From the NCBI GenBank assembly GCA_949383255.1, contig CASJPF010000003.1, forward strand, positions 1-64,000: a stretch of DNA of 64,000 nucleotides, in the 5' to 3' direction. The position numbers and the translations under genes were made by a program. This document shows, in pieces, positions 1 through 64,000 of this stretch; position 1 is the stretch's first letter, and each line of letters starts with the position of its first letter. Source of the stretch: Lachnospiraceae bacterium (lineage in GTDB: Bacteria; Bacillota; Clostridia; Lachnospirales; Lachnospiraceae). The notes beneath the pieces were generated by a model. It saw nothing but the letters and a program-made list of their open reading frames with translations. It was not told where the DNA came from and ran no database searches.

Positions 1-159
1 AAGTGGAATTTTTAAAAACATTTTGCAATGCAAAAGGCATTATTGTAAATCAGTGCTTGAATATAAAGTTTGTGAAATAAAAAAATTATTGGACAATAAA
101 GAGTGTATATTTTCTGTTTATTGAGGATAAAAAATATAAGGAAAGGATTTGGACTTGGC

Positions 160-834
160 ATGAATAAACTTAAAATATTAGTGGTAGATGACGAAAGCAG
201 AATGCGAAAGCTTGTGAAAGATTTCCTTGTAAAACAGAATTATGAAGTGATTGAGGCAGGTGATGGAAGTGAGGCGCTTGATATGTTTTTTGCACATCAA
301 GATATAGCACTTATAATACTTGATATTATGATGCCCAAGATGGATGGATGGCAGGTTTGCAGAGAAGTAAGAAATTATTCAAAAGTGCCGATTATTATGC
401 TGACAGCGCGCACAGATGAACGAGATGAACTGCAGGGCTTTCAATTAGGAGTTGACGAATATATTGCAAAGCCATTTAGCCCTAAAATTCTTGTGGCGCG
501 AGTGGAGGCAATTTTGCGCAGAACCAACCAAATTACAGAAAATGAAGTGCTTGAGTATGGCGGAATAGCAATTGATAAGGCAGCCCATGTAGTGACAATC
601 AATGGTAAGAATATTGATTTGAGTTTTAAGGAATTTGAGCTATTATCTTATTTTATGGAAAATAAAGGTATCGCACTTTCAAGGGAAAAAATTCTCAACA
701 GCGTGTGGAATTATGATTATTTTGGCGACGCTAGAACAATTGATACGCATGTGAAAAAACTAAGAAGTAAGCTTGGAGAAAAGGGTGATTTGATTAAAAC
801 AGTCTGGGGAATGGGCTATAAATTTGAAGTGTAA
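160..834 (+). CDS. OmpR/PhoB-family response regulator, orphan
   Basis: Cytoplasmic two-component response regulator of 224 residues. An N-terminal receiver domain (about 4-118) has the acidic pair D10-D11, the phospho-acceptor D55 in LDIMMP, the conserved Thr in MLTAR and the Lys in AKPF. A C-terminal winged-helix DNA-binding domain (about 130-224) ends in the typical GMGYKFEV. I chose the ATG at 160 because GAAAGGA lies 12 bases upstream and the receiver fold begins at once; an in-frame start at 103 would add 19 unlikely residues. No sensor kinase follows. The next 400 bases are non-coding, so this regulator is an orphan or lost its kinase. Family call is firm; target genes are unknown. Confidence 0.93.
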   Translation: MNKLKILVVDDESRMRKLVKDFLVKQNYEVIEAGDGSEALDMFFAHQDIALIILDIMMPKMDGWQVCREVRNYSKVPIIMLTARTDERDELQGFQLGVDEYIAKPFSPKILVARVEAILRRTNQITENEVLEYGGIAIDKAAHVVTINGKNIDLSFKEFELLSYFMENKGIALSREKILNSVWNYDYFGDARTIDTHVKKLRSKLGEKGDLIKTVWGMGYKFEV

Positions 835-1247
835 ATGTGATACATTGATTAAAAGACGCATTAAAGAATAATTGATATATAGGTTTGTGTACATTATAAT
901 CAAGATAAAAACTAAGCTGAAAAAATCTTTTATCAATAAACAAAGGATTGGTAATACGTGGAGAATATTAATGTTGATAAGGTGTGTGACGTACTGCCCC
1001 CACTTCTAAAGTGGGGGACTTCTTGCTGATTTAGGTTAAAGGAACTTCAAAGAAAATGAAACAAAGATGTAGGTTACATAGACCCCGTTTTAATCGCAGA
1101 AGTAGAAAATACAGAAATTTGAAATAACGTAGAATTTTGTGTAAGATACCACGGACAGACTGTAAAGAACAGTGATAAATTGTGGGTACATTTCCAAAAA
1201 ACAGGCGTTAATTTTCTAACATCAAAAGTTGTGGAGGTCTTAATTTT
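835..1247. other. 413-base intergenic region with a strong hairpin and possible decayed coding
   Basis: No intact gene. It holds a perfect 9-bp stem (997-1017) and, at about 1060-1245, short protein-like stretches broken by stops in two frames. These could be remnants of a mobile-element gene or of a lost kinase gene, but I could not identify them. A Shine-Dalgarno GGAGG at 1233 serves the next gene. Confidence 0.5.
997..1017. other. GC-rich 9-bp hairpin
   Basis: CCCCCACTT, a 3-base loop CTA, then AAGTGGGGG form a perfect stem, followed by ACTTCTTGC rather than a T tract, so it is a poor intrinsic terminator. Such C/G-block hairpins are common at ends of IS200/IS605-type elements in Clostridia. 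No transposase is present, so a transposon relic is only a guess. Confidence 0.4.
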
Positions 1248-1712
1248 ATGGATAGAATTAAAATGGTTCAAGACTATGTGGATGAAATATTACAGAGTTC
1301 TGTTAATAAAATTGAAAGAGAATGTGGATATAAACATTTATATGGTGTTTCACAGGCGTGTGCTGTCCTTGCAATGAAGCGAAATGAAAATGTTGAGCTG
1401 GCTGTGGTTGCCGGGCTTTTGCACGATATATACAGATATAAGATGCATGATAGTACGGATCATGCCCACAAAGGTTCGTTACTTGCAGCGGATATATTAT
1501 GTTCTATTGGTTCCTTTTCAAGTGACGAAATAGATAAAATATCGCAAGCAATTTATAATCATAGTGATAAGACGAATAGAAACACCTTATTTGATGAAAT
1601 TCTTAAGGATGCAGATGTATTACAACACTGTTTGTACAATCCGCTTGCTTGTGTGGCAGAACATGAAAAAGATAGATTTAGAATGCTAAAAGAAGAGTTC
1701 GGATTAATCTGA
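1248..1712 (+). CDS. HD-domain metal-dependent phosphohydrolase
   Basis: A 154-residue soluble HD-superfamily protein. The expected metal ligands are visible: H30, the H59-D60 doublet in GLLHDIY, H72/H74, H105 in the IYNHSD segment and D121/D123 in DADVLQH. This arrangement (H...HD...H...H...D) fits small stand-alone HD hydrolases acting on nucleotides or related phosphoesters; the substrate cannot be told from sequence. GTGGAGG lies 10 bases before the ATG. The gene stands alone, with a structured repeat downstream. Confidence 0.85.
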   Translation: MDRIKMVQDYVDEILQSSVNKIERECGYKHLYGVSQACAVLAMKRNENVELAVVAGLLHDIYRYKMHDSTDHAHKGSLLAADILCSIGSFSSDEIDKISQAIYNHSDKTNRNTLFDEILKDADVLQHCLYNPLACVAEHEKDRFRMLKEEFGLI

Positions 1713-1791
1713 CAAATAGAATCAAACGAAATAAAGGCAGTTTATGAAAAGGGGCTTTATTCTATGTACGGATAAAACCTCTTTATTTTAT

Positions 1792-1872
1792 GCATATGGG
1801 CGTCCAAATGAAGTATATCAGCAAATCTGATAAACGCTTAGCGCGCAAGTAGGGGAAAAATTTTCCCTACTT
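1792..1872 (+). repeat. Structured intergenic repeat, GAGTAGGG family (copy 1)
   Basis: Two hairpins in a row. The first has outer arms around GGGCGT/ACGCTT and an inner stem TATCAG-caaat-CTGATA (1816-1832). The second pairs AAGTAGGGGAAAA with TTTTCCCTACTT (1847-1872). The same architecture recurs at 11886, 25931, 28129, 29780 and 36150. It probably also ends transcription of the HD gene. Confidence 0.65.
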
Positions 1873-1892
1873 CATTTCTTACAGATAAAAAC

Positions 1893-1941
1893 TTGACAAA
1901 AAGACAACATAATGTTATATTTAAAGACAACATAATGTTGT
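1893..1941 (+). promoter_or_regulatory. Promoter with two BlaI-type operators
   Basis: TTGACA (1893-1898), a 17-base spacer and TATATT (1916-1921) form a good sigma-A promoter. ACAACATAATGTTAT (1904-1918) lies between the boxes, and ACAACATAATGTTGT (1927-1941), a perfect 7+1+7 dyad, lies just after the start site. Binding by the adjacent BlaI-like repressor, giving autoregulation, is inferred from position and symmetry. Confidence 0.85.
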
Positions 1942-1961
1942 ATATTGTGGAGGACAAATTT

Positions 1962-2342
1962 ATGATACAGAAAATATCGGATACTGAGCTTGAAATTATG
2001 AAAATTATATGGGCTAATTCGGGGAAGGCAACCTTGTTTCCTTATATTATGGAGGGATTAGCGGCTAGAGGTAAGCCATGTCAAAAAAATACTCTGATTG
2101 TATTGCTGTCGCGGCTGATTGACAAGGGTTTTTTGAGTGCTAGAAAAATTGGACGTCGTAATGAATATACCACACTTGTTTCAGAAATGGAATATCAGAC
2201 TGCACAGACAAAATGCTTTTTGGATAAAATTTATGAAGGAAGCGCAAAAGGGTTGGTCTCTAATTTGATAATGGGTGACCTGCTGACAGATGAAGAGTAC
2301 GAGGAATTGAAAAAGTTGCTAGAGAAAGGGAAAGAGAAATAA
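1962..2342 (+). CDS. BlaI/MecI-family transcriptional repressor
   Basis: A 126-residue winged-helix repressor of the BlaI/MecI/CopY family. The N-terminus (MIQKISDTELEIMKIIW) is the canonical start of the HTH, and the recognition region includes KNTLIVLLSRLIDKGFL. I start at the ATG at 1962 because GTGGAGGA ends 7 bases upstream; an upstream in-frame extension would run through the operator. The stop overlaps the next ATG (TAATG, 2340-2344), so it is co-translated with the BlaR1-like protease. In this family the membrane partner relieves repression by triggering repressor cleavage. The symbol blaI is withheld because no beta-lactamase is nearby. Confidence 0.92.
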   Translation: MIQKISDTELEIMKIIWANSGKATLFPYIMEGLAARGKPCQKNTLIVLLSRLIDKGFLSARKIGRRNEYTTLVSEMEYQTAQTKCFLDKIYEGSAKGLVSNLIMGDLLTDEEYEELKKLLEKGKEK

Positions 2343-4165
2343 TGAATGCTTTTTTGAAAATCTTTTTATCTATGTCTTTTTCTGGCGGTCTGCTAATTTT
2401 GGTCTTGCTTTTTGGAAAGAGATTTCTGAAAGACAAAGTTAGCCGACAATGGCAGTATTATATTTGGCTTGTTGTCATTTTGCGGCTGCTTATTCCATTT
2501 AATTTAGAAATAAATTTGATGGGACAAGCTTATCGTGAGGTCGATCAAGCCATTACCCATGTTGTGTATATGCCGCATCGACAGATCGCATCGAATCTGT
2601 CAGAAGACAGTTTTGCATCTGCTGGGATAGAATCGGACGATGAGAATATAAATGGTTTAGTAGAAAATTTGACAACAACGCATCAACTTCAAGATATTAG
2701 GACGTTGCTGGTCAATTATGCTTGGCTAATTTGGTTTATGGTTGCGTTGGGGTTACTAATACGAAAAATAACAATCTATCAGAGCTTTGCACAGTATATT
2801 CATGCTGGATTAACCCCTATTTCTGATATTGGATTGTTAAATCGCCTTTCTGTTGCTGCGGAGCAGGCGGGAGTAAAAAAGTCAATAGAACTTTGTGTCA
2901 ATCCGCTGATATCTTCACCATTGTTGATTGGCTTTTTTCATCCATGTATCATACTGCCAAGAGCAGATATTCAAGAAAAGAATTTTCAATATATCGTTCT
3001 GCATGAGCTGATGCATTATAAACGATGTGATATATTTTATAAATGGTTGATACAAATTACAATCTGTTTACATTGGTTTAATCCTCTTGTGTATCTTATG
3101 GGGCGCGAAATTACCAAAGCTTGTGAATTTTCTTGTGATGAAGCTATCCTTATTAAAGTGGGAAGTGACAATGCACATGATTATGGAACAACTTTGCTTG
3201 ACGCTATGGTAACAATTGGGAGATATAAGGAAAACATGGGGGTTGCTACATTAAGCGAGAACAAACAGATATTGAAAGAAAGGTTGGGTGCTATTATGAA
3301 ATTTAGAAAGCAATCGAGAATGGTTCAATTTTTGACCGTTGTTTTAACGTTGTGTGTGATTTTGTGCGCAGCCTTTGTTGGTACTTATACAATGGGAACT
3401 GTTGTTGATGCAGCATCGAAAGAAACAAATATCACAAGTTTTGACAAAACGAGCAATTTATCAACTTTCAATATAAATGCTTTATCTTCTGCATCAGATG
3501 AGCAAGTTGAAAAGACAAATGCATTTGTCCAATATATAGAGCGATACTATGAGGCTGGTAGTCTACCGTTGTTTGAAATCGTTTTTTCTCGATTAGATGA
3601 GGAAGCTCAGCGTAAGTGGTTAGACAGAATTTATACAGATGATCAAATTATGTTTTGGATCAGCGCCATTGATCAGTTGGAAGAGGACTGTATTTTAATC
3701 CAACAGTACGCGGAAAAACTTTATCGGGATGACGATATCACTTACTTTTCCGTTCTGGTGATGCATATGAGTGAGGAGGTATTAGAAAAATGGCTGGATA
3801 AGGCATTGGAGGATGAAAATTGGGCTTTTCAGTCTGTTCTCTTTGATGCGTTGGATAGAAACGATGAATTTGATGAACTGGAAAAGAAACAGGAAAAAGA
3901 ATGGGAGGAAGCACATATATCAAACTATCAGGCAGTAGGTGTTACAATAGATGGCAAGAATTATTATTATCAGGGAAAATTGGTCCATATTTTTCTGGAT
4001 ATTATACGGTCTGATAGGTCTTTCCACACATTGGATATAAATCCGAAGGGAACTGTCAATATTAAAATTATCCGTGATACGGATAACAAAATTACAGGGG
4101 TTGCATATATGACTGAGGCAGAAGTGATAGAGCTGTTAGGTGATATGGTTGATTCAGACAATTAA
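2342..4165 (+). CDS. BlaR1/MecR1-like M56 membrane metallopeptidase, atypical sensor
   Basis: A 607-residue integral membrane protein. N-terminal membrane helices (about 5-60 and 120-145) precede a zinc protease domain with HELMH at 221-225 and a downstream zinc-ligand region (ACEFSCDEA, about 257-265). A last membrane helix spans about 328-350, and the C-terminal 250 residues should lie outside. Classical BlaR1 carries a penicillin-binding domain there. Here I see no SxxK or KTG motif; instead the region is acidic and helical, with two similar segments around KWLDRIY and KWLDKAL, then a small mixed domain. The ligand is therefore probably not a beta-lactam. Forms a TAATG-coupled operon with the repressor. 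Confidence 0.85.
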   Translation: MNAFLKIFLSMSFSGGLLILVLLFGKRFLKDKVSRQWQYYIWLVVILRLLIPFNLEINLMGQAYREVDQAITHVVYMPHRQIASNLSEDSFASAGIESDDENINGLVENLTTTHQLQDIRTLLVNYAWLIWFMVALGLLIRKITIYQSFAQYIHAGLTPISDIGLLNRLSVAAEQAGVKKSIELCVNPLISSPLLIGFFHPCIILPRADIQEKNFQYIVLHELMHYKRCDIFYKWLIQITICLHWFNPLVYLMGREITKACEFSCDEAILIKVGSDNAHDYGTTLLDAMVTIGRYKENMGVATLSENKQILKERLGAIMKFRKQSRMVQFLTVVLTLCVILCAAFVGTYTMGTVVDAASKETNITSFDKTSNLSTFNINALSSASDEQVEKTNAFVQYIERYYEAGSLPLFEIVFSRLDEEAQRKWLDRIYTDDQIMFWISAIDQLEEDCILIQQYAEKLYRDDDITYFSVLVMHMSEEVLEKWLDKALEDENWAFQSVLFDALDRNDEFDELEKKQEKEWEEAHISNYQAVGVTIDGKNYYYQGKLVHIFLDIIRSDRSFHTLDINPKGTVNIKIIRDTDNKITGVAYMTEAEVIELLGDMVDSDN

Positions 4166-4260
4166 GTGGATTAATGATCTAATTTCATTATTTGTAGATT
4201 TGCTAAATAGGAGAGGGAATTTTTTCTATCTTTCTGTGTCGGATGAGTTTGCTATTCCAT

Positions 4261-4882
4261 TTAATATTCTTTTCGTTTAAAAATACAAACAGTTAATGGA
4301 TACGATAAGATAAACAGCAGCAGTGAAGAAATCATCATAATTATTGCTCCAAGCAAAGGGGCTGCGTCAGTTATATTGAAAAACATTGCGGCAATGCCAA
4401 CTGCGCAAAGCAAAGAGATTATTAGAAAAACAATAACTTTATCTTCTCCTGCCAAATAAATCAAAGGAATAAATAATGCTCCCATAAAAAACTTATGCTA
4501 ATTCCTAATGCAAATAAACTTGCGATTCCTGCGAACTGTTCGAGAGAAAATCCATGTAACATAAAAGATAAAGCAATGGTAATCCCAACAAAAAACACTC
4601 CGACAATTATCCATAAAAGTTGGTCCAAAAACAAGCTTTTTACAATATCAGTTCTTCTAACTGGTAGTGTAAGTTTATATTTTCCCCATTTTGACGAAAA
4701 TTCATTTCCAATAGCGGTTGCTGCATTTATCGAAAATCCAACAATTCCGATCATAATAAAATACATTTGTAGCGTTTGCGTTGGAATAATCGTAATGATA
4801 ATTGCAATTATGCGCATAAAAGCAAAAAAATTGTTGCGTTTGTCCATACAGTAATAAAATTATTTTTAAGAAGCCCTTTCAT
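4261..4882 (-). pseudogene. ABC-2 type transporter permease, two frameshifts
   Basis: The start (MKGLLKNNFITVW) is at 4882 in an ATGA overlap with the ATPase stop. That frame ends after 24 codons. The protein continues in another frame from about 4815 (AFMRIIAIIITII) to a stop at 4461, and then in a third frame to 4261 (ending ICIFKRKEY-like). Joined, these give about 200 residues with roughly six hydrophobic helices, typical of small ABC-2 permeases encoded after YtrA-type regulators. Two independent frame changes make a working protein very unlikely. Sequencing error at both A/T-rich sites is the alternative. Confidence 0.75.
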
Positions 4883-5745
4883 ACACGCTCCTCCTTTACC
4901 AACATTAAAAATATTTCATCAACCGAAATGTGATCGATCACAACATCTTTGTATTTTCTCTGTGCACCTTTCCAATCAGAAACCAACACGTCAATCTGAA
5001 AATCACGCTTTCGATAGGCAAGCATATCATTGGGGTCTAATGCGAGAAATTGACTTTCTTTGCAACGCATAACGGCATGGTTATATACCAAATCGTTTTT
5101 CGATGCGGTCATAATAAACTTGCCATTATGAATAAAGGTGATATAATCCGCAACCTTTTCCAAATCACTTGTGATATGGGAAGATAACAAAATAGAATGA
5201 TTTTCTTTCTGTACAAAGTCAAGAAATATATCTAACATTTCATCACGCACAATAGGGTCAAGTCCACTGGTCGCTTCATCTAAAATTAAGAGCTGTGGAT
5301 GATGTGATAGTGCAACCGCAATCGCTAATTTCATTGTCATTCCTCTGGAATATTGTTTAATTTTTTGGTTTACAGATAATTTGAAATCCTGTAAATACTT
5401 CTGAAACAAGGTATTGTCTTATTGCTTATAAAGTCCTGTCATAATTTTTGCTAATTGTTTTGGTGTCCAGCAAACAGGAAAATTGTTACCGTCATAGACA
5501 ACTCCAATTTTTTCTCTCATATCTGTGTCTGCGTCATACATTTCTTTTCCAAACAGCTTTATTTTTCCGCTATCCTTTGCAACTGTATTAAGAATACAGC
5601 CAATCGTAGTTGTTTTTCCCGCACCGTTTTCTCCAACAACTCCCATAATGACTCCATACGGCAAATGAAAGGATATATTTTCCAATGCGAAATTAGATTT
5701 TAAAAATGTTTTGGAAACCTGTTGTAATTCTAAAATATTTTCCAC
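4879..5745 (-). pseudogene. ABC transporter ATPase interrupted by an in-frame stop
   Basis: An ABC ATPase of about 288 residues starting with GTG at 5745, one base past the GntR stop. Walker A is GENGAGKTTT (near residue 39). The signature is the degenerate YSRGM, Walker B is LLILDEATSGLDP, and the H-loop is SSHIT. A TAA at 5419-5421 lies in the same frame between LYKQ and DNTLFQ and splits it into 108 and 176 codons. The distal part could restart at the TTG at 5409 but would lack Walker A. With the damaged permease behind it, the transporter is dead or dying, while its regulator gene is still intact. Confidence 0.8.
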
Positions 5746-5746
5746 A

Positions 5747-6124
5747 TTATTCGTCCTCCTGGTAAAATAAAGCTAATAATTCCGTCAATTTTTCAAGGGA
5801 AATATTGCTCATTCGCCCTATTTTGGCAGCCTCCTGTAAATGTTCCTCAGCAATACGCTGTTGTTCCTCTTGATAAAATTCTTTGTTCTGCGCTGAAACA
5901 AAACTTCCTCTGCCGACTGTCGTCTCGATAAAACCGTCTCTTTGTAAATCCTCATAGGCTTTTTGGACTGTAATGACACTTACATGAATTGATTTTGCCA
6001 AAGCGCGCATTGAGGGGATTGCATCACCTGTCTGTAGTTCGCCGCTCATTATCATTGCCTTGATTTGTGATGTGATTTGTTCATAAATCGGTTTATTCGC
6101 ATTGTTGCTGATAATAATTTCCAC
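5747..6124 (-). CDS. GntR-family regulator, YtrA subfamily
   Basis: A 125-residue regulator with an N-terminal GntR winged helix (about 8-76; PIYEQITSQIKAMI ... RDGFIETTVGRGSFV) and a short helical tail, the hallmark of the YtrA subfamily that controls neighbouring ABC exporters. First gene of a GntR-ATPase-permease operon read leftward. The operator/promoter at 6157-6197 is well preserved. It may now be a repressor without a functional target operon. Confidence 0.9.
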   Translation of the reverse strand: MEIIISNNANKPIYEQITSQIKAMIMSGELQTGDAIPSMRALAKSIHVSVITVQKAYEDLQRDGFIETTVGRGSFVSAQNKEFYQEEQQRIAEEHLQEAAKIGRMSNISLEKLTELLALFYQEDE

Positions 6125-6156
6125 ATATTCACCACCTCTTCTTCTTTAATGTACTT

Positions 6157-6197
6157 AATGTACAAGTACATTATATCATATTTTCTATTATAGTCAA
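6157..6197 (-). promoter_or_regulatory. Promoter and GntR operator of the ABC operon
   Basis: On the minus strand TTGACT (6197-6192), a 16-base spacer and TATAAT (6175-6170) form a promoter. The perfect dyad AATGTAC-AA-GTACATT (6157-6172) overlaps the -10 box, a classical place for a GntR repressor site. Confidence 0.75.
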
Positions 6198-6689
6198 TCT
6201 ATTAAATAAAATAACAATAACTTTAAGCCTTGTTGTTGCTATATAAAAAATATAGGTTGGTATAAGGTAGGATTCCGTAGTCGGCATTGGTGGGAATGTG
6301 TATAACTGGCTATCTTATAGAGTTGTAAGTAACTCTGTTTGCAGAATGTGGGAGAGCAGCACTCAATCGAGTGTATAATCTTGCAGTTACAGGGAATGGA
6401 ATTTGTACAATATTTTTGAAATACAGAAAACAATATAGCCATTAAAAAGGTTTTGACAAAGAAAAGGAAATTATTTCAACGAAACAGTTTAAGAAAGTTT
6501 GGATTGTTATTGCCAGTGTTATTATTACAAGGATCATGTAGGAATTTTGTGAAAAAAAGGAATTTAATGCTGGATTGTAATTTCTTTTTTTGTCATGAAT
6601 ATGATATTTTTGCCATGAATCTGATTTTCAGCTGGAAGAGATTGCAGTATGATTTTACTAAAAATGTAAAAATAAATGGAGGAACAAAA
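6198..6689. other. Leader region upstream of the glycoside phosphorylase genes
   Basis: About 490 bases without a supported gene. Small dyads are present: AGAGTT/AACTCT (6319-6336) and CACTC-aatc-GAGTG (6360-6373), the latter touching a TATAAT at 6374-6379 that could be a -10 box without a clear -35. The phosphorylase frame stays open back to a TTG at 6453, but that extension is not believed. Confidence 0.45.
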
Positions 6690-9419
6690 ATGCAATCAGA
6701 AATGCAGCCAAAACATATTACATTTGAACATGGAAATGAAATTTTTACAATGAACCACCCCGATAACTATACATATTTGTATTTTCCAATCGCTGGAGAG
6801 CAGGGGATTAAGTCGAGTGTAACCCCCAATTTTGCGGGTGATAGCAAGCTTGACCAAAATACGTTTATACTTGAGCCAGTGAGCAGTGAAAATCTTCATA
6901 ATAATAAGTCGTCTAGAAATTTCTGGTGCTGTGTTGAAGGCACGGGTGCATGGTCTGCGACAGGTATGTCAGCAGAGGCAGAATATGACAAGTATACAGC
7001 ACGTCAAGATGAATGTTGTGTAAAGGCAGGCTTTATGTGGCAGACCGTGACCAGAAAATCTTCCAAATATCAATTGAAGTCAACGGTCACAAATTTCGTT
7101 CCAGTGGACCACAATGTAGAAATTCTACAAGTTGTTATTGAGAACACAGCGGAGTGTTCACAAAAAATTACTCCAATTGCTGCGATTCCTGTCTATGGGA
7201 GAAGCGCGGATAATATTCGTGATCATAGACATGTTACCTCCCTTTTGCATCAAATTACTGTGACAAATCAAGGTATAGAAGTAAAGCCAAAACTTTCTTT
7301 TGATGAGAGAGGGCATCAGAAAAATCAGATGACATACTTTGTGTATGGGGTATCAGGAGATGGTGAATTGCCAGAGCAATTTTTCCCTGTGATAGAGGAT
7401 TTTATTGGGGAAGGTGGAAGCTTAATTGCACCGCTGGCAATAAAAAATAATATGGAAGGCATAAAGGCCGGTGTACAGATTGATGGAAAAGAAGCGCTGG
7501 GTGGCTTAAAATTTGCCAGTGTAACATTAAAGAGCAAAGAGACAGTGGCATATACAATTGTAATTGGTGCAGCAGAGAAAATGGATGCTATATCAGAAAT
7601 AATTGCTGTCTATGGCAGAGAGGACAAGGTGTATACTGCGCTGGAAGAGACAAAAAAATATTGGCAGGAGAAGGTGAATGTTTCCTTTCAAACTGGAGAT
7701 AAGATGACAGATAGTTATCTTCGATGGATTTGTTTTCAACCAATATTGCGGCGGTTGTATGGCTGTTCTTTTTTGCCGCATCACGATTATGGAAAGGGCG
7801 GTAGAGGCTGGAGAGATCTTTGGCAGGATTGTTTGTCGTTGCTATTTATGAATCCTGATGGTGTGCGTCAAATGATTGTTGACAATTATGGTGGCGTGAG
7901 AATAGACGGAACCAATGCAACAATTATTGGTGAGAAGCAGGGCGAATTTAAGGCGGATAGAAACAGTATTACGCGTGTCTGGATGGATCATGGCTTTTGG
8001 CCATTCTTAACGACAAAATTGTATATTGATCAGACAGGAGATATTGCCATTTTCGGTGAAAAAGTTCCATATTTTAAAGATAAGCAGGTGCAGAGAGGGC
8101 AGGCCTCTGACAGCGATTGGAATGAGGCATATGGTATGCAGCAGAGGACGCAGAGTGGAGTTGTCTATCAAGGAAGTATTGTAGAGCATATTTTATTACA
8201 GCAACTGTGTGCTTTTTATGAGGTGGGAGAGCACAATCATATTCGCCTGCGCAATGCGGACTGGAATGATGCACTTGATATGGCACCAGACAAGGGGGAA
8301 AGTGTAGCGTTTACAAGTGCCTATGCATATAATTTGAGAGAGCTGGCCGCATATCTTGAAAAATATGAAACAATCACTCAAAAGAGCCATTTGGAGTTGA
8401 CAGAGGAAATTGCAATTCTTCTTGCAGGAGATATGCAAAAGTATGAGGAGATAGAATGGAAACATGCAATATTGAATCAGTATGTGTTAACCTGCACACA
8501 TAATATATCTGATAGAACCGTTTTGATATCGATCGCGGAGTTAACACAAAATCTTAGAGATAAGGCAGCATGGATGATGGAACATATTCGCCATAATGAA
8601 TGGGTGACAGATAAAGCGGGAAATGGTTGGTTAAATGGTTACTATGACAATCATGGAAATCAGGTGGAAGGTGTACAGAATAATAATGTGCGCATGATGC
8701 TTACGAGTCAGGTATTTTCAATAATGAGTGGCACGGCAGATGAAGAAATGACTAGAAAAATTTGTCAAAGTGCAGACAAATATCTTTACAGAGAAAAAAT
8801 TGGCGGTTATCGACTGAATACAAAGTTTGATGAAGATAAGTTTGATCTTGGCAGAATGTTTGGATTTGCCTATGGAGAAAAGGAAAACGGCGCGGTATTT
8901 TCTCATATGACGGTTATGTATGCGAATGCGCTGTATCAGCGAGGATTTGTGGAAGAAGGTTACAAGGCGCTTCACACATTGCTTGCGACAGCAATGGATT
9001 TTGAGACAAGCAAGATTTATCCAGGTGTGCCAGAATATTTTGACGCGTCGGGACGCGGTATGTATAATTATCTGACAGGTGCTGCAAGCTGGTTTATGCT
9101 GACTATGATTACAGAGGTGTATGGCGTTAAGGGAAGTTTAGGGAATCTGGTGCTTGCGCCAAAGTTGATGGCAGAGCAATTTGACGCAGAGGGGAACGCT
9201 GCGATTCAATTAAATTTTTTGAAAAAGACGTTTTTGATTCAATATCATAACCCCAATAAAATATCTTACGGTGCATACAAAATTGAGAGTGCCCAGTGTG
9301 ATAATATAACACTTGAAAAAATGACAGATATGTCATATGCAGTATGCATGAGAAAGGAAATCATTGAGACACTTGACAGCACGATTCATGTGATTGATGT
9401 AGTACTTAGTTCCATATAA
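6690..9419 (+). CDS. GH94 glycoside phosphorylase, probable laminaribiose (beta-1,3) phosphorylase
   Basis: A 909-residue cytoplasmic GH94 enzyme that would split a beta-glucoside disaccharide with phosphate to glucose-1-phosphate and glucose. The motif around the general-acid Asp is DWND at 524-527 (NADWNDALDMAPDKGES). It has the N-terminal beta-sandwich (EPVSSENLHNNKSSRNFW), the helical catalytic barrel (RGWRDLWQD) and the family C-terminal part (TGAASWFMLTMI). Its length and N-terminal block differ from the 804-residue enzyme next door and resemble what I recall of the roughly 900-residue laminaribiose phosphorylases. With a GH16 endo-glucanase in the locus, beta-1,3 specificity is plausible but inferred. 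ATG at 6690 has TGGAGGAA 5 bases ahead. Confidence 0.8.
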   Translation: MQSEMQPKHITFEHGNEIFTMNHPDNYTYLYFPIAGEQGIKSSVTPNFAGDSKLDQNTFILEPVSSENLHNNKSSRNFWCCVEGTGAWSATGMSAEAEYDKYTARQDECCVKAGFMWQTVTRKSSKYQLKSTVTNFVPVDHNVEILQVVIENTAECSQKITPIAAIPVYGRSADNIRDHRHVTSLLHQITVTNQGIEVKPKLSFDERGHQKNQMTYFVYGVSGDGELPEQFFPVIEDFIGEGGSLIAPLAIKNNMEGIKAGVQIDGKEALGGLKFASVTLKSKETVAYTIVIGAAEKMDAISEIIAVYGREDKVYTALEETKKYWQEKVNVSFQTGDKMTDSYLRWICFQPILRRLYGCSFLPHHDYGKGGRGWRDLWQDCLSLLFMNPDGVRQMIVDNYGGVRIDGTNATIIGEKQGEFKADRNSITRVWMDHGFWPFLTTKLYIDQTGDIAIFGEKVPYFKDKQVQRGQASDSDWNEAYGMQQRTQSGVVYQGSIVEHILLQQLCAFYEVGEHNHIRLRNADWNDALDMAPDKGESVAFTSAYAYNLRELAAYLEKYETITQKSHLELTEEIAILLAGDMQKYEEIEWKHAILNQYVLTCTHNISDRTVLISIAELTQNLRDKAAWMMEHIRHNEWVTDKAGNGWLNGYYDNHGNQVEGVQNNNVRMMLTSQVFSIMSGTADEEMTRKICQSADKYLYREKIGGYRLNTKFDEDKFDLGRMFGFAYGEKENGAVFSHMTVMYANALYQRGFVEEGYKALHTLLATAMDFETSKIYPGVPEYFDASGRGMYNYLTGAASWFMLTMITEVYGVKGSLGNLVLAPKLMAEQFDAEGNAAIQLNFLKKTFLIQYHNPNKISYGAYKIESAQCDNITLEKMTDMSYAVCMRKEIIETLDSTIHVIDVVLSSI

Positions 9420-9462
9420 AATAAGTTCATATAAATTTAATAACCAAAGGAGAGATAGAAGA

Positions 9463-11877
9463 ATGCAGTACGGATATTTTGATGATGAGAAGAGAGAGTA
9501 TGTGATTACCCGACCCGACACCCCTGCTCCGTGGGCAAATTATTTGGGCTCCCCAGAATATGGAGCAATTATTTCTAACAATGCGGGTGGTTATAGTTTT
9601 GCAAAGTCTGGTGCAAACGGCAGAATTTTGCGCTATGTGTTTAATGGATTTGATCAGCCAGGGCGTTATATTTATCTGCGCGACAATGACAGCCAGGATT
9701 ACTGGTCTGCGTCATGGCAGCCAGTTGGAAAAGATTTAGATTCCTACCAGAGCAAATGTCATCATGGGACAGCATATACCAGAATAGAGGCAGATTACAG
9801 TGGTATTCATTCAGAGGCACTTTACTATGTGCCACTTGATAAATCCTATGAAGTGTGGAATTTAAAAGTAACAAATAATTCTGATACAACAAGAAAGTTA
9901 AATATTACTGGATATGCAGAGTTTACAAACAATAATAATTATGAACAGGATCAGGTCAACCTTCAATATTCAATGTTTATTACAAGAACTGCTTTTGAAA
10001 AGGACCGTATTCGCCAGACAATACACGGAAATCTGGATGGACTAGAGGATGGAGAGGAAGTTGACAACAAACTTGCAATTGACCGTTTCTTTGGACTGGC
10101 AGGATCCGAGGTCGCTTCCTACTGTGGAGACCGAGAGAAATTTATTGGACGTTATCACGGTTATGGAAATCCTGTAGGCGTAATTAATGGAGATCTTGGC
10201 GGAGCGTTAAGCTATAACGAAAATGCTTGTGGCGCTCTTACAACTACATTGACACTAACAGCAGGAGAGACAAAAGAAATTGTTTTTATTCTGGGAATGA
10301 AATACAAAGAGGAAGCGGACAAGATTCTTGAGAGTTATCAAAATCCGTCAGAGACCTGCACAAAGGAGCTAGAGGAGCTTATTTCTTACTGGCATGAAAA
10401 ATTGTCCCATTTTCAGGTAAAAACACCAAGCCCAGCATTTGATACAATGATTAATACTTGGAATGCCTACAACTGTTTTATGACTTTTATTTGGTCGCGG
10501 GCTGCTTCTTTTATTTACTGTGGTCTTAGAAATGGTTATGGCTATCGTGATACTGTGCAGGATATTCAGGGGATTATTCACTTAGCACCTGATATGGCAG
10601 TTGAAAAAATCCGGTTTATGCTCTCTGCGCAGGTGGATAATGGCGGCGGACTTCCACTTGTAAAATTTACACATAATCCCGGGCACGAGGATACACCTGA
10701 TGACGCTTCTTATGTGCAGGAGACAGGACACCCAGCATATAGAGCAGATGATGCACTTTGGCTGTTCCCTACCGTTTATAAATATGTGTCAGAATCTGGA
10801 AACTTGGCATTTATAGACGAAGTGATTCCGTTTGCCAACAAGGGCGAAGGAACAGTGTATGAGCATTTAAAGCGCGCAATTGATTTTTCTATGAATCATT
10901 TAGGACCACATGGAATGCCGGCAGGACTTTATGCGGACTGGAATGATTGTCTGCGCCTTGGAAAAGATGGAGAATCCTCCTTTGTAGCGTTTCAATACTA
11001 TTATGCAATGACAATTTTGAAAAAATTTGCTTCTTATAAAAAAGATAACACTTATATAAAATACCTTGATGAGAAACAAGAACAATTGGGCGACTTAATA
11101 CAGAAACTTTGTTGGAATGAGGACCGATTTATTAGAGGGTTTACAGAAAAAGGCGAGGTTATTGGAAAAAGGACAGACAAGGAAGCAAACATGTGGTTGA
11201 ATCCGCAGAGTTGGGCTGTTATCAGTGGATTTGCTACAGATGCGCAAGCAGATTCAGCATTAAATCTGGTAAATGAACGATTAAACACAGAATACGGTGC
11301 AATTCTTATGGATCCTCCTTATCATGTGGATGCGTTTGATGGTGCGCTGGCGGTGATTTACAATGCGGGTGTCAAGGAAAATGCAGGTATTTTCTCACAG
11401 TCTCAGGGGTGGATTATTCTTGCGGAAGCGCTGCGAGGACATGGAGAGCGGGCATTTAATTATTTTATGGAAAATGCGCCTGCTGCCCAGAATGACAGAG
11501 CAGAAATCCGCAGGTTGGAACCCTATTGTTATGGTCAGTTCACTGAGGGAAAAGCAAGTCCGCATTTTGGACGCTCTCACGTGCATTGGCTGACAGGCAC
11601 CGCTTCGACAGTGATGGTTGGGTGTGTCGAGGGAATCCTTGGTATGCGCCCTGACTTTGGTGGATTGAAAATTGCGCCTTCCGTGCCCAAGGATTGGGAT
11701 CACTTTGAAATTGACAAGGACTTTAGAGGAAAGCATCTTCATATTGTTGTCCAAAATCCCGACCACGTTGAGTCTGGCTGCAAATCTTTGAAAGTAAACG
11801 GTCAGGAGATGGAAGGAAATTATATTCCAGCAGACATTCTTAAAGTAGAAAATGAAATAGAGTTGTTTTTGTCATAA
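9463..11877 (+). CDS. Cellobiose phosphorylase, GH94
   Basis: 804 residues, the usual size of cellobiose phosphorylases (about 810). The N-terminus (YGYFDDEKREYVITRPDTP, PWANYLGSPEYGAIISN) is the classical signature, and DWND at 492-495 (ADWNDCLRLG) holds the general-acid Asp. It would convert cellobiose and phosphate to alpha-glucose-1-phosphate plus glucose in the cytoplasm, saving ATP. It follows the first GH94 gene by 43 bases with AAGGAGAG before the ATG, so both are probably one operon. A pair for beta-1,3 and beta-1,4 disaccharides would suit mixed-linkage glucan or laminarin/cellulose breakdown. Confidence 0.88.
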   Translation: MQYGYFDDEKREYVITRPDTPAPWANYLGSPEYGAIISNNAGGYSFAKSGANGRILRYVFNGFDQPGRYIYLRDNDSQDYWSASWQPVGKDLDSYQSKCHHGTAYTRIEADYSGIHSEALYYVPLDKSYEVWNLKVTNNSDTTRKLNITGYAEFTNNNNYEQDQVNLQYSMFITRTAFEKDRIRQTIHGNLDGLEDGEEVDNKLAIDRFFGLAGSEVASYCGDREKFIGRYHGYGNPVGVINGDLGGALSYNENACGALTTTLTLTAGETKEIVFILGMKYKEEADKILESYQNPSETCTKELEELISYWHEKLSHFQVKTPSPAFDTMINTWNAYNCFMTFIWSRAASFIYCGLRNGYGYRDTVQDIQGIIHLAPDMAVEKIRFMLSAQVDNGGGLPLVKFTHNPGHEDTPDDASYVQETGHPAYRADDALWLFPTVYKYVSESGNLAFIDEVIPFANKGEGTVYEHLKRAIDFSMNHLGPHGMPAGLYADWNDCLRLGKDGESSFVAFQYYYAMTILKKFASYKKDNTYIKYLDEKQEQLGDLIQKLCWNEDRFIRGFTEKGEVIGKRTDKEANMWLNPQSWAVISGFATDAQADSALNLVNERLNTEYGAILMDPPYHVDAFDGALAVIYNAGVKENAGIFSQSQGWIILAEALRGHGERAFNYFMENAPAAQNDRAEIRRLEPYCYGQFTEGKASPHFGRSHVHWLTGTASTVMVGCVEGILGMRPDFGGLKIAPSVPKDWDHFEIDKDFRGKHLHIVVQNPDHVESGCKSLKVNGQEMEGNYIPADILKVENEIELFLS

Positions 11878-11885
11878 GAAAGTAC

Positions 11886-11970
11886 AATCGAGTAGGTAAA
11901 GTTACTTCCCCTACTCGCGCGCTGGGTGTCCGTCAGCTTTGCTGACATGATTCATTTGGATACCCATGTG
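11886..11970 (-). repeat. Structured intergenic repeat, GAGTAGGG family (copy 2)
   Basis: Reverse orientation. CGAGTAGG (11889-11896) pairs with CCTACTCG (11910-11917). Next to it GGGTGTCC (11924-11931) pairs with GGATACCC (11958-11965) around an inner stem GTCAGC-ttt-GCTGAC (11932-11946). It lies between convergent genes and probably ends both transcripts. Confidence 0.7.
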
Positions 11971-12035
11971 TATAATAAGAGCGCTTGCTGCAACAAGCGC
12001 CCTGTGTAAAAAGTGAAAAAAAGAAGAGAGATGAA

Positions 12036-12779
12036 CTACCATGTTTTGTGATAATGACGGTCACGATATTTCTTGGGAGTGAGACCAACATATTTTTCAA
12101 AGGTCTGGATAAAATGACTTTGTGAGGAGAACGCAAGGTAATTAGCAATATCAATCAAACTATAATCGGAGTATTTGAGAAGGTTTTCAGCCTTCTCAAT
12201 TTTTTTCTCGCGGATATAATCGCTGATAGAAACACCAAGATTTTGTTTAAAGAGGCGCGACAGATAGCTTGGTGACAGTGTCGTGTAGTCTGCCAGTTCA
12301 TTGATGGTGATCCGCTCGTTAATATGGCTGTAGATATAATCTGTGCAAAGCATAATCGGTTTGGAAAGAATTGTGTTTTTTTGTAACACAAGCATTTTTC
12401 CTGTGAAGTCAAGCACCATATCTTGATGTAAATCTGCGATAGCTTGAATCGTAGTGCAGGAGTCCATTTTTAAGATATAGAAATCGCTAAGCCGATAAGC
12501 TTGTTCTAGCTCTAGCCCTCCCTCTACACAATGTCGTGTGATAAGAGCGACTGTGACAATAAAATGATATTTTTGATTTGTCAGTGGGTTTTTGGATAAC
12601 ACTCCCATTCCTTCAGGATTGGTAAAATCACCCTGATTTAGATTTTCTCGGACAAATTCCATATCACCGCTTTTAACAGCAGTATAAAAGGAATATTCTT
12701 CCTCCATTGGACGATGATATGCTTCTGATTCATTATCATACAGCTCTCGTCGATACCATTCGCTTCTTAAACTGTTCAT
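12036..12779 (-). CDS. AraC-family transcriptional regulator
   Basis: 247 residues. The last 100 hold the two HTH motifs of AraC regulators (ITINELADYTTLSPSYLSRLFKQ and SLIDIANYLAFSSQSHFIQTF, ending GLTPKKYRDR). The N-terminal half is a helical domain without an obvious cupin motif, as in many Firmicutes sugar regulators. It is divergently transcribed from the sugar ABC importer across a 197-base AT-rich gap, so it most likely controls the importer and perhaps the phosphorylases in response to an imported oligosaccharide. Effector unknown. Confidence 0.9.
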   Translation of the reverse strand: MNSLRSEWYRRELYDNESEAYHRPMEEEYSFYTAVKSGDMEFVRENLNQGDFTNPEGMGVLSKNPLTNQKYHFIVTVALITRHCVEGGLELEQAYRLSDFYILKMDSCTTIQAIADLHQDMVLDFTGKMLVLQKNTILSKPIMLCTDYIYSHINERITINELADYTTLSPSYLSRLFKQNLGVSISDYIREKKIEKAENLLKYSDYSLIDIANYLAFSSQSHFIQTFEKYVGLTPKKYRDRHYHKTW

Positions 12780-12855
12780 AGTTTTCCTCCTTCATAACCA
12801 AAAATTTAATTCTTTTTTCCACATTTTTTAACATAATTATAATTATGTCATGATT

Positions 12856-12883
12856 TTGATATTTTTACAACTGATTTTATATA
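12856..12883 (+). promoter_or_regulatory. Candidate promoter of the sugar importer operon
   Basis: TTGATA (12856-12861), a 16-base spacer and TATATA (12878-12883) lie in the AT-rich gap between the AraC gene and the binding-protein gene. The match is moderate; no operator repeat for the AraC protein was recognised. Confidence 0.35.
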
Positions 12884-12976
12884 AGAAATATACAATGTGC
12901 ACTATAATCAGTCTTGTAAGTTCGATGTAACGATTTTGTTACCTAAAAAAATAATAGACCAAGGGAGGAATTTAAG

Positions 12977-14434
12977 ATGAAGAAAAAAATCATTAGCAGT
13001 TTATTGGCAGTGTCTATGATTATGACAGCGCTTACAGGATGCGGGGGAGGCGATAAGCCGTCCAATGATGCACAGGGGGCAGCCACATCATCCGGCAATG
13101 AAACAGCGGCGCCGTCATCATCTGGCAATGAGGATGCAGCAGAACCAGCACCTGCAACGGACGAAGGAAAAGTCATTAATATTTATAGTTTTAATGATGA
13201 GCTTCGCACACGTATCACGGCAGTTTATCCTGAGATTGAGAGCACGTCAGAAGACGGGACTTCCTCAACCTTAAAGGATGGAACAGAGATTCGTTGGATT
13301 ATCAATCCAAATCAAGATGGTGTATATCAGGATAAGCTTGATGAGGCGCTTGGTAATCAGTTGACCGCAGCCGATGACGATAAGGTTGATATTTTTGCGG
13401 CTGAGCTGGATTACATTGTCAAGTACACGGATGCAGATATTGACGCTGCAATGCCACTTGAGTCTTTGGGAATCAATCCTGATACCGATCTGGCAGATCA
13501 GTTTGAATTTACAAAGACTGTTGCAAGCGATCAGAATGGTGTGATGAGAGCTTCCACATGGCAGGCATGTCCGGGTGTTCTAGTGTATCGCCGTGACATT
13601 GCAAAGGAAGTTTTTGGCACAGATGATCCTGTAGAAATTGGTAAAAAGACGCAAGACTGGGATACGATGAAAGCGACAGCAGAGGAGTTGAAAGCAAAGG
13701 GATATTATGCATTCTCAAGCTATGCAGATACATTCCGTACATATAACAATAGTATGGAAGAAGCATGGGTAGCACCTGGAGAGACGGTTATTCGAGTTGA
13801 CCAGAAGATTCTTGACTGGGTTGAGGATTCTAAAGAGTGGAAGGAAGCAGGCTACTTTGACCCTACTGTAAAGGGGCAGTGGAATTCAGACTGGTTTACA
13901 GCAATGAGTTCTAGCGCTAAGGTATTTGCATTCTTGTTCCCAGCATGGGGAATTGACACACAGTTGAAACCAAACTGGGATGGTGAAGAAGGCGCATGGG
14001 CTGTTACAAATGCACCATTGTCATATAATTGGGGCGGAACATTCGTTCTTGCGGCAGAAGGAACAGACAATCCACAGCATGTAAAGGATATTCTTCTTGC
14101 ATTGACAGCAAACAAGGACAATCTGACAAAGATTTCAAAAGAGTATGCAGATTTTACAAATGCGAAATCTGTTATGCAGGCAGCAGCACAAGATGACGCT
14201 TTTGCATCAGATTTTCTGGGTGGGCAAAATCCGTACACTTACTTTACACCTGGCGCAGACGCAATCAAGATGGCTCCACTGTCAGCATATGATCAGGGAT
14301 GTGTAGAATTGATTCAGAATACATTTGGTGATTATCTTCAGGATCAGATTGACTATGACAAGGCAAAAGAAAACTTTGAGACAGCAATTAGAGAGCGCTA
14401 TCCTGAAATTACAGAGATTCAGTGGCCAGAATAA
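12977..14434 (+). CDS. Carbohydrate ABC transporter substrate-binding lipoprotein (family 1)
   Basis: A 485-residue extracytoplasmic binding protein. A lysine-rich signal peptide ends in a lipobox (ALTGC, lipidated C22), followed by a Ser/Gly/Ala-rich linker and then the two-lobed family-1 fold (segments such as PNQDGVYQDKLDEAL and GYYAFSSYADTF). It should deliver oligosaccharides to the two permeases directly downstream. AAGGGAGG precedes the ATG. No ATPase is encoded here, as is common in Firmicutes where a shared MsmK-type ATPase energises many importers. A hairpin follows the stop. Confidence 0.92.
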   Translation: MKKKIISSLLAVSMIMTALTGCGGGDKPSNDAQGAATSSGNETAAPSSSGNEDAAEPAPATDEGKVINIYSFNDELRTRITAVYPEIESTSEDGTSSTLKDGTEIRWIINPNQDGVYQDKLDEALGNQLTAADDDKVDIFAAELDYIVKYTDADIDAAMPLESLGINPDTDLADQFEFTKTVASDQNGVMRASTWQACPGVLVYRRDIAKEVFGTDDPVEIGKKTQDWDTMKATAEELKAKGYYAFSSYADTFRTYNNSMEEAWVAPGETVIRVDQKILDWVEDSKEWKEAGYFDPTVKGQWNSDWFTAMSSSAKVFAFLFPAWGIDTQLKPNWDGEEGAWAVTNAPLSYNWGGTFVLAAEGTDNPQHVKDILLALTANKDNLTKISKEYADFTNAKSVMQAAAQDDAFASDFLGGQNPYTYFTPGADAIKMAPLSAYDQGCVELIQNTFGDYLQDQIDYDKAKENFETAIRERYPEITEIQWPE

Positions 14435-14442
14435 AACCATTG

Positions 14443-14468
14443 ACTGCGGTGCATTTGTGCACCGCAGT
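14443..14468 (+). terminator. Hairpin between binding-protein and permease genes
   Basis: ACTGCGGTGCA, a 4-base loop and TGCACCGCAGT make a perfect 11-bp stem without a T tract. In binding-protein operons such hairpins usually protect the upstream message or cause partial termination, so the binding protein is made in excess over the permeases. Confidence 0.75.
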
Positions 14469-14494
14469 ATTTAGAAAGAAGGGAGAGATAGCTT

Positions 14495-15445
14495 ATGAAA
14501 CAAAAACGTAAAAAGATAGACTACTCGAAGTGGGGATATATTTTTATTCTTCCGTTTTTTGCATGTTTCTTTATTTTTTCGCTCATCCCATTGATCGATA
14601 CAATCCGATACAGCTTTTTTGAATATTATCGTTCTGGATTGAAGCAAATTGGTCCTAATTTTATCGGGATGGAAAATTATGCCAGTCTGCTGCAATCCGA
14701 TATGTTAAAATATGCAGGAAATACTTTGATTTTGTGGCTGATTGGCTTTGTTCCGCAAATTGTTATCGCACTTTTGCTCGCTTCTTGGTTTGTAGATGCG
14801 CGGCTTAAGATTCACGGCCAGCAGTTCTTTAAGGTAGTAATTTATCTGCCCAATCTAATTATGGCTTCTGCGTTTGCAATGTTGTTCTTCACATTGTTTT
14901 CAAACAAGGGACCTATCAATTCTATTCTGTTGTCTATGGGTCTAACAGAAAGTCCAATTGATTTTATGGGGACTGTATTTGGCACAAGGTCATTGATTGG
15001 CGTAATGAACTTTTTAATGTGGTTTGGAAATACGACAATTATGCTGATGGCGGCAATTATGGGTATTAGCCCAGATATCTTTGAGGCGTCAGAGATTGAT
15101 GGCTGTAATAGTATACAGAGATTTTTCTACATAACCCTTCCAATGATTCGTCCAATTCTTGCATACACATTAATTACTTCAATTATTGGTGGTCTGCAAA
15201 TGTTTGATGTACCACAGATTTTAACGAATGGTCAAGGTAGTCCAGACAGAACATCTACAACATTGATTATGTTCCTCAACAATCATTTAAAGAGCAAGAA
15301 TTATGGTATGGCGGGTGCGTTGTCTGTTTATCTGTTTATCGTGAGCGGTATCTTATGCTTTATTGTATATAAGATAACCAATGATGATGATCCAGATGGT
15401 TCTAAGGCAGCTGCAAAGAAGAGAAAAAGGATGGAAAGGAGATAA
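14495..15445 (+). CDS. Sugar ABC transporter permease, MalF/UgpA type
   Basis: 316-residue inner-membrane protein with about six helices. The first is at 16-38 (YIFILPFFACFFIFSLIPL). The cytoplasmic EAA loop that docks to the ATPase is recognisable around EASEIDGCNSIQRFFYITLPM (about 206-226). Second gene of the importer operon, with GAAGGGAGAG before the ATG. The C-terminus ends in a Lys/Arg-rich tail. The second permease begins 4 bases after its stop. Confidence 0.92.
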   Translation: MKQKRKKIDYSKWGYIFILPFFACFFIFSLIPLIDTIRYSFFEYYRSGLKQIGPNFIGMENYASLLQSDMLKYAGNTLILWLIGFVPQIVIALLLASWFVDARLKIHGQQFFKVVIYLPNLIMASAFAMLFFTLFSNKGPINSILLSMGLTESPIDFMGTVFGTRSLIGVMNFLMWFGNTTIMLMAAIMGISPDIFEASEIDGCNSIQRFFYITLPMIRPILAYTLITSIIGGLQMFDVPQILTNGQGSPDRTSTTLIMFLNNHLKSKNYGMAGALSVYLFIVSGILCFIVYKITNDDDPDGSKAAAKKRKRMERR

Positions 15446-15449
15446 GATA

Positions 15450-16295
15450 ATGAAATCAAAAGGATATAATAGTTTTCGTACTATTTTTGCACATGTATTA
15501 CTTGTTATACTGTCATTTATGTGTCTGTTTTTCTTCTATATCCTGTTTGTCAATTCGACACGTTCCCATGCGGATTTACAGAAAGGGTTTTCTGCATTGC
15601 CCGGGAGCCATTTTTTGACAAATTTAAAAAATGTGACAAATGATGGAACCTTTCCGATGGTGCGCGGTATTATAAACAGTTTGATTGTCTCTGGCTGCTC
15701 AGCGGCAATCTGTACTTATTTTTCCGCTTTGACTGCATATGGACTTTATGCCTATGATTTTAAATTAAAAAAGATTGCATTTACATTTATTATGGCGATT
15801 CTTGTAATGCCAACGCAAGTTACAGCAATGGGATTTCTGCGTTTGATAACAAAGATGGGTATGAATGATTCTCTGCTTCCTCTGATTATTCCTTCAATTG
15901 CATCACCCTCTGTATTCTATTTTATGTACAGTTATTTACAGTCATCGCTTCCACTCTCATTAGTTGAGGCGGCAAGAATTGATGGCTCCAAGGAATTTCG
16001 TACTTATAACCAGATTGTTCTCCCAATTATGAAACCGGCGATAGCAGTGCAGGCAATCTTTACCTTTGTGGGATCTTGGAATAATTACTTCGTTCCAGCG
16101 CTGGTAATCCAGTCAAAGGATAAGATGACCGTGCCAATTCTTATCGCGCTTCTTCGAGGAGCTGATTATATGAATCGTGATATGGGAAAAATATACATGA
16201 TGATTATGGTGGCAATTGTTCCAATTATTCTTGTATATTTGATTCTCTCAAAGTATATTATCGCAGGTGTGACACTCGGCGGTGTCAAAGGATAA
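15450..16295 (+). CDS. Sugar ABC transporter permease, MalG/UgpE type
   Basis: 281 residues with six predicted helices and the EAA loop VEAARIDGSKEFRTYNQIVLP (about 172-192). It forms the channel with the preceding permease. I start at the ATG at 15450, just after GGAAAGGAGATAAG, rather than at an earlier in-frame start inside the previous gene. Last of the three importer genes; a hairpin follows. Confidence 0.92.
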   Translation: MKSKGYNSFRTIFAHVLLVILSFMCLFFFYILFVNSTRSHADLQKGFSALPGSHFLTNLKNVTNDGTFPMVRGIINSLIVSGCSAAICTYFSALTAYGLYAYDFKLKKIAFTFIMAILVMPTQVTAMGFLRLITKMGMNDSLLPLIIPSIASPSVFYFMYSYLQSSLPLSLVEAARIDGSKEFRTYNQIVLPIMKPAIAVQAIFTFVGSWNNYFVPALVIQSKDKMTVPILIALLRGADYMNRDMGKIYMMIMVAIVPIILVYLILSKYIIAGVTLGGVKG

Positions 16296-16315
16296 ATCTG
16301 TGCAATGAAATGAAC

Positions 16316-16341
16316 GCCCCAACGGCCTTGGCTGTTGGGGT
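16316..16341 (+). terminator. Hairpin after the importer permeases
   Basis: GCCCCAACgGCC-tt-GGCtGTTGGGG forms a strong stem with one internal mismatch. The following TGTCTTAAAAA has only a short T run, so it may be a leaky terminator or a processing hairpin before the next lipoprotein gene. Confidence 0.6.
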
Positions 16342-16374
16342 GTCTTAAAAATAAAAAGAATCAGGAGGTGTGTT

Positions 16375-17343
16375 ATGGTGCGGAAAAAATACAGGATGCT
16401 TTTGGCGGTGGCAGTGCTTGTATCGTTTGGAACCGGGTGTCAGTCAAAAGATGCAAATAGAAATACACAAATCTATTACTCCGCGATTGAAGACGGGGAT
16501 TATTATGAGGGATGGGCAAGTCAACTGCAGGAGCAGGCAGCGGCATGTGGTGCTTCCTTTGATGTAGGATACGCCCAGAACTCTGTGGAGACACAAGATG
16601 CGCAGATAAAGAGCGCCGTTGCAAGTGGATGCGATGTGTTTCTGTGTGGTCCAGTCTCGCCAGACACAGCGACGGAGATCAAGGCAGCGGCAGGGAACAC
16701 ACCGATTGTCTTTATTAACAATGCGCCGGAGGATAAGGTATTGGAGAAGAATCGCTATATTTATGTGGCATCGGATGAATATATGGCAGGGCAATATCAG
16801 GCAGAATATATTCTGGAAAAGTTTAGCCAAAAACAAGAAATCAATATTGTAGTGCTGAAGGGACCAAAGGATGCATCAGGCGCGGTTGGCAGAACAAAAG
16901 GACTCAAACAAACGCTGAAAGCCAGTGGAAAGAAAATTAATTATGTTTTTGAGGATTATGCTGATTGGAATAATGAGAAGGCACAAGAATTGATGGAGTT
17001 GTTTTTAAGAACAGGGCAGCCTGTTGACTGTGTGGCGGCAAACAATGATGATATGGCGCTTGGTGGTCTAGCGGCATTTGAGCAGGCAGGATTTAACACA
17101 GATGAAATATTGTTTTTGGGGGTAGATGCTTCTGCGGGCGGTTGTCAGGCAATTGTAGAGGGAAGAATGGATTTCACAGTCTATCAGCCCACTACAGCAC
17201 AGATTACTTCCGCTGTGGAGGCGGCGGATAGACTGGCTTCGGGTAAGTCGATTGCAGATATGGAAGGTGCATCGGAGGATGGGAAATATATTTTGATACC
17301 ATTTGAGAAAGTGGATAGCCAAAATGTGACACAGTACCAATAG
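16375..17343 (+). CDS. Sugar-binding lipoprotein, type 1 periplasmic binding fold (RbsB-like)
   Basis: 322 residues. The signal peptide ends in a lipobox (FGTGC, lipid on C22) and is followed by a type 1 periplasmic-binding-protein fold as in ribose/galactose binding proteins (QIYYSAIEDGDYYEGW, SGCDVFLCGPVSPDTA, VAANNDDMALGGL). No cognate ABC permease or ATPase follows. Instead a chemoreceptor starts 30 bases downstream, so this may be a binding protein dedicated to chemotaxis or one that serves an importer elsewhere. AGGAGGTG lies 5 bases before the ATG. Confidence 0.88.
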   Translation: MVRKKYRMLLAVAVLVSFGTGCQSKDANRNTQIYYSAIEDGDYYEGWASQLQEQAAACGASFDVGYAQNSVETQDAQIKSAVASGCDVFLCGPVSPDTATEIKAAAGNTPIVFINNAPEDKVLEKNRYIYVASDEYMAGQYQAEYILEKFSQKQEINIVVLKGPKDASGAVGRTKGLKQTLKASGKKINYVFEDYADWNNEKAQELMELFLRTGQPVDCVAANNDDMALGGLAAFEQAGFNTDEILFLGVDASAGGCQAIVEGRMDFTVYQPTTAQITSAVEAADRLASGKSIADMEGASEDGKYILIPFEKVDSQNVTQYQ

Positions 17344-17373
17344 GCTTGTATAGGAAAGCGTGAGGAACAAATT

Positions 17374-19872
17374 ATGACAGGGAAGACAAAATTTATATCC
17401 ATAAAAGTAAAGCTCTTGGGGATTATCCTGCCTGTGATTATCGTTATTATGACAGTTCTCACAGGGTTGTCTTATTATGTATCAAAAAATGTAATTCAGT
17501 CGAATGCACATGATTTGTTACAGACATCAGTGGAGAGCCAAGCTTCTGAGATGGAGGCATGGCTGGAGAGGAATCTTGTGTCTGCCGGTGTCGCAAAACA
17601 GGCTGTTGAGGAAATGGAGTTTGATGATGCGCAGTTACAGGATTTTTTAGATTCTTATTACAATTATGACAATAACTATTCTGAGGGATTTTATATTGCA
17701 GATATGGACGGAACGCTTCTTCGGGCAAAGCCTGTGAAAAGTGTCGCGCTAAGAGAGCCAGACGCAGAGGGAAATTATTTAAATAATGGAAATTTTGCGG
17801 TTGCGGAGAGCCTGACAGACGATAGGGATTGGATGTTTTTAACGGCATTGGAAGGTGAGGCACAAGCACAGATTCAGGAAAACGAGGTTTCTTTTGACAT
17901 CACCAATGAGGGGACAGTGGATTACAGTGTACAGTTTGTGCAGCCGAATGTTCCTGTGAAAAAGGACGCAGTGTATACAGTCCGTTTTGACGCCTATGCG
18001 GATGCGGATCGGACAATGAAAGTCAGTGTCACAGCGCCAGATAGGGAATATAAGCGCTATCTTGAGGATACTGTTGTTTCTCTGACCACGGAAAAGCAGA
18101 CATATTCTTATGAGTTTACTATGACAGATTATGATGATGCGAATGCACGCATGGAATTTAATCTTGGTGCGGCGGGTTCGACAGCAGGTGTGAAGGTTGG
18201 CAACGTGTCGATTGTCATGAGTAAACAGCCACGTTCTACAGAAAATATTGAGAGTGTGTCAAAGACAGATGTGACGCAGACAGAGTGGTTCCGTGATGGA
18301 CTGACTCGGGTGAATGTGGGATTTACCAACGCTTATACAAATGAAAATGGAATACCAGTCATCAGTGCCTGTGGGATGTTGCGTACAGCATCAAACAATG
18401 TACGTGTTATCTCGATGGATTTGTCATTGGATAAGGTTAGTGTCTATGTCAATAGTTTTGTAAAGATGGAGAACGCCGAAGCGTTTTTGGTAAATGCAAA
18501 TGATAATACAATTCTTGCGTCGCGCGATAAAACAATGATTTCCAAGAAAATGGACGAGGTGGACAATGTTTTTATAAAAGATATTGCAGCTAAAATTTCT
18601 CAGGGGGAGATGGAACTGACAGAAATAGATGGAAACATTACTGTTTTTCAAGAAATTTCGGGTACGGATTGGGTGCTGGTATCCTATGTTCCAGCGGCTA
18701 TCGTATATCGTGATTTAAATGGTATTAGAAATATTATGATTCTTTTTGGTGTTGCTTCTGTGTTGGCGTTAACTATATTGATTGAACGAATTATCCATGT
18801 GGTGATTCATCCAGTGCGTGGTCTAACAGAAGTAATTAGGAATATGACAGGAGGTAACTTTACTTCTTACAATGCTGTGAAAAGCAGTGATGAAATTGGC
18901 GTGATGAGTCGGTGTGTTGAACAGTTTATTGTCACAATGCGTGGTATGATTGCCTCCATAGATAATGTATCACACACACTGCACGCTCAGGCGGATAATA
19001 GCAAGAATGTGTCCAGTCAGATGTTTGATGCATCAAAAAATCAGAATCAATCAATGAAGGATTTAAACACAACAGTCGAACAGCTTTCTATCTCCGTCAA
19101 TGAAATTGCACAGAGCGCAACAACACTGGCTTCTCTTGTGGCAGAGACCAAGGAGGACGGTGATGGCATGAATGGCAGGATGAAGGAGACCGTCAGCATT
19201 TCTCAGAAGGGGAAAGAGGTTATGCAAGGTGTGGATATGGCCATGCAAAGCATTGATAATTCTGTGCGTCAATTGCAGCGTGCAATTGATGAGGTAGGAA
19301 ATGTGTCAGGTGAAATTACCAATATTACAAGAGTAATTGGCGATATTGCAGATGAGACCAATCTGTTGTCGCTAAACGCTTCCATTGAGGCAGCGCGCGC
19401 GGGCACAGCAGGAAAAGGATTCACTGTGGTAGCGTTGGAAATTGGCAAACTGGCGCAGACAAGCATGGAGTCAGTGAAACATATTGATAAGCTTGTTTTA
19501 GAGATACAAGCACTAATTGGAGATGTTATCGAGCAGGCAAACGACAGTGTGGGGAATATTAACAACAGTAGTGCATTGATTGGAAATGCGGTGACAACAT
19601 ATGACACAATTTTTGAGAATATTGTCGTGGTTGGAGAACTGACACAGCAGATGATACAGAAGGTGGAGCAGGTAGAGGATGTCGCGCGAAATGTAGCAGC
19701 AATCTCGGAGGAGCAAGCAGCAAGTTCACAGGAAATACTTGGCTCATCGGATATTTTGGTAGAACAGGCGGATAATCTGATGACTAATAGTGAGATTGTG
19801 GCAAAGGAATCCGAGGAGCTAACCACATCAGCTGAGGCGTTGGAGTCACAAATTCGGATGTTTCAAGTATAG
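17374..19872 (+). CDS. Methyl-accepting chemotaxis protein with a CBM4/9-like module inside its dCache sensor
   Basis: 832 residues. Membrane helix 1 is at about 10-33. The extracellular sensor begins as a dCache domain (about 35-126, [12 protein letters not shown]) and resumes at about 283-450 ([12 protein letters not shown] ... [13 protein letters not shown]). Between them (about 127-282) sits an inserted jelly-roll-like module starting [13 protein letters not shown]. It closely matches the first carbohydrate-binding module of the GH16 protein encoded next; both share [13 protein letters not shown] and EFNLG in the same order. Membrane helix 2 (about 452-472), HAMP and the signalling hairpin with tip sequence [18 protein letters not shown] complete the receptor. 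It probably steers swimming toward beta-glucan or its fragments; the ligand is inferred. Confidence 0.9.
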
Positions 19873-19917
19873 TGCCTTGTAGGAAGCTGTATCAGTTATT
19901 TTTCTACAACGCCTAAA

Positions 19918-19939
19918 AGACTTTCAGAGTCTATTTTTT
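19918..19939 (+). terminator. Weak intrinsic terminator after the chemoreceptor
   Basis: AGACT-ttcag-AGTCT followed by ATTTTTT. The stem is only 5 bp but the T run is good; partial termination before the glucanase gene is likely. Confidence 0.5.
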
Positions 19940-20029
19940 CAAAAGAAGGAGGTGGAAAAACAAAAGTCTGCAAGGTAACTGTAAACAAGCAGTTTTTTAA
20001 TGAGCTGCCCTATAATCTAAGAAAGGAAA

Positions 20030-23000
20030 ATGCAGGTGAAAAAGAAAGTACATAGGTCAATAAAGACATTGATTCTAACAGTTGTATTTGTACTTCTCGT
20101 GGGAGGAGGAGGGATAGCCACCTGGGCGGAAAACAATATCTCTATTAATATCTCCAGCCATACAATCAATATTGGTGACGAGGAGAATCCGTTGATACTC
20201 TGGATCAATAATTTGCCAGAAGGCAAAAAGACCAAATGGGTCTCTTGGAATGAAAATATAGCAACTGTGGATCAAGAAGGGGAAAAAGGTGTAGTGACAG
20301 CACTTCGCAAAGGAAAAACCATTATTTCATCAGGAATTGGTTTTCCGCGCGAGACATGTCTTGTCACGGTGGTGGAACCAAGTATTAAACTAAATAAAAC
20401 ATCGGCTGTTATTTATTGTGCGCCAACGAAAGAGAATACAAAAGCTGTTTCTAGTGGTGATACAATACAGTTGAAGGCGACGGTAAAGGGCGCGGATAAA
20501 AATACACTGTGGAGTAGTAGCAACAAGGCAGTTGCCACTGTGGATACAACAGGAAAAGTGACTTCTGTTTCCGCAGGAACGGCGAATATTACCGCGACGG
20601 CAAATGGAAAATCAACCGTTTGCAAAGTGACTGTGAAGGATAATGCGCTCTCGCTCAACCTTAATGAAATGCAATTAAGCACAAAAGGTACAGGAAGTTC
20701 TATAAAACTTGTTCCAGTGATTGTCGGTGCAACTAAAAAAGTGACATGGACAACATCAGATGCAACGATTGCAACCGTAAAGGGGGGTAAGGTCACAGGA
20801 AAGAAAACTGGAGAGGCAGATATCACTGCGACAGCAAACGGTGTTTCAGCAAAATGCCATGTCAAGGTAGAGGAAGGCTTAATCTCTATTAATGAGGAGC
20901 ATGTGCAGCTTTATATGACAAAAAATAATACTGCTGAGACAAAGCAATTGAAAACAAACGCCTCAAAAACGGATACTGTTGTGTGGAGTAGCAGCGATGA
21001 GAAGATTGCGACAGTGGACAGTAAAGGTATGGTGTTGGCAAAGGGTGCAGGAACTGCTATAATTACTGCAGTATGCGATGGCAAAGCAGATACCTGTATG
21101 GTCAAAGTGACAGATACAGCAACATCAATTGCGGAGAGAATTGTTCATTTAAAGACAAAAGGTACTGCAAAGACTTATACATTGGATTGTCGCGTAACAG
21201 GACGAAAAAATGCTGTAAAATGGAAAAGTTCTGATACAAAAGTGGCTTCTATAAGCAAGGGAAAGATTACAGCAAAGAAGCCTGGAACTGCGATTATTAC
21301 AGCGGAGGCAAACGGCGTCACGGATAAGGTTCTTGTGACAGTACAAGAATTTACACCCTCCATAACCTTAAATCAAAGTGAGTATATGCTTTACACAAAG
21401 GGAAAAGGAAATACAGTTACAATAAAGGCAGTTGTGGATGGAACAAATAAAAAGGTAGTATGGGACAGCAGTAACAGAGATGTTGCAGAAGTAAATGCAA
21501 AGGGCAAAGTCACTGCAAAAAAAGCGGGTAGGACTCTAATAACAGCAAAGGCAAATGATGTGACTGCCAAGTGTTGGGTTCGCGTGAAAGAATCTAAAGT
21601 AACGCTTGAGAAGAAGTATTATTTGTTAAACGTTGGTGATACAGAAGTATTAGCGGCGGATGTTATCGGTGCAAGTCAATCCATAACATACAAGTCATCA
21701 AACACCAAAGCAGTTGGGATTAAAAAGGGTGTTATTACAGCCAAAAAGGATGGAAGTGCTACAATCACTGTGACAGCAAATGGTATTAAAGAAGAATGTT
21801 ACGTTGTGGTGACAGATTGCAAAGAACATGATTGGAAATTGGCAGAAGGTGCGGAGAAAGAGAAGGAAGATATTGTGGCGACTTGTGAGGAAAGAGGACT
21901 TACCACATATATCTGTACCAAATGTAACGGAAAAAAACAGGAAATTGTCGAGCCGTTAGGACATCAGTTTGGGAGGTGGACAGTGACAGTTAAGGCGACA
22001 GAAAATGCAGCAGGTTTGGAAAGACAGATTTGTAAACGATGTGATGTAGAGAATACCAGAAGTATCCCTGCAAAAGGGAAAAGCGATATTGCGGAGGCAT
22101 ATAAGCTTGTCTGGGAAGATGAATTTGACGGGGATAAACTCAATCTCAATGACTGGAATTTTGAGTACCATGAACCCGGCTGGGTGAATGCAGAGTTACA
22201 AGAGTATGTGGATTCTGAGAAAAATACTTATGTCAAAGATGGAAAACTTTACATTCAGGCACTAAAAGAAATAAGAGACGGAAAAGCCTATTACACATCA
22301 GGAAGAATTAACACAAAAGGAAAGAAGAATTATCAGTATGGAAGATTTGAAGTAAGAGCAAAAGTTCCAAGCGGAAAAGGATTTTTGCCTGCCTTTTGGA
22401 TGATGCCAGAAGATGAAAGTTATTATGGACAGTGGCCAAAGTGTGGTGAGATTGATGTGATGGAGGTTCATGGAAGTGCGCTTTCCACAACATATGGAAC
22501 CCTTCATTTCGGGGAACCACATACACAGAAGCAAGGCAGTTATACCTTGGCAGAAGAACAGCCAAATTTTGGACAGGATTTCCATATCTTTGCGTGTGAG
22601 TGGGATCCTGACGAGTTTCGATTCTATGTGGATGATGTACTGTTTTATACAGTCAACGATTGGTTTACCCAAAAACCTGGATTTGGGAAAGTAGCTTATC
22701 CTGCACCATATGACCAGCCATTTTATATGATACTGAATTTGGCTGTCGGCGGTAGTTGGGTAGGATACCCAGATGAGGACGATAAGTTTGAAGAAAATGC
22801 ACAGTTTGTTATTGATTATGTTCGGGTATATCAAAAAGATAATTATGATACAGACGTCGACAAGCCAGAAAATGAAGTAAAGCTTAGAGATCCAGACGAG
22901 ACAGGAAATTATATTGTCAATGGCGATTTTGCAAAAGTGGAGGATTTAACCAAGGAAGACTCCAACTGGCAGATACTTTTTGCTAATGGCGGCGCTGCAA

Positions 23001-25852
23001 CAGCAGAAATATTTGATAATGCATTGCATATTACATCAACAAATGCTGGCACAGTAAACTATGGCGTGCAGGTAGTGCAGGCAAATCTGCCAATGGAAAA
23101 TGGTGCAAAGTATAAGCTTACTTATGATGCGTATGCAGAGGAAGCACGCACTATGATTACGGGAATATCCGCTCCTGATAGGGGATATATCCGCTACTTG
23201 GAGGATAAAACAGTAAATTTGACCACCGAGAAACAGACATATGAACATATTTTTGATATGACTGCGGACAGTGATGCAAATGGCAGAGTAGAATTTAATC
23301 TTGGAAATCAAGGTTCGATTGCGAAAGTTCATATTAGCAATGTGAGACTAGCGAAGGAAGGCGATGCTGAAAAAGAGGAAAAAGGCGTTTTACCTGATGG
23401 CAATTATGTTTATAATGGACAATTTAATGAAGGCAATGAGCCAGGAAGACTGCGCCTTGCGTATTGGGATTGGGATATTAGACAATGTAAAGGTGCAAGT
23501 GTATCCGTTACAAATGACAGCATACGCGAATTAAAGGTTGTTGTGCCAGAGTCTGTAAATGGGCTGGACAATGTATCTGTATATCAAGAGGACATTGCGA
23601 TTTCTGGCAAAAAGAAATATATTCTCAGTTTTGATGCCTATGCAGATGGAAATAAGACCATACAAACAACTGTGGCAGGAAAAACTTTTGACAGTGCATT
23701 GACAACAGATAAAACAAGCTATAAATACGAGTTTGAGACACCAGCGGATTTGAGTGGAAGCGAGATTTGCTTCTTACTTGGAAATGCAGGTACAACATAT
23801 ATTGACAATGTGTGTGTCCGGGAAGATTGTATGATTGTCAATGGAGACTTTTCTAACGGATTACTGGGTTATGAAGTATATGTGAATGACGCGGCAAAAG
23901 TTCCGGACTATATCGTAGATTCGTTAAATGAAAAAGATGCATTTTCTATGGATATTACGGACACAGGTGATCAGGATTGGTATATTCAATTAAAACAGAG
24001 TGGCATTAAGCTTGAAAAAGACAAGTGGTATAAATTCTCATTTGATGCCAAGTCAACAGTAGACAGAGAGATTATGTATGCGCTGCAAAGAGATGGCACA
24101 AGTGATGATAACTGGACACCTTACTCTGGGCAGCCAAAGGCGGCGTTGACAGCAGGATTCCAGACATTTGAAAAAGTATTTCAAATGAAATCAGATACAG
24201 ATGCAAATACAATTCTTAGTATCTCTATGGGAGCTGTTGGTGGAAAACAAATTGCGCAAAAACACACAATTGTAATTGATAATATTAATTTGGAAGAGAC
24301 AGAAGCTCAGGAGGAGCCAGTAGAACCACCAGTAGAGCCAGGAGAGAATATGATTCAGAATGGTGACTTTGAAGCGAGTGATGCGCACTGGGTAAATGCA
24401 GTGACACCTCCAGGTGAAGCTGAGGTAAGTTTTGCAGAGGGGAAAGCAGTTTATCATATATCCAATGTTGGAACAGAGGATTGGAATGTACAGTTAAAAC
24501 ATGCTGAGCTTTTAACACTGGAACAAGGTGCATCTTATCAAGTTCAAGTGAGGATAAAGTCTACTGAGTCAAGAACAGTAAAATATGCGTTCTTAAATCC
24601 GGCATATGATTGGTATGGGGGAGAAGATCTTATATTAAGTGCCAATGAGGAAAAAGAAGTGGATTTTACATTAAATGTAGAAAAGCCTACAGATAATGAG
24701 ATTACATTTGTTATCTCAATGGGGCAGATTAAAGATAACGAGACCCAAGAATTTATTCCTACACCAGCATCAACAATTGAAATTGATGATATTCGTGTTG
24801 TGAAAATCAGCGGAGGTGGAGATACGCCAGAGAATCCAGACGAGCCTATAACAGAGAATATGATTCAAAATGGCGATTTTGCAAATGAGAAGGAAAACTG
24901 GACAGATTATGTGGATAGCGCAGCGACAGCAACAACTGATTTTATACAAAATAAAGCGCGATATGAAATCACGAAAGCTGGAACCGCAGACTGGAATGTG
25001 CAGTTAAAACAGGAAGGGCTTACAATGGAAGCAGGCGCATCATACAAACTAGAAATGAAAATAGGAGCTTCCATAGACAGAGATGTGAAAGTGGCATTTA
25101 TGGGAGCAGGTGATGCATGGCATGGAGGAACAGATATTCGTCTGACAAAAGATAAGTTAAAGTCTGTAAGCCGTATTATTAAACTGGAAGACAAAGAGAT
25201 CACAGGAACAATAGCATTCCAGATTTCGCTAGGTCAGCCAGACGGCGCTGAACTTGCAGCACATGCAATAGAGATCTCAGATATTCGTCTCACAAAGGTT
25301 GAGAGTGGAGCAGATGCAGGTGAGGAGACAGAGACAGACCAAATTATTACCCCGCCAGAGAATAAGGAAGGAGAATCCAATCCAGAAGATACCAACATGC
25401 AAGACAAAAAGCTAGATTCCGAGGAGGATTCTAATTTAGAAACAGATACAACAAGTGATGCGGAGGAATCAGAGTCTGCTACGCAAGAAGAAGAGACAGA
25501 ATCTACAACAGAAGAACCTTCAGAGACAGAAGAGACAGAATCTACAACAGAAGAACCTTCAGAGACAGAAGAGACAGAATCTACAACAGAAGAAGTAGAG
25601 AGTACAGAAGAATCTTCAGAGACAGAAGAGACAGAATCTACAACAGAAGAACCTTCAGAGACAGAGGAAACAGAATCTACAGAAGAATCTTTGGAGACAG
25701 AAGAATCAGAGAATACAGAAGAATCTTTAGAGACAGAAGAGATAGAATCTACAACAGAAGAAGAATCTTTGGAGACAGAAGAATCAGAGAACACAGAAAA
25801 AACTTCAGAGATAGAAGAATCAAAGCGTACAAAAGAATCTTCAAACAAATAA
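20030..25852 (+). CDS. Secreted multidomain GH16 endo-beta-glucanase with BIG2 array and five CBM4/9-like modules
   Basis: 1940 residues. A signal peptide (about 1-33) is followed by seven BIG2-type Ig-like domains (about 34-595). A short Cys-rich region with CxxC pairs (about 600-685) precedes a GH16 catalytic domain (about 691-937) with the retaining motif EIDVME (E807 nucleophile, D809, E812 acid/base). Five CBM4/9-like domains follow (about 953-1105, 1124-1264, 1267-1424, 1439-1594, 1609-1757; several begin with NGDF), then an acidic Glu/Thr/Ser repeat tail. GH16 with such CBMs usually means laminarinase or lichenase. No LPxTG or other anchor is visible at the C-terminus. AAGGAAA lies just before the ATG. 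It supplies oligosaccharides to the importer and phosphorylases upstream. Confidence 0.93.
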   Translation: MQVKKKVHRSIKTLILTVVFVLLVGGGGIATWAENNISINISSHTINIGDEENPLILWINNLPEGKKTKWVSWNENIATVDQEGEKGVVTALRKGKTIISSGIGFPRETCLVTVVEPSIKLNKTSAVIYCAPTKENTKAVSSGDTIQLKATVKGADKNTLWSSSNKAVATVDTTGKVTSVSAGTANITATANGKSTVCKVTVKDNALSLNLNEMQLSTKGTGSSIKLVPVIVGATKKVTWTTSDATIATVKGGKVTGKKTGEADITATANGVSAKCHVKVEEGLISINEEHVQLYMTKNNTAETKQLKTNASKTDTVVWSSSDEKIATVDSKGMVLAKGAGTAIITAVCDGKADTCMVKVTDTATSIAERIVHLKTKGTAKTYTLDCRVTGRKNAVKWKSSDTKVASISKGKITAKKPGTAIITAEANGVTDKVLVTVQEFTPSITLNQSEYMLYTKGKGNTVTIKAVVDGTNKKVVWDSSNRDVAEVNAKGKVTAKKAGRTLITAKANDVTAKCWVRVKESKVTLEKKYYLLNVGDTEVLAADVIGASQSITYKSSNTKAVGIKKGVITAKKDGSATITVTANGIKEECYVVVTDCKEHDWKLAEGAEKEKEDIVATCEERGLTTYICTKCNGKKQEIVEPLGHQFGRWTVTVKATENAAGLERQICKRCDVENTRSIPAKGKSDIAEAYKLVWEDEFDGDKLNLNDWNFEYHEPGWVNAELQEYVDSEKNTYVKDGKLYIQALKEIRDGKAYYTSGRINTKGKKNYQYGRFEVRAKVPSGKGFLPAFWMMPEDESYYGQWPKCGEIDVMEVHGSALSTTYGTLHFGEPHTQKQGSYTLAEEQPNFGQDFHIFACEWDPDEFRFYVDDVLFYTVNDWFTQKPGFGKVAYPAPYDQPFYMILNLAVGGSWVGYPDEDDKFEENAQFVIDYVRVYQKDNYDTDVDKPENEVKLRDPDETGNYIVNGDFAKVEDLTKEDSNWQILFANGGAATAEIFDNALHITSTNAGTVNYGVQVVQANLPMENGAKYKLTYDAYAEEARTMITGISAPDRGYIRYLEDKTVNLTTEKQTYEHIFDMTADSDANGRVEFNLGNQGSIAKVHISNVRLAKEGDAEKEEKGVLPDGNYVYNGQFNEGNEPGRLRLAYWDWDIRQCKGASVSVTNDSIRELKVVVPESVNGLDNVSVYQEDIAISGKKKYILSFDAYADGNKTIQTTVAGKTFDSALTTDKTSYKYEFETPADLSGSEICFLLGNAGTTYIDNVCVREDCMIVNGDFSNGLLGYEVYVNDAAKVPDYIVDSLNEKDAFSMDITDTGDQDWYIQLKQSGIKLEKDKWYKFSFDAKSTVDREIMYALQRDGTSDDNWTPYSGQPKAALTAGFQTFEKVFQMKSDTDANTILSISMGAVGGKQIAQKHTIVIDNINLEETEAQEEPVEPPVEPGENMIQNGDFEASDAHWVNAVTPPGEAEVSFAEGKAVYHISNVGTEDWNVQLKHAELLTLEQGASYQVQVRIKSTESRTVKYAFLNPAYDWYGGEDLILSANEEKEVDFTLNVEKPTDNEITFVISMGQIKDNETQEFIPTPASTIEIDDIRVVKISGGGDTPENPDEPITENMIQNGDFANEKENWTDYVDSAATATTDFIQNKARYEITKAGTADWNVQLKQEGLTMEAGASYKLEMKIGASIDRDVKVAFMGAGDAWHGGTDIRLTKDKLKSVSRIIKLEDKEITGTIAFQISLGQPDGAELAAHAIEISDIRLTKVESGADAGEETETDQIITPPENKEGESNPEDTNMQDKKLDSEEDSNLETDTTSDAEESESATQEEETESTTEEPSETEETESTTEEPSETEETESTTEEVESTEESSETEETESTTEEPSETEETESTEESLETEESENTEESLETEEIESTTEEESLETEESENTEKTSEIEESKRTKESSNK
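25485..25800 (+). repeat. Tandem 36-39 base repeats coding an acidic Thr/Glu/Ser tail
   Basis: Units such as GAGACAGAAGAGACAGAATC followed by TACAACAGAAGAACCTTCA recur about eight times with slight decay, coding ETEETESTTEEPS-like blocks. Such in-frame tandem repeats can change in number by slippage, altering the length of the stalk. Confidence 0.85.
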
Positions 25853-25887
25853 AATATAGTATTGTATAAAAATAGTACTCTAAAAGC

Positions 25888-25930
25888 AAAAGACAGTGTA
25901 AAGGCAAAAAGGCTTTTATACTGTCTTTTT
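25888..25930 (+). terminator. Intrinsic terminator of the glucanase gene
   Basis: AAAAGACAGTGTAAAGGC pairs with GCTTTTATACTGTCTTTT around a short A-rich loop and ends in a T run. Strong and well placed, 35 bases after the stop. Confidence 0.85.
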
Positions 25931-26022
25931 ATGCGCAGACCTGCGCAGAGGAAATATGCCACTAACGTGGCGCGCAGGTCGCTAATCGAGTAGGGAAGCC
26001 TTATCTTCCCTACTCGATTAGC
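25931..26022. repeat. Structured intergenic repeat, GAGTAGGG family (copy 3)
   Basis: GACCTGCGC (25938-25946) pairs with GCGCAGGTC (25972-25980) around an inner stem GCCAC-taac-GTGGC. Next comes a perfect 18-bp hairpin, GCTAATCGAGTAGGGAAG (25981-25998) with its complement at 26005-26022. It shares AGGAAATATGCC with the copy at 28129. The best preserved member here. Confidence 0.75.
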
Positions 26023-26064
26023 GTCTGATGATGAAAAAAATTAGTACCTATATTTCTAAAATTA

Positions 26065-26073
26065 TGTTATAAT
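26065..26073 (+). promoter_or_regulatory. Extended -10 promoter for the EFR1 gene
   Basis: TGTTATAAT is an extended -10 element 55 bases before the EFR1 start codon; no good -35 box is seen, as expected for this promoter class. Confidence 0.45.
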
Positions 26074-26127
26074 TAACTTCTATTGTATTATAGAAGATAA
26101 GAGTGAAAAAATCTATTTGGAGATAAA

Positions 26128-26889
26128 ATGTTAGGAATTTATTTTACCGGAACAGGAAATTCTCAATATGTTTTGGAAGTTTTCTTAAAGAAGTATGATA
26201 AGACAGCACATATTTGCACTTTGACAGACAAGGATATAACCCATTACATAAGGAATAGTGAAGAAATAATATTTAGTTATCCTGTACAGTTTAGCAATAT
26301 TCCCAAAATATTAAAAGATTTTGTGGATAAAAACTATGGGTTATGGCAGAAAAAACATATTTTTGTAATTGCCACAATGGGACTGTTTAGTGGAGATGGC
26401 GCTGGTATACTCGCACGTAGATTACAAAAATATGGAGCACAGATTGAAGGTGGCTTGCATCTAAAAATGCCAGATAGCATTGCGGACGAAAGGGCTTTAA
26501 AACGCTCTTTGGAAAGAAATAAAGCGCTAGTTCGGGCAGCAGAACAGAAGATTGACAAGGCAGTGAAAAAGCTAAAATGTGGAGATCCACCACAAGAAGG
26601 AATCGGTTTTCTATCTTATATGGCAGGATTGCTTGGGCAGCGATTATATTTTTATCATAAGACACAGTGTTATTCCGACAGGTTAAAAATAGATACACAA
26701 AAGTGTGTTGGCTGTGGGAAATGTGCAACACAATGCCCAACCCAAAATATCCATATCGAGCAAAATACTGCAAAGGCATCAAATCAGTGTACGATGTGTT
26801 ATCGCTGTGTTAATCTTTGCCCACAACAGGCAATAACACTGTTAGGAAAAAAAGTAGTAGCACAAGGAACGATAGAAAAATACTTATAA
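26128..26889 (+). CDS. EFR1-family ferrodoxin (flavodoxin fold plus two 4Fe-4S clusters)
   Basis: 253 residues. The N-terminus is a flavodoxin-like FMN site (YFTGTGNSQY, residues 5-14). The C-terminus carries two ferredoxin motifs, CVGCGKCATQCP near residue 193 and CTMCYRCVNLCP near residue 221, for two 4Fe-4S clusters. A cytoplasmic electron carrier typical of anaerobic Clostridia; partners unknown. GGAGA precedes the ATG. The NUDIX gene follows 27 bases later and may be co-transcribed. Confidence 0.92.
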   Translation: MLGIYFTGTGNSQYVLEVFLKKYDKTAHICTLTDKDITHYIRNSEEIIFSYPVQFSNIPKILKDFVDKNYGLWQKKHIFVIATMGLFSGDGAGILARRLQKYGAQIEGGLHLKMPDSIADERALKRSLERNKALVRAAEQKIDKAVKKLKCGDPPQEGIGFLSYMAGLLGQRLYFYHKTQCYSDRLKIDTQKCVGCGKCATQCPTQNIHIEQNTAKASNQCTMCYRCVNLCPQQAITLLGKKVVAQGTIEKYL

Positions 26890-26916
26890 AATAAATAAAA
26901 GTAGGAGAGAATTAAA

Positions 26917-27477
26917 ATGCAGTTTAAAGCAATTACCAAGAGAGAAGAAGGAAAATTTATTACACGTTATGACATTGCATATGAGACAGTGGACCATCAG
27001 GAGAAGATTTATGAGATTATTAGTCGCAATAAGGCATTGGATTCTCTTGAGGCACTCAACGGCAGCAAGCCAGATTCTGTTGTGATTATTGCAACAGACG
27101 AAAGTGGTGAAAAGCTGTTACTTAACAAAGAGTTTCGCATGGCGGTTGGTGATTGGGTCTATAATTTTCCAGCAGGACTGATTGACGCAGGTGAGGAACC
27201 CTATGAAAGTGCAAAGCGTGAGCTGTGGGAGGAAACAGGGCTTGAACTGTACGAAATTGATGATTTTATTGGTGCAAGCTACAGTGCAGTAGGATTTAGC
27301 AATGAGATTAATGTCTGTGTAGTAGGGAAGGCACGAGGAAATTTTAAACCAAGTACCTCCGTTGTAGAAGAGATCGAGCCCGGATGGTATACAAAAGCAG
27401 AGCTGAAAGAACTGTTAAAGACAGCACGTTTTGCTGCAAGAACACAGGCATATAGCTATCTTTGGAGCAGGATGTAA
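26917..27477 (+). CDS. NUDIX hydrolase, ADP-ribose pyrophosphatase-like
   Basis: 186 residues. The Nudix box GX5EX7REUXEEXGU is complete, from GEEPYE to REL-WEETG. The preceding PAGLIDAG and the overall size fit ADP-ribose pyrophosphatases that clean up ADP-ribose and related nucleoside diphosphates. GTAGGAGAG precedes the ATG. Its stop faces the convergent radical SAM gene 24 bases away with no obvious strong terminator. Confidence 0.9.
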   Translation: MQFKAITKREEGKFITRYDIAYETVDHQEKIYEIISRNKALDSLEALNGSKPDSVVIIATDESGEKLLLNKEFRMAVGDWVYNFPAGLIDAGEEPYESAKRELWEETGLELYEIDDFIGASYSAVGFSNEINVCVVGKARGNFKPSTSVVEEIEPGWYTKAELKELLKTARFAARTQAYSYLWSRM

Positions 27478-27501
27478 GTGTTGGCTTATAGGGATAATTT
27501 T

Positions 27502-28098
27502 CTAAGAATATTTCCTAATTTTTAGAGAAATACCTCTATCGTCAGCAACTTTTTGGCAGGCAGCGATTTCGTCTTCGGGTAGTATATCTACAATGGAGAA
27601 CTGCGTATGCTGAAATTCTGCTTGTGACAGGGAAGCAAATTCGAGCAGTGCTGGGTATGCATTTTTAAATTGTGGTCTTGTGACAGCTTCGTATTTTTCT
27701 GCTGTAGGTGCATTTAAACTGATGGATACGTTGTCAATTACCGCCGCAAGTTCTGGTATAATATTTCGATTATGGTAAAGATTGCCAAGTCCATTTGTGT
27801 TGAGGCGAATAGAAATGGAGTGTTTTTTCTTGACATAGGCGGCGCTTGCGAGTAGGTTGTCAAGTGCACAAGTAGGTTCACCATAGCCACAAAACACCAG
27901 TTCATTATAATTGGTAAAGTCAAAATCATCAATTGCTTTTTTAATTTCGGCAAGAGTTGGCTCCGTTTTGTGCCATAGGGTTTCGGCATCACCAACAGCG
28001 CCTTTCAATGAGCGGATGCAAAAAGTACAGTTGCAATTACAACGATTTGTGATGTTGGCATAAACTTGATTTTTGTATGTATATAAAATATCAGCCAT
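27502..28098 (-). CDS. Radical SAM protein of the TatD-linked type
   Basis: 198 residues, short for the superfamily. The CxxxCxxC motif binding the 4Fe-4S cluster is C20-C24-C27 (CNCNCTFC), followed by the SAM-binding GYGEPT. The start MADILYTYKNQVYANITNRCN matches small radical SAM proteins usually encoded beside a TatD DNase. No tatD lies next to it here. Reaction unknown; it may be an activase or a maturation enzyme. Confidence 0.8.
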   Translation of the reverse strand: MADILYTYKNQVYANITNRCNCNCTFCIRSLKGAVGDAETLWHKTEPTLAEIKKAIDDFDFTNYNELVFCGYGEPTCALDNLLASAAYVKKKHSISIRLNTNGLGNLYHNRNIIPELAAVIDNVSISLNAPTAEKYEAVTRPQFKNAYPALLEFASLSQAEFQHTQFSIVDILPEDEIAACQKVADDRGISLKIRKYS

Positions 28099-28128
28099 GA
28101 TAAATTGTCCTTTCTAATAAAAATTAAT

Positions 28129-28254
28129 TATACTGGCGGTCGAAAAGACTGACCGCTCAGTATAATGTGATGCGCACAACCGCACAAGGAAATATGCCGC
28201 TTCGCGGCTGCGGTTGGCGCGATACTCACGGCAGATTTCATCTGTCGTGAGTAT
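28129..28254. repeat. Structured intergenic repeat with three hairpins (copy 4)
   Basis: TATACTG...CAGTATA (28129-28164), then AACCGC (28178-28183) with GCGGTT (28210-28215) around GCCGC-ttc-GCGGC, then ATACTCACG...CGTGAGTAT (28222-28254). The middle unit has the same layout and the same AGGAAATATGCC spacer as copy 3, but the last hairpin has a different sequence. It fills the gap between the radical SAM and ECF genes. Confidence 0.65.
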
Positions 28255-28277
28255 AAAAGTGTAAAGATGTGGTACTA

Positions 28278-28820
28278 TTACAAATTTAAGAATTTCGTTT
28301 TGAGACGGGTTTTGTCAAGTGCAAACCCGAATATTATAAAAAATATTGCGCTGCCACCAGACTGTATCAAACTGCCAGACATGGAGGCAATCAGTGCAGT
28401 CTGTGTGCCAAAGAGCAGAGATTCGGCAAAAAAATAGCCAATACTTGAGATAAAGTATGCAAGGATTGTGGCTACAATATTGCGCGGTGTAATAATCTTT
28501 GTAGATTTACAAGTAAATGGAAGTGCAATGAATATTTTTATAATGATTGTCGCAGGCACCCATATGGGAGAAGTCAGTAAGTCGGCAACAACGCCACCAA
28601 TAGCTGCCGCTGCCAGTGCATAAGGGGTGGGGAGTAGTGTGGCAGCAAGGTAGATAATAGAATCGCCAAAATGGATATATCCTCCATTGATACCAGTTGG
28701 AATATGGCAGATGTAAGCTGTCATAATGGTTATCATCGCTGCCATAAGTCCCGTAAGTGTCAAATTTTTTAGTTTGTTTTCTCGTTTTTCGCCCGTTCTA
28801 GGCAGTGTGCGTGATGTCAT
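28278..28820 (-). CDS. ECF transporter S component, possibly for vitamin B6
   Basis: 180-residue membrane protein with about five to six helices. The ECF-type hallmarks GGYIHFGDSIIYLAATLLPTP and AAAIGGVVADLL mark it as a substrate-capture subunit that works with a shared energising module encoded elsewhere. It lies 71 bases downstream of a pyridoxamine kinase on the same strand, so a vitamin B6 vitamer is the likely cargo, by analogy with PdxU-type S components. The specificity is inference from context. Confidence 0.8.
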   Translation of the reverse strand: MTSRTLPRTGEKRENKLKNLTLTGLMAAMITIMTAYICHIPTGINGGYIHFGDSIIYLAATLLPTPYALAAAAIGGVVADLLTSPIWVPATIIIKIFIALPFTCKSTKIITPRNIVATILAYFISSIGYFFAESLLFGTQTALIASMSGSLIQSGGSAIFFIIFGFALDKTRLKTKFLNL

Positions 28821-28891
28821 AAATTAGTTTCCTTTCTGCTTTAATATAGTCTCTCAGAGTCTTATATCTGCCATAATAGTAGGCATAGCGT

Positions 28892-29740
28892 TTATAATAG
28901 TAAATGCAAGTATTTCTCAAAATAAATGCCATGATTTTTTGGAATATTGTCTTTGGCGGCTTCTTCGATTGCAGGTGATAAAAACTGAACTGCTTTTTCC
29001 ATTGCGTTTTCAATAGACAATCCATTGACTAGACTTCCTATAATGATAGAAGCAAATAAATCGCCAGTTCCCGAAAAACTTTCTCCTTGATAGGGTGTTT
29101 CTAAATAGAAATGGTTTTTGGCTGTGACAGCAAGGTTTCCAACAAAAGCACAATCCGGCTGTTTGCGCACAATGCCAGTAATAACAATTGTTTGATTTGT
29201 CAGTGCCCGTGGAAGAAGCTTGCGTGCAGTGTCTTCTACATAAGATAAATAGTCTTTGTCAGAAGCATGTTTTGTCAAAACATTATAATCTATGTCGGCG
29301 AGAAGGCACAATTCTGTCAGATTTGGAGTGATGACGCTGGCGTGTCGGGTCAGCTCTTTCATACAATCTAAAAGCTCATCAGTAAAGATGCGAATACGCC
29401 GCCCGTTGTCTCCCATAACAGGGTCTGCAAGATAAAGTGTATTATCTGTATGAAAATTTTCTAAGAAATACAGGACATTGTGCATTTGTGCAGCACTTCC
29501 AAGATAACCGGAGTAGATGCCATCAAAGGATTCTTGCATTTTTTTCCACTCTTGTGTAAAATAATTCATTCTGTCTGTAAAATCATCACAATAATAACTT
29601 GAAAATCCTGTCTGCGCAGATAGAACTGCTGTTGGCAAAGGGCATGCCTGTATTCCAAGAATGGATATTACAGGAATTGCTGCAGTTAATGAGCATTTTC
29701 CAAAACCAGACAAATCATTGATAAGTGCTATTTTTTTCAT
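28892..29740 (-). CDS. Pyridoxamine/pyridoxal kinase
   Basis: 282-residue ribokinase-fold kinase that phosphorylates B6 vitamers to pyridoxal/pyridoxamine phosphate with ATP. The N-terminus INDLSGFGKCSLTAAIPVIS and PTAVLSAQTGF are typical of the clostridial pyridoxamine kinase group, and the GTGDLFAS motif near the C-terminus holds the catalytic Asp. Start ATG at 29740. With the S component just downstream it forms a salvage pair of uptake and trapping. Confidence 0.9.
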   Translation of the reverse strand: MKKIALINDLSGFGKCSLTAAIPVISILGIQACPLPTAVLSAQTGFSSYYCDDFTDRMNYFTQEWKKMQESFDGIYSGYLGSAAQMHNVLYFLENFHTDNTLYLADPVMGDNGRRIRIFTDELLDCMKELTRHASVITPNLTELCLLADIDYNVLTKHASDKDYLSYVEDTARKLLPRALTNQTIVITGIVRKQPDCAFVGNLAVTAKNHFYLETPYQGESFSGTGDLFASIIIGSLVNGLSIENAMEKAVQFLSPAIEEAAKDNIPKNHGIYFEKYLHLLL

Positions 29741-29779
29741 TTTATGAGTATCCTTTCGCAGATAGTATGTGAATTTGCA

Positions 29780-29821
29780 GTGTGCGGGTCAACTCTGCTG
29801 ACAGATTACGGATTCGCACAC
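29780..29821. repeat. Structured intergenic repeat, single-hairpin relative (copy 5)
   Basis: GTGTGCG (29780-29786) pairs with CGCACAC (29815-29821) around an inner GTCA...TGAC stem, the same nested layout as the first unit of the GAGTAGGG family but without the second hairpin. Confidence 0.45.
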
Positions 29822-29975
29822 CAGCAATAAACGAATAATCACACTATATATAAAAAGTGTCAGTATGAAAAGATACAATTTTTAGAAAAATTACAGGGTC
29901 AGTTTATTTTATGTTTAATTTGATTGTATAACAGTAGAGTTGATTTGTATATTGCAGGAGGATACAAATAGTATT

Positions 29976-30137
29976 TATAAAGTTACAGTTCAGCTTAGGA
30001 CTTTGCACTTGCTGCAAATTATGGCTTATATAAGCCACGTAAGAAAGCATAGTGGTTGAGATGCAACAAGCCATCGCGCAGCGATTTTGCATGGCTTGTT
30101 GCGTTACAGTTCGGCAAGGCTGAACTGTAACTTTATA
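29976..30137. repeat. MITE-like element with 19-bp perfect terminal inverted repeats (copy A)
   Basis: TATAAAGTTACAGTTCAGC (29976-29994) is matched exactly in reverse complement at 30119-30137. Inside lie GCAACAAGCCAT (30063-30074) pairing with ATGGCTTGTTGC (30091-30102), and a second internal GTTACAGTTC at 30103. It is 162 bp, codes for nothing, and related elements occur at 35316, 37641 and 56283. Confidence 0.8.
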
Positions 30138-30199
30138 AAATACAACAAAAGAGGCATGGAGTCACAATCTATATAATATATTGAGTATTAAGGAGAATT

Positions 30200-30769
30200 G
30201 TGCAAATTAAGGTGTATGTTATGGATGAGAGTATGAAAAAAATTGTAAGTAACTGTGATTTTTCAGGAGCCAAGCCGGCAATAATGGAGTTGCCATATCC
30301 GCCAGTTCAAGTGCATGAAAAAAATCAAGCGTATGCAGATTTAATCAGTATCAGCTATTGTGGAATGGTATCTGAGATGTCTGCAATTATGCAGTATATC
30401 AACAATGAGAATCGCATGTTTTGTGAGCGTTGCCCAATGGGCAAAACGATTCTTGGCATGGCAATGGCAGAGATGATGCATATGCAGAAACTGGGAGAGT
30501 TAATCTCTCTACTTGGTGGAAATATCTGTTATGTCACGAAACAGTCTGGAGGGCGCCAGTGGATGTGGACACCACAATGTCTGACATTACCAGAAAAGAT
30601 TGGTGAGATGTTACAGGCAGATTTGGAGAGTGAACAGGCGGCAATCAATCAGTACAATATGCATATTAGAATGATTCAAGACAACTATGTGACTGCACTG
30701 TTAAAACGCATTATACAAGATGAGCAGTATCATATTATGCTGTTGCGCTCAATGATGGATATGCTATAA
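30200..30769 (+). CDS. Ferritin-like (rubrerythrin/Mn-catalase superfamily) protein
   Basis: 189 residues. A helical bundle with likely di-metal ligands spread as E...E-x2-H: EMSAIMQYINNE, AEMMHMQ, ESEQAAINQYN and DEQYHIMLL. This pattern fits the ferritin-like superfamily (CotJC/rubrerythrin-type), with roles in peroxide or iron handling. The start may be GTG at 30200 (AGGAG only 4 bases away) or the ATG at 30221; either keeps the whole fold. A Cys pair (CERC) is an extra feature. Monocistronic. Confidence 0.75.
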   Translation: MQIKVYVMDESMKKIVSNCDFSGAKPAIMELPYPPVQVHEKNQAYADLISISYCGMVSEMSAIMQYINNENRMFCERCPMGKTILGMAMAEMMHMQKLGELISLLGGNICYVTKQSGGRQWMWTPQCLTLPEKIGEMLQADLESEQAAINQYNMHIRMIQDNYVTALLKRIIQDEQYHIMLLRSMMDML

Positions 30770-30898
30770 AATTAGGATAGCACCATCATTGATTTTCGTT
30801 TGAAATTGTTCTAAAATCGTTTTAAAATGTTGAAAAAGGTATGGTTTCAGAACGAAATCCCTATTTGAGACAGCGGATAAAGTACGGGAGATGTTACT

Positions 30899-31363
30899 AT
30901 GGAATACTTGGAGATTATCTTAAAAAACATTAAGAAAAGTTATTTAGATCAGATTGTTGGAGGATATATTATACTGGATAAGACAGATATTATATCCTCT
31001 TATTTTTTTGATAAAGAAAATAACAAGAATCTTAGCTATGCAGAGATAAAAAGTTTGGAAGTTTATTTTAATGAGTGTAATACATGTACACTTTATGCGA
31101 AAAAAATTCAAATTGGCATTGAACTAGAAGATGTTTTAATTTTAATTGACAGTGATGGAAAAGATGCGGAACTTACACTGAATTTCCCAGAAAAACAATT
31201 AAGTTTTCTGGGACAAAATGCGTTAAAAGAGAACCTCGACAGACTAATTTCGCATGTAGTTCAACTTTGTAAATGCTGTGAGATTCCGAATTGGATTATG
31301 GGTTATGAACCCGCCAAGGACAGCGACATGAAAATAATAGAATGGAAAGAATGCTATTTTTAA
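30899..31363 (+). CDS. Hypothetical protein, 154 residues
   Basis: Not recognised. A soluble, acidic protein without signal peptide or membrane helix. A cluster of Cys residues near the C-terminus (LCKCCEIPNW) and two earlier ones (NECNTCTLY) could bind metal. GGGAGATG precedes the ATG. Its end overlaps by 4 bases the end of the convergent LacI gene. Confidence 0.65.
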   Translation: MEYLEIILKNIKKSYLDQIVGGYIILDKTDIISSYFFDKENNKNLSYAEIKSLEVYFNECNTCTLYAKKIQIGIELEDVLILIDSDGKDAELTLNFPEKQLSFLGQNALKENLDRLISHVVQLCKCCEIPNWIMGYEPAKDSDMKIIEWKECYF

Positions 31364-32379
31364 ATATTTTCAAAGATGCGAATATCAACAGCCGTATAAT
31401 AATATTCTCTGTCGGGAAGTTCTCCAGAAGTGAGATAATTAAAAAGCAAATCAAGGGGTTTTTGTCCCTGAATACGAGGCTGCTGGCAGATAATTGCAGA
31501 TAAGATTCCTTTTTGTAAAAAGTGTTCTGTGGTGTCTGCTTTGTCATAGGCGATAGCACATAGCTGTCCAGCAAGACCAAGAGAATCAATAGCGCGGCAA
31601 CCGCCATATACACCTCCAGCCGCAAAAAAGAGTGCATTAATCTCAGGGTGCTCTCTTAAAAGTTTGGAGGTCTGCTCATAGCTCTCAATTTCATCATCAT
31701 GTGTCTCAACAATGGATACAATGTGCATACGTTTCTGATAGGGGATTAAAGCTTCTGTAAATCCAGCGATGCGTTCCGTGTGACATAGTATATCCGAGGA
31801 CCCAGTGATAATTCCAATCTGAACTATATCATGCGTCATAAGTCTTAACAGACCTGCGGCAGTCTTGCCGCTTTTGCTGTAATTGCTTCCAACATAAGCA
31901 ATGCGCTTTGATTTTTCAATATCCGTATTTAAAGTTATGACAGGAATCCCTTGTTCGTAAAGTGTGTTGATGCGCAGACGGATGCGGTCATCATTTTGCG
32001 GCGCAAGTGCAATGCCATTTACTTCTTCATGAACTAATTCATCAATTGCGCACAGTTGGGCGTCTACATTGATGGGAATTTGCTTGACAAGAACAGTGCA
32101 GTTGTATCCAGCCAAGTCCTGCGCTTTTTCATTTACCCCTTTTAGAACATCAGCAAAAAAAGGGTTGTCTGCCAAAAATAAAATAACGCCAAGCTTGATC
32201 TTCTTTTTTTGGGCAGCAAGCGCTAACCCGGCTTTGTTTGGCTTATAGTCAAGAGCTTTGGCAATGTCTTTAATTTTTTCGGCGGTGACAGGATTGACAG
32301 AACCCCGGTTGTTGAGTACACGGTCAACAGTTCCACGAGAAACACCAGCGAGTGCAGCGATTTCTTTTATAGTTGCCAT
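31360..32379 (-). CDS. LacI-family transcriptional regulator
   Basis: 339 residues. The N-terminal HTH (MATIKEIAALAGVSRGTVDRVLNN) and hinge (YKPNKAGLAL) are followed by a type 1 periplasmic-binding-like effector domain (LGVILFLADNPFFADVLKG). GGAGGAATTTATCT precedes the ATG. Divergent from the isomerase-family gene, with two palindromic candidate operators between them, so it probably represses that gene and itself. Effector is presumably the isomerase's sugar. Confidence 0.92.
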   Translation of the reverse strand: MATIKEIAALAGVSRGTVDRVLNNRGSVNPVTAEKIKDIAKALDYKPNKAGLALAAQKKKIKLGVILFLADNPFFADVLKGVNEKAQDLAGYNCTVLVKQIPINVDAQLCAIDELVHEEVNGIALAPQNDDRIRLRINTLYEQGIPVITLNTDIEKSKRIAYVGSNYSKSGKTAAGLLRLMTHDIVQIGIITGSSDILCHTERIAGFTEALIPYQKRMHIVSIVETHDDEIESYEQTSKLLREHPEINALFFAAGGVYGGCRAIDSLGLAGQLCAIAYDKADTTEHFLQKGILSAIICQQPRIQGQKPLDLLFNYLTSGELPDREYYYTAVDIRIFENI

Positions 32380-32474
32380 AGATAAATTCCTCCATAGGAT
32401 TTCTCATAAAGTATGAACTGAGAGTTTCTTAGGTTTAGTATATAGGGAACGATTTGAAAATGCAAGCAAAATAT

Positions 32475-32484
32475 TGCACGTGCA
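32475..32484. promoter_or_regulatory. Candidate LacI operator 1
   Basis: Perfect 10-bp palindrome TGCACGTGCA with the central CG typical of LacI-family sites, 96 bases upstream of the LacI start codon. Confidence 0.5.
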
Positions 32485-32494
32485 CGCTCAAAAT

Positions 32495-32533
32495 GTAACA
32501 GAAAGCCATGTATAATCGCCTCGCGATGGCTTG
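32495..32533. repeat. Fragment of the MITE-like family
   Basis: GTAACAG, AGCCATG and TCGCGATGGCTTGATGCTT appear in the order found in the reverse complement of the element at 56283, but the terminal repeats are gone. A decayed partial copy. Confidence 0.45.
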
Positions 32534-32670
32534 ATGCTTTTTTGGCAAAGAACCATATATTAAACATATTGCATAATGATTTTTATGGATATTGACGAAA
32601 ATAGAATATTGTAAAAGTTCTACTTGATTTTTGATGCAATACAAACTATTATGGAATTAGCAAATAGGCG

Positions 32671-32682
32671 TGCACGAGCACA
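32671..32682. promoter_or_regulatory. Candidate LacI operator 2
   Basis: GTGCACGAGCAC, arms GTGC/GCAC, sharing TGCACG and GCAC with operator 1. It lies 68 bases upstream of the isomerase-family ATG, near the TTGACA at 32694. Confidence 0.5.
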
Positions 32683-32749
32683 TAACAGCGATTTGACAGT
32701 TGGATTGATACACAGCAATGATGCAGTATAAAATAAGGAGGATTTTAAA

Positions 32750-34234
32750 ATGAACAATTTACCACAAGTAAAAGTAGGGATTGTGGCGGTGAGCCGTGAC
32801 TGTTTTCCAGAGAGTTTGTCTGTGAACAGAAGAAAGGCATTAGTGAAAGCATATGCGGACAAGTACGGCATGGATGGCATTTATGAGTGTCCAGTTTGTA
32901 TTGTGGAGAGCGAAATTCATATGGTGCAGGCACTTGAGGATATCAAGAAAGCAGGCTGCAATGCACTCTGCGTATATCTTGGAAATTTTGGTCCTGAGAT
33001 TTCAGAGACATTGCTTGCAAAACATTTTGATGGTCCTTCTATGTTTGTTGCAGCGGCTGAGGAGACACAGAATGACCTTGTGGGCGGACGCGGTGACGCA
33101 TACTGCGGCATGTTAAATGCAAGTTATAATTTGAAGCTTCGCAACATTAAGGCATATATTCCTGAATATCCAGTAGGGACAGCGGAGGAGTGCGCTGACA
33201 TGATTCATGAGTTTATGCCAATTGCAAGAGCGATTGTTGGACTAAATGATTTAAAGATTATTTCCTTTGGTCCTAGACCACTCAATTTCCTTGCATGTAA
33301 CGCACCGATTAAACAGCTTTACAACATTGGCGTTGAGATTGAAGAGAACTCCGAACTTGACCTTTTTGAAGCATTCAAGAAACATGATGGTGACGAGAGA
33401 ATTCCTGCAAAGGTAAAAGAGATGGAGGAGGAGCTTGGCAAAGGCAATATGAAGCCAGAAGTTCTTCCAAAACTTGCACAGTATGAGCTAACTTTGCTGG
33501 ACTGGGTAGAAGCACATAGAGGATACCGCAAGTATGTTGCAATTGCTGGAAAGTGCTGGCCGGCATTCCAGACACAGTTTGGTTTTGTTCCTTGCTATGT
33601 AAACAGCCGTCTGACAGGCATGGGTATTCCTGTATCTTGTGAGGTTGATATCTATGGCTGCCTAAGCGAGTTTATTGGTACTTGTGTGAGTCAAGATGCA
33701 GTTACTCTGCTTGATATCAACAACACGGTACCAGCAGATATGTACAATGAGTCTATCAAGGACAAGTTCAATTATACACACAATGATACCTTTATGGGAT
33801 TCCACTGTGGAAATACCAATACCAAAAAGTTGAGTTTTTGCAGCATGAAGTATCAGATGATTATGGCAAGAACGCTTCCTGAGGAGGTTACACAGGGTAC
33901 TCTTGAAGGTGATATTATTCCTGGAGATATCACATTCTATCGTTTACAGTCCACAGCAGACTGCAAGCTTCGCGCGTACATTGCGCAGGGTGAGGTTCTT
34001 CCTGTAGCAACAAAATCATTTGGAGGTATTGGTGTGTTTGCAATTCCTGAGATGCAGCGTTTCTATCGCCATGTATTGATTGAGAAGAATTATCCACATC
34101 ATGGTGCAGTTGCGTTTGGGCACTTTGGAAAGGCATTGTTTGAGGTATTTAAATATATTGGCGTTCCTGTTGAGGACTTAAATTACAATCAGCCAAAATC
34201 ACTGCCATATCCAACAGAGAATCCATTTGCGTAA
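32750..34234 (+). CDS. L-fucose/L-arabinose isomerase family protein
   Basis: 494 residues with the general fold of L-fucose/L-arabinose isomerases (metal-dependent aldose-ketose isomerases). The N-terminal part (KVGIVAVSRDCFPESL, NALCVYLGNFGPE) matches the Rossmann-like domain. The C-terminal part (FMGFHCGNTNTKKLSF, HHGAVAFGHFGKALFEVFKYIG) holds candidate metal and substrate residues. It is shorter than true FucI (about 590), and the actual sugar is uncertain. AAGGAGG precedes the ATG. Probably regulated by the divergent LacI protein; no kinase or transporter for the sugar is adjacent. Confidence 0.85.
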   Translation: MNNLPQVKVGIVAVSRDCFPESLSVNRRKALVKAYADKYGMDGIYECPVCIVESEIHMVQALEDIKKAGCNALCVYLGNFGPEISETLLAKHFDGPSMFVAAAEETQNDLVGGRGDAYCGMLNASYNLKLRNIKAYIPEYPVGTAEECADMIHEFMPIARAIVGLNDLKIISFGPRPLNFLACNAPIKQLYNIGVEIEENSELDLFEAFKKHDGDERIPAKVKEMEEELGKGNMKPEVLPKLAQYELTLLDWVEAHRGYRKYVAIAGKCWPAFQTQFGFVPCYVNSRLTGMGIPVSCEVDIYGCLSEFIGTCVSQDAVTLLDINNTVPADMYNESIKDKFNYTHNDTFMGFHCGNTNTKKLSFCSMKYQMIMARTLPEEVTQGTLEGDIIPGDITFYRLQSTADCKLRAYIAQGEVLPVATKSFGGIGVFAIPEMQRFYRHVLIEKNYPHHGAVAFGHFGKALFEVFKYIGVPVEDLNYNQPKSLPYPTENPFA

Positions 34235-34293
34235 AGTGTGGTGGACAGAATTTTTACATAAAATTGTTTTAAGTGAAAATTAAGGTATAAATC

Positions 34294-34324
34294 GAGTAGG
34301 GGAAAACTTTTCCCCTACTTTTTT
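34294..34324. terminator. Bidirectional terminator with GAGTAGGGG stem (copy 6)
   Basis: GAGTAGGGGAAAA pairs with TTTTCCCCTACTT and runs into TTTTT. It uses the second hairpin sequence of the GAGTAGGG repeat family alone. It lies between the isomerase-family gene and the convergent DUF1700 gene. Confidence 0.85.
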
Positions 34325-34331
34325 GTTTTCG

Positions 34332-34895
34332 TTACTCAATTTCTTTTAGTTTTTTCTTTCCACTGCTCATGGTTTTTATTGTCAATATTGTGAGTTTCCA
34401 GAAGAACCAACCAATCAAAAATAAAAGTATTCCAATCAGAATTGAAATTGGCAGAAAAGCAGTGGCACTCATTGCATAGGAGTTTATTTGAATGCCAATT
34501 TGTGCAAGATCATATCCTAATAAATATGCTATATATTTGATAATTCCTGCAATTGGGCAAAGAGCCGCAGCAAAGATAAATGCAATCCCGCAAATACTAG
34601 TAAAAGGCAGAATGAACATACCACTAAGCCCAGCAAGACTGTAAAAAGCAATCATTGCGCTTAATTTGTGCCAGTTAAACTGACTGTTTTTAGAAATGGA
34701 CTCGCCCAAATAAGCTTTTGCAAGTTCCTTTGGATTTCCAAGTCGCTCTATAATCTGCGCAGGAGCGACACCATTATGTTCTAATTCTAATATTTCACTT
34801 TGCATTTCTTTTACAATATCAACACGCTCGGAGACAGGCAGCGGCTTAAGGTATTTATCAATTTGTTCCAGATAGCTGTTTAATGTTTTTTCCAT
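34332..34895 (-). CDS. DUF1700-type membrane protein
   Basis: 187 residues. The N-terminal helical domain (YLEQIDKYLKPLPVSERVDIVKEMQSEI, RLGNPKELAKAYL) is the one shared by DUF1700/HAAS proteins and is followed by three or four membrane helices. Such proteins are encoded directly after PadR regulators, as here (3 bases apart). They are thought to act with them in controlling the membrane or antimicrobial response; the molecular role is not established. Confidence 0.85.
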   Translation of the reverse strand: MEKTLNSYLEQIDKYLKPLPVSERVDIVKEMQSEILELEHNGVAPAQIIERLGNPKELAKAYLGESISKNSQFNWHKLSAMIAFYSLAGLSGMFILPFTSICGIAFIFAAALCPIAGIIKYIAYLLGYDLAQIGIQINSYAMSATAFLPISILIGILLFLIGWFFWKLTILTIKTMSSGKKKLKEIE

Positions 34896-34898
34896 ATG

Positions 34899-35231
34899 TT
34901 ATTCTCCTTTGATTTCCTTGATGGTACTTGTCAAATTGTCCCACTCATCAGACATTGCGGCCAAATATTCCAACCCTTTTTCTGTGATTGTGTAATATTT
35001 TCGTGGTGGTAATCCTTCTGTGCTTTCCTGCCATGAGGAGGAGATAAAATCTTCTTTTAATAATCTTCGTAATAGTGGGTAGATTGTGTTCTCCTTTGCC
35101 GCCACAATTGGATAATTTTCTAATGTGCTGATTAACGCATATCCATAAGTGGGTTGTTTTTTAATTAATAGTAAAATACAAAATTCAAGCGTCCCCCTTT
35201 TTATCTGGGATTTCCAATCGTCAAGGTTCAT
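34899..35231 (-). CDS. PadR-family transcriptional regulator
   Basis: 110-residue winged-helix regulator (LEFCILLLIKKQPTYGYALISTL, ENTIYPLLRRLLKEDFI, YYTITEKGLEYL). AGGAGG precedes the ATG at 35231. First gene of a two-gene operon with the DUF1700 membrane protein. Members usually autoregulate and respond to membrane-active compounds. Confidence 0.93.
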   Translation of the reverse strand: MNLDDWKSQIKRGTLEFCILLLIKKQPTYGYALISTLENYPIVAAKENTIYPLLRRLLKEDFISSSWQESTEGLPPRKYYTITEKGLEYLAAMSDEWDNLTSTIKEIKGE

Positions 35232-35315
35232 ATACTATACCTCCTGTTAATATATCGTACCACACAGTATATCTAAAGTCAATAATATTTTGTTGCCCGC
35301 TTTATATAGTTGTTA

Positions 35316-35464
35316 GAATATTGTTACTGTTCACTGCGTTTCAGTAACAGGTAAAAATCCATGCAAAATCACCTTCGGTGATGGATTTTTACTTGAATGC
35401 GATACGCTTTCAGACGGAATTAGCAGTGAGTGCTAATTCCTGTCTGAACAGTAACAGAATATTC
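35316..35464. repeat. MITE-like element (copy B)
   Basis: GAATATTGTTACTGTTCA (35316-35333) is mirrored by TGAACAGTAACAGAATATTC (35445-35464) with one extra base. Internal stems: AAAAATCCATgCAAAATCACC with GGTGATGGATTTTT (35353-35390), and GAATTAGCA with TGCTAATTC. About 149 bp. Confidence 0.75.
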
Positions 35465-35522
35465 AATAAAATATAATTAAATTATATATAAGTATAGTTT
35501 GATAATTGAAGTTTTTTGCTAT

Positions 35523-35544
35523 CTATGATATGATTTTGTCATAG
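35523..35544. promoter_or_regulatory. Dyad upstream of the HTH gene
   Basis: CTATGA, 10 bases, TCATAG, followed by AATATAAG that could act as a -10 region. A plausible autoregulatory site for the Xre-type protein at 35598. Confidence 0.4.
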
Positions 35545-35597
35545 TAATATAAGCAAACAGTTTGGAAGGTTTTAGAGAGCAGGTAAGGAGTTAGAGA

Positions 35598-35816
35598 ATG
35601 AAAGTAAGTTATAACAAACTATGGAAATTATTAATTGACAAGAATATGAAAAAGATGGATTTGCTTGAAGCAGCTCGGATGAGCCCAAATACCTTGGCAA
35701 AATTGGGAAAAAATGAAGATGTTTCTATGGATATTCTTAGACGTATCTGCGAATATTTACAGTGTGATATTGGCGATATTATGGAAATGGTTCCTGAGAA
35801 TTTAGAGATAAAGTAA
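35598..35816 (+). CDS. Small Xre-family HTH regulator
   Basis: 72 residues, a single Cro/C1-type HTH (MKVSYNKLWKLLIDKNM ... MSPNTLAKLGKNEDVSMDILRRICEYLQCDIGDIMEM). Such one-domain regulators are common at the head of mobile or defence modules. A piece of a second, similar HTH gene survives at 36244-36293 directly before brxA. It may set expression of the downstream BREX genes; this is inference from position. Confidence 0.88.
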   Translation: MKVSYNKLWKLLIDKNMKKMDLLEAARMSPNTLAKLGKNEDVSMDILRRICEYLQCDIGDIMEMVPENLEIK

Positions 35817-35835
35817 TTTACAAAGAGGTTAAAGT

Positions 35836-36126
35836 ATGTTAGCGTTTTATCATTATCCTTTCGTGCAAAATCAAAATTTTAGAGCGTACACAAAAGAGGA
35901 TTTGTCTGATAGTTCTAAGGTAGAAAAATTGTTTGATTATTGTCAGATACTTGAGGCATATATTACAAAATCAGGCTGGGATTATTTGATTCAGAGGTAT
36001 GGATACGAAGGGCTTTATCATATTGATCAAAAAAGTGGTTGGTTTAACGCAGAAAATTTAGAGGAATTTAAACAATGCGTTGACGCAGAAGTAGAATACT
36101 GTATCGTAGCAGGTCTGAATGCATAA
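35836..36126 (+). CDS. Hypothetical protein, 96 residues, paired with the HTH gene
   Basis: Not recognised. Soluble and aromatic-rich (FYHYPF, GWDYLIQRYGYEGLYHID). It starts 19 bases after the HTH stop with AAAGAGG ahead, so both are one transcript. It could be a partner or a toxin-like protein of the regulator. Nothing in the sequence decides this. Confidence 0.65.
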   Translation: MLAFYHYPFVQNQNFRAYTKEDLSDSSKVEKLFDYCQILEAYITKSGWDYLIQRYGYEGLYHIDQKSGWFNAENLEEFKQCVDAEVEYCIVAGLNA

Positions 36127-36149
36127 GAAACCATTTAGAGATAATTCTA

Positions 36150-36231
36150 TGCACATGGGCACCCAAGGGAATTTTGTCAGCGAAGCTGACGGGTGCCCAG
36201 CGCAGGGAAGTCTTGTCTTCCCTACTCGATT
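36150..36231 (+). repeat. Structured intergenic repeat, GAGTAGGG family (copy 7)
   Basis: GGGCACCC (36157-36164) pairs with GGGTGCCC (36191-36198) around GTCAGC-gaa-GCTGAC (36176-36190). The second hairpin is AGGGAAG (36204-36210) with CTTCCCT (36217-36223), then ACTCGATT. Same orientation and layout as copy 1. It separates the HTH genes from brxA. Confidence 0.75.
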
Positions 36232-36243
36232 GGTAAGTTACAG

Positions 36244-36293
36244 AGGTAGAAAATGATATTGGAGATATTATGAAAATGAAAGATGAGGAATAA
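36244..36293 (+). pseudogene. 3' remnant of a second Xre-type HTH gene
   Basis: The bases code NDIGDIMKMKDEE then stop, matching the C-terminal CDIGDIMEM of the HTH protein at 35598. The rest of the gene is missing, replaced by repeat copy 7. It suggests that a regulator once sat directly before brxA. Confidence 0.6.
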
Positions 36294-36297
36294 TTGA

Positions 36298-36906
36298 TTG
36301 AAAAGAAAGAAGTATAGTGCAGGAGCTGTAAAGTTTTCCTTGTGGTTTGTGGAATTTCGCAAAGAAGTTCAGCTCTTGGCGCAGGGGCGAACATTTGATG
36401 AAATAAAGGCGCTTAGCATTGAGCAAAATATATTTGGCGCATCGACGCCAGCCAGAGCAGCAATGATTCAATCTACATTAACTGCGAGGATTAAAAACAT
36501 GGATTCAAGTTTCTACCCTCTTTTTATGGATAGCGATGTAGCTACACAAAAATTATATGCACTGACAGGAAGCTTTGCCCATGATACCTTATTTTTTGAT
36601 TTTATGTATGAGGTTGTCAGAGAAAAAATGGTTATTGGCATAAACACGCTTACGAACGCAGATATTCGTATATTTTTTAAGAACAAAAAGACACAAGATG
36701 AAATTGTAGCAAAATGGACAGAGCAGACGCTGCAAAGGCTTTGCATAAACTATAAGGCACAACTTTATGAGGCAGGTATCCTTGACAACAAGACAAGAAA
36801 TACAGAACGTCAGATATTAAAGCCGATTCTTGATCCAGTATTAAAGCACTGGCTAGAAGACTATGGATATGGACAGGTAGTCAAAGCCTTAGAAGGGATA
36901 CGATAG
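36298..36906 (+). CDS. brxA: BrxA, BREX inner-membrane-protein-like (DUF1819) component
   Basis: 202 residues of the DUF1819/BrxA family (KYSAGAVKFSLWFVEFRKEVQLL, ARIKNMDSSFYPLFM, DPVLKHWLEDYGYGQVVKALEG). BrxA is a small helical, DNA-binding BREX subunit. I use the TTG at 36298 because GAGGAA lies 8 bases upstream and the family begins right there. First gene of the BREX set; brxB follows 103 bases later. Confidence 0.88.
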   Translation: MKRKKYSAGAVKFSLWFVEFRKEVQLLAQGRTFDEIKALSIEQNIFGASTPARAAMIQSTLTARIKNMDSSFYPLFMDSDVATQKLYALTGSFAHDTLFFDFMYEVVREKMVIGINTLTNADIRIFFKNKKTQDEIVAKWTEQTLQRLCINYKAQLYEAGILDNKTRNTERQILKPILDPVLKHWLEDYGYGQVVKALEGIR

Positions 36907-36952
36907 ATTCGGTTGAAAATGTCTAAAAGGAATAAAATGACAAAGAAAGGAG

Positions 36953-36989
36953 CGGCTTATAAGCCGTCAGCTTAGAGAACAAAAGTTCT
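36953..36989 (+). other. Two small dyads between brxA and brxB
   Basis: CGGCTTATAAGCCG (36953-36966) is a perfect 14-base palindrome and AGAAC-aaaa-GTTCT (36976-36989) is a hairpin. A possible operator or an mRNA-processing structure; no T run follows, so termination is unlikely. Confidence 0.4.
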
Positions 36990-37009
36990 AAAGGCTTGGG
37001 AATTAGATA

Positions 37010-37585
37010 ATGTCTAATTTTAGTGAACGTCTTGACAAGATGGAGGAAGCAGTTCGTAAGCCTTCCTTTCGACAAAGCAATGGTCGGGCAAATGAAGTGA
37101 ATTATTGGATATTTGATTATCCGCCAGAGAGGGAATTAGAAGTGCGTTCGCGCATCGAGCATATGCAAAATAGAAATCTCAAGGGCGGAGAAGCGTTTGA
37201 CTTGGTGGTCTTTGATTTGTATGACATTATTATTGATTTTCTCGAAGAAAATAGTTTTATGGAAAATTGCTACCAGTTTGAAAAGAAAAAAGGGATAGAA
37301 CGGATTGCAAAAGCAGTCAGCAATGCAATGAAGATAAATGACGAGGATAGTTATATTGTACAGTATATCAAAGAAAATACGCCGGAGAATGCAGTCGTTT
37401 TTTTGACAGGAGTTGGAAAATGTTTTCCTATTTTGCGCTCTCATAAGGTGCTCAACAATTTGCATCAGGCGTTTGTGAGAGTTCCGGTGGTGATGTTTTT
37501 TCCAGGGATATATAACGAGCAGGAATTAATTTTGTTTGGCGAGATAAAAGACGACAATTATTATAGAGCGTTTAAATTGGTATAA
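37010..37585 (+). CDS. brxB: BrxB, BREX DUF1788 component
   Basis: 191 residues of the DUF1788/BrxB family (NYWIFDYPPERELEVRSRIEHM, FDLYDIIIDFLEE, VVFLTGVGKCFPILRSHKVLNNL, VPVVMFFPG). Needed for BREX function in studied type 1 systems; its biochemical role is unclear. It is separated from brxC by 261 bases holding a MITE-like element, so brxC expression may depend on read-through or a separate promoter. Confidence 0.88.
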   Translation: MSNFSERLDKMEEAVRKPSFRQSNGRANEVNYWIFDYPPERELEVRSRIEHMQNRNLKGGEAFDLVVFDLYDIIIDFLEENSFMENCYQFEKKKGIERIAKAVSNAMKINDEDSYIVQYIKENTPENAVVFLTGVGKCFPILRSHKVLNNLHQAFVRVPVVMFFPGIYNEQELILFGEIKDDNYYRAFKLV

Positions 37586-37604
37586 GAATGTACAAGGGAA
37601 ATAT

Positions 37605-37773
37605 ATCAAGCCATCACGAAGTGGTTTTGTATGGCTTGATGTTACTATTCACAGCTTCTAGCTGCTCATAGTAACGGCATTTGCGCATTCTAAGTCGCCT
37701 GCGGCGAGGCGCAAATGCTTATATAATTTACTGTATTGGGTCGTAAATGCGCAGTTCGACTGTGAATAGTAAC
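37605..37773. repeat. MITE-like element (copy C) with adjoining hairpin
   Basis: GTTACTATTCACAG (37641-37654) and CTGTGAATAGTAAC (37760-37773) are perfect 14-bp inverted ends. Inside, GCATTTGCGC pairs with GCGCAAATGC (37677-37718). Just outside, ATCAAGCCAT pairs with ATGGCTTGAT (37605-37640), the same module found inside copies A and D. It sits in the BREX operon between brxB and brxC. Confidence 0.75.
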
Positions 37774-37846
37774 GGCTTAATACCTACGACAGGAAGCCGA
37801 GGACAAAACTGTTACAATTTGGACAAAGCAAGAATGGAGGATTAAA

Positions 37847-40800
37847 ATGCAGATTAAAGAGATGTTTGCCAAACCGATTGATCGAGAGATTCAAGGTGTT
37901 ATTATTGTAGGTCAAGGGGAAGAGGCAGGAGTTTTGCAAGAGCTTGAAGAATACGTCGTTACAAGAGAACTGCAAAAGCATTTTGCGGATTTTTTTGAGG
38001 CATATCAGAAAGGGATTGTGGGGAATACGAATGAAATTGGAGTGTGGATCTCTGGTTTCTTTGGAAGTGGTAAATCTCATTTTTTAAAAATACTATCTTA
38101 TATTCTTGACAATAAGGAGATTGATGGAAAGAGAGCCATTGATTTCTTTGAACAAGACCATAAAATATCTGACAAAATAGTAATGGAGAACATGAAACTG
38201 GCGGCAAAGACGCCGACCGATGTAGTGCTTTTTAATATTGATTCTAAAAGTGACAGCGACAGCAAACAAAATAAAGGTGCGATTGTCAAAGTGTTTTTAA
38301 AGGTATTTAATGAGATGAGAGGTTTATGTGGCAGTTTGCCCCATCTTGCTGATTTGGAGAGTCAGCTTATGGAAACAGATCAATATGAGGCATTCAAGCA
38401 AGCATTTGCAGACGAATGTGGTTCTGTGTGGGAGAAGTCGCGTCATAAGTTTGATTTTATCCAAGATGATGTGGTTGAGGCTCTTGTAAAGATTGGTTTT
38501 ATGAGTGAAGCGGCTGCAAGAAACTGGTGTGAGAAAGCAACAGAAACGTATCATATTAGCATTGAGGATTTTGCAAAACGTGTGAAGGAATATATAGATA
38601 AAAAGGGCAATAACCATCATGTTGTGTTTATGGTGGATGAAGTGGGACAGTATATTGGCGATGATTCTAACTTGATGCTGAATCTCCAGACGGTGAGAGA
38701 GGAACTCTCCAAGGAATGCAAAGGCAAGGCATGGGTTATTGTGACAAGCCAGCAAGATGTAGATTCTATTATGACAGTTAAGGGGAACGATTTTTCTAAA
38801 ATTCAAGGGCGTTTTGCGACAAGGCTTGCACTCTCTTCTGCAAATGTAGATGAAGTGATTAAGAAAAGAGTATTGGAGAAAAATAATATTGGTGCACAGA
38901 CTTTAAGGCTTCTCTATGCGCAGAAGGCAACAATTATCAAAAATCTTATTGTGTTTAATGATGGTGTGGAAAAGAAACTTTATGCCAATGAAACGGATTT
39001 TGCACTATGTTACCCGTTTGTGCCATATCAGTTTCAGCTCCTTGCAAGTGTGCTGACCTCCATTCGCACACATGGCGCATCTGGCAAACATTTATCTGAG
39101 GGAGAGCGTTCGATGCTTGCGCTCTTTAAAGAGTCGGCAGTTCAGATCATGAGTGCGTCGGAGGGGGCAATTGTGCCATTTCACCGATTTTATGATGCCT
39201 TGGAGAATTTTCTGGATCACAGCCATAGAGGTGTTATTATTCGCGCTTATGATAACAGTAAAATTAACCCAGAAAAAAGAACTTCCAATGTATTTGCTAT
39301 CAATGTATTGAAAACTCTTTTTATGATAAAATACATACTTGAGATTGAGGCAAATGTGGACAATATTACAAGTCTTATGATTGATGACATTGATACAGAT
39401 CGCATTGCTTTGAAAGAGGAGGTTTTGTCAGCGTTAAAAACACTTCATCAACAGATGCTAATTCAAAAAAATGGTAGTATTTATGTGTTTCTGACAAATG
39501 AAGAACAAGAAATCAATCGTGAGATTGACTGTCAAAGTGTGGAGATGACAGAGGTTGTTGAAAGGGTATCCGAGATGATTTTTGAGGATATTTTATCGGA
39601 AAAGCGGTATCGTTATTCTGCACCTGCCAAAAATCCTGCGTTTCAGGGGCGCTATACATTTGCATTGAATCAGACAGTGGATGACAAACCTTATAAATCC
39701 AATCAGAATTATGGTGTGGGGCTTCGCATTCTGACACCGTGGTATGAGGGCGGGAATGATGATGCAACGCTTCGCATGATGTCAGGGACAGGGAGAGAGG
39801 TACTTGTACTTTTGCCAAACGATTCGGCATTTCTTGACGAGCTAAAAACTTACTTAAAGATTGAGAAATTTTTGCGGTTTAATACAGCATCACGACTTCC
39901 CAAATATGAGACGATCAAAGAGGCAAAGCGTGTGGAAATGCGTGAGCGCAACGCAAATGCAAAACTCTATCTGACAGAAGGATTGCGGGAGGCAGCAATC
40001 TATGTAAATGGCGATATAGTACATCTATCTGCAAAGGAAGTAACGGGGCGCATTAATGAAGCGATTGGTCGATTAATCCAGATCGTCTATCACAAACTGT
40101 CATATATTGATGTCGCAATGGATGAAGCGGCTGTGCGCAAGATGCTTCAAACCAACAATCAGGTTCGCTTGAATCTTGACAAAGAGACAGAGCCGAATAT
40201 TCATGCGCTTGATGATGTGCTTAACTATATTAAAAATAATACAAATATTCATATTAAGACTTCCATGAAAACTATAAAAGACCATTTTATGAGTGTGCCT
40301 TATGGTTTTGTTGAGGAGGATGTCTATTGGCTGGTTGCGAGACTGTTTTGGCGCGGTGAATTAAATTTTACTGTAAATGGGGCAGTTGTGACACGAATGA
40401 ATCAATCTGGTGATGAGATTGCAGATTATATTATCAAGAAACAGTATGCAGATAAGCTCTTGATGGAGGTGAGGGTCCATGTACCGGAGAAGGATAAGAA
40501 GGCAGTACAAAAAGTAGCAAAGGAATTGTTTGGAACATCTGTAATATCGGAAGATGAAGATACCAGTATGCGTAATTTCCAAAATGATTCACGAAGACGA
40601 ATAGACGAGATGGAAAGACTGGAAACCAATTATCAGCATTATGCTTATCCCGGAAAAAAAGTAATCGCTGAGGGAAAGAAATTATTGTGTTCTGTGGTAC
40701 AGATTTCAGAGCCAAAAGAGTTTTTTACGTATATTTCCAAACATCAGGACGATTTTATGGATTATGCCGAGGACTATGAACCTGTTAAGACTTTCTTTGG

Positions 40801-41476
40801 CGGGGAGCAACAACAAATTTTTATGAGGGCATTTGATATGCTCGAAATTTATAATGATAGTAAGACCTATATTGTAGATGAAGAACTTGAAAAGATTGTT
40901 GCACAGATGAGCGCCATTGTCAAAAAAGATATGCCATACAGGGATATTCCACAGCTTCCAGACCTTCGTAAGAAGTTTATGGACGCGTACACAAAGGTAC
41001 TAGAAGCTGCCGCTGCACCAGTAATGCAGTCAATCGAGGAAGCAAAGGACAGAGTGGTACAAGTTGTTGATACAAAGGAGTATGCAGCAGAGAGAAAGCC
41101 AAAATATATTGAACTTTTTTTTGAGATTAGCAGTGGAGCAGAAAAGTGTAACAATGTCTCAAGTCTTAGAAGTTATGCAGATAAGGCAGAAGCGCTGAAA
41201 ATCCGTCTGTTGAATGAAATGGATGCTATAGATGTCAAAATTGCGCAGAGAAAGGCAGAGGAGGAAGAGAAGAAAAAGAATCCAAACAATAAAACAGTGG
41301 ATATTACTGTAAAAGTACCAATTAAGAAAACGAAGAACATCACCATAAAGAATATTACACATACTGCATCGTGGCGTATAGAGAATGCGGAGGATATTGA
41401 CAAATATATAGGACAGTTAAAAAAATCACTGTTGGCAGAACTGGAGGAAAATGATGTGGTAAATATTGAGTTTTAA
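37847..41476 (+). CDS. brxC: BrxC, BREX AAA+ ATPase
   Basis: 1209 residues, the usual size for BrxC/PglY. Walker A is GFFGSGKS near 70-77 and Walker B is VFMVDEVGQYIG near 264. A long helical C-terminal half ends in a Lys-rich segment. BrxC is the large ATPase of the BREX complex, thought to couple recognition to methylation and exclusion. ATGGAGG lies 8 bases before the ATG. The next gene starts 22 bases after the stop. Confidence 0.93.
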   Translation: MQIKEMFAKPIDREIQGVIIVGQGEEAGVLQELEEYVVTRELQKHFADFFEAYQKGIVGNTNEIGVWISGFFGSGKSHFLKILSYILDNKEIDGKRAIDFFEQDHKISDKIVMENMKLAAKTPTDVVLFNIDSKSDSDSKQNKGAIVKVFLKVFNEMRGLCGSLPHLADLESQLMETDQYEAFKQAFADECGSVWEKSRHKFDFIQDDVVEALVKIGFMSEAAARNWCEKATETYHISIEDFAKRVKEYIDKKGNNHHVVFMVDEVGQYIGDDSNLMLNLQTVREELSKECKGKAWVIVTSQQDVDSIMTVKGNDFSKIQGRFATRLALSSANVDEVIKKRVLEKNNIGAQTLRLLYAQKATIIKNLIVFNDGVEKKLYANETDFALCYPFVPYQFQLLASVLTSIRTHGASGKHLSEGERSMLALFKESAVQIMSASEGAIVPFHRFYDALENFLDHSHRGVIIRAYDNSKINPEKRTSNVFAINVLKTLFMIKYILEIEANVDNITSLMIDDIDTDRIALKEEVLSALKTLHQQMLIQKNGSIYVFLTNEEQEINREIDCQSVEMTEVVERVSEMIFEDILSEKRYRYSAPAKNPAFQGRYTFALNQTVDDKPYKSNQNYGVGLRILTPWYEGGNDDATLRMMSGTGREVLVLLPNDSAFLDELKTYLKIEKFLRFNTASRLPKYETIKEAKRVEMRERNANAKLYLTEGLREAAIYVNGDIVHLSAKEVTGRINEAIGRLIQIVYHKLSYIDVAMDEAAVRKMLQTNNQVRLNLDKETEPNIHALDDVLNYIKNNTNIHIKTSMKTIKDHFMSVPYGFVEEDVYWLVARLFWRGELNFTVNGAVVTRMNQSGDEIADYIIKKQYADKLLMEVRVHVPEKDKKAVQKVAKELFGTSVISEDEDTSMRNFQNDSRRRIDEMERLETNYQHYAYPGKKVIAEGKKLLCSVVQISEPKEFFTYISKHQDDFMDYAEDYEPVKTFFGGEQQQIFMRAFDMLEIYNDSKTYIVDEELEKIVAQMSAIVKKDMPYRDIPQLPDLRKKFMDAYTKVLEAAAAPVMQSIEEAKDRVVQVVDTKEYAAERKPKYIELFFEISSGAEKCNNVSSLRSYADKAEALKIRLLNEMDAIDVKIAQRKAEEEEKKKNPNNKTVDITVKVPIKKTKNITIKNITHTASWRIENAEDIDKYIGQLKKSLLAELEENDVVNIEF

Positions 41477-41498
41477 AGATGGTGAGGAGGTTTTTTTG

Positions 41499-41990
41499 AT
41501 GGCATCATGGTCTGGAATCAGGTACAAATTAGAGAAAGAATATCTTGCAGATTCACTGCGCGGGCATATTCAGTATTATGTGACAACATACAGTAAAAGT
41601 CCCGACCATGAAGGACGGGCAGCAATTCGGTTTGACGGAAAGGAAATTATCAAAGGCTGTTATTGGAATAATTGGTATAGAGCACACCTCTTTCCAAGGG
41701 ATGATAAATATGCTCTTCGTATGGAACTAGAGTTTGCATATATGGATGATATAGCAATACAGCTTGGTGTGTTTGATCAGCGCTGTTTTTACCATGCCTT
41801 TTTTGTGTTTGACAATCAGAGTATTGACAAGAGTCTTTCCAGTGAGGATATACTTGTCAGAATCTTTGCCATTTTGGATAGGCGCATTGGAAAAAGGCGG
41901 CTGCGTGCAATGAAGACAGATATAGAGAAAGAAAGTAAAACAATACAATGCTTTTATGCGATTCGGGCAGCAGCTGAAAATATAATATAG
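41499..41990 (+). CDS. SF0329-family-like small protein within the BREX operon
   Basis: 163 residues. The start (MASWSGIRYKLEKEYLADSLRGHIQYYVTTY ... GRAAIRFDGKEI) resembles the SF0329 family of unknown function (W-S-x-I/L ... FADSLKGR ... DGEA-I-DGK). GAGGAGG sits 8 bases before the ATG at 41499, which I prefer to a TTG at 41466 inside brxC. It is not one of the six core type 1 BREX genes, so it is an accessory subunit or a passenger. Confidence 0.65.
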   Translation: MASWSGIRYKLEKEYLADSLRGHIQYYVTTYSKSPDHEGRAAIRFDGKEIIKGCYWNNWYRAHLFPRDDKYALRMELEFAYMDDIAIQLGVFDQRCFYHAFFVFDNQSIDKSLSSEDILVRIFAILDRRIGKRRLRAMKTDIEKESKTIQCFYAIRAAAENII

Positions 41991-42190
41991 ACAGGCAATA
42001 TCCTCTAAAACAATAGGTTTTTAGAAAAACACACAAGTTATAATGTGCCATATCAAGAAGATATGAGAAAATAAGAAAGGAATGTTATTGAAAACAAGTA
42101 GCGTTATAAAAGGCAAAAAAGAAACTTTATATAAAAAACAATCATATAAAAATTGACAGCTTTTTATACGCTTTCAATAATGGTACAAAA
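41991..42190. promoter_or_regulatory. 200-base gap with a promoter close to pglX
   Basis: TTGACA (42153-42158), a 17-base spacer and AATAAT (42176-42181) make a good promoter whose start site would fall about 3 bases before the pglX ATG. No Shine-Dalgarno is visible before that ATG. The methyltransferase may thus have its own, nearly leaderless transcript. Confidence 0.55.
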
Positions 42191-45100
42191 ATGAATAAAA
42201 CTACAATTAAGAATTTTGCAATCTGGGCGAGAAATAAGCTGATTGCAGATGCTCAATACAAAGCAGGGCTCATGGGAATTACAGCCAATGAGATACACCC
42301 TGCGTTGCCACAGTCAACAAAGGAAACAGAGTTTTATGATATTGGGACGGCAAAACCATATATGATTACAGGAGAAGCTATCAGGCAGCGCAGAAGTCTT
42401 GTAGAGATTATAAATCAAAGGGCAGAAGAGACAAATTATCAGACTGCATACAAGTACATTATAGAAGGTGTGGCTTATACATGGTTTAACCGCCTGATTG
42501 CAGTACGATTTATGGAGATTAATGATTATCTGCCATCGCATATTCGTGTGTTGTCCTCTGATCGCGGCAAGATAGAACCCGATTTGGTGAACGCTCCTTT
42601 TGATGCGGATTTGCCGTTTACAGAGAATGAGAAACAGGAAATTATTCGATTAAAGAATGAAAATAACTTGGACGAATGTTTTCGCCTGCTGTTTATCAAA
42701 CAATGCAATGCATTAAATGAAATTCTTCCAACTCTGTTTGAAAAGACAGCAGATTATACAGAGCTTTTGCTGAATATCTCTGTCATTGATAAGGAGGGAG
42801 TTGTTTGTCATCTGATAAAGGATATATCAGAAGACGATTTCAACATTGAAAAAGGCGGTCAAGTGGAGATTATTGGCTGGTTGTATCAATATTATAATAC
42901 AGAACCTAAAAACGAAGCTTTTGCAAAGCGTGGAAAAATTACAAAAGAGGAAATTCCCGCGGTGACACAGCTCTTTACCCCCGATTGGATTGTTCGTTAT
43001 ATGGTGGAGAATAGTCTTGGTCGCTTGTGGGTGGAGGGGCACCCAAATGAGTTGTTAAAATCCAAATGGAAATATTATTTGGAGGAGGCAGAGCAAGAGC
43101 CAGAAGTTCAAATAAAATTAGATGAAATACATAAAGCGTATGCAAAATTAAACCCAGAAGAAATTCATTTCATTGACCCTTGTATGGGCAGCGGGCATAT
43201 CCTTGTGTATGCCTTTGAAGTATTGATGCAGATTTATGAGTCTGCTGGATATTCTCAGAGAGATGCTGCAAGAAGTATTCTGGAAAAGAATCTCTATGGA
43301 TTAGATATTGACGATAGAGCATACCAGATGGCATATTTTGCGGTTATGATGAAGGCAAGACAGTATAACCGACGGATTCTCTCAGCAGAGACACCTTGTC
43401 ATGTGTATTCGATACAAGAAAGCAATTCCATTCATAGAAATCAGCTCCCATATTTTGGGGCGGGTTTTAACGAGGAAGAGAAAAATAGTGCTTTGAATCA
43501 GATGGACCAGTTACTTGACACACTAAAAGATGCCAAAGAATATGGTTCCATTTTGAATGTGGAGAATTATGATTGGGAACTGCTGAGGAGATTTGTGGAG
43601 AGTACAAATGCAGTTGGGCAGTTATCATTAGATGATTTAGGATTAGAACAGACAAAGGAAAAATTGCAAACACTCATTGCGATTGGTGAGACAATGGCAA
43701 GAAAATATGAAGTTGTTGTCACAAATCCGCCGTATATGAGTTCAGCAAGTATGGATAAAAAGTTAGCAAAATATGCTGTTAAGAATTATTCTATAGGTAA
43801 GGCAGATATGTTTGCCATTTTTATTGAAAAATGTAAAACTATGATTGCCCCGAATAGATATGTTGCAATGATAACACAACAAGCGTGGATGTTTATTACA
43901 TCATACGAAAAGTTACGAGAGTCTATGAGAAATTTTGAACTAATCAATATGTTACATTTGGGAGCAAGAGCATTTGATGAGATAAGCGGAGAAATAGTAC
44001 AAACAGTGGCTTTTATATATGCAAATCAAGGTATAGAAAATTATCGAGGATTATTTTGCAAGCTTACTGATGGAAAATCAGAAAAAGAAAAGGAACAACT
44101 TTTCTTATCAGGTATGGAACAATATGTGGCGTCGAAAGATAATTTTATATACATACCAGAACAACCATATATATATTGGATGAGTGATAACATGATAAGT
44201 GTTTTTAAGAATGGTCTTTTAAAAGAAAGATTATATCCCAAAACAGGAGTTACAACAGGAGATAATGAAATTTTTTTACGATATTGGAGTGAAGTGGATT
44301 TTAATAAAATAAATAGAAAATGGTATAAACTAAATAAAGGGGGAAGTTATAGAAAATGGTATGGCAATAATGAATTTGTAATTAATTGGGAGAATCACGG
44401 AGAGAAAATAAAATTATTTGAAGGTTCAACTATAAGAAATGAGAATTTTTATTTTAAAGAAGGTGTAACATGGGGAAAGATATGCTCAGGAACTTTTAGC
44501 GCAAGATATTCCAAAGATGATAGAATGTTTGATGCCATAGGATTAACTTGTTTTACGAATAAAGAAATTACATTACAGTATATGCTGGGATATTTATGTT
44601 CTAAAGTGGTGGATACTTATGTTAAGATGATGAATCCAACATTAAGTTATACAGTTGGCACAATTTCTAATCTTCCTTTTATATATGACACAAAGTCTGA
44701 AGTGAGAATTGTACCATTGGTTGACCGTTGTGTTGAAATAGCGAAAAAAGAATATGATAGCTATGAAATATCATATGATTTTCAGACGCATCCATTTCTA
44801 ACAATGAACCAGAAATCCTTTGATTCAGACGGTATTACAATAACAACCATCTCAGACAGCTTTGGACTATGGAAGGCATATACAGACATAGCATTTGAAA
44901 AATTAAAATATAATGAAGAAGAACTGAATCGAATCTTTATTGATATTTATGGCTTACAAGAGGAATTGACGCCAACTATAGAGGACAGAGACATTACTAT
45001 CCGCAAAGCAGACTTAGGCAGGGATATCCGCAGCTTTATTTCATATGCAGTTGGTTGTATGTTCGGACGGTATTCTCTCGCAAAAGAAGGATTGATATTT

Positions 45101-45835
45101 GCAGGAGGTCAGATGACAGAGGTATACCAGTATCATTCAGGATTAATGGATGAGAGTAGTACATTAGATGGAAGATTCCCACTAGATAGTAAGTCTTATT
45201 ATTATTTGGAAGGCAGCGATTACTTGGTTGATGGAGATAATATTATTCCAATTGCTGATGAAGAATATTTTTCAGATGATATTGTATATCGTTTTGTAGA
45301 GTTTGTAAAAATAGTTTATGGCACAGATACATTAGAGGAAAACCTTGAATTTATAGCCAATGCATTAGGAAATAGAGGTAATACGACTAGAGAAACTATT
45401 AGAAATTATTTTTTGAAAGATTTTTATACAGATCATGTAAAAATATATCAGAAACGCCCAATATACTGGCTTTTTGACAGTGGTAAACAGAATGGATTTA
45501 AGGCGTTAATTTATCTGCATCGTTACAACGCAGATACGATTGGCAATTTGCGTGTTGATTATCTGCATCGTATGCAGATAATTTATGAATCAGAAATTGA
45601 CCGTATGCAGGATATGATAGAGCACAGCACCAATAGCCGCGAAGTTGGTTCTGCCACAAAGCGAAAGGAAAAATTGCAGAAGCAGTTAAAGGAATGCCAT
45701 GATTATGATGAAAAGATTGGACATTTGGCACTATCACGAATAGAACTTGATTTGGATGATGGTGTTAAAGTAAACTATGAAAAAGTACAGACTGCAAAAG
45801 ACGGAAAAAAATATCAAGTATTGGCGAAACTATAA
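42191..45835 (+). CDS. pglX: PglX, BREX adenine-specific DNA methyltransferase
   Basis: 1214 residues, full length for PglX. SAM motif I is DPCMGSGH from residue 329 and catalytic motif IV is NPPY at 512-515. The N-terminus (KNFAIWARNKLIADAQYKAGLMGIT) is the family's signature. It modifies host DNA at a BREX site (N6-adenine) and helps recognise phage DNA. No frame damage is seen. It is followed 41 bases later by the HD-GHKL gene. Confidence 0.93.
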   Translation: MNKTTIKNFAIWARNKLIADAQYKAGLMGITANEIHPALPQSTKETEFYDIGTAKPYMITGEAIRQRRSLVEIINQRAEETNYQTAYKYIIEGVAYTWFNRLIAVRFMEINDYLPSHIRVLSSDRGKIEPDLVNAPFDADLPFTENEKQEIIRLKNENNLDECFRLLFIKQCNALNEILPTLFEKTADYTELLLNISVIDKEGVVCHLIKDISEDDFNIEKGGQVEIIGWLYQYYNTEPKNEAFAKRGKITKEEIPAVTQLFTPDWIVRYMVENSLGRLWVEGHPNELLKSKWKYYLEEAEQEPEVQIKLDEIHKAYAKLNPEEIHFIDPCMGSGHILVYAFEVLMQIYESAGYSQRDAARSILEKNLYGLDIDDRAYQMAYFAVMMKARQYNRRILSAETPCHVYSIQESNSIHRNQLPYFGAGFNEEEKNSALNQMDQLLDTLKDAKEYGSILNVENYDWELLRRFVESTNAVGQLSLDDLGLEQTKEKLQTLIAIGETMARKYEVVVTNPPYMSSASMDKKLAKYAVKNYSIGKADMFAIFIEKCKTMIAPNRYVAMITQQAWMFITSYEKLRESMRNFELINMLHLGARAFDEISGEIVQTVAFIYANQGIENYRGLFCKLTDGKSEKEKEQLFLSGMEQYVASKDNFIYIPEQPYIYWMSDNMISVFKNGLLKERLYPKTGVTTGDNEIFLRYWSEVDFNKINRKWYKLNKGGSYRKWYGNNEFVINWENHGEKIKLFEGSTIRNENFYFKEGVTWGKICSGTFSARYSKDDRMFDAIGLTCFTNKEITLQYMLGYLCSKVVDTYVKMMNPTLSYTVGTISNLPFIYDTKSEVRIVPLVDRCVEIAKKEYDSYEISYDFQTHPFLTMNQKSFDSDGITITTISDSFGLWKAYTDIAFEKLKYNEEELNRIFIDIYGLQEELTPTIEDRDITIRKADLGRDIRSFISYAVGCMFGRYSLAKEGLIFAGGQMTEVYQYHSGLMDESSTLDGRFPLDSKSYYYLEGSDYLVDGDNIIPIADEEYFSDDIVYRFVEFVKIVYGTDTLEENLEFIANALGNRGNTTRETIRNYFLKDFYTDHVKIYQKRPIYWLFDSGKQNGFKALIYLHRYNADTIGNLRVDYLHRMQIIYESEIDRMQDMIEHSTNSREVGSATKRKEKLQKQLKECHDYDEKIGHLALSRIELDLDDGVKVNYEKVQTAKDGKKYQVLAKL

Positions 45836-45876
45836 CCAATACTTGATATGTTTCCAATATTGAAAAGGGAAAATAT

Positions 45877-48800
45877 ATGAAAACAAAAGATTGTATAGAG
45901 AATCGTTTAAAGTTATTGGAAGATGAAAAAGCGTCTAATTTATGGAGCGTTTGCAAGGAAATTATAGGAGATGTGGTGGCACATAATAAGCGCATTATTG
46001 CGCAGATGAGTAATTATGACATGCATGATGAGACACATAGCGAAAAAGTGCTTGAAATTATAGAGGCTCTGTTAGGGGACCAAATAGAAAAATTAACTTT
46101 TTATGAGTTAGTTTTGATTTATATGTCCGCATATCTGCATGACTCTGCTATGGCAATGCCTGATTGGGAATACAATATTTTAAGGGCAGTGGAAGGCACA
46201 GAACAACTGCACGATAATACAATTGCATTTTTTATAAGAAACGATTTTAAACCTATTCACAAATATTCTGAGGCATTAAAAATAGTAACTGAGAACAAGA
46301 AGAAAATTTTAAATTATGATATTGCGAAAACATATATATTTATACAAGAAAGTGAGGAGAAAGTATTTGATTTTCTTGCGAAACTAATCTGTGAATATGA
46401 AGAGTTCCGCAATGGATACATAGAAGATTTAAAACAATTTAAAGATTCTTTTCCTGACTATAATAATATGAGTATAATGATACGAAGTGAATTTATAAGG
46501 AACACACATCATCTTAGAGTTGTTGAAAACATAAAGGCACTAAAGAGCAAATTTAGTGCAGTTTTAGGTGATAGATGCGCGCAATATTTTACGGAGGATT
46601 TATCAAAGATATGTAAATGTCATGGAGAGGAGCTTAAGGAGTTATTTGATTTAGAGCTGGAACGCAAAGATTGGACAGGAGCAGTTTCCAATATTCAATT
46701 TGTTGCAATGCTGTTGCGCTTAGGAGATGTTATTCATTTTAGTGCGGATAGGGCACCGTTATCACTATTTGCTGAGAAACAAATAACAGATGAAATAAGC
46801 TTTATACATTGGAAGGCAAAATTTCAAGAATTGACTTATGAAATATATCAAGAAAAGAATAATGTTTGTATAAAATATATAGCGTATTGCAAAGAACCTG
46901 ACACATATTATTTTATTCAAGACTATTTAGATTGGGTAGATAGAGAAATTGACAACTATTATATTTTAAGAAACCGATGGAATATTGCTTGCCGAAAAGA
47001 TTTAACAGCCTATGCAATTCCTTTGGAAATGGTAGTAAATCGTCAGGAGATTGAATATGATGAAAACTGTTTTAAGCCAGATAACAATTTGAAATTTGTG
47101 ATAAATCAAGCAAAAATACTAGATTTATTAACTGGAATTCAATTATATAAAAATAAATATTTATGTTTGAGAGAGGTGTACCAAAATGCACTAGATGCGT
47201 CAAAATGTATGCTGGCATACAATAAAAAGAGAAATATTATAGAGAAATTAAAGATTGAATTTGGTATAGCTAAGGAACAAGTTCATGGTGTAGAGAGAAA
47301 ATATATTTATTGTTTAGATCATGGAACAGGTATGAACTTGGATATTATTAAAAACTGTTTTTTACATATAGGAAATTCTTATTACCAATCAAGAGATTTT
47401 GCAAGAAAAAATACAGATTGGGCATATGGTGTGAAGCCAACTTCACAGTTTGGAATAGGCATTTTGTCAGGCTATATGTTGGCAGATAAAATAGGGGTTT
47501 CTACGATATATTATGAAGAACCAAACAAGTATTTGAGCTTTGTTCTTGAAGGAATAAGTGAACATTTTTATTATACAAAAACAAGTCAGTTGGATCAGGA
47601 ACTTTTGGGAAAACATGGCACTATTATTAAGTTGTATTTAAAATCTGAGTTTGAAAAAAATGTGAATGTTAAGTATTTTGAAAAAATGCCATTAGTACTA
47701 ATGAGATATTCTAACAAAATAAAGGAAATTGTTTGTGATGAAGATATATTAAAGGGAAATTTGTTTTATATTATAAGTAAACAGATTGGGATTGCAACAC
47801 CAAATATAGAAGTTTATATTAAAGATGAGGATGAAATTTGTAGGGAAATTTATCAGAGTATATCAATTTTTGATGCTAGAAATTATAATGGAATAAGTGA
47901 TTCTGACGTTAAAATGTTGTGGGATCAATATTATTATCTTGATAACAATTTAAATTTATCTAAAGAATATATTGCAAAGCGTAATATGATAGAAGATTAT
48001 GTAATAAAAGTGGCAGATGAGAATTTAGAGATATATTCATGTCTGTCGTTACCAAAGAAAAATATTGGAAATGTGGATATAAGACTATTTGATTTCTGTC
48101 GTTTTTTAGGAGATAGGATAGGTTGCACTTATGTAGATGGAGTTATGATTAATAATCAAATCAATAGTTTTGATGACACTAGTGACATTAGTGACATTTT
48201 AGGGGAAGATATTTTAAGACGTAGCATATTAAATTATTATGGTGTAAATCGACCAGGTTTATCTGTTGATAGGAACTCGATTGTAAAGTGGCCGAATATG
48301 GATGAAGAGTTAACGAAATTACGCGAGCAATTTATCGTAGAGATAGAGCGTATAGCAATAGAACATTTAAAAACAGAATCAATAGATTTAGAGAGTACAG
48401 AATTATCACTAGTTTTTGAAATATTAATACAAAGATTTCCGACTTTGTCTAGTGATATTATTTGTCTAATCAAGGATACAGATTATTCTAAAGCAAAAAT
48501 TGATATATTATCCTTGGGAGATAAAAAGATATCAATACAAGATTTGTTTAATGAAAAGTTATTGTCCATTTCAGATGCGAATTTTTTAGAATATCAGGAA
48601 GTAACAAGGCAGATTTTAGTAGGAAAAATGATAAATGCAGAAAAAGTGTTTGTAGAGGAAGAAAAAGTGTCTATATTGGGAGGGGATTATACAAAACTTC
48701 AATATCCTAAGCATCTCTATAATAATAGGGATTTATCGCTATGCTCCGTTGCAATAAAACCAGATGGGTGGGATGGGAAATATACAGAATACGATTTGGT

Positions 48801-49425
48801 CAACAGATTTTGGCCAGTCATATCGCCAAATTTATTTTGTCAATTACAAGAAAATGATATGATAAAATTAATAACAGAAAGGTGTAAAACCATAGCATAT
48901 TTTGAAAGTGGAATATGTGATATTGCAACATTAGATCCAGTCTTGATACACCCTTTTTATGGTATAGGTGCGAAAAGAAATGATTACTTTTTAAAAGTTG
49001 ATCGTTATGTTGGTGAACTTGCAAGGATAGGTTTTTATGTTGATGAATCTGAAAATATAGATTGTTATGTTGGTGAATTTGAAAATATAGAAAGGGATTT
49101 TAAGCTGTATGAATTATCTAATTTTGGTAAGTTGACCAGAGAGAAAAACATAAGTCCAGTGTTGTTCACATTTATAGCACCAAGAAAACTAAATGAACGA
49201 GAAGAGGCTCGATTGGCAGAATTGGAAATTGAGGCACAGAATGCACAGTATGTAAAAGGTGTGCGTGAAGGATGGAGTATACTGTTTTTAGGACTCATAG
49301 AGAAGTATATTATAGAACCGGGTATTGTAAGCAGGAAACAAATTGTGCAGAAAATTCCTGCAAGCTATAAACAAATAAAACCAGACATTCAATATATTTT
49401 TACAGATGGCAGCAGTGTGTTTTAA
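45877..49425 (+). CDS. HD-domain plus GHKL (HSP90-like) ATPase fusion protein
   Basis: 1182 residues. The N-terminal third looks like an HD phosphohydrolase with H54, the H88-D89 doublet and a later Asp in RLGDVIHFSAD. The middle has the Bergerat ATP fold: N-box E433/N437 (REVYQNALDAS), G1 box DHGTGM at 481-486 and G2 box FGIGILSGYM near 525. This order is that of HSP90/MORC-type ATPases. The C-terminal 500 residues are unassigned. It would use ATP-driven clamping and a nucleotide or phosphoester hydrolase. Set between pglX and pglZ in the BREX island, a role in defence is likely but unproven. AAAAGGGAAA precedes the ATG. Confidence 0.8.
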   Translation: MKTKDCIENRLKLLEDEKASNLWSVCKEIIGDVVAHNKRIIAQMSNYDMHDETHSEKVLEIIEALLGDQIEKLTFYELVLIYMSAYLHDSAMAMPDWEYNILRAVEGTEQLHDNTIAFFIRNDFKPIHKYSEALKIVTENKKKILNYDIAKTYIFIQESEEKVFDFLAKLICEYEEFRNGYIEDLKQFKDSFPDYNNMSIMIRSEFIRNTHHLRVVENIKALKSKFSAVLGDRCAQYFTEDLSKICKCHGEELKELFDLELERKDWTGAVSNIQFVAMLLRLGDVIHFSADRAPLSLFAEKQITDEISFIHWKAKFQELTYEIYQEKNNVCIKYIAYCKEPDTYYFIQDYLDWVDREIDNYYILRNRWNIACRKDLTAYAIPLEMVVNRQEIEYDENCFKPDNNLKFVINQAKILDLLTGIQLYKNKYLCLREVYQNALDASKCMLAYNKKRNIIEKLKIEFGIAKEQVHGVERKYIYCLDHGTGMNLDIIKNCFLHIGNSYYQSRDFARKNTDWAYGVKPTSQFGIGILSGYMLADKIGVSTIYYEEPNKYLSFVLEGISEHFYYTKTSQLDQELLGKHGTIIKLYLKSEFEKNVNVKYFEKMPLVLMRYSNKIKEIVCDEDILKGNLFYIISKQIGIATPNIEVYIKDEDEICREIYQSISIFDARNYNGISDSDVKMLWDQYYYLDNNLNLSKEYIAKRNMIEDYVIKVADENLEIYSCLSLPKKNIGNVDIRLFDFCRFLGDRIGCTYVDGVMINNQINSFDDTSDISDILGEDILRRSILNYYGVNRPGLSVDRNSIVKWPNMDEELTKLREQFIVEIERIAIEHLKTESIDLESTELSLVFEILIQRFPTLSSDIICLIKDTDYSKAKIDILSLGDKKISIQDLFNEKLLSISDANFLEYQEVTRQILVGKMINAEKVFVEEEKVSILGGDYTKLQYPKHLYNNRDLSLCSVAIKPDGWDGKYTEYDLVNRFWPVISPNLFCQLQENDMIKLITERCKTIAYFESGICDIATLDPVLIHPFYGIGAKRNDYFLKVDRYVGELARIGFYVDESENIDCYVGEFENIERDFKLYELSNFGKLTREKNISPVLFTFIAPRKLNEREEARLAELEIEAQNAQYVKGVREGWSILFLGLIEKYIIEPGIVSRKQIVQKIPASYKQIKPDIQYIFTDGSSVF

Positions 49426-49689
49426 ATTTTGAACAGAATTATGTTATTAAGATTGGTTATTTATATATTAAGTACAGAAAAGTAAGAACGATCTTGAAGC
49501 ACAAGGGGTATCATTTATTATGGAGATTGTTCTGAAACTTTTTTGCACAGTGAATATACAAGCATATTATTGGAATAACATTTTAAGGCAAGGCGGGGAT
49601 ATGCAATAGAACAATTATATATAAAAAATTTAACAATCAAAAAAGTTAGACACTTAGAGGACATTTCTATTCCACTGTCTGAAAATCAA
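49426..49689. other. Gap with a short reading-frame remnant and the damaged start of the ATPase gene
   Basis: An open stretch at 49472-49609 ends GGDMQ-stop. Its ATGCAATAG (49601-49609) sits 3 bases after GGCGGGG, where the next gene should begin. From 49606 on, the ATPase frame reads IEQLYIKNLTIKKVRHLEDI, a normal N-terminal strand for this ATPase class. One A missing after ATGCAA would explain the break. Confidence 0.6.
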
Positions 49690-50862
49690 ATGAAACATTT
49701 AATTCTGACAGGGAAAAATGGTAGTGGAAAAACGAGTGTAGTTGAGGCTCTAACAGAGTATCTAAATAATGTGTTTACGGACAAATATTTTAATGAAAGA
49801 GAGAGCTGGTTAAAAAAAGCGCAAAATGAGTTAGATACCGCTATCCAAATGGAAAAGAAGGAAGCTGAAATAGAAAAATTGCAAAATGAGATTTGTAATA
49901 GAGAAAAAGATTTTGCGCAAAGTAGAAGAGGGTTATCTGTTGAGTTCAATCAAAATACTACAGACATTATTATATTGAAAAATAAATACCATTATATTAT
50001 CGCATATTACAAAGCGGATAGAATTTTTGAGGCAGAACAGCCAAAACATGTGGAAAAAGTGCAGTTAAGAGACGATTATACATTGACGGAATTTCCACGT
50101 AGAGAATTTGTAAAGTATTTATTAGATTTAAAGATGACAGAAGCATTAGCAAGAAATAACAAAAAAACAGAGAAAGCAGATGAAATAAAAACGTGGTTTG
50201 AAGAACTTGAAAAACTGTTAAGAATGATATTTGCAGATGAGTCAGTGAAGTTAGATTTTGACGAGGAGACTTTTCAATTTCATATTTTGCAGCAAGGAAA
50301 AGAACCGTTTGATTTTAATACTTTATCTGGTGGTTATCAGGCAGTGCTTGATATTGTATTAGACATTATGATGCGTATGCAGTATCATACACAGCGCTCG
50401 TTTGACTTTCATCTTACAGGAATTGTATTGATTGATGAGATTGAAACACATTTGCATTTGGAATTACAGAAAAATATTTTGCCGTTTTTGACAAAATTTT
50501 TCCCCAATATACAATTTATTGTAACATCTCATTCTCCGTTTGTATTAAATAGTATAAAAAATGTTGTCATTTATGATTTGGAAAATAAAATTCTAGTAGA
50601 GCATGGACTGGATGATGTGCCATATGATGGTGTTGTGGAAGGGTATTTTAGAGTTGATAAGTTATCTGATATATTAAATCAAAAGTTTACAAAATACAAA
50701 TATCTAATAACAAAGAAAGCGTTGTCCGATGATGATTTGAGTGAAATTGCAGAATTAGAGTTGTATTTAGATGAAATACCAGACTATCTTGCAATTGATA
50801 TTGCAACGGAATATCAAAGGTTGAAGCTGGAATTTATGAAGCGGGAGGATATAGATGGTTAA
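49606..50862 (+). CDS. AAA (OLD/Septu PtuA-like) ATPase, start codon region frameshifted
   Basis: At least 390 residues from the ATG at 49690; the family's real N-terminus begins at 49606 but lacks a start codon in frame. Walker A is GKNGSGKTS. A charged coiled region follows, then the ABC-like signature LSGGYQ near 213, Walker B GIVLIDEIETHLH near 243 and the switch VTSHSPF near 278. This is the ABC-type ATPase architecture of Septu PtuA and retron-linked ATPases. Its last 8 bases overlap the next gene, whose ends resemble PtuB-type HNH proteins. Starting at 49690 would cost the first beta strand. Confidence 0.75.
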   Translation: MEQLYIKNLTIKKVRHLEDISIPLSENQMKHLILTGKNGSGKTSVVEALTEYLNNVFTDKYFNERESWLKKAQNELDTAIQMEKKEAEIEKLQNEICNREKDFAQSRRGLSVEFNQNTTDIIILKNKYHYIIAYYKADRIFEAEQPKHVEKVQLRDDYTLTEFPRREFVKYLLDLKMTEALARNNKKTEKADEIKTWFEELEKLLRMIFADESVKLDFDEETFQFHILQQGKEPFDFNTLSGGYQAVLDIVLDIMMRMQYHTQRSFDFHLTGIVLIDEIETHLHLELQKNILPFLTKFFPNIQFIVTSHSPFVLNSIKNVVIYDLENKILVEHGLDDVPYDGVVEGYFRVDKLSDILNQKFTKYKYLITKKALSDDDLSEIAELELYLDEIPDYLAIDIATEYQRLKLEFMKREDIDG

Positions 50863-51190
50863 AATAGTACGTTCTTTTCCAGCGCCAGAGTCATTGGTAG
50901 AAGAAGCAAAAAAAGTAAATGGAAGGGAATCGAACAAGGAAATATATAAAAGGACAGCATTATTGGTTACAGAAACATTTTCTCTGCAAAATACAGGAAT
51001 GCGGACATATACCAGCGATGAACGACTGCGATTGCTTCAAAAGGAAATGAATATTTTATATAAACAACTTGAAAAATTACATAAAAATCCAAATTCTAAA
51101 ATAACTATACGAACTATTTGCAGTCTATTAAAACGTGAGTCTGCATTTGCAGCATTTAAAAGATGTTATGTGCGAGAACATGTTCGCTGA
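50855..51190 (+). pseudogene. HNH endonuclease (PtuB-like) with the nuclease core deleted
   Basis: 111 residues. The first 25 (MVKIVRSFPAPESLVEEAKK) and the last 65 (NTGMRTYTSDERLRLLQKEMN ... ESAFAAFKRCYVREH) look like the two ends of HNH proteins encoded after PtuA-like ATPases. The roughly 100 residues that should lie between, with the CxxC zinc pairs and the H-N-H motif, are absent; the join is near NKEIYKRTALL. The frame is intact, so a small protein could be made, but it should not cut DNA. The family match is from memory of sequence patterns. Confidence 0.55.
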
Positions 51191-51361
51191 TAAAAGACAA
51201 AAGCAAAGACATTTATTTGTTTTATCCGCACACAGAAAACGAAATACGATATTCTTTGTGCAACTTTTCAGATTTACTCATTTATGGTATATTATAAAGG
51301 AATTATGAGTTTGTTTATTTGTTGAGTGTTGACTACAAAAGATTAAGGAAAACATTATTTT

Positions 51362-51916
51362 ATGGAAGATACTATTATTGCTTTAATAGGATTTGCAGTA
51401 GTATGCTTGCCGCTTTTTATACTGCTGTATGCGGCAGTCGTCGTAGGAGCCCGGCAAAAAAGATATATGGCAGAACAGAGGCAGACGAACGCAGATAAGA
51501 AACGGATGCACTATTTCATGCAGATTGTAATGAAAGAATTTTATGATAGATATACCTATGTGGCAGGAGACTATTGTATTCCCGTGAGCCGGTATAATAG
51601 AAAATTTTTCACGTATATTGTGTGTTTTAATGAGAAAGAAATGGTAGTTGTTTCATATAAAGTGCAGGATGGGACAATTATCTGTAAAAATGTACTGCCG
51701 ATTGACAAAAGTTGTATAAAAATGAAGTACAAAGTCGTTAACGGAATGGTGAAACTGACCTTCAAACTGGGAACAACAAAAATGTGTGTGAATGTCAGCC
51801 CTGTTGTGGAATCAACAGGTGAGGGGGATGCGGCACCCCTTGGGATCTATCAGGAAAATGAGGTGGATTTGTTAATCCAATATTTACTAAACGGTGCATT
51901 AGGAGACTCCGAATGA
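51362..51916 (+). CDS. Hypothetical membrane-anchored protein, 184 residues
   Basis: Not recognised. One N-terminal membrane helix (IIALIGFAVVCLPLFILLYAA, 5-25) is followed by a basic stretch (ARQKRYMAEQRQ) and a soluble, beta-rich domain of about 120 residues. Its stop overlaps the next start (ATGA, 51913-51916), so the two products are coupled and probably interact. Base composition is slightly richer in G+C than the BREX genes around it, which suggests a separate origin. Confidence 0.7.
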   Translation: MEDTIIALIGFAVVCLPLFILLYAAVVVGARQKRYMAEQRQTNADKKRMHYFMQIVMKEFYDRYTYVAGDYCIPVSRYNRKFFTYIVCFNEKEMVVVSYKVQDGTIICKNVLPIDKSCIKMKYKVVNGMVKLTFKLGTTKMCVNVSPVVESTGEGDAAPLGIYQENEVDLLIQYLLNGALGDSE

Positions 51917-52800
51917 AAAGGACAGGATGGATATTAAAGAGAATATTGACTATGATAGCGATAACTACAGGAGTCAGCATTCTGTTTTTGGAATTGTTGC
52001 TTTGCGGTGCAGGGGAGTGGAAAATGCGGTTTGCGGTATTCCGTGAGCCTGTGGGCATATTCTCAACGTCGTGCGATATGGCACAGCTTAAGGAGCTTGA
52101 TGTTGTCAGTGGTACGGTTTCTGTGTTGTATGGCAGCTATTCATATCAGGGCATCAGCGATTCTGATGTATTGTATCATTATGTTCTTCCAATCAAAAAC
52201 GACAACATGGTTTATTATATAGGAATCAAGGAGACAAAAGGGAGGGAGAAATTATTCCGCCAGTTATCCGAAAGAACAAATTTTGATGTGAGGATGACAC
52301 GTATCATAATGGGAAATCCATATGAGATAATAGAAAACGAAAAGGCAGAAGAAGCGAGTAAAGACAGGAAACCGTTCCATGTAGAAGGCTGCCTGCGAAG
52401 AATGAATGACTGGCAGTATAATAATTACCTGAATTGGCTTGAGAAAGCGGGCTATTACGGACAGACGCAACAGGGTCAGATTCTGCCTTTTTATATAGAT
52501 GAAATAAATATAGACGAAAAGAAAGCGGACTGTATCACGGGTTTGGCAGCAACAGTGGCAGGGTGTTTTCTCATTATGGGCAGCGTGGCAGTGATTATCA
52601 GATGGAGAATACGGCGCCGCACCCAGACGCATGTAACTATTAATGGAAGGGTATACGCCAAAGGAGAGCTGCAAAGCGTAGATCGCCTGGTAAATGATAT
52701 TGAACTAATGCAGGCTGTACAGAGACTGAGTAGTATTACAGGTCTTAGTATGACTGAGGCTGAGAAAATTGTCAGGAAATGGGAAAGATATTATTTTTAA
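51913..52800 (+). CDS. Hypothetical membrane protein, 295 residues
   Basis: Not recognised. A membrane helix at about 12-32 and a second at about 205-228 (ITGLAATVAGCFLIMGSVAVII) enclose an external domain of some 170 residues. The C-terminal 65 residues are cytoplasmic, start with an Arg-rich segment (RWRIRRRTQ) and form helices. Translationally coupled to the preceding protein. Together they could be a membrane complex that serves the defence island or a cargo pair; there is no homology-based evidence for either. Confidence 0.7.
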   Translation: MKRTGWILKRILTMIAITTGVSILFLELLLCGAGEWKMRFAVFREPVGIFSTSCDMAQLKELDVVSGTVSVLYGSYSYQGISDSDVLYHYVLPIKNDNMVYYIGIKETKGREKLFRQLSERTNFDVRMTRIIMGNPYEIIENEKAEEASKDRKPFHVEGCLRRMNDWQYNNYLNWLEKAGYYGQTQQGQILPFYIDEINIDEKKADCITGLAATVAGCFLIMGSVAVIIRWRIRRRTQTHVTINGRVYAKGELQSVDRLVNDIELMQAVQRLSSITGLSMTEAEKIVRKWERYYF

Positions 52801-53152
52801 GCATGTATGGGGTATAATGGATGAAAATTGACAGACAAAGGGCATCAAGTGCTTTTCAGGAATATACAAATAAATATGATGTAACGGATGAAGAAATAAA
52901 GTTAAAGCTATAAACGAGCAAATTTAAAATTTTACTAAAGTTATTCCAAATTTTGGTGGCGTAGTTTTTTTGTGCAATTTTTTATAGTTGCTCCTTTATA
53001 GTTTGTAAATTATAAAAATTATGATTTGTAGAATACGAATTGCGCTGTAAATTGGTTTCATATTTAAGGGGACTGTAGGGAAATAACTTATACATCTTAT
53101 CCTGTGCAATCTGTACAAATTATTTTTCTATAATTTTTTAGGGGGATTTGAC
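52801..53152. other. 352-base AT-rich gap with a gene fragment
   Basis: Contains the short HD-protein fragment (52821-52913). The remaining 240 bases are AT-rich with no recognisable gene, repeat or RNA structure. AGGGGGATT ahead of 53153 is the surviving ribosome binding site of the carbamoyltransferase fragment. Confidence 0.6.
52821..52913 (+). pseudogene. N-terminal fragment of an HD-domain protein
   Basis: Thirty codons, MKIDRQRASSAFQEYTNKYD then VTDEEIKLKL and stop. This is the usual N-terminus of clostridial HD phosphohydrolases (F-x-EY-x3-YD ... D-x-KI-LK-x-H-T). The catalytic part is missing. Confidence 0.55.
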
Positions 53153-53535
53153 ATGAAGGATTTAACTCGATTAACAAATTTGCAGTCAAAGGAAGTATAC
53201 GAAATATTTAATATTGCGGATGAAATCTGTGAAGGAAAATATAAAGATTTGTCAGAACATGGGTAACCTTTGAAAAGGGAATAGCATTGCTTGGCGGTCA
53301 AGCAATATTATTTTCCAATGATGCGCTGGATAAAAAAGAAGATTTAAGGGATGTATGTGGTTATTTGGATAATTGGACTGACGTTGTGATTGTGTGGCAC
53401 AGAGACATACAATTAATTGAAAGAATTGCTCAGCATTCAAAAGTTGCTGTTATCAATGCGATGACTGACAGTAATCATCCTTGTGAGATTTTGTTGAAAA
53501 TTTTTAGATATCTTAAAAGAGAGGAAATGCTATGA
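53153..53535 (+). pseudogene. Ornithine/aspartate carbamoyltransferase N-terminal fragment
   Basis: MKDLTRLTNLQSKEVYEIFN is the start of the carbamoyl-phosphate-binding domain. The frame stops at 53264, and after loss of about 15 residues, including the STRTR carbamoyl-phosphate loop, it continues in another frame from 53263 (VTFEKGIALLGGQAILF ... VINAMTDSNHPCE). The C-terminal domain is gone and the frame runs into KREEML, ending across the pglZ start. It cannot be active. Its presence between defence genes points to past recombination here. Confidence 0.75.
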
Positions 53536-56051
53536 CTGAATTAAATCGAAAACAGATAGTAGACAGACTAAATGCAGAGTTTACAGGAGAAATGAGAAAA
53601 CTGGTTTTTTGGTATGATGACAATGCTGAGTTTATTGAGGATATTGAATCTATGGAACTTGAGAATGCAAAAATATATTGTTTAGAGCCAGACAATCAGT
53701 TTTATACCAAATATTTTTTGGAGAAAGTTGATGTAAAAACAAATTATTTGATTTATGCTCCGTTTCCAAAGCCAGCGATAAAGGACAACCATTTGGAAGA
53801 TACAATGTTGTATTCCAAAAGATTTTTTGCAGACAGGGCATCATTGTTATGCGCTGATTTGGGCATTGAAGAGAAGTATAAGCCAATAGTGGAAAAGTAT
53901 ATTAAATTTTTTGCCAATAAGGACAGAACACAGCGCTTTTATGATTTGGAAATAGAAAACTTTAATGAGGAAAATATTTTGGTTGGGCTGTTGAGTGTTC
54001 TATGTAAGACAAGAATCTGCTCCTTTGAGGAAGTTTTGCGAATCGTTATTTTGGAGAAACATATTGAAGAAAATAAGTATTTAATGGAAATGAAGAAGTA
54101 TGAACTTCTTGAAACATTTTGGAGGTTTTGTGAACAACAGTTTGGATATGTTGATGCAAAGCCGACATTAGAAAGACTGGTACAAACCTTATTTGTGACA
54201 TATACAGCCCGGTATATTCAAGGGGAAGCTCCAAAAGCGTGGCGAAATTTGATTTCTATGAAGCAGGGAAATATTGTTGCATTTCTGGATAATTTGATGA
54301 ACAATATGCTTTACAGAGAGGGTTATGAACGATTGTCTATTGATGTGGCTTGCAGATTAAAGGTAGCGGAGAATTTGGCAAAATACGAGCCAGATGAGAT
54401 TGTACATTGTGATACTTTTTCGTATTTTGATGAGACGATTTTAAGATGGATGGTAAATCGGCTAATATCAGAAGATATTGGAGCAAAGCTTGATGAGATA
54501 GGATTCTGCCAGCTCTGTGATATGCGTTCCAAGATGCATTTTGGAGCGAAGCACAAAGATGCGTATGCAATGTTAAAAAATGCCTATGTTATTGTAAAGG
54601 CTGCAAACGATAGCAGCAATGTTGGTATAAAGACCGTTGTGGAGAAATATCAGCAGGAGGATTATCTGATAGATTTTGCTTATCGAAAATTTTATTATTA
54701 TTATGACCAGATGAAGGATATTGGACTTTATGAGCAGCTTCAAACACTTATTGAACATATATACACAAATGAATACTTAAACAATTTGCTTCCAAGATGG
54801 AACCAGGCGTTATTAAAAGAAGAGGGGCTTTTTATTCTGCCGCTCCAAAGAAATTTTTATAATCGCTTTGTGGGTCAGACAAAAGAGAAAACAGTTGTTC
54901 TTATCTCTGATGCAATGCGTTATGAGGTTGGATGGGAGTTGTTTCAGAGGTTGAAAGAAGATCTGAGATGTACTGTGAAATTGTCAGCAATGATGGGGGT
55001 ATTGCCATCTTATACAAGGCTTGGAATGGCAGCTTTATTACCGCATAAGTCTCTGGTGATGAAAGATGACTATGAGGTTTATGCAGATGATGTGTTATGC
55101 AATAACTTAGCAGGACGGCAGATGGTGTTGCAAAAGCATTGTAAGGATTCTGTATGTGTGCAATTTGACGATATTAAAAAGTTAAAGATTGCAGCGCTTA
55201 GAGAGATATTTACAGGCAAGCAAGTTGTATATATTTACCATAATCAGATAGATGCCAGAGGAGATAAAGCAAATACAGAAGAGGAGGTATTTCATGCCTG
55301 TGAAGATGCCATCTGCGAAGTGATGGAGCTGATACATAGAATTTCTACAAATGCAAACACCTATCGTTTTCTTGTGACAGCAGATCATGGTTTTCTGTAC
55401 AAGAGAGATAAACTTGATGAGAGTGACAAAATTGAAGGTGTAAATAGCAAGGGGGAAAAAATCAAACCTTGGATAAATCGCCGCTTTATTATCTCCAAAG
55501 AAACAATCAAAGATAATGGAGTGGAGAATATTAGTTTGGAAACTGTTCTTGGATATAAGGAAGATAAGGTGGTAACAGTTCCTGTCAGCAGCAATGTGTT
55601 CAAGGTCGCAGGAGGCGGGCAAAACTATGTACATGGAGGCTCTTCTCCACAGGAAATGATTGTGCCTGTGCTGGATGTGAAGATGGAGCGCGGTCATATA
55701 GAAAAAACACCCGTGCGAATCAGCCTTGTAAGTATTATACAAAAAATTACAAATTTGGTTATAAGTTTGGATTTTATTCAAGTTGAACCTGTGAGTGATA
55801 CAGCAAAGGAGATGACTTATCGAATGGTATTTCTGTCCGAGGAAGGTGAGCGCATTTCTAATGAAAATGTTTATTTGGCGGACAGTCGGGAATTGGATTC
55901 TGCCAGAAGAATGTTTCGCGTGCGATTTCATTTTAAAAATCAGAAGTACGATAGAAGTAAGCAATATTATTTGGTGGTGACAGATGATAAAACGGGAATA
56001 GAGCAGTTTAGACATCCTGTGGTTGTTGATATTACATCTATGGAAAATTAG
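53532..56051 (+). CDS. pglZ: PglZ, BREX alkaline-phosphatase-superfamily protein (type A)
   Basis: 839 residues. The alkaline phosphatase-like core shows VLISDAMRYEVGW near 455 and TADHGFLYKR near 615, the metal-binding blocks of PglZ. The long N-terminal helical part is typical of BREX type 1 PglZ. Core BREX component with predicted phosphodiesterase/phosphatase activity. GAGAGG lies before the ATG, which overlaps the carbamoyltransferase remnant. Last BREX gene; no brxL follows before the terminator and tRNA. Confidence 0.92.
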   Translation: MTELNRKQIVDRLNAEFTGEMRKLVFWYDDNAEFIEDIESMELENAKIYCLEPDNQFYTKYFLEKVDVKTNYLIYAPFPKPAIKDNHLEDTMLYSKRFFADRASLLCADLGIEEKYKPIVEKYIKFFANKDRTQRFYDLEIENFNEENILVGLLSVLCKTRICSFEEVLRIVILEKHIEENKYLMEMKKYELLETFWRFCEQQFGYVDAKPTLERLVQTLFVTYTARYIQGEAPKAWRNLISMKQGNIVAFLDNLMNNMLYREGYERLSIDVACRLKVAENLAKYEPDEIVHCDTFSYFDETILRWMVNRLISEDIGAKLDEIGFCQLCDMRSKMHFGAKHKDAYAMLKNAYVIVKAANDSSNVGIKTVVEKYQQEDYLIDFAYRKFYYYYDQMKDIGLYEQLQTLIEHIYTNEYLNNLLPRWNQALLKEEGLFILPLQRNFYNRFVGQTKEKTVVLISDAMRYEVGWELFQRLKEDLRCTVKLSAMMGVLPSYTRLGMAALLPHKSLVMKDDYEVYADDVLCNNLAGRQMVLQKHCKDSVCVQFDDIKKLKIAALREIFTGKQVVYIYHNQIDARGDKANTEEEVFHACEDAICEVMELIHRISTNANTYRFLVTADHGFLYKRDKLDESDKIEGVNSKGEKIKPWINRRFIISKETIKDNGVENISLETVLGYKEDKVVTVPVSSNVFKVAGGGQNYVHGGSSPQEMIVPVLDVKMERGHIEKTPVRISLVSIIQKITNLVISLDFIQVEPVSDTAKEMTYRMVFLSEEGERISNENVYLADSRELDSARRMFRVRFHFKNQKYDRSKQYYLVVTDDKTGIEQFRHPVVVDITSMEN

Positions 56052-56064
56052 GGATTGAAAATAA

Positions 56065-56105
56065 AAACAGCATTGAAAATTGTTTTACAGTTTTCAATGC
56101 TGTTT
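56065..56105. terminator. Strong bidirectional terminator
   Basis: AAACAGCATTGAAAA (56065-56079) pairs perfectly over 15 bp with TTTTCAATGCTGTTT (56091-56105), with A and T runs on either side. It ends the BREX operon and also the leftward tRNA transcript. Confidence 0.9.
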
Positions 56106-56110
56106 TTGTA

Positions 56111-56193
56111 TGCCGGTGGCCGGACTTGAACCGGCACGAGGTTGCCCCCGGCAGATTTTGAGTCTGCTGCGTCTGCCATTCCGCCACACCGGC
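56111..56193 (-). tRNA. tRNA-Leu (anticodon CAA)
   Basis: Class II tRNA of 83 bases without encoded CCA. Acceptor stem GCCGGTG/CACCGGC, anticodon stem GCAGA/TCTGC with loop CTCAAAA (anticodon CAA), a long variable arm (GGGGGCAACCTCG) and T arm GCCGGTTCAAGTCCGGC. Complete and canonical; it reads UUG codons. Confidence 0.95.
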
Positions 56194-56282
56194 GTTTTCA
56201 ATAATATATCATAACGACAAGAAATATAATATCATAATTTGGCGGAATAGGCAAGTAAAAAATGAAAAAAATTTAAAATTTT

Positions 56283-56423
56283 TTGTTAAAGTTCAGCTCA
56301 GGATTTTGCATTTGCTGCAAAGTCCGTGAAACAGTGTTGTGGTTGAGAAGCATCAAGCCACCACGAAGTGGTTTTGCATAGCTTGATGCATGTAACAGGA
56401 AGCCGAAGGCTGAACTGTTACAA
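56283..56423. repeat. MITE-like element (copy D)
   Basis: TTGTTAAAGTTCAGC (56283-56297) and GCTGAACTGTTACAA (56409-56423) are inverted ends with two mismatches. Inside, GCATCAAGC (56350-56358) pairs with GCTTGATGC (56381-56389). About 65% of the interior (GGATTTTGCATTTGCTGCAA, GTGGTTGAGA) is recognisably shared with copy A. It lies between the tRNA gene and the SDR stop. Confidence 0.75.
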
Positions 56424-56432
56424 TTTTTTTGA

Positions 56433-57197
56433 TTATAAATCAGCACCGTGGTCAATAACGATAATTTGCCCTGTAATGGCAGAGGATTCATCACCTGCTA
56501 GGAACAAGATTGCATTGGCAACTTCCTCAGGCATACAAACAGGCAGAGACAAATCAGCATGTTTTGCCATTGCGCCCATCATATCTGGGTCAAGGTTTTC
56601 TTTCTTCATGCCCATTGTCATTGGTGTCACAACACTTCCGGGACAAAGAGCATTACAGCGCACATTAACATTGGCACAGCGCATCGCAATATTTTTTGTC
56701 ATGCCAATGACTGCGGCCTTACTTGCCACATAAGCGACACCGCCGCCTCCTGTATAGCCTGCAACGCTGGAAACATTTACAATAGAGCCAGCTTTTTTCT
56801 CAACCATAATCTTTGCCGCCTCTCTTGTCATGTAAAGCGTTCCTTTTGTATTGATATCGATCAGTGTGTCAATTGTCTGGTCAGTTACTTTTTCAATCGC
56901 TTCAATACCGCTGTCAACAACACCAGCATTATTAACTAAAATATCAATCGTGCCAAAAGTTTCCAATGTTTTAGCAATGACTGCGCTGCATTGTGCCTTG
57001 TCAGAGATATCGCAAGGAACAGCCAGCGCCTCTCCGCCAGCAGCTTTAATTTTATTAGCTACTGCCTCAAGCTGTTCTACGCGTCGTGCAGAGATAACAA
57101 CCTTCGCGCCTTCCTTTGCAAAAAGTTCTGCTGCGCAGGCTCCAATGCCAGAGTTCCCTCCTGTTATTACAGCAACTTTTCCGTCTAATCTTCCCAT
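56433..57197 (-). CDS. Short-chain dehydrogenase/reductase
   Basis: 254 residues, a classical SDR using NAD(P)H. Cofactor motif TGGNSGIG (12-19), NNAG near 90, and catalytic Ser with YVASK (Tyr and Lys of YxxxK). A hydroxyacyl, sugar alcohol or steroid substrate is possible; it resembles 3-oxoacyl-ACP reductase and hydroxysteroid dehydrogenase branches equally. Arg at the end of the second strand (SARR) favours NADPH. AAGGAGGGAAAAC precedes the ATG. Single gene. Confidence 0.9.
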   Translation of the reverse strand: MGRLDGKVAVITGGNSGIGACAAELFAKEGAKVVISARRVEQLEAVANKIKAAGGEALAVPCDISDKAQCSAVIAKTLETFGTIDILVNNAGVVDSGIEAIEKVTDQTIDTLIDINTKGTLYMTREAAKIMVEKKAGSIVNVSSVAGYTGGGGVAYVASKAAVIGMTKNIAMRCANVNVRCNALCPGSVVTPMTMGMKKENLDPDMMGAMAKHADLSLPVCMPEEVANAILFLAGDESSAITGQIIVIDHGADL

Positions 57198-57515
57198 GTT
57201 TTCCCTCCTTGTTTTTCATAGTGCTTCTTGAATCTTTTTTGAATCTGCCTTTATATCAAATTTCTTTCATATACACAGACGAAATCAATATATGCGCTAC
57301 AAACGCCTTATAAATTTGTGTATTAAAAAATCTTGCAAAATTAGATACAAAAAGATTTTGAGAGCTTACGAATCGGTTATTCGTTTTGGTGATACAGTTT
57401 CGTTATTGTTTTTCCTGTGCTGCCAAAAAGGTATTACAGATAGTTTGATTATACCACAAGTATATGGAAAATAAAAACAAATTTTGTTGCTTTTCGCAGG
57501 CTAGGAATGCGTATT

Positions 57516-57549
57516 GGTAACAGTTCAGACAGGACTTTGCACTGTGCTG
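57516..57549. repeat. One-ended fragment of the MITE-like family
   Basis: GGTAACAGTTCAGACAGGAC and TTTGCACTGTGCTG follow the left end of copy A (GTTACAGTTCAGCTTAGGAC, TTTGCACTTGCTG) base by base, then similarity stops. Confidence 0.6.
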
Positions 57550-57770
57550 TCAAGTTGGTAAGAAAATATGCATATAGCAAGTAAAAATCCGTGAGAACAT
57601 AATTGAGAAGTGAGGGTGATAAATATCACTACAATAAAAAAGTTAGAATATTACCAAGTTAATAAAGTAAAAATGAAATATATTACAAAGCGTAAAGAGT
57701 AGTATTCTATATTCGTAGAAAATTTGGAAGAATTTGGAATGGACTAAGTCTGTGTATTTGGTTGCCTTTT

Positions 57771-57795
57771 TGTCCTTATTTATTTAAAATAAAGA
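57771..57795 (-). repeat. Left inverted repeat of the recombinase segment
   Basis: Read on the minus strand, TGTCTTTATTTTAAATAAAT followed by AAGGA matches the right repeat at 58803-58827 in 24 of 25 positions. Each repeat is itself a near-palindrome (arms CTTATTT/AAATAAG around a 5-base spacer), the form of a tyrosine-recombinase core site. The spacers are in opposite orientation. Confidence 0.75.
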
Positions 57796-57813
57796 CAGAA
57801 AGGAGTGTTCACT

Positions 57814-58730
57814 ATGAAGTTTGAATGTTTGGCATGGGAATGGTTTGAAAACAAGAAAAACTACATTAAAGAATCCACCAGCGCTTACTATGCTTTTGAG
57901 CTACAAAATTATATCCTCCCCGCTTTGGGTAACATGGAAATAAATGACTTAAATGAGGAATTCATACAGAAAAAAGTCTATGCATGGCAGACTGGCGACA
58001 ATGCAGAGCATAAGACCATCAAAAAATCAACCATCTCAAATCTAGTAATGTTAATTAAACAAATTTTAAAATATGGGGCAAAAAAAATATGCTTTCTCCA
58101 TTTGAATTAGAAATTTCCTACATTCCTGAAATGCAAAGCAACAAAAATAAAGTTTTTACAGATGAGGAGCAAGATGCGATTATTGAGGCGGTGGCTTCAG
58201 ATTTGTCTTTTAAGTCCTTTGGTATTCTTTTAAGTTTAATTACTGGCATGCGGATTGGCGAACTGTGCGCCTTGCATTGGAGCGATATTGACTGCGTTCA
58301 GAAAATTATCACCATACAGAATACTTTACAGCGTGTCTATCAAAAAGATATGCAGCCAACCACAAAAATCATTGTAGGAATCCCCAAGACTGCAAAATCT
58401 GCTCGAAGAATTCCACTTCCCAAAAAACTGCACGAGACAATAAAATCTCTGCCCAATATTAATACGCAAGGATATGTATTGACAAACAGCCCTGCATTTA
58501 TGGAGCCGCGGACATACAGAAGATTTTATGAGCGTTTTCTAATAAAACACAATATCTCATACCTAAATTTTCATTCCCTTCGCCACAGCTTTGCAACAAG
58601 ACTAATTCAAAAAGGAGCAGATTATAAATGCGTTAGTGAACTACTAGGACATTCCAACATTAATACTACAATGAATATGTATGTTCACCCTGATTTAAAG
58701 CAAAAAAGAGCATGTATAGAACTTTTTTAA
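57814..58730 (+). pseudogene. Tyrosine recombinase/integrase, frameshift in an A8 run
   Basis: The first part (99 residues, ATG at 57814 with AAAGGAGTG ahead) holds the N-terminal SAM-like DNA-binding domain. At the A run at 58080-58087 the frame slips; one extra A would join it to the catalytic domain (to 58730). That domain has all key residues: Arg in TGMRIGEL, H-x-x-R in HSLRH, LGHSN and Tyr in MNMYVHP. About 305 residues if joined. Homopolymer sequencing error or slippage-controlled (phase-variable) expression are alternatives to true loss. Flanked by inverted repeats and next to surface-polymer genes, it resembles a DNA invertase. Confidence 0.8.
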
Positions 58731-58802
58731 AACTTTTTTAATTTAGGTCTATACACATCTCTCTTTTTGTGATAATTTTATTATTGTTGGCAAATTATTT
58801 TT

Positions 58803-58827
58803 TGTCCTTATTTTAAATAAATAAGGA
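58803..58827 (+). repeat. Right inverted repeat of the recombinase segment
   Basis: TGTCCTTATTTTAAATAAAT followed by AAGGA, the inverse partner of 57771-57795, 39 bases before the start codon of the first GT2-TagF gene. The segment between the repeats (about 1.0 kb) contains only the recombinase. Confidence 0.75.
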
Positions 58828-58865
58828 TGAGAATGCAACCATATATGGCACAAAGGAAGAGATTT

Positions 58866-61256
58866 ATGACGGATATAAAATATGCAGTGGTTATCACAAC
58901 GTACAATAGGGAAGAACTATTACGGGAATGTGTGGACCATGTGCAACATCAAACAATTCCTCCAGACAGTATCATTATTGTAAACAATGCATCGACAGAT
59001 GGCACAGAACTTTATTTGAAAACATTGAGTGAACAGGACAAAACAGTTAATATTATAAACCTTTTAGAGAATACAGGCGGTGCAGGTGGATTTGCTGTAG
59101 GTATAGAGCGTGCAGCAAAAACTGCCACAACGTGGATGTTGGCAATTGATGATGATGCTGTTATTGCCATTGATTATATGGAGAAAATTTTTGCGGTGGC
59201 ACAGCAGAATCCCACATATCGGGCATTTGCCGGTGCAGTGACAGTGAATGGCAAAATTGATACCTGTCATAGAAGAAAGTTGACCGGAATTGGTCTAATG
59301 TCAAAAAATTGCAAAGAGCAGGCGTACACACAGCCTTGCTTTACCTGCGATATTGCATCGTTCTGTGGAATGGTGGTGGACTTATCTCTTGTGCGTCAGA
59401 TAGGTCTGCCACATGCAGAATATTTTATTTGGTATGACGATACAGAATATTCTTTGCGTATTCATAGACACAGTTGCTTTCTTGTAGTGCCGCAGGCAGT
59501 GCTTCTTCATAAGATTGCGCGGATTAGAAAAGCATTGCAGTATATTGAAGACAAAATAATCTGGGAACAGAAAAATATGGACGGCAGTTGCAAGCTTGAG
59601 GCAATGTCTCTAAAAAAACAGCAAAGAGACTTAGGAGTTAGGGTGTTTTATGAGTTTGTTGAAATTATGCCAAGACAAATTCTGATAGAAGGGTGTATCA
59701 AAGGAGATTTACAACAATTTTCAGATATAAATTTAATTTTGAAAGTTAGAAATACAGATATTTGTTTAGAAGCGCTTCGGGCGACATCTTTGGAGAGAGA
59801 GCAGTTTCGATTTCGGTTTTGTATTAAGCGGGATTTGTTGCCAGAGAAGGCAGATTTGCAGGTGTGCTGTCGTTTGCAAAATACAGATATCACACTCCAA
59901 CAGATCTGGTTTGGAAAATTTTTTCCATTGACCAATCAGCTCAAAAGCAGTTACCTCTATGAAGCTGGAATTTTGCTGACATATCGCGACAACTTGCTTT
60001 GTCTTTTAAAGTCTGTCAGAAAAGGAACGCTTATGGCATATGAAAAAAATTTTCAGAGAGAAATGCTGTTAAAGCGAGATAAAAAAGTTTTTCGAGGTTG
60101 GATTGCGCGAACAATTTACCAGATTTTAAGTCCGTTAAAAAGAAAAGAACTTTGGCTGATCAGTGACAGATTGATGAAAGCAGACGACAATGGGGAGGCG
60201 TTTTTTACTTATATGAATACAGAAGGAAAAAATGTAGATATCCGCACTTATTTTGTACTAGAAAAAGCTTCCACAGATTATAAACGGCTAAAGAAGATTG
60301 GTCGAGTGGTGCCATATCATTCAACAAGACACAAGATTTTGTCGCTTTTATGTGATAAAAAGATATCATCTCAGGCAGATGAATATGTATATAACCGATT
60401 TTTCGACTTGTCTTATCTATATGGTGATATACAGCATAAACAAAAGTTTGTCTTTTTGCAGCATGGTGTGACAAAAGATGACTCTAGCACATGGCTTAAA
60501 AAAACAGATACCAATATTAGCCTGTTTGTGACAGCGACCAACCGAGAATATGAGTCCATATTGGAGTATGCATATGGTTATGATAAAAGACAGGTAATCT
60601 GTACTGGGTTTCCTAGATATGATTATCTGTATAATGATTCTCGCAAGAAAAATAAAATTACCTTTATGCCTACATGGAGGTTGTATTTGACAAGTGGTTT
60701 CGATGACAGAACAGATATGCGTGGATTGACAAAAGGGTTTGCTGACAGTGCATATTGCAGAATGTATCATCAGGTATTTTCAAGCAGCAAACTGTTTGAG
60801 GCAGCAGACAGATATCATTATCAGATTCGGCTAATGCTTCACCCTGCCATGCCAAGGGAATGTATCTCTTATTTTCATTGTGCTGGACAAATGGAGATTT
60901 TGGATAGAAACACAAGATATAGAACATTGTATGCGGATTCTAGTTTGATTGTCACAGATTATTCGTCAGCAGTGTTTGATTTTGCATATTTAAGAAAGCC
61001 CATCTTGTATTATCAGCAGGATGCGGAAGAGTTTTTTTCTGGCAGACATGTATGCCGCAAAGGGTATTTTGATTATGAAAAGGATGGCTTTGGCGAAGTG
61101 GAGTACACAGCAGATGCACTGATAGACCGCATGATTGAATATATGAAAAATAGGTGTCAGTTAAAAGAGTGTTATCGGGAACGAATAGAGAGAGTATTTC
61201 GCTATTCGGACCAAAAGAACTGCCAAAGGGTTTACGACGAAATAAAAAAATTATAG
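58866..61256 (+). CDS. GT2 glycosyltransferase fused to TagF-like CDP-glycerol glycerophosphotransferase
   Basis: 796 residues from the ATG at 58866 (AAGGAAGAG 5 bases ahead); an earlier ATG at 58827 overlaps the inverted repeat and has a poor site. Residues 1-230 form a GT2 domain (VVITTYNREELL, NNASTDGT, acidic LAIDDDA, WYDDTEYSLR), apparently of the galactofuranosyl/rhamnosyl type. After a linker comes a TagF-type polymerase domain (about 400-790): LISDRL, FLQHGVTKDD, FMPTWR, TDYSSAVFDFAYLRKP. Cytoplasmic face of the membrane. It should add a sugar and a glycerol- or ribitol-phosphate unit to a wall or capsular polymer. Confidence 0.88.
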   Translation: MTDIKYAVVITTYNREELLRECVDHVQHQTIPPDSIIIVNNASTDGTELYLKTLSEQDKTVNIINLLENTGGAGGFAVGIERAAKTATTWMLAIDDDAVIAIDYMEKIFAVAQQNPTYRAFAGAVTVNGKIDTCHRRKLTGIGLMSKNCKEQAYTQPCFTCDIASFCGMVVDLSLVRQIGLPHAEYFIWYDDTEYSLRIHRHSCFLVVPQAVLLHKIARIRKALQYIEDKIIWEQKNMDGSCKLEAMSLKKQQRDLGVRVFYEFVEIMPRQILIEGCIKGDLQQFSDINLILKVRNTDICLEALRATSLEREQFRFRFCIKRDLLPEKADLQVCCRLQNTDITLQQIWFGKFFPLTNQLKSSYLYEAGILLTYRDNLLCLLKSVRKGTLMAYEKNFQREMLLKRDKKVFRGWIARTIYQILSPLKRKELWLISDRLMKADDNGEAFFTYMNTEGKNVDIRTYFVLEKASTDYKRLKKIGRVVPYHSTRHKILSLLCDKKISSQADEYVYNRFFDLSYLYGDIQHKQKFVFLQHGVTKDDSSTWLKKTDTNISLFVTATNREYESILEYAYGYDKRQVICTGFPRYDYLYNDSRKKNKITFMPTWRLYLTSGFDDRTDMRGLTKGFADSAYCRMYHQVFSSSKLFEAADRYHYQIRLMLHPAMPRECISYFHCAGQMEILDRNTRYRTLYADSSLIVTDYSSAVFDFAYLRKPILYYQQDAEEFFSGRHVCRKGYFDYEKDGFGEVEYTADALIDRMIEYMKNRCQLKECYRERIERVFRYSDQKNCQRVYDEIKKL

Positions 61257-61277
61257 GAATACGGGGATTGGATTGTT

Positions 61278-63995
61278 ATGGAAGAAACAAAGGAATATAA
61301 ATATAAGGTGTCCATTGTGACAGCGGTATATAATGTTGCGGATTATCTGACAGAGATGATAGAAAGTATTATTGCACAGAATATTGGATTTGAGTATGTA
61401 CAGCTTATATTGGTAGATGATGGTTCACAGGATAGTTCTGGAGAGATTTGTGATCAGTATGCGGCACAATATCCAGATAATATTGTAGCGATACACAAAG
61501 AAAATGGCGGTGTATCATCTGCGAGGAATGAGGGGTTAAAGTATATTGAAGGAGAGTATGTCAATTTTACAGATGCGGATGATAAACTATATTTCAATGC
61601 ATTGGATAAAATGTACACTTATTTAAAAAGTAACGAAGAATGGATAGATTTAGTGGCAATACGAACAGATTTTATAGGGGCAAAAAAAGGAGGTCATCCA
61701 TTAAATTATAGATTTAAGAAAACTAGATTGGTTGATTTGAGGAAGGAACACACATGTATTCACCTTGCAATTAACAGTGTGTTAATAAAGAGTACGTGTT
61801 TTGAAAACAGAAGGTTCGATACGGGTTTGTCATATGCAGAGGATGCACAGCTTGTAGTGGATATATTGTTAGAAAAGATGCGTTATGGACTTGTAAGGGG
61901 GACTTGTTATCTATATAGAAAACGTTTAACGGAAGATTCAGCGCTTGATTTGGGAAGGAATAAAGCAGCCTATTATATTCCATATATGGAGAGATTTATA
62001 CTATATTCTCTTAAAAATGCATTGAGCAAAAGAAATTATATTCCTCAATTTGTTCAATATACATGTATGTACGATTTACAATGGCGCTTAAATAAAGATC
62101 CATTGGTGAATCCAGGGGTGCTATCGGAAGAAGAGACACAAAGGTATAAGGAGCTAATTACACAGACACTACAGTGTATTGATAATAAAATAATACTGGA
62201 ACAAAAAAATATTGGAAACAACTATAAAATAGCATTATTGCTGTTTAAGGAGGACAATAAGAAAAAAGTCGAATTAGTTCCCTGTCCTAACGATTATAAA
62301 GTTTGTATAGAAGATATTTCGTCAGCTTATGCGAGTTCTTATACAATGATTTTTGAATTTGCGGAAATTTTACCGCAAGAAATATTGATTGAAGGATATA
62401 TTCGATACTTTGCAGAACTAGATAATATTGAAGTGATTTTAAAAGAAAAAAATCCAGAGACATCTATTGAATTTCAGGCAGAACTTATAGAACGCGAAGA
62501 AAAACAGACACTTTGTATGGATGAAGTGATAACTAAGGCGAAAGGCTTTAAATTTCGGATTTGCCGTGATGAGATTCCAGATTCTTTGAATTTGTTGTTG
62601 TATATACGCTATCGAGGAAATGATATAAAATGCAGTAATGTGTTATTTGGTAAATTTTTCCCAATTTCGACAAAACTAAAAAATAGTTATTTCTATCAGG
62701 AAGGAATGATTTTGGCATATGCGGGAAAGATGCTAAAATTATGCAGTTGCCCAAATAAAAAAATAGCAAAAGAATGGGAAAAGAGGTTTCAAAAAGAGAT
62801 ATTTTCTAAGAAAAATAAGATGATCCGTAGAGGCTGGATTGCCAGAAATATTTATCTTGTATTAAAACAATTTAAAAAGAAGGAGCTGTGGCTTATTAGC
62901 GATAGATTGACCAAAGCAGATGATAATGGAGAGGCATTTTTCACTTATATGAATACCATTGGAAAGAATGAAGACATTGATACTTATTTTGTACTTGACA
63001 AAGGTTCGGAGGATTATGAACGATTGCGAAGTATAGGAAAGGTAGTTCCTTTTCATTCTACAAAACATAAGATCTTATCCTTGCTATGCGACAAAATAAT
63101 TTCATCACAAGGAGAGGATTATGTTTTTAATCGTTTTTACGATATGTCATATTTATACAAAGATATACAGCACCATCAAAAGTTTATATTTTTGCAACAT
63201 GGGGTTACAAAAGATAATTTGAGTCAATGGTTAACAAAAGCAAATAAAAATATAAGTTTGTTTGTTACTGTTACAAATATGGAATATCAATCTATTTTAG
63301 ATTATGCATATTATTATGATGAAAAGCAAGTTAAATGTATAGGTTTTCCCAGATACGATTATTTGTATGATAATTCTAAAGACCAAAATATAATTACTTT
63401 TATGCCTACTTGGCGCGCTTACTTAGTAGGAAAAATTGATGTAAAAACGGATTCTCGAAAATTAAAAAGCGGATTTGAAAACAGTGCTTATTGCAAAATG
63501 TATCAAATGGTATTTTCGGATAGTAGACTATATCAAACAGCAGAAAAATATCATTATCAAATTCGGTTGATGTTACATCCAACAATGCCGCGTGAGTGCA
63601 TTGAATATTTTGGCTGTAATGATTGTATTGAAATACTTGATAGGAATACGCGCTATCGAGATTTATTTGCAGATTCAAAATTAATTATTACTGATTATTC
63701 TTCCGCGGTATTTGATTTTGCATATCTTCGCAAACCAGTTCTGTATTATCAGCAGGATGCAGAAGAATTTTTTTCGGGAAAACATACTTATGACAAAGGA
63801 TATTTTGATTATGAAAGAGATGGATTTGGAGAGGTAGAATATACAGCGGAAAACTTGATAAATCGAATAATTGAATATATGGAAAATGGATGTCAGTTGA
63901 AGGTGCAATACCAAGAACGGATTGAAAAAACATTTCCATATAACGATAAAGAAAATTGCAGGCGGGTTTATGAGGAGATTATAAAGCTCTCTTAG
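61278..63995 (+). CDS. GT2 glycosyltransferase fused to TagF-like glycerophosphotransferase, tandem paralogue
   Basis: 905 residues, 21 bases after the first copy. The GT2 domain (VSIVTAVYNVADYLTEMIES, VDDGSQDSSG, FTDADDKL, YAEDAQLVVDI) is of the WcaA/EpsJ type and differs from that of the first protein. The C-terminal TagF domain is highly similar to it (KELWLISDRL-KADDNGEAFFTYMNT, FLQHGVTKDN, TDYSSAVFDFAYLRKPVLYYQQD). So the pair keeps one polymerase chemistry with two different sugar transferases, fitting a repeating sugar-phosphate-alcohol wall polymer. Probably co-transcribed; the operon continues past the window. Confidence 0.88.
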   Translation: MEETKEYKYKVSIVTAVYNVADYLTEMIESIIAQNIGFEYVQLILVDDGSQDSSGEICDQYAAQYPDNIVAIHKENGGVSSARNEGLKYIEGEYVNFTDADDKLYFNALDKMYTYLKSNEEWIDLVAIRTDFIGAKKGGHPLNYRFKKTRLVDLRKEHTCIHLAINSVLIKSTCFENRRFDTGLSYAEDAQLVVDILLEKMRYGLVRGTCYLYRKRLTEDSALDLGRNKAAYYIPYMERFILYSLKNALSKRNYIPQFVQYTCMYDLQWRLNKDPLVNPGVLSEEETQRYKELITQTLQCIDNKIILEQKNIGNNYKIALLLFKEDNKKKVELVPCPNDYKVCIEDISSAYASSYTMIFEFAEILPQEILIEGYIRYFAELDNIEVILKEKNPETSIEFQAELIEREEKQTLCMDEVITKAKGFKFRICRDEIPDSLNLLLYIRYRGNDIKCSNVLFGKFFPISTKLKNSYFYQEGMILAYAGKMLKLCSCPNKKIAKEWEKRFQKEIFSKKNKMIRRGWIARNIYLVLKQFKKKELWLISDRLTKADDNGEAFFTYMNTIGKNEDIDTYFVLDKGSEDYERLRSIGKVVPFHSTKHKILSLLCDKIISSQGEDYVFNRFYDMSYLYKDIQHHQKFIFLQHGVTKDNLSQWLTKANKNISLFVTVTNMEYQSILDYAYYYDEKQVKCIGFPRYDYLYDNSKDQNIITFMPTWRAYLVGKIDVKTDSRKLKSGFENSAYCKMYQMVFSDSRLYQTAEKYHYQIRLMLHPTMPRECIEYFGCNDCIEILDRNTRYRDLFADSKLIITDYSSAVFDFAYLRKPVLYYQQDAEEFFSGKHTYDKGYFDYERDGFGEVEYTAENLINRIIEYMENGCQLKVQYQERIEKTFPYNDKENCRRVYEEIIKLS

Positions 63996-64000
63996 GAGTA

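Follow-up and report, generated by a model that had tools for sequence, protein, structure and literature searches.

A chemoreceptor whose dCache-like sensor is interrupted by a CBM4-type module, encoded in a probable beta-glucan locus of a Lachnospiraceae bacterium

How bacteria steer toward polysaccharides too large for uptake is largely open. In Escherichia coli, the sugar-binding proteins MglB and RbsB feed the chemoreceptor Trg. For polymers, marine bacteria are known to swim strongly toward laminarin and alginate, and for the sensing step no more than a possible SusD-type binding protein is offered (PMC10700628). According to the published summaries, membrane sensors with a CBM (RsgI), insertion of CBM4 modules into other domains and polysaccharide taxis through a binding protein (SPH1118) are already known; CBM4 termini are described as close together, and CBM4 modules are reported within loops of GH10 and GH148 enzymes (PMC7848910, PMC5725463). 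No chemoreceptor bearing a CBM was found in the literature searched, largely at the level of titles and abstracts, and the "CBM" in the corresponding parts of PMC8547431 is a strain name only.

For mixed-linkage beta-glucan, a gene cluster of Blautia producta (bp1313-bp1318) is described as comprising a GH16 enzyme with four CBM4s, a GH94 enzyme, an AraC regulator, a binding protein and transporters. In that description all genes except the regulator are up 4-5-fold on barley beta-glucan, and laminarin, which does not support growth of the organism, is a further substrate of the GH16 enzyme. The word "chemotaxis" is absent from the main text of the paper on this locus.

The window analysed here is a stretch of 64,000 nucleotides from a Lachnospiraceae bacterium (contig CASJPF010000003.1); features are given by their window positions and lie on the + strand unless stated otherwise. 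The gene at 17374..19872 (identified by its reading frame, Pfam and alignment to module-less relatives) encodes a chemoreceptor (MCP) of 832 aa with a CBM4-type module within its dCache-like sensor. As judged from its predicted features, the receptor is a transmembrane protein with a split dCache-like sensor and an MCP signalling domain. Hydropathy peaks at about aa 12-34 and about aa 451-478 correspond to two membrane segments, so that the stretch between them should be extracellular. The first part of the sensor (aa 35-118; 17476..17727) was delimited by hydropathy and alignment to module-less paralogs, and is followed by the CBM4-type module (about aa 119-284; 17728..18225; Pfam CBM_4_9 core at aa 134-265), which was recognized by Pfam, BLASTP and a match to the solved structure 1gui. 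Behind the module lie a variable linker (aa 285-299; 18226..18270), weakly constrained according to dN/dS, the remainder of the sensor (aa 300-452; 18271..18729), which begins with a W-F helix and was assigned by alignment with the PctA sensor 5ltx, and the HAMP and MCP signalling domains (aa 473-832; 18790..19869; Pfam).

Pfam scores were 54.3 bits for CBM_4_9 (PF02018; cut-off 25.9) and 105.7 bits for MCPsignal (PF00015) at aa 609-788 (cut-off 34.6). The HAMP match at aa 473-513 is slightly under its cut-off; among five relatives scanned, HAMP is above cut-off in three (L062, L065, L048), below it in L059 and not listed for L054. An MCP-like_PDC_1 fragment at aa 285-354 is under cut-off, and PDC_1 is marginally above cut-off in a paralog from the same genome. 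In the receptor of locus L065, which has no module, dCache_1 extends over 237 of 240 profile positions, below cut-off. Residues 301-415 of the window receptor align with the PctA sensor 5ltx (E=8.8e-5), and CBM_4_9 is above cut-off in all three module-bearing relatives scanned (L054, L059, L062).

Comparison with module-less relatives places the boundaries of the insert at about aa 118 and about aa 300, directly before T-Q-T-E-W-F. A G-[TK]-L hairpin and a helix starting W-F border the insertion, and this helix aligns with R-P-W-Y of PctA. The module would accordingly sit in the loop leading into the distal Cache ligand pocket, a placement relative to the pocket that is read from the alignment only; the part played by this loop in the pocket we take to be as in PctA. 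The Arg found two residues before W-Y in PctA, which presumably has a role in holding the amino-acid ligand, is Thr in this receptor, so that an amino-acid receptor is not suggested. The module-less paralog of the same genome (G000:C1, 666 aa) is 51, 48 and 54% identical to the receptor in three flanking parts and has 9 residues where the receptor has about 180. All 27 module-less relatives aligned have 6-24 residues at the insertion site, which rules out that an ordinary dCache subdomain was misread as a CBM. The longest of these loops is that of L065, with 24 residues versus 6-10 in the other 26, and would fit either a remnant of loss or a pre-insertion loop. The original prediction, that a separate module interrupts the dCache sensor, is thus borne out by the Pfam CBM_4_9 match together with the module-less relatives.

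The gene at 20030..25852, behind the receptor gene, encodes a secreted GH16 beta-glucanase of 1940 aa (GH16, seven Big_2 matches and five CBM_4_9 by Pfam). Its first CBM4 (aa 948-1111; 22871..23362; envelope taken from the near-identical protein of locus L052) is the counterpart of the receptor module: BLASTP aligned aa 102-280 of the receptor with aa 934-1107 of the enzyme, with 88 of 180 positions identical (49%, E=1e-44); the remaining four CBM_4_9 modules of the GH16 protein match the receptor with E-values of 3e-9 to 5e-6. The pairing of these two modules had been proposed from the sequence, and the motifs quoted in its favour are present. In DNA, the main alignment of the two modules has 178 of 274 nucleotides identical (65%) and a second piece covers 52 nt; at this level of identity the relationship must be old. 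The draft genome (4.38 Mb, 86% complete, 7% contamination) gave six CBM_4_9 matches, namely the one in the receptor and the five in the GH16 enzyme. The solved structure closest to the receptor module is 1gui, the CBM4 of Thermotoga laminarinase 16A (E=1.6e-6), which, as summarized in a review, binds internal glucose units of a glucan chain.

A scan of GTDB genome contigs returned 23 loci. In thirteen of them (L052-L064) the match to the sensor begins at aa 1-6 and ends at aa 338-339, covering flanks and module together, and the receptors encoded there have 830-833 aa counted from the aligned start; the remaining 10 (L065-L074) match within GH16 enzymes. The nearest is L052, from the MAG "Lachnospiraceae bacterium isolate bin44o". 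Its differences from the window amount to 59 of 21017 bases and 1 of 832 receptor residues, and as a near relative it stands in for the window in comparisons. These 13 named contigs and three receptors from further genera formed the comparison set of 16 receptors, which span at least 4 genera. Since the architecture occurs in 13 named contigs, four of them without a MAG label (A4, IMSAGC_011, 1XD21-87 and 3-1), an assembly chimera was ruled out. Other receptors combining a CBM with a dCache sensor had been suggested as something to look for, and the 16 found in other genomes have the same architecture.

Within the genus, a receptor with flanks and module was present in 9 of 38 genomes, and another 5 of the 38 had the enzyme module but no module-bearing receptor. 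L065, a MAG named uncultured Eubacterium sp., has the same kind of operon with a receptor lacking the module, and together with these five genomes it indicates that the locus can do without the module. In the family and order samples, where at most five candidates were scored per genome, such a receptor was found in at least 4 of 397 genomes and at least 4 of 334 genera of the family, the window's included, and in at least 1 of 392 genomes of the order, which is the window itself.

The history of the module was examined with two trees. The smaller one comprised 13 receptor modules, 36 chosen enzyme modules and 3 outgroups, and placed the receptor modules inside the family of modules that follow a GH16 domain (support 100/97), on one side of a branch (98/88) and in a group with the enzymes of L065, L062, L051 and L067 (97/86). 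The larger tree was built from the modules of the 16 receptors and 48 enzyme modules passing score and length limits. Nesting in the enzyme-module family holds there (99/94); a single origin of the receptor modules is weakly supported (56/89), and it is this weaker figure that we rely on. No enzyme lineage is singled out as the closest one in the larger tree, in which the window-type enzyme module (as in L052) falls in a clade of 15 enzyme rows and no receptor (96/93). Both trees place the window-type enzyme module in another part of the family than the receptor modules.

Because the receptor modules nest in the family of GH16-associated modules, the transfer probably went from enzyme to receptor. 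It had been proposed that the module was copied from the enzyme into the receptor or the reverse; copying stands, with the first direction favoured, but the present neighbour is not the donor lineage. A recent duplication from the neighbouring gene is ruled out by the DNA identity of 65% over 274 nt and by the position of the window-type enzyme on another branch. The module of the L065 enzyme is 66% identical to the window receptor module, as against about 49-51% for the window's own enzyme. In the simplest history the module would have been taken, in an ancestor, from the GH16 enzyme of the operon, and the enzyme would later have been exchanged in the lineage of the window.

A single origin of the receptor modules is favoured by the module trees, though weakly, and was also considered from the sensor flanks. 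For the flank tree, 12 distant rows of the 27 module-less ones were dropped beforehand in order to avoid long branches. L065 groups with the 16 module-bearing receptors (100/100), and these 16 form one side of a branch in 0% of 200 bootstrap trees; in an earlier tree with 13 receptors, the module-bearing ones did so in 19% of bootstraps. Holding the 16 together was not rejected by the AU test (p=0.193). The flank data would therefore fit one gain as well as a gain plus a loss, with L065 representing either the state before insertion or a loss.

The genes around the receptor suggest what it may respond to. Upstream are two GH94 phosphorylases. The first (6453..9419, true start probably further in; Pfam and structure-sequence match) has laminaribiose phosphorylase 6ggy as its closest solved structure (query 6687-9416, E=1.2e-293). 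The second (9463..11877; sequence match) matches 8bou over its full length with 1474 bits; the deposited name of 8bou is chitobiose phosphorylase, and the entry is described as BpGH94MLG of Blautia producta. These are followed by an AraC-type regulator of the locus (12036..12779, - strand; Pfam) and by an ABC importer (whole stretch 12977..16295), assigned from the same gene order in relatives and the published parallel, which consists of a presumed binding protein, identified by its position (12977-14434; no Pfam match), and two BPD_transp_1 permeases (14495-15445 and 15381-16295; Pfam). Next come SBP2, an MglB/RbsB-like sugar-binding protein (16375..17343; Pfam, sequence matches and adjacency), the receptor and the GH16 enzyme, whose GH16 domain is nearest to GH16 laminarinases. 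The window thus has the same gene set as the B. producta locus, the binding protein by position; the description of that locus names neither a chemoreceptor nor a second, MglB-like binding protein, nor a laminaribiose phosphorylase. The laminaribiose-phosphorylase-like GH94 of the window would use up laminaribiose.

Considering the 8bou/BpGH94MLG parallel, the GH94 close to laminaribiose phosphorylase and the GH16 domain close to laminarinases, the likely theme of the locus is mixed-linkage beta-glucan, with beta-1,3-glucan as the alternative. The genes of the locus speak for mixed-linkage beta-glucan no less than for laminarin, and laminarin as the only substrate is weakened by the B. producta parallel. 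A GH16 or GH94 gene of the set was present on the stretch fetched for 14 of the 16 receptor loci; no such gene was found on the stretches of L056 (12.7 kb) and L061 (a 5.5 kb contig). A terminator scan gave 11 sites versus 8.5 expected, with two + strand sites between 16295 and 20030, both inside reading frames. The genome was also searched for chemotaxis and flagellar families (MCPs, CheW domain, flagellin), which returned five CheW-domain matches, two of them in frames of 726-729 residues, the size of CheA, and 10 flagellin matches.

Selection was estimated as dN/dS in 10 chosen pairs among the 13 named receptors, 8 divergent and 2 near-identical. In the divergent pairs the module had ratios of 0.05-0.11, which are rough because module dS exceeds 1 in all eight, and the flanking sensor parts had 0.06-0.15 (one value was not computable). 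The two near-identical pairs gave 0.27 and 0.36 for the module on few changes, and the first flank of one of them (L057-L058) gave 1.30 on very few changes. For the linker (aa 285-299) the ratio was 0.26-0.88 in the seven divergent pairs where it was computable. In the divergent pairs the module is thus under purifying selection like the flanks, and the linker much less so. Residues W153, Y184, Q187, Y226 and Y229 are identical in all 16 receptors. Among the 48 enzyme modules, Q187 is found in 48, Y229 in 47 and Y184 in 39 (H in the other nine), while position 226 is Y, W or F in all. In the accounts of other CBM4s, a Y-x-x-Q motif and a later Y are assigned to ligand binding, and by analogy Y184, Q187, Y226 and Y229 would be the ligand residues here. 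The ligand may differ between members of the family: the CBM4 of EngU is reported to bind barley glucan but not laminarin, and specificity is described as varying among CBM4s.

Taken together, these features make it quite probable that the module binds beta-glucan, and the protein is most likely a two-input beta-glucan receptor, with the module and SBP2 as candidate inputs. SBP2 belongs to Peripla_BP_4, resembles MglB and RbsB, and has an N-terminus that looks, by eye, like a lipoprotein signal. An MglB-like gene adjoins the receptor gene in all 39 loci examined, with or without module. It lies directly upstream of the receptor gene in L065 and in each of the 16 loci with a module, and directly downstream of it in 22 of 22 further loci without one, which are a selection from the module-less matches. 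This suggests that the receptor family detects a binding protein loaded with sugar, in the manner of Trg with MglB and RbsB. Since the gene pair is found whether or not the module is there, the ancestral receptor probably already sensed sugar via its MglB-like partner, and the module would be an addition to a working sensor. We consider it rather likely that the receptor of such a pair was drawn into the (mixed-linkage) beta-glucan locus and later received a CBM4 module from the family of GH16 enzymes encoded in loci of this kind, and we would give slightly more credit to SBP2 acting as a co-sensor.

For the same reason the main signal may have a source other than the module. Loaded SBP2 could dock on the dCache sensor and signal by itself, the CBM only tethering glucan or adding nothing to the signal. 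This agrees with the constant pairing in module-less and module-bearing loci, with the likeness of SBP2 to the Trg-feeding proteins, with the position of the SBP2 gene, which has a permease gene of the other importer on one side and the receptor gene on the other, and with L065, whose receptor is kept in a comparable operon but has no module. On the other hand, 16 receptors from at least 4 genera retain the module, under purifying selection and with its putative ligand residues intact, which is unlike a useless passenger, and we regard sensing by SBP2 with an idle or merely tethering CBM as unlikely, while taking it more seriously than the alternatives treated below.

In the two-input receptor that we prefer, the module would lie on the outer portion of the protein and grip beta-glucan chains, or large oligosaccharides freed by the GH16 enzyme. 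Binding of glucan could shift the loop beside the distal Cache pocket; alternatively, the module could hold glucan near SBP2, so that loaded SBP2 would reach a higher local concentration by the receptor. By either route CheA activity would change and cells would gather near beta-glucan. Owing to the short linkers, the module probably stays in the cell-wall zone, unlike the sensor domains of RsgI, which follow a region crossing the wall, and soluble glucan or its fragments are likelier ligands than bulk insoluble polymer. That the receptor mediates taxis to beta-glucan or its fragments seems probable to us. We are more hesitant about the module itself gating the signal rather than only concentrating ligand, for which the chances appear somewhat below even. 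The complete reading, in which a CBM4 beside the distal Cache pocket senses polymer directly, SBP2 adds an input from released sugar, and both steer gut Lachnospiraceae to beta-glucan being degraded, is more tentative still.

The CBMs of secreted enzymes anchor them to their substrate, and the module could likewise be an adhesin-like anchor that fixes the receptor or the cell to fibre or wall, its ligand having no effect on CheA. The weakly constrained linker behind the module would suit such a tether. However, chemoreceptors are membrane-embedded arrays within the wall zone, ill-placed for cell adhesion, and the module is inserted in a sensor loop next to the W-F helix and not at a terminus, which makes an anchor improbable. 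Least probable of all is a module that no longer binds sugar and serves only the fold or dimer of the dCache sensor, or that has a different ligand: a position in the pocket loop could be purely structural, but Y184, Q187, Y226 and Y229 are identical in all 16 receptors, and members of the receptor family occur without any module (27 module-less rows).

A receptor whose sensor includes a module from the matching hydrolase family offers a concrete and testable candidate for steering toward polysaccharides. It would represent an enzyme module reused for signalling beside the enzyme genes, and a link between fibre degradation and motility in Lachnospiraceae. The arrangement suggests that a gut bacterium may be able to steer toward dietary beta-glucan by gripping it directly, and natural controls are at hand in the module-less paralog of the same genome and in the module-less receptor of L065, which stands in the same kind of operon.

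Compared with known systems, the receptor resembles dCache chemoreceptors such as PctA of Pseudomonas aeruginosa (5ltx) in its Cache-like sensor, HAMP and MCP signalling domain, and is unlike PctA in having its distal Cache subdomain split by about 165 aa of CBM4 module. In pectin chemotaxis of Sphingomonas sp. A1 through SPH1118, and in E. coli MBP/Tar, taxis depends on a binding protein thought to contact an MCP; as reported, sensing is indirect there, by a soluble protein, and no polysaccharide-binding module is described in the receptor, although SBP2 may, by analogy, add the same indirect route here. Xyn10C-type GH10 xylanases and the GH148 enzyme EngU likewise carry a CBM4 inserted in a loop of another domain, which in their descriptions is a TIM-barrel hydrolase, whereas the host here is the sensor of a chemoreceptor. 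Finally, the RsgI anti-sigma factors of Clostridium thermocellum are described as membrane sensors in which an external CBM (CBM3, CBM42) reports polysaccharide, a likeness that extends to the principle but not to the output or the build: RsgI controls transcription by proteolysis and not motility, and its CBM is C-terminal, behind a region crossing the wall, whereas that of the receptor is an insert in the Cache domain.

In Lachnospiraceae relatives, a chemoreceptor without the CBM4-type module forms a fixed sensory pair with an MglB-like binding protein, the gene of the latter lying immediately 3' of the receptor gene in all 22 loci looked at (L048, at 6666-9664; L049; and L118-L137). In the syntenic receptor without module of L065 (3577-5649), the module site is occupied by an acidic loop of 24 residues, against 6-10 residues in the 26 other aligned module-less relatives; this loop is possibly a scar left by loss of the module.

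The GH16 enzyme of the window ends in a long, repeated, Glu/Ser/Thr-rich C-terminal tail (25400-25850), in which no cell-wall sorting motif was evident, both readings being made by eye. For Lachnospiraceae bacterium A4, whose receptor bears the module (L054), the database record shows the GH16 gene broken up into a pair of overlapping frames, at 12540-13382 and 13366-19269; a frameshift may be the cause.

Further along the window, a BREX-type defence island (36298-56051) was recognised from matches to BrxA, BrxB, BrxC, PglX and PglZ, encoded in that order. Between PglX and PglZ are found a 1182-aa protein with a Pfam HD-CE domain (45877-49425), for which PADLOC gave no match, and a PtuA-like ATPase (49690-50862). 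Two tandem genes (58827-63995), each combining a family-2 glycosyltransferase with a Glyphos_transf (CDP-glycerol glycerophosphotransferase) domain, probably serve a surface polymer.

For the ABC importer's presumed binding protein (window 12977-14434), Pfam gave no match at E-values up to 1; the gene of this protein occupies the same place as that of the Blautia producta SBP for mixed-linkage glucan.
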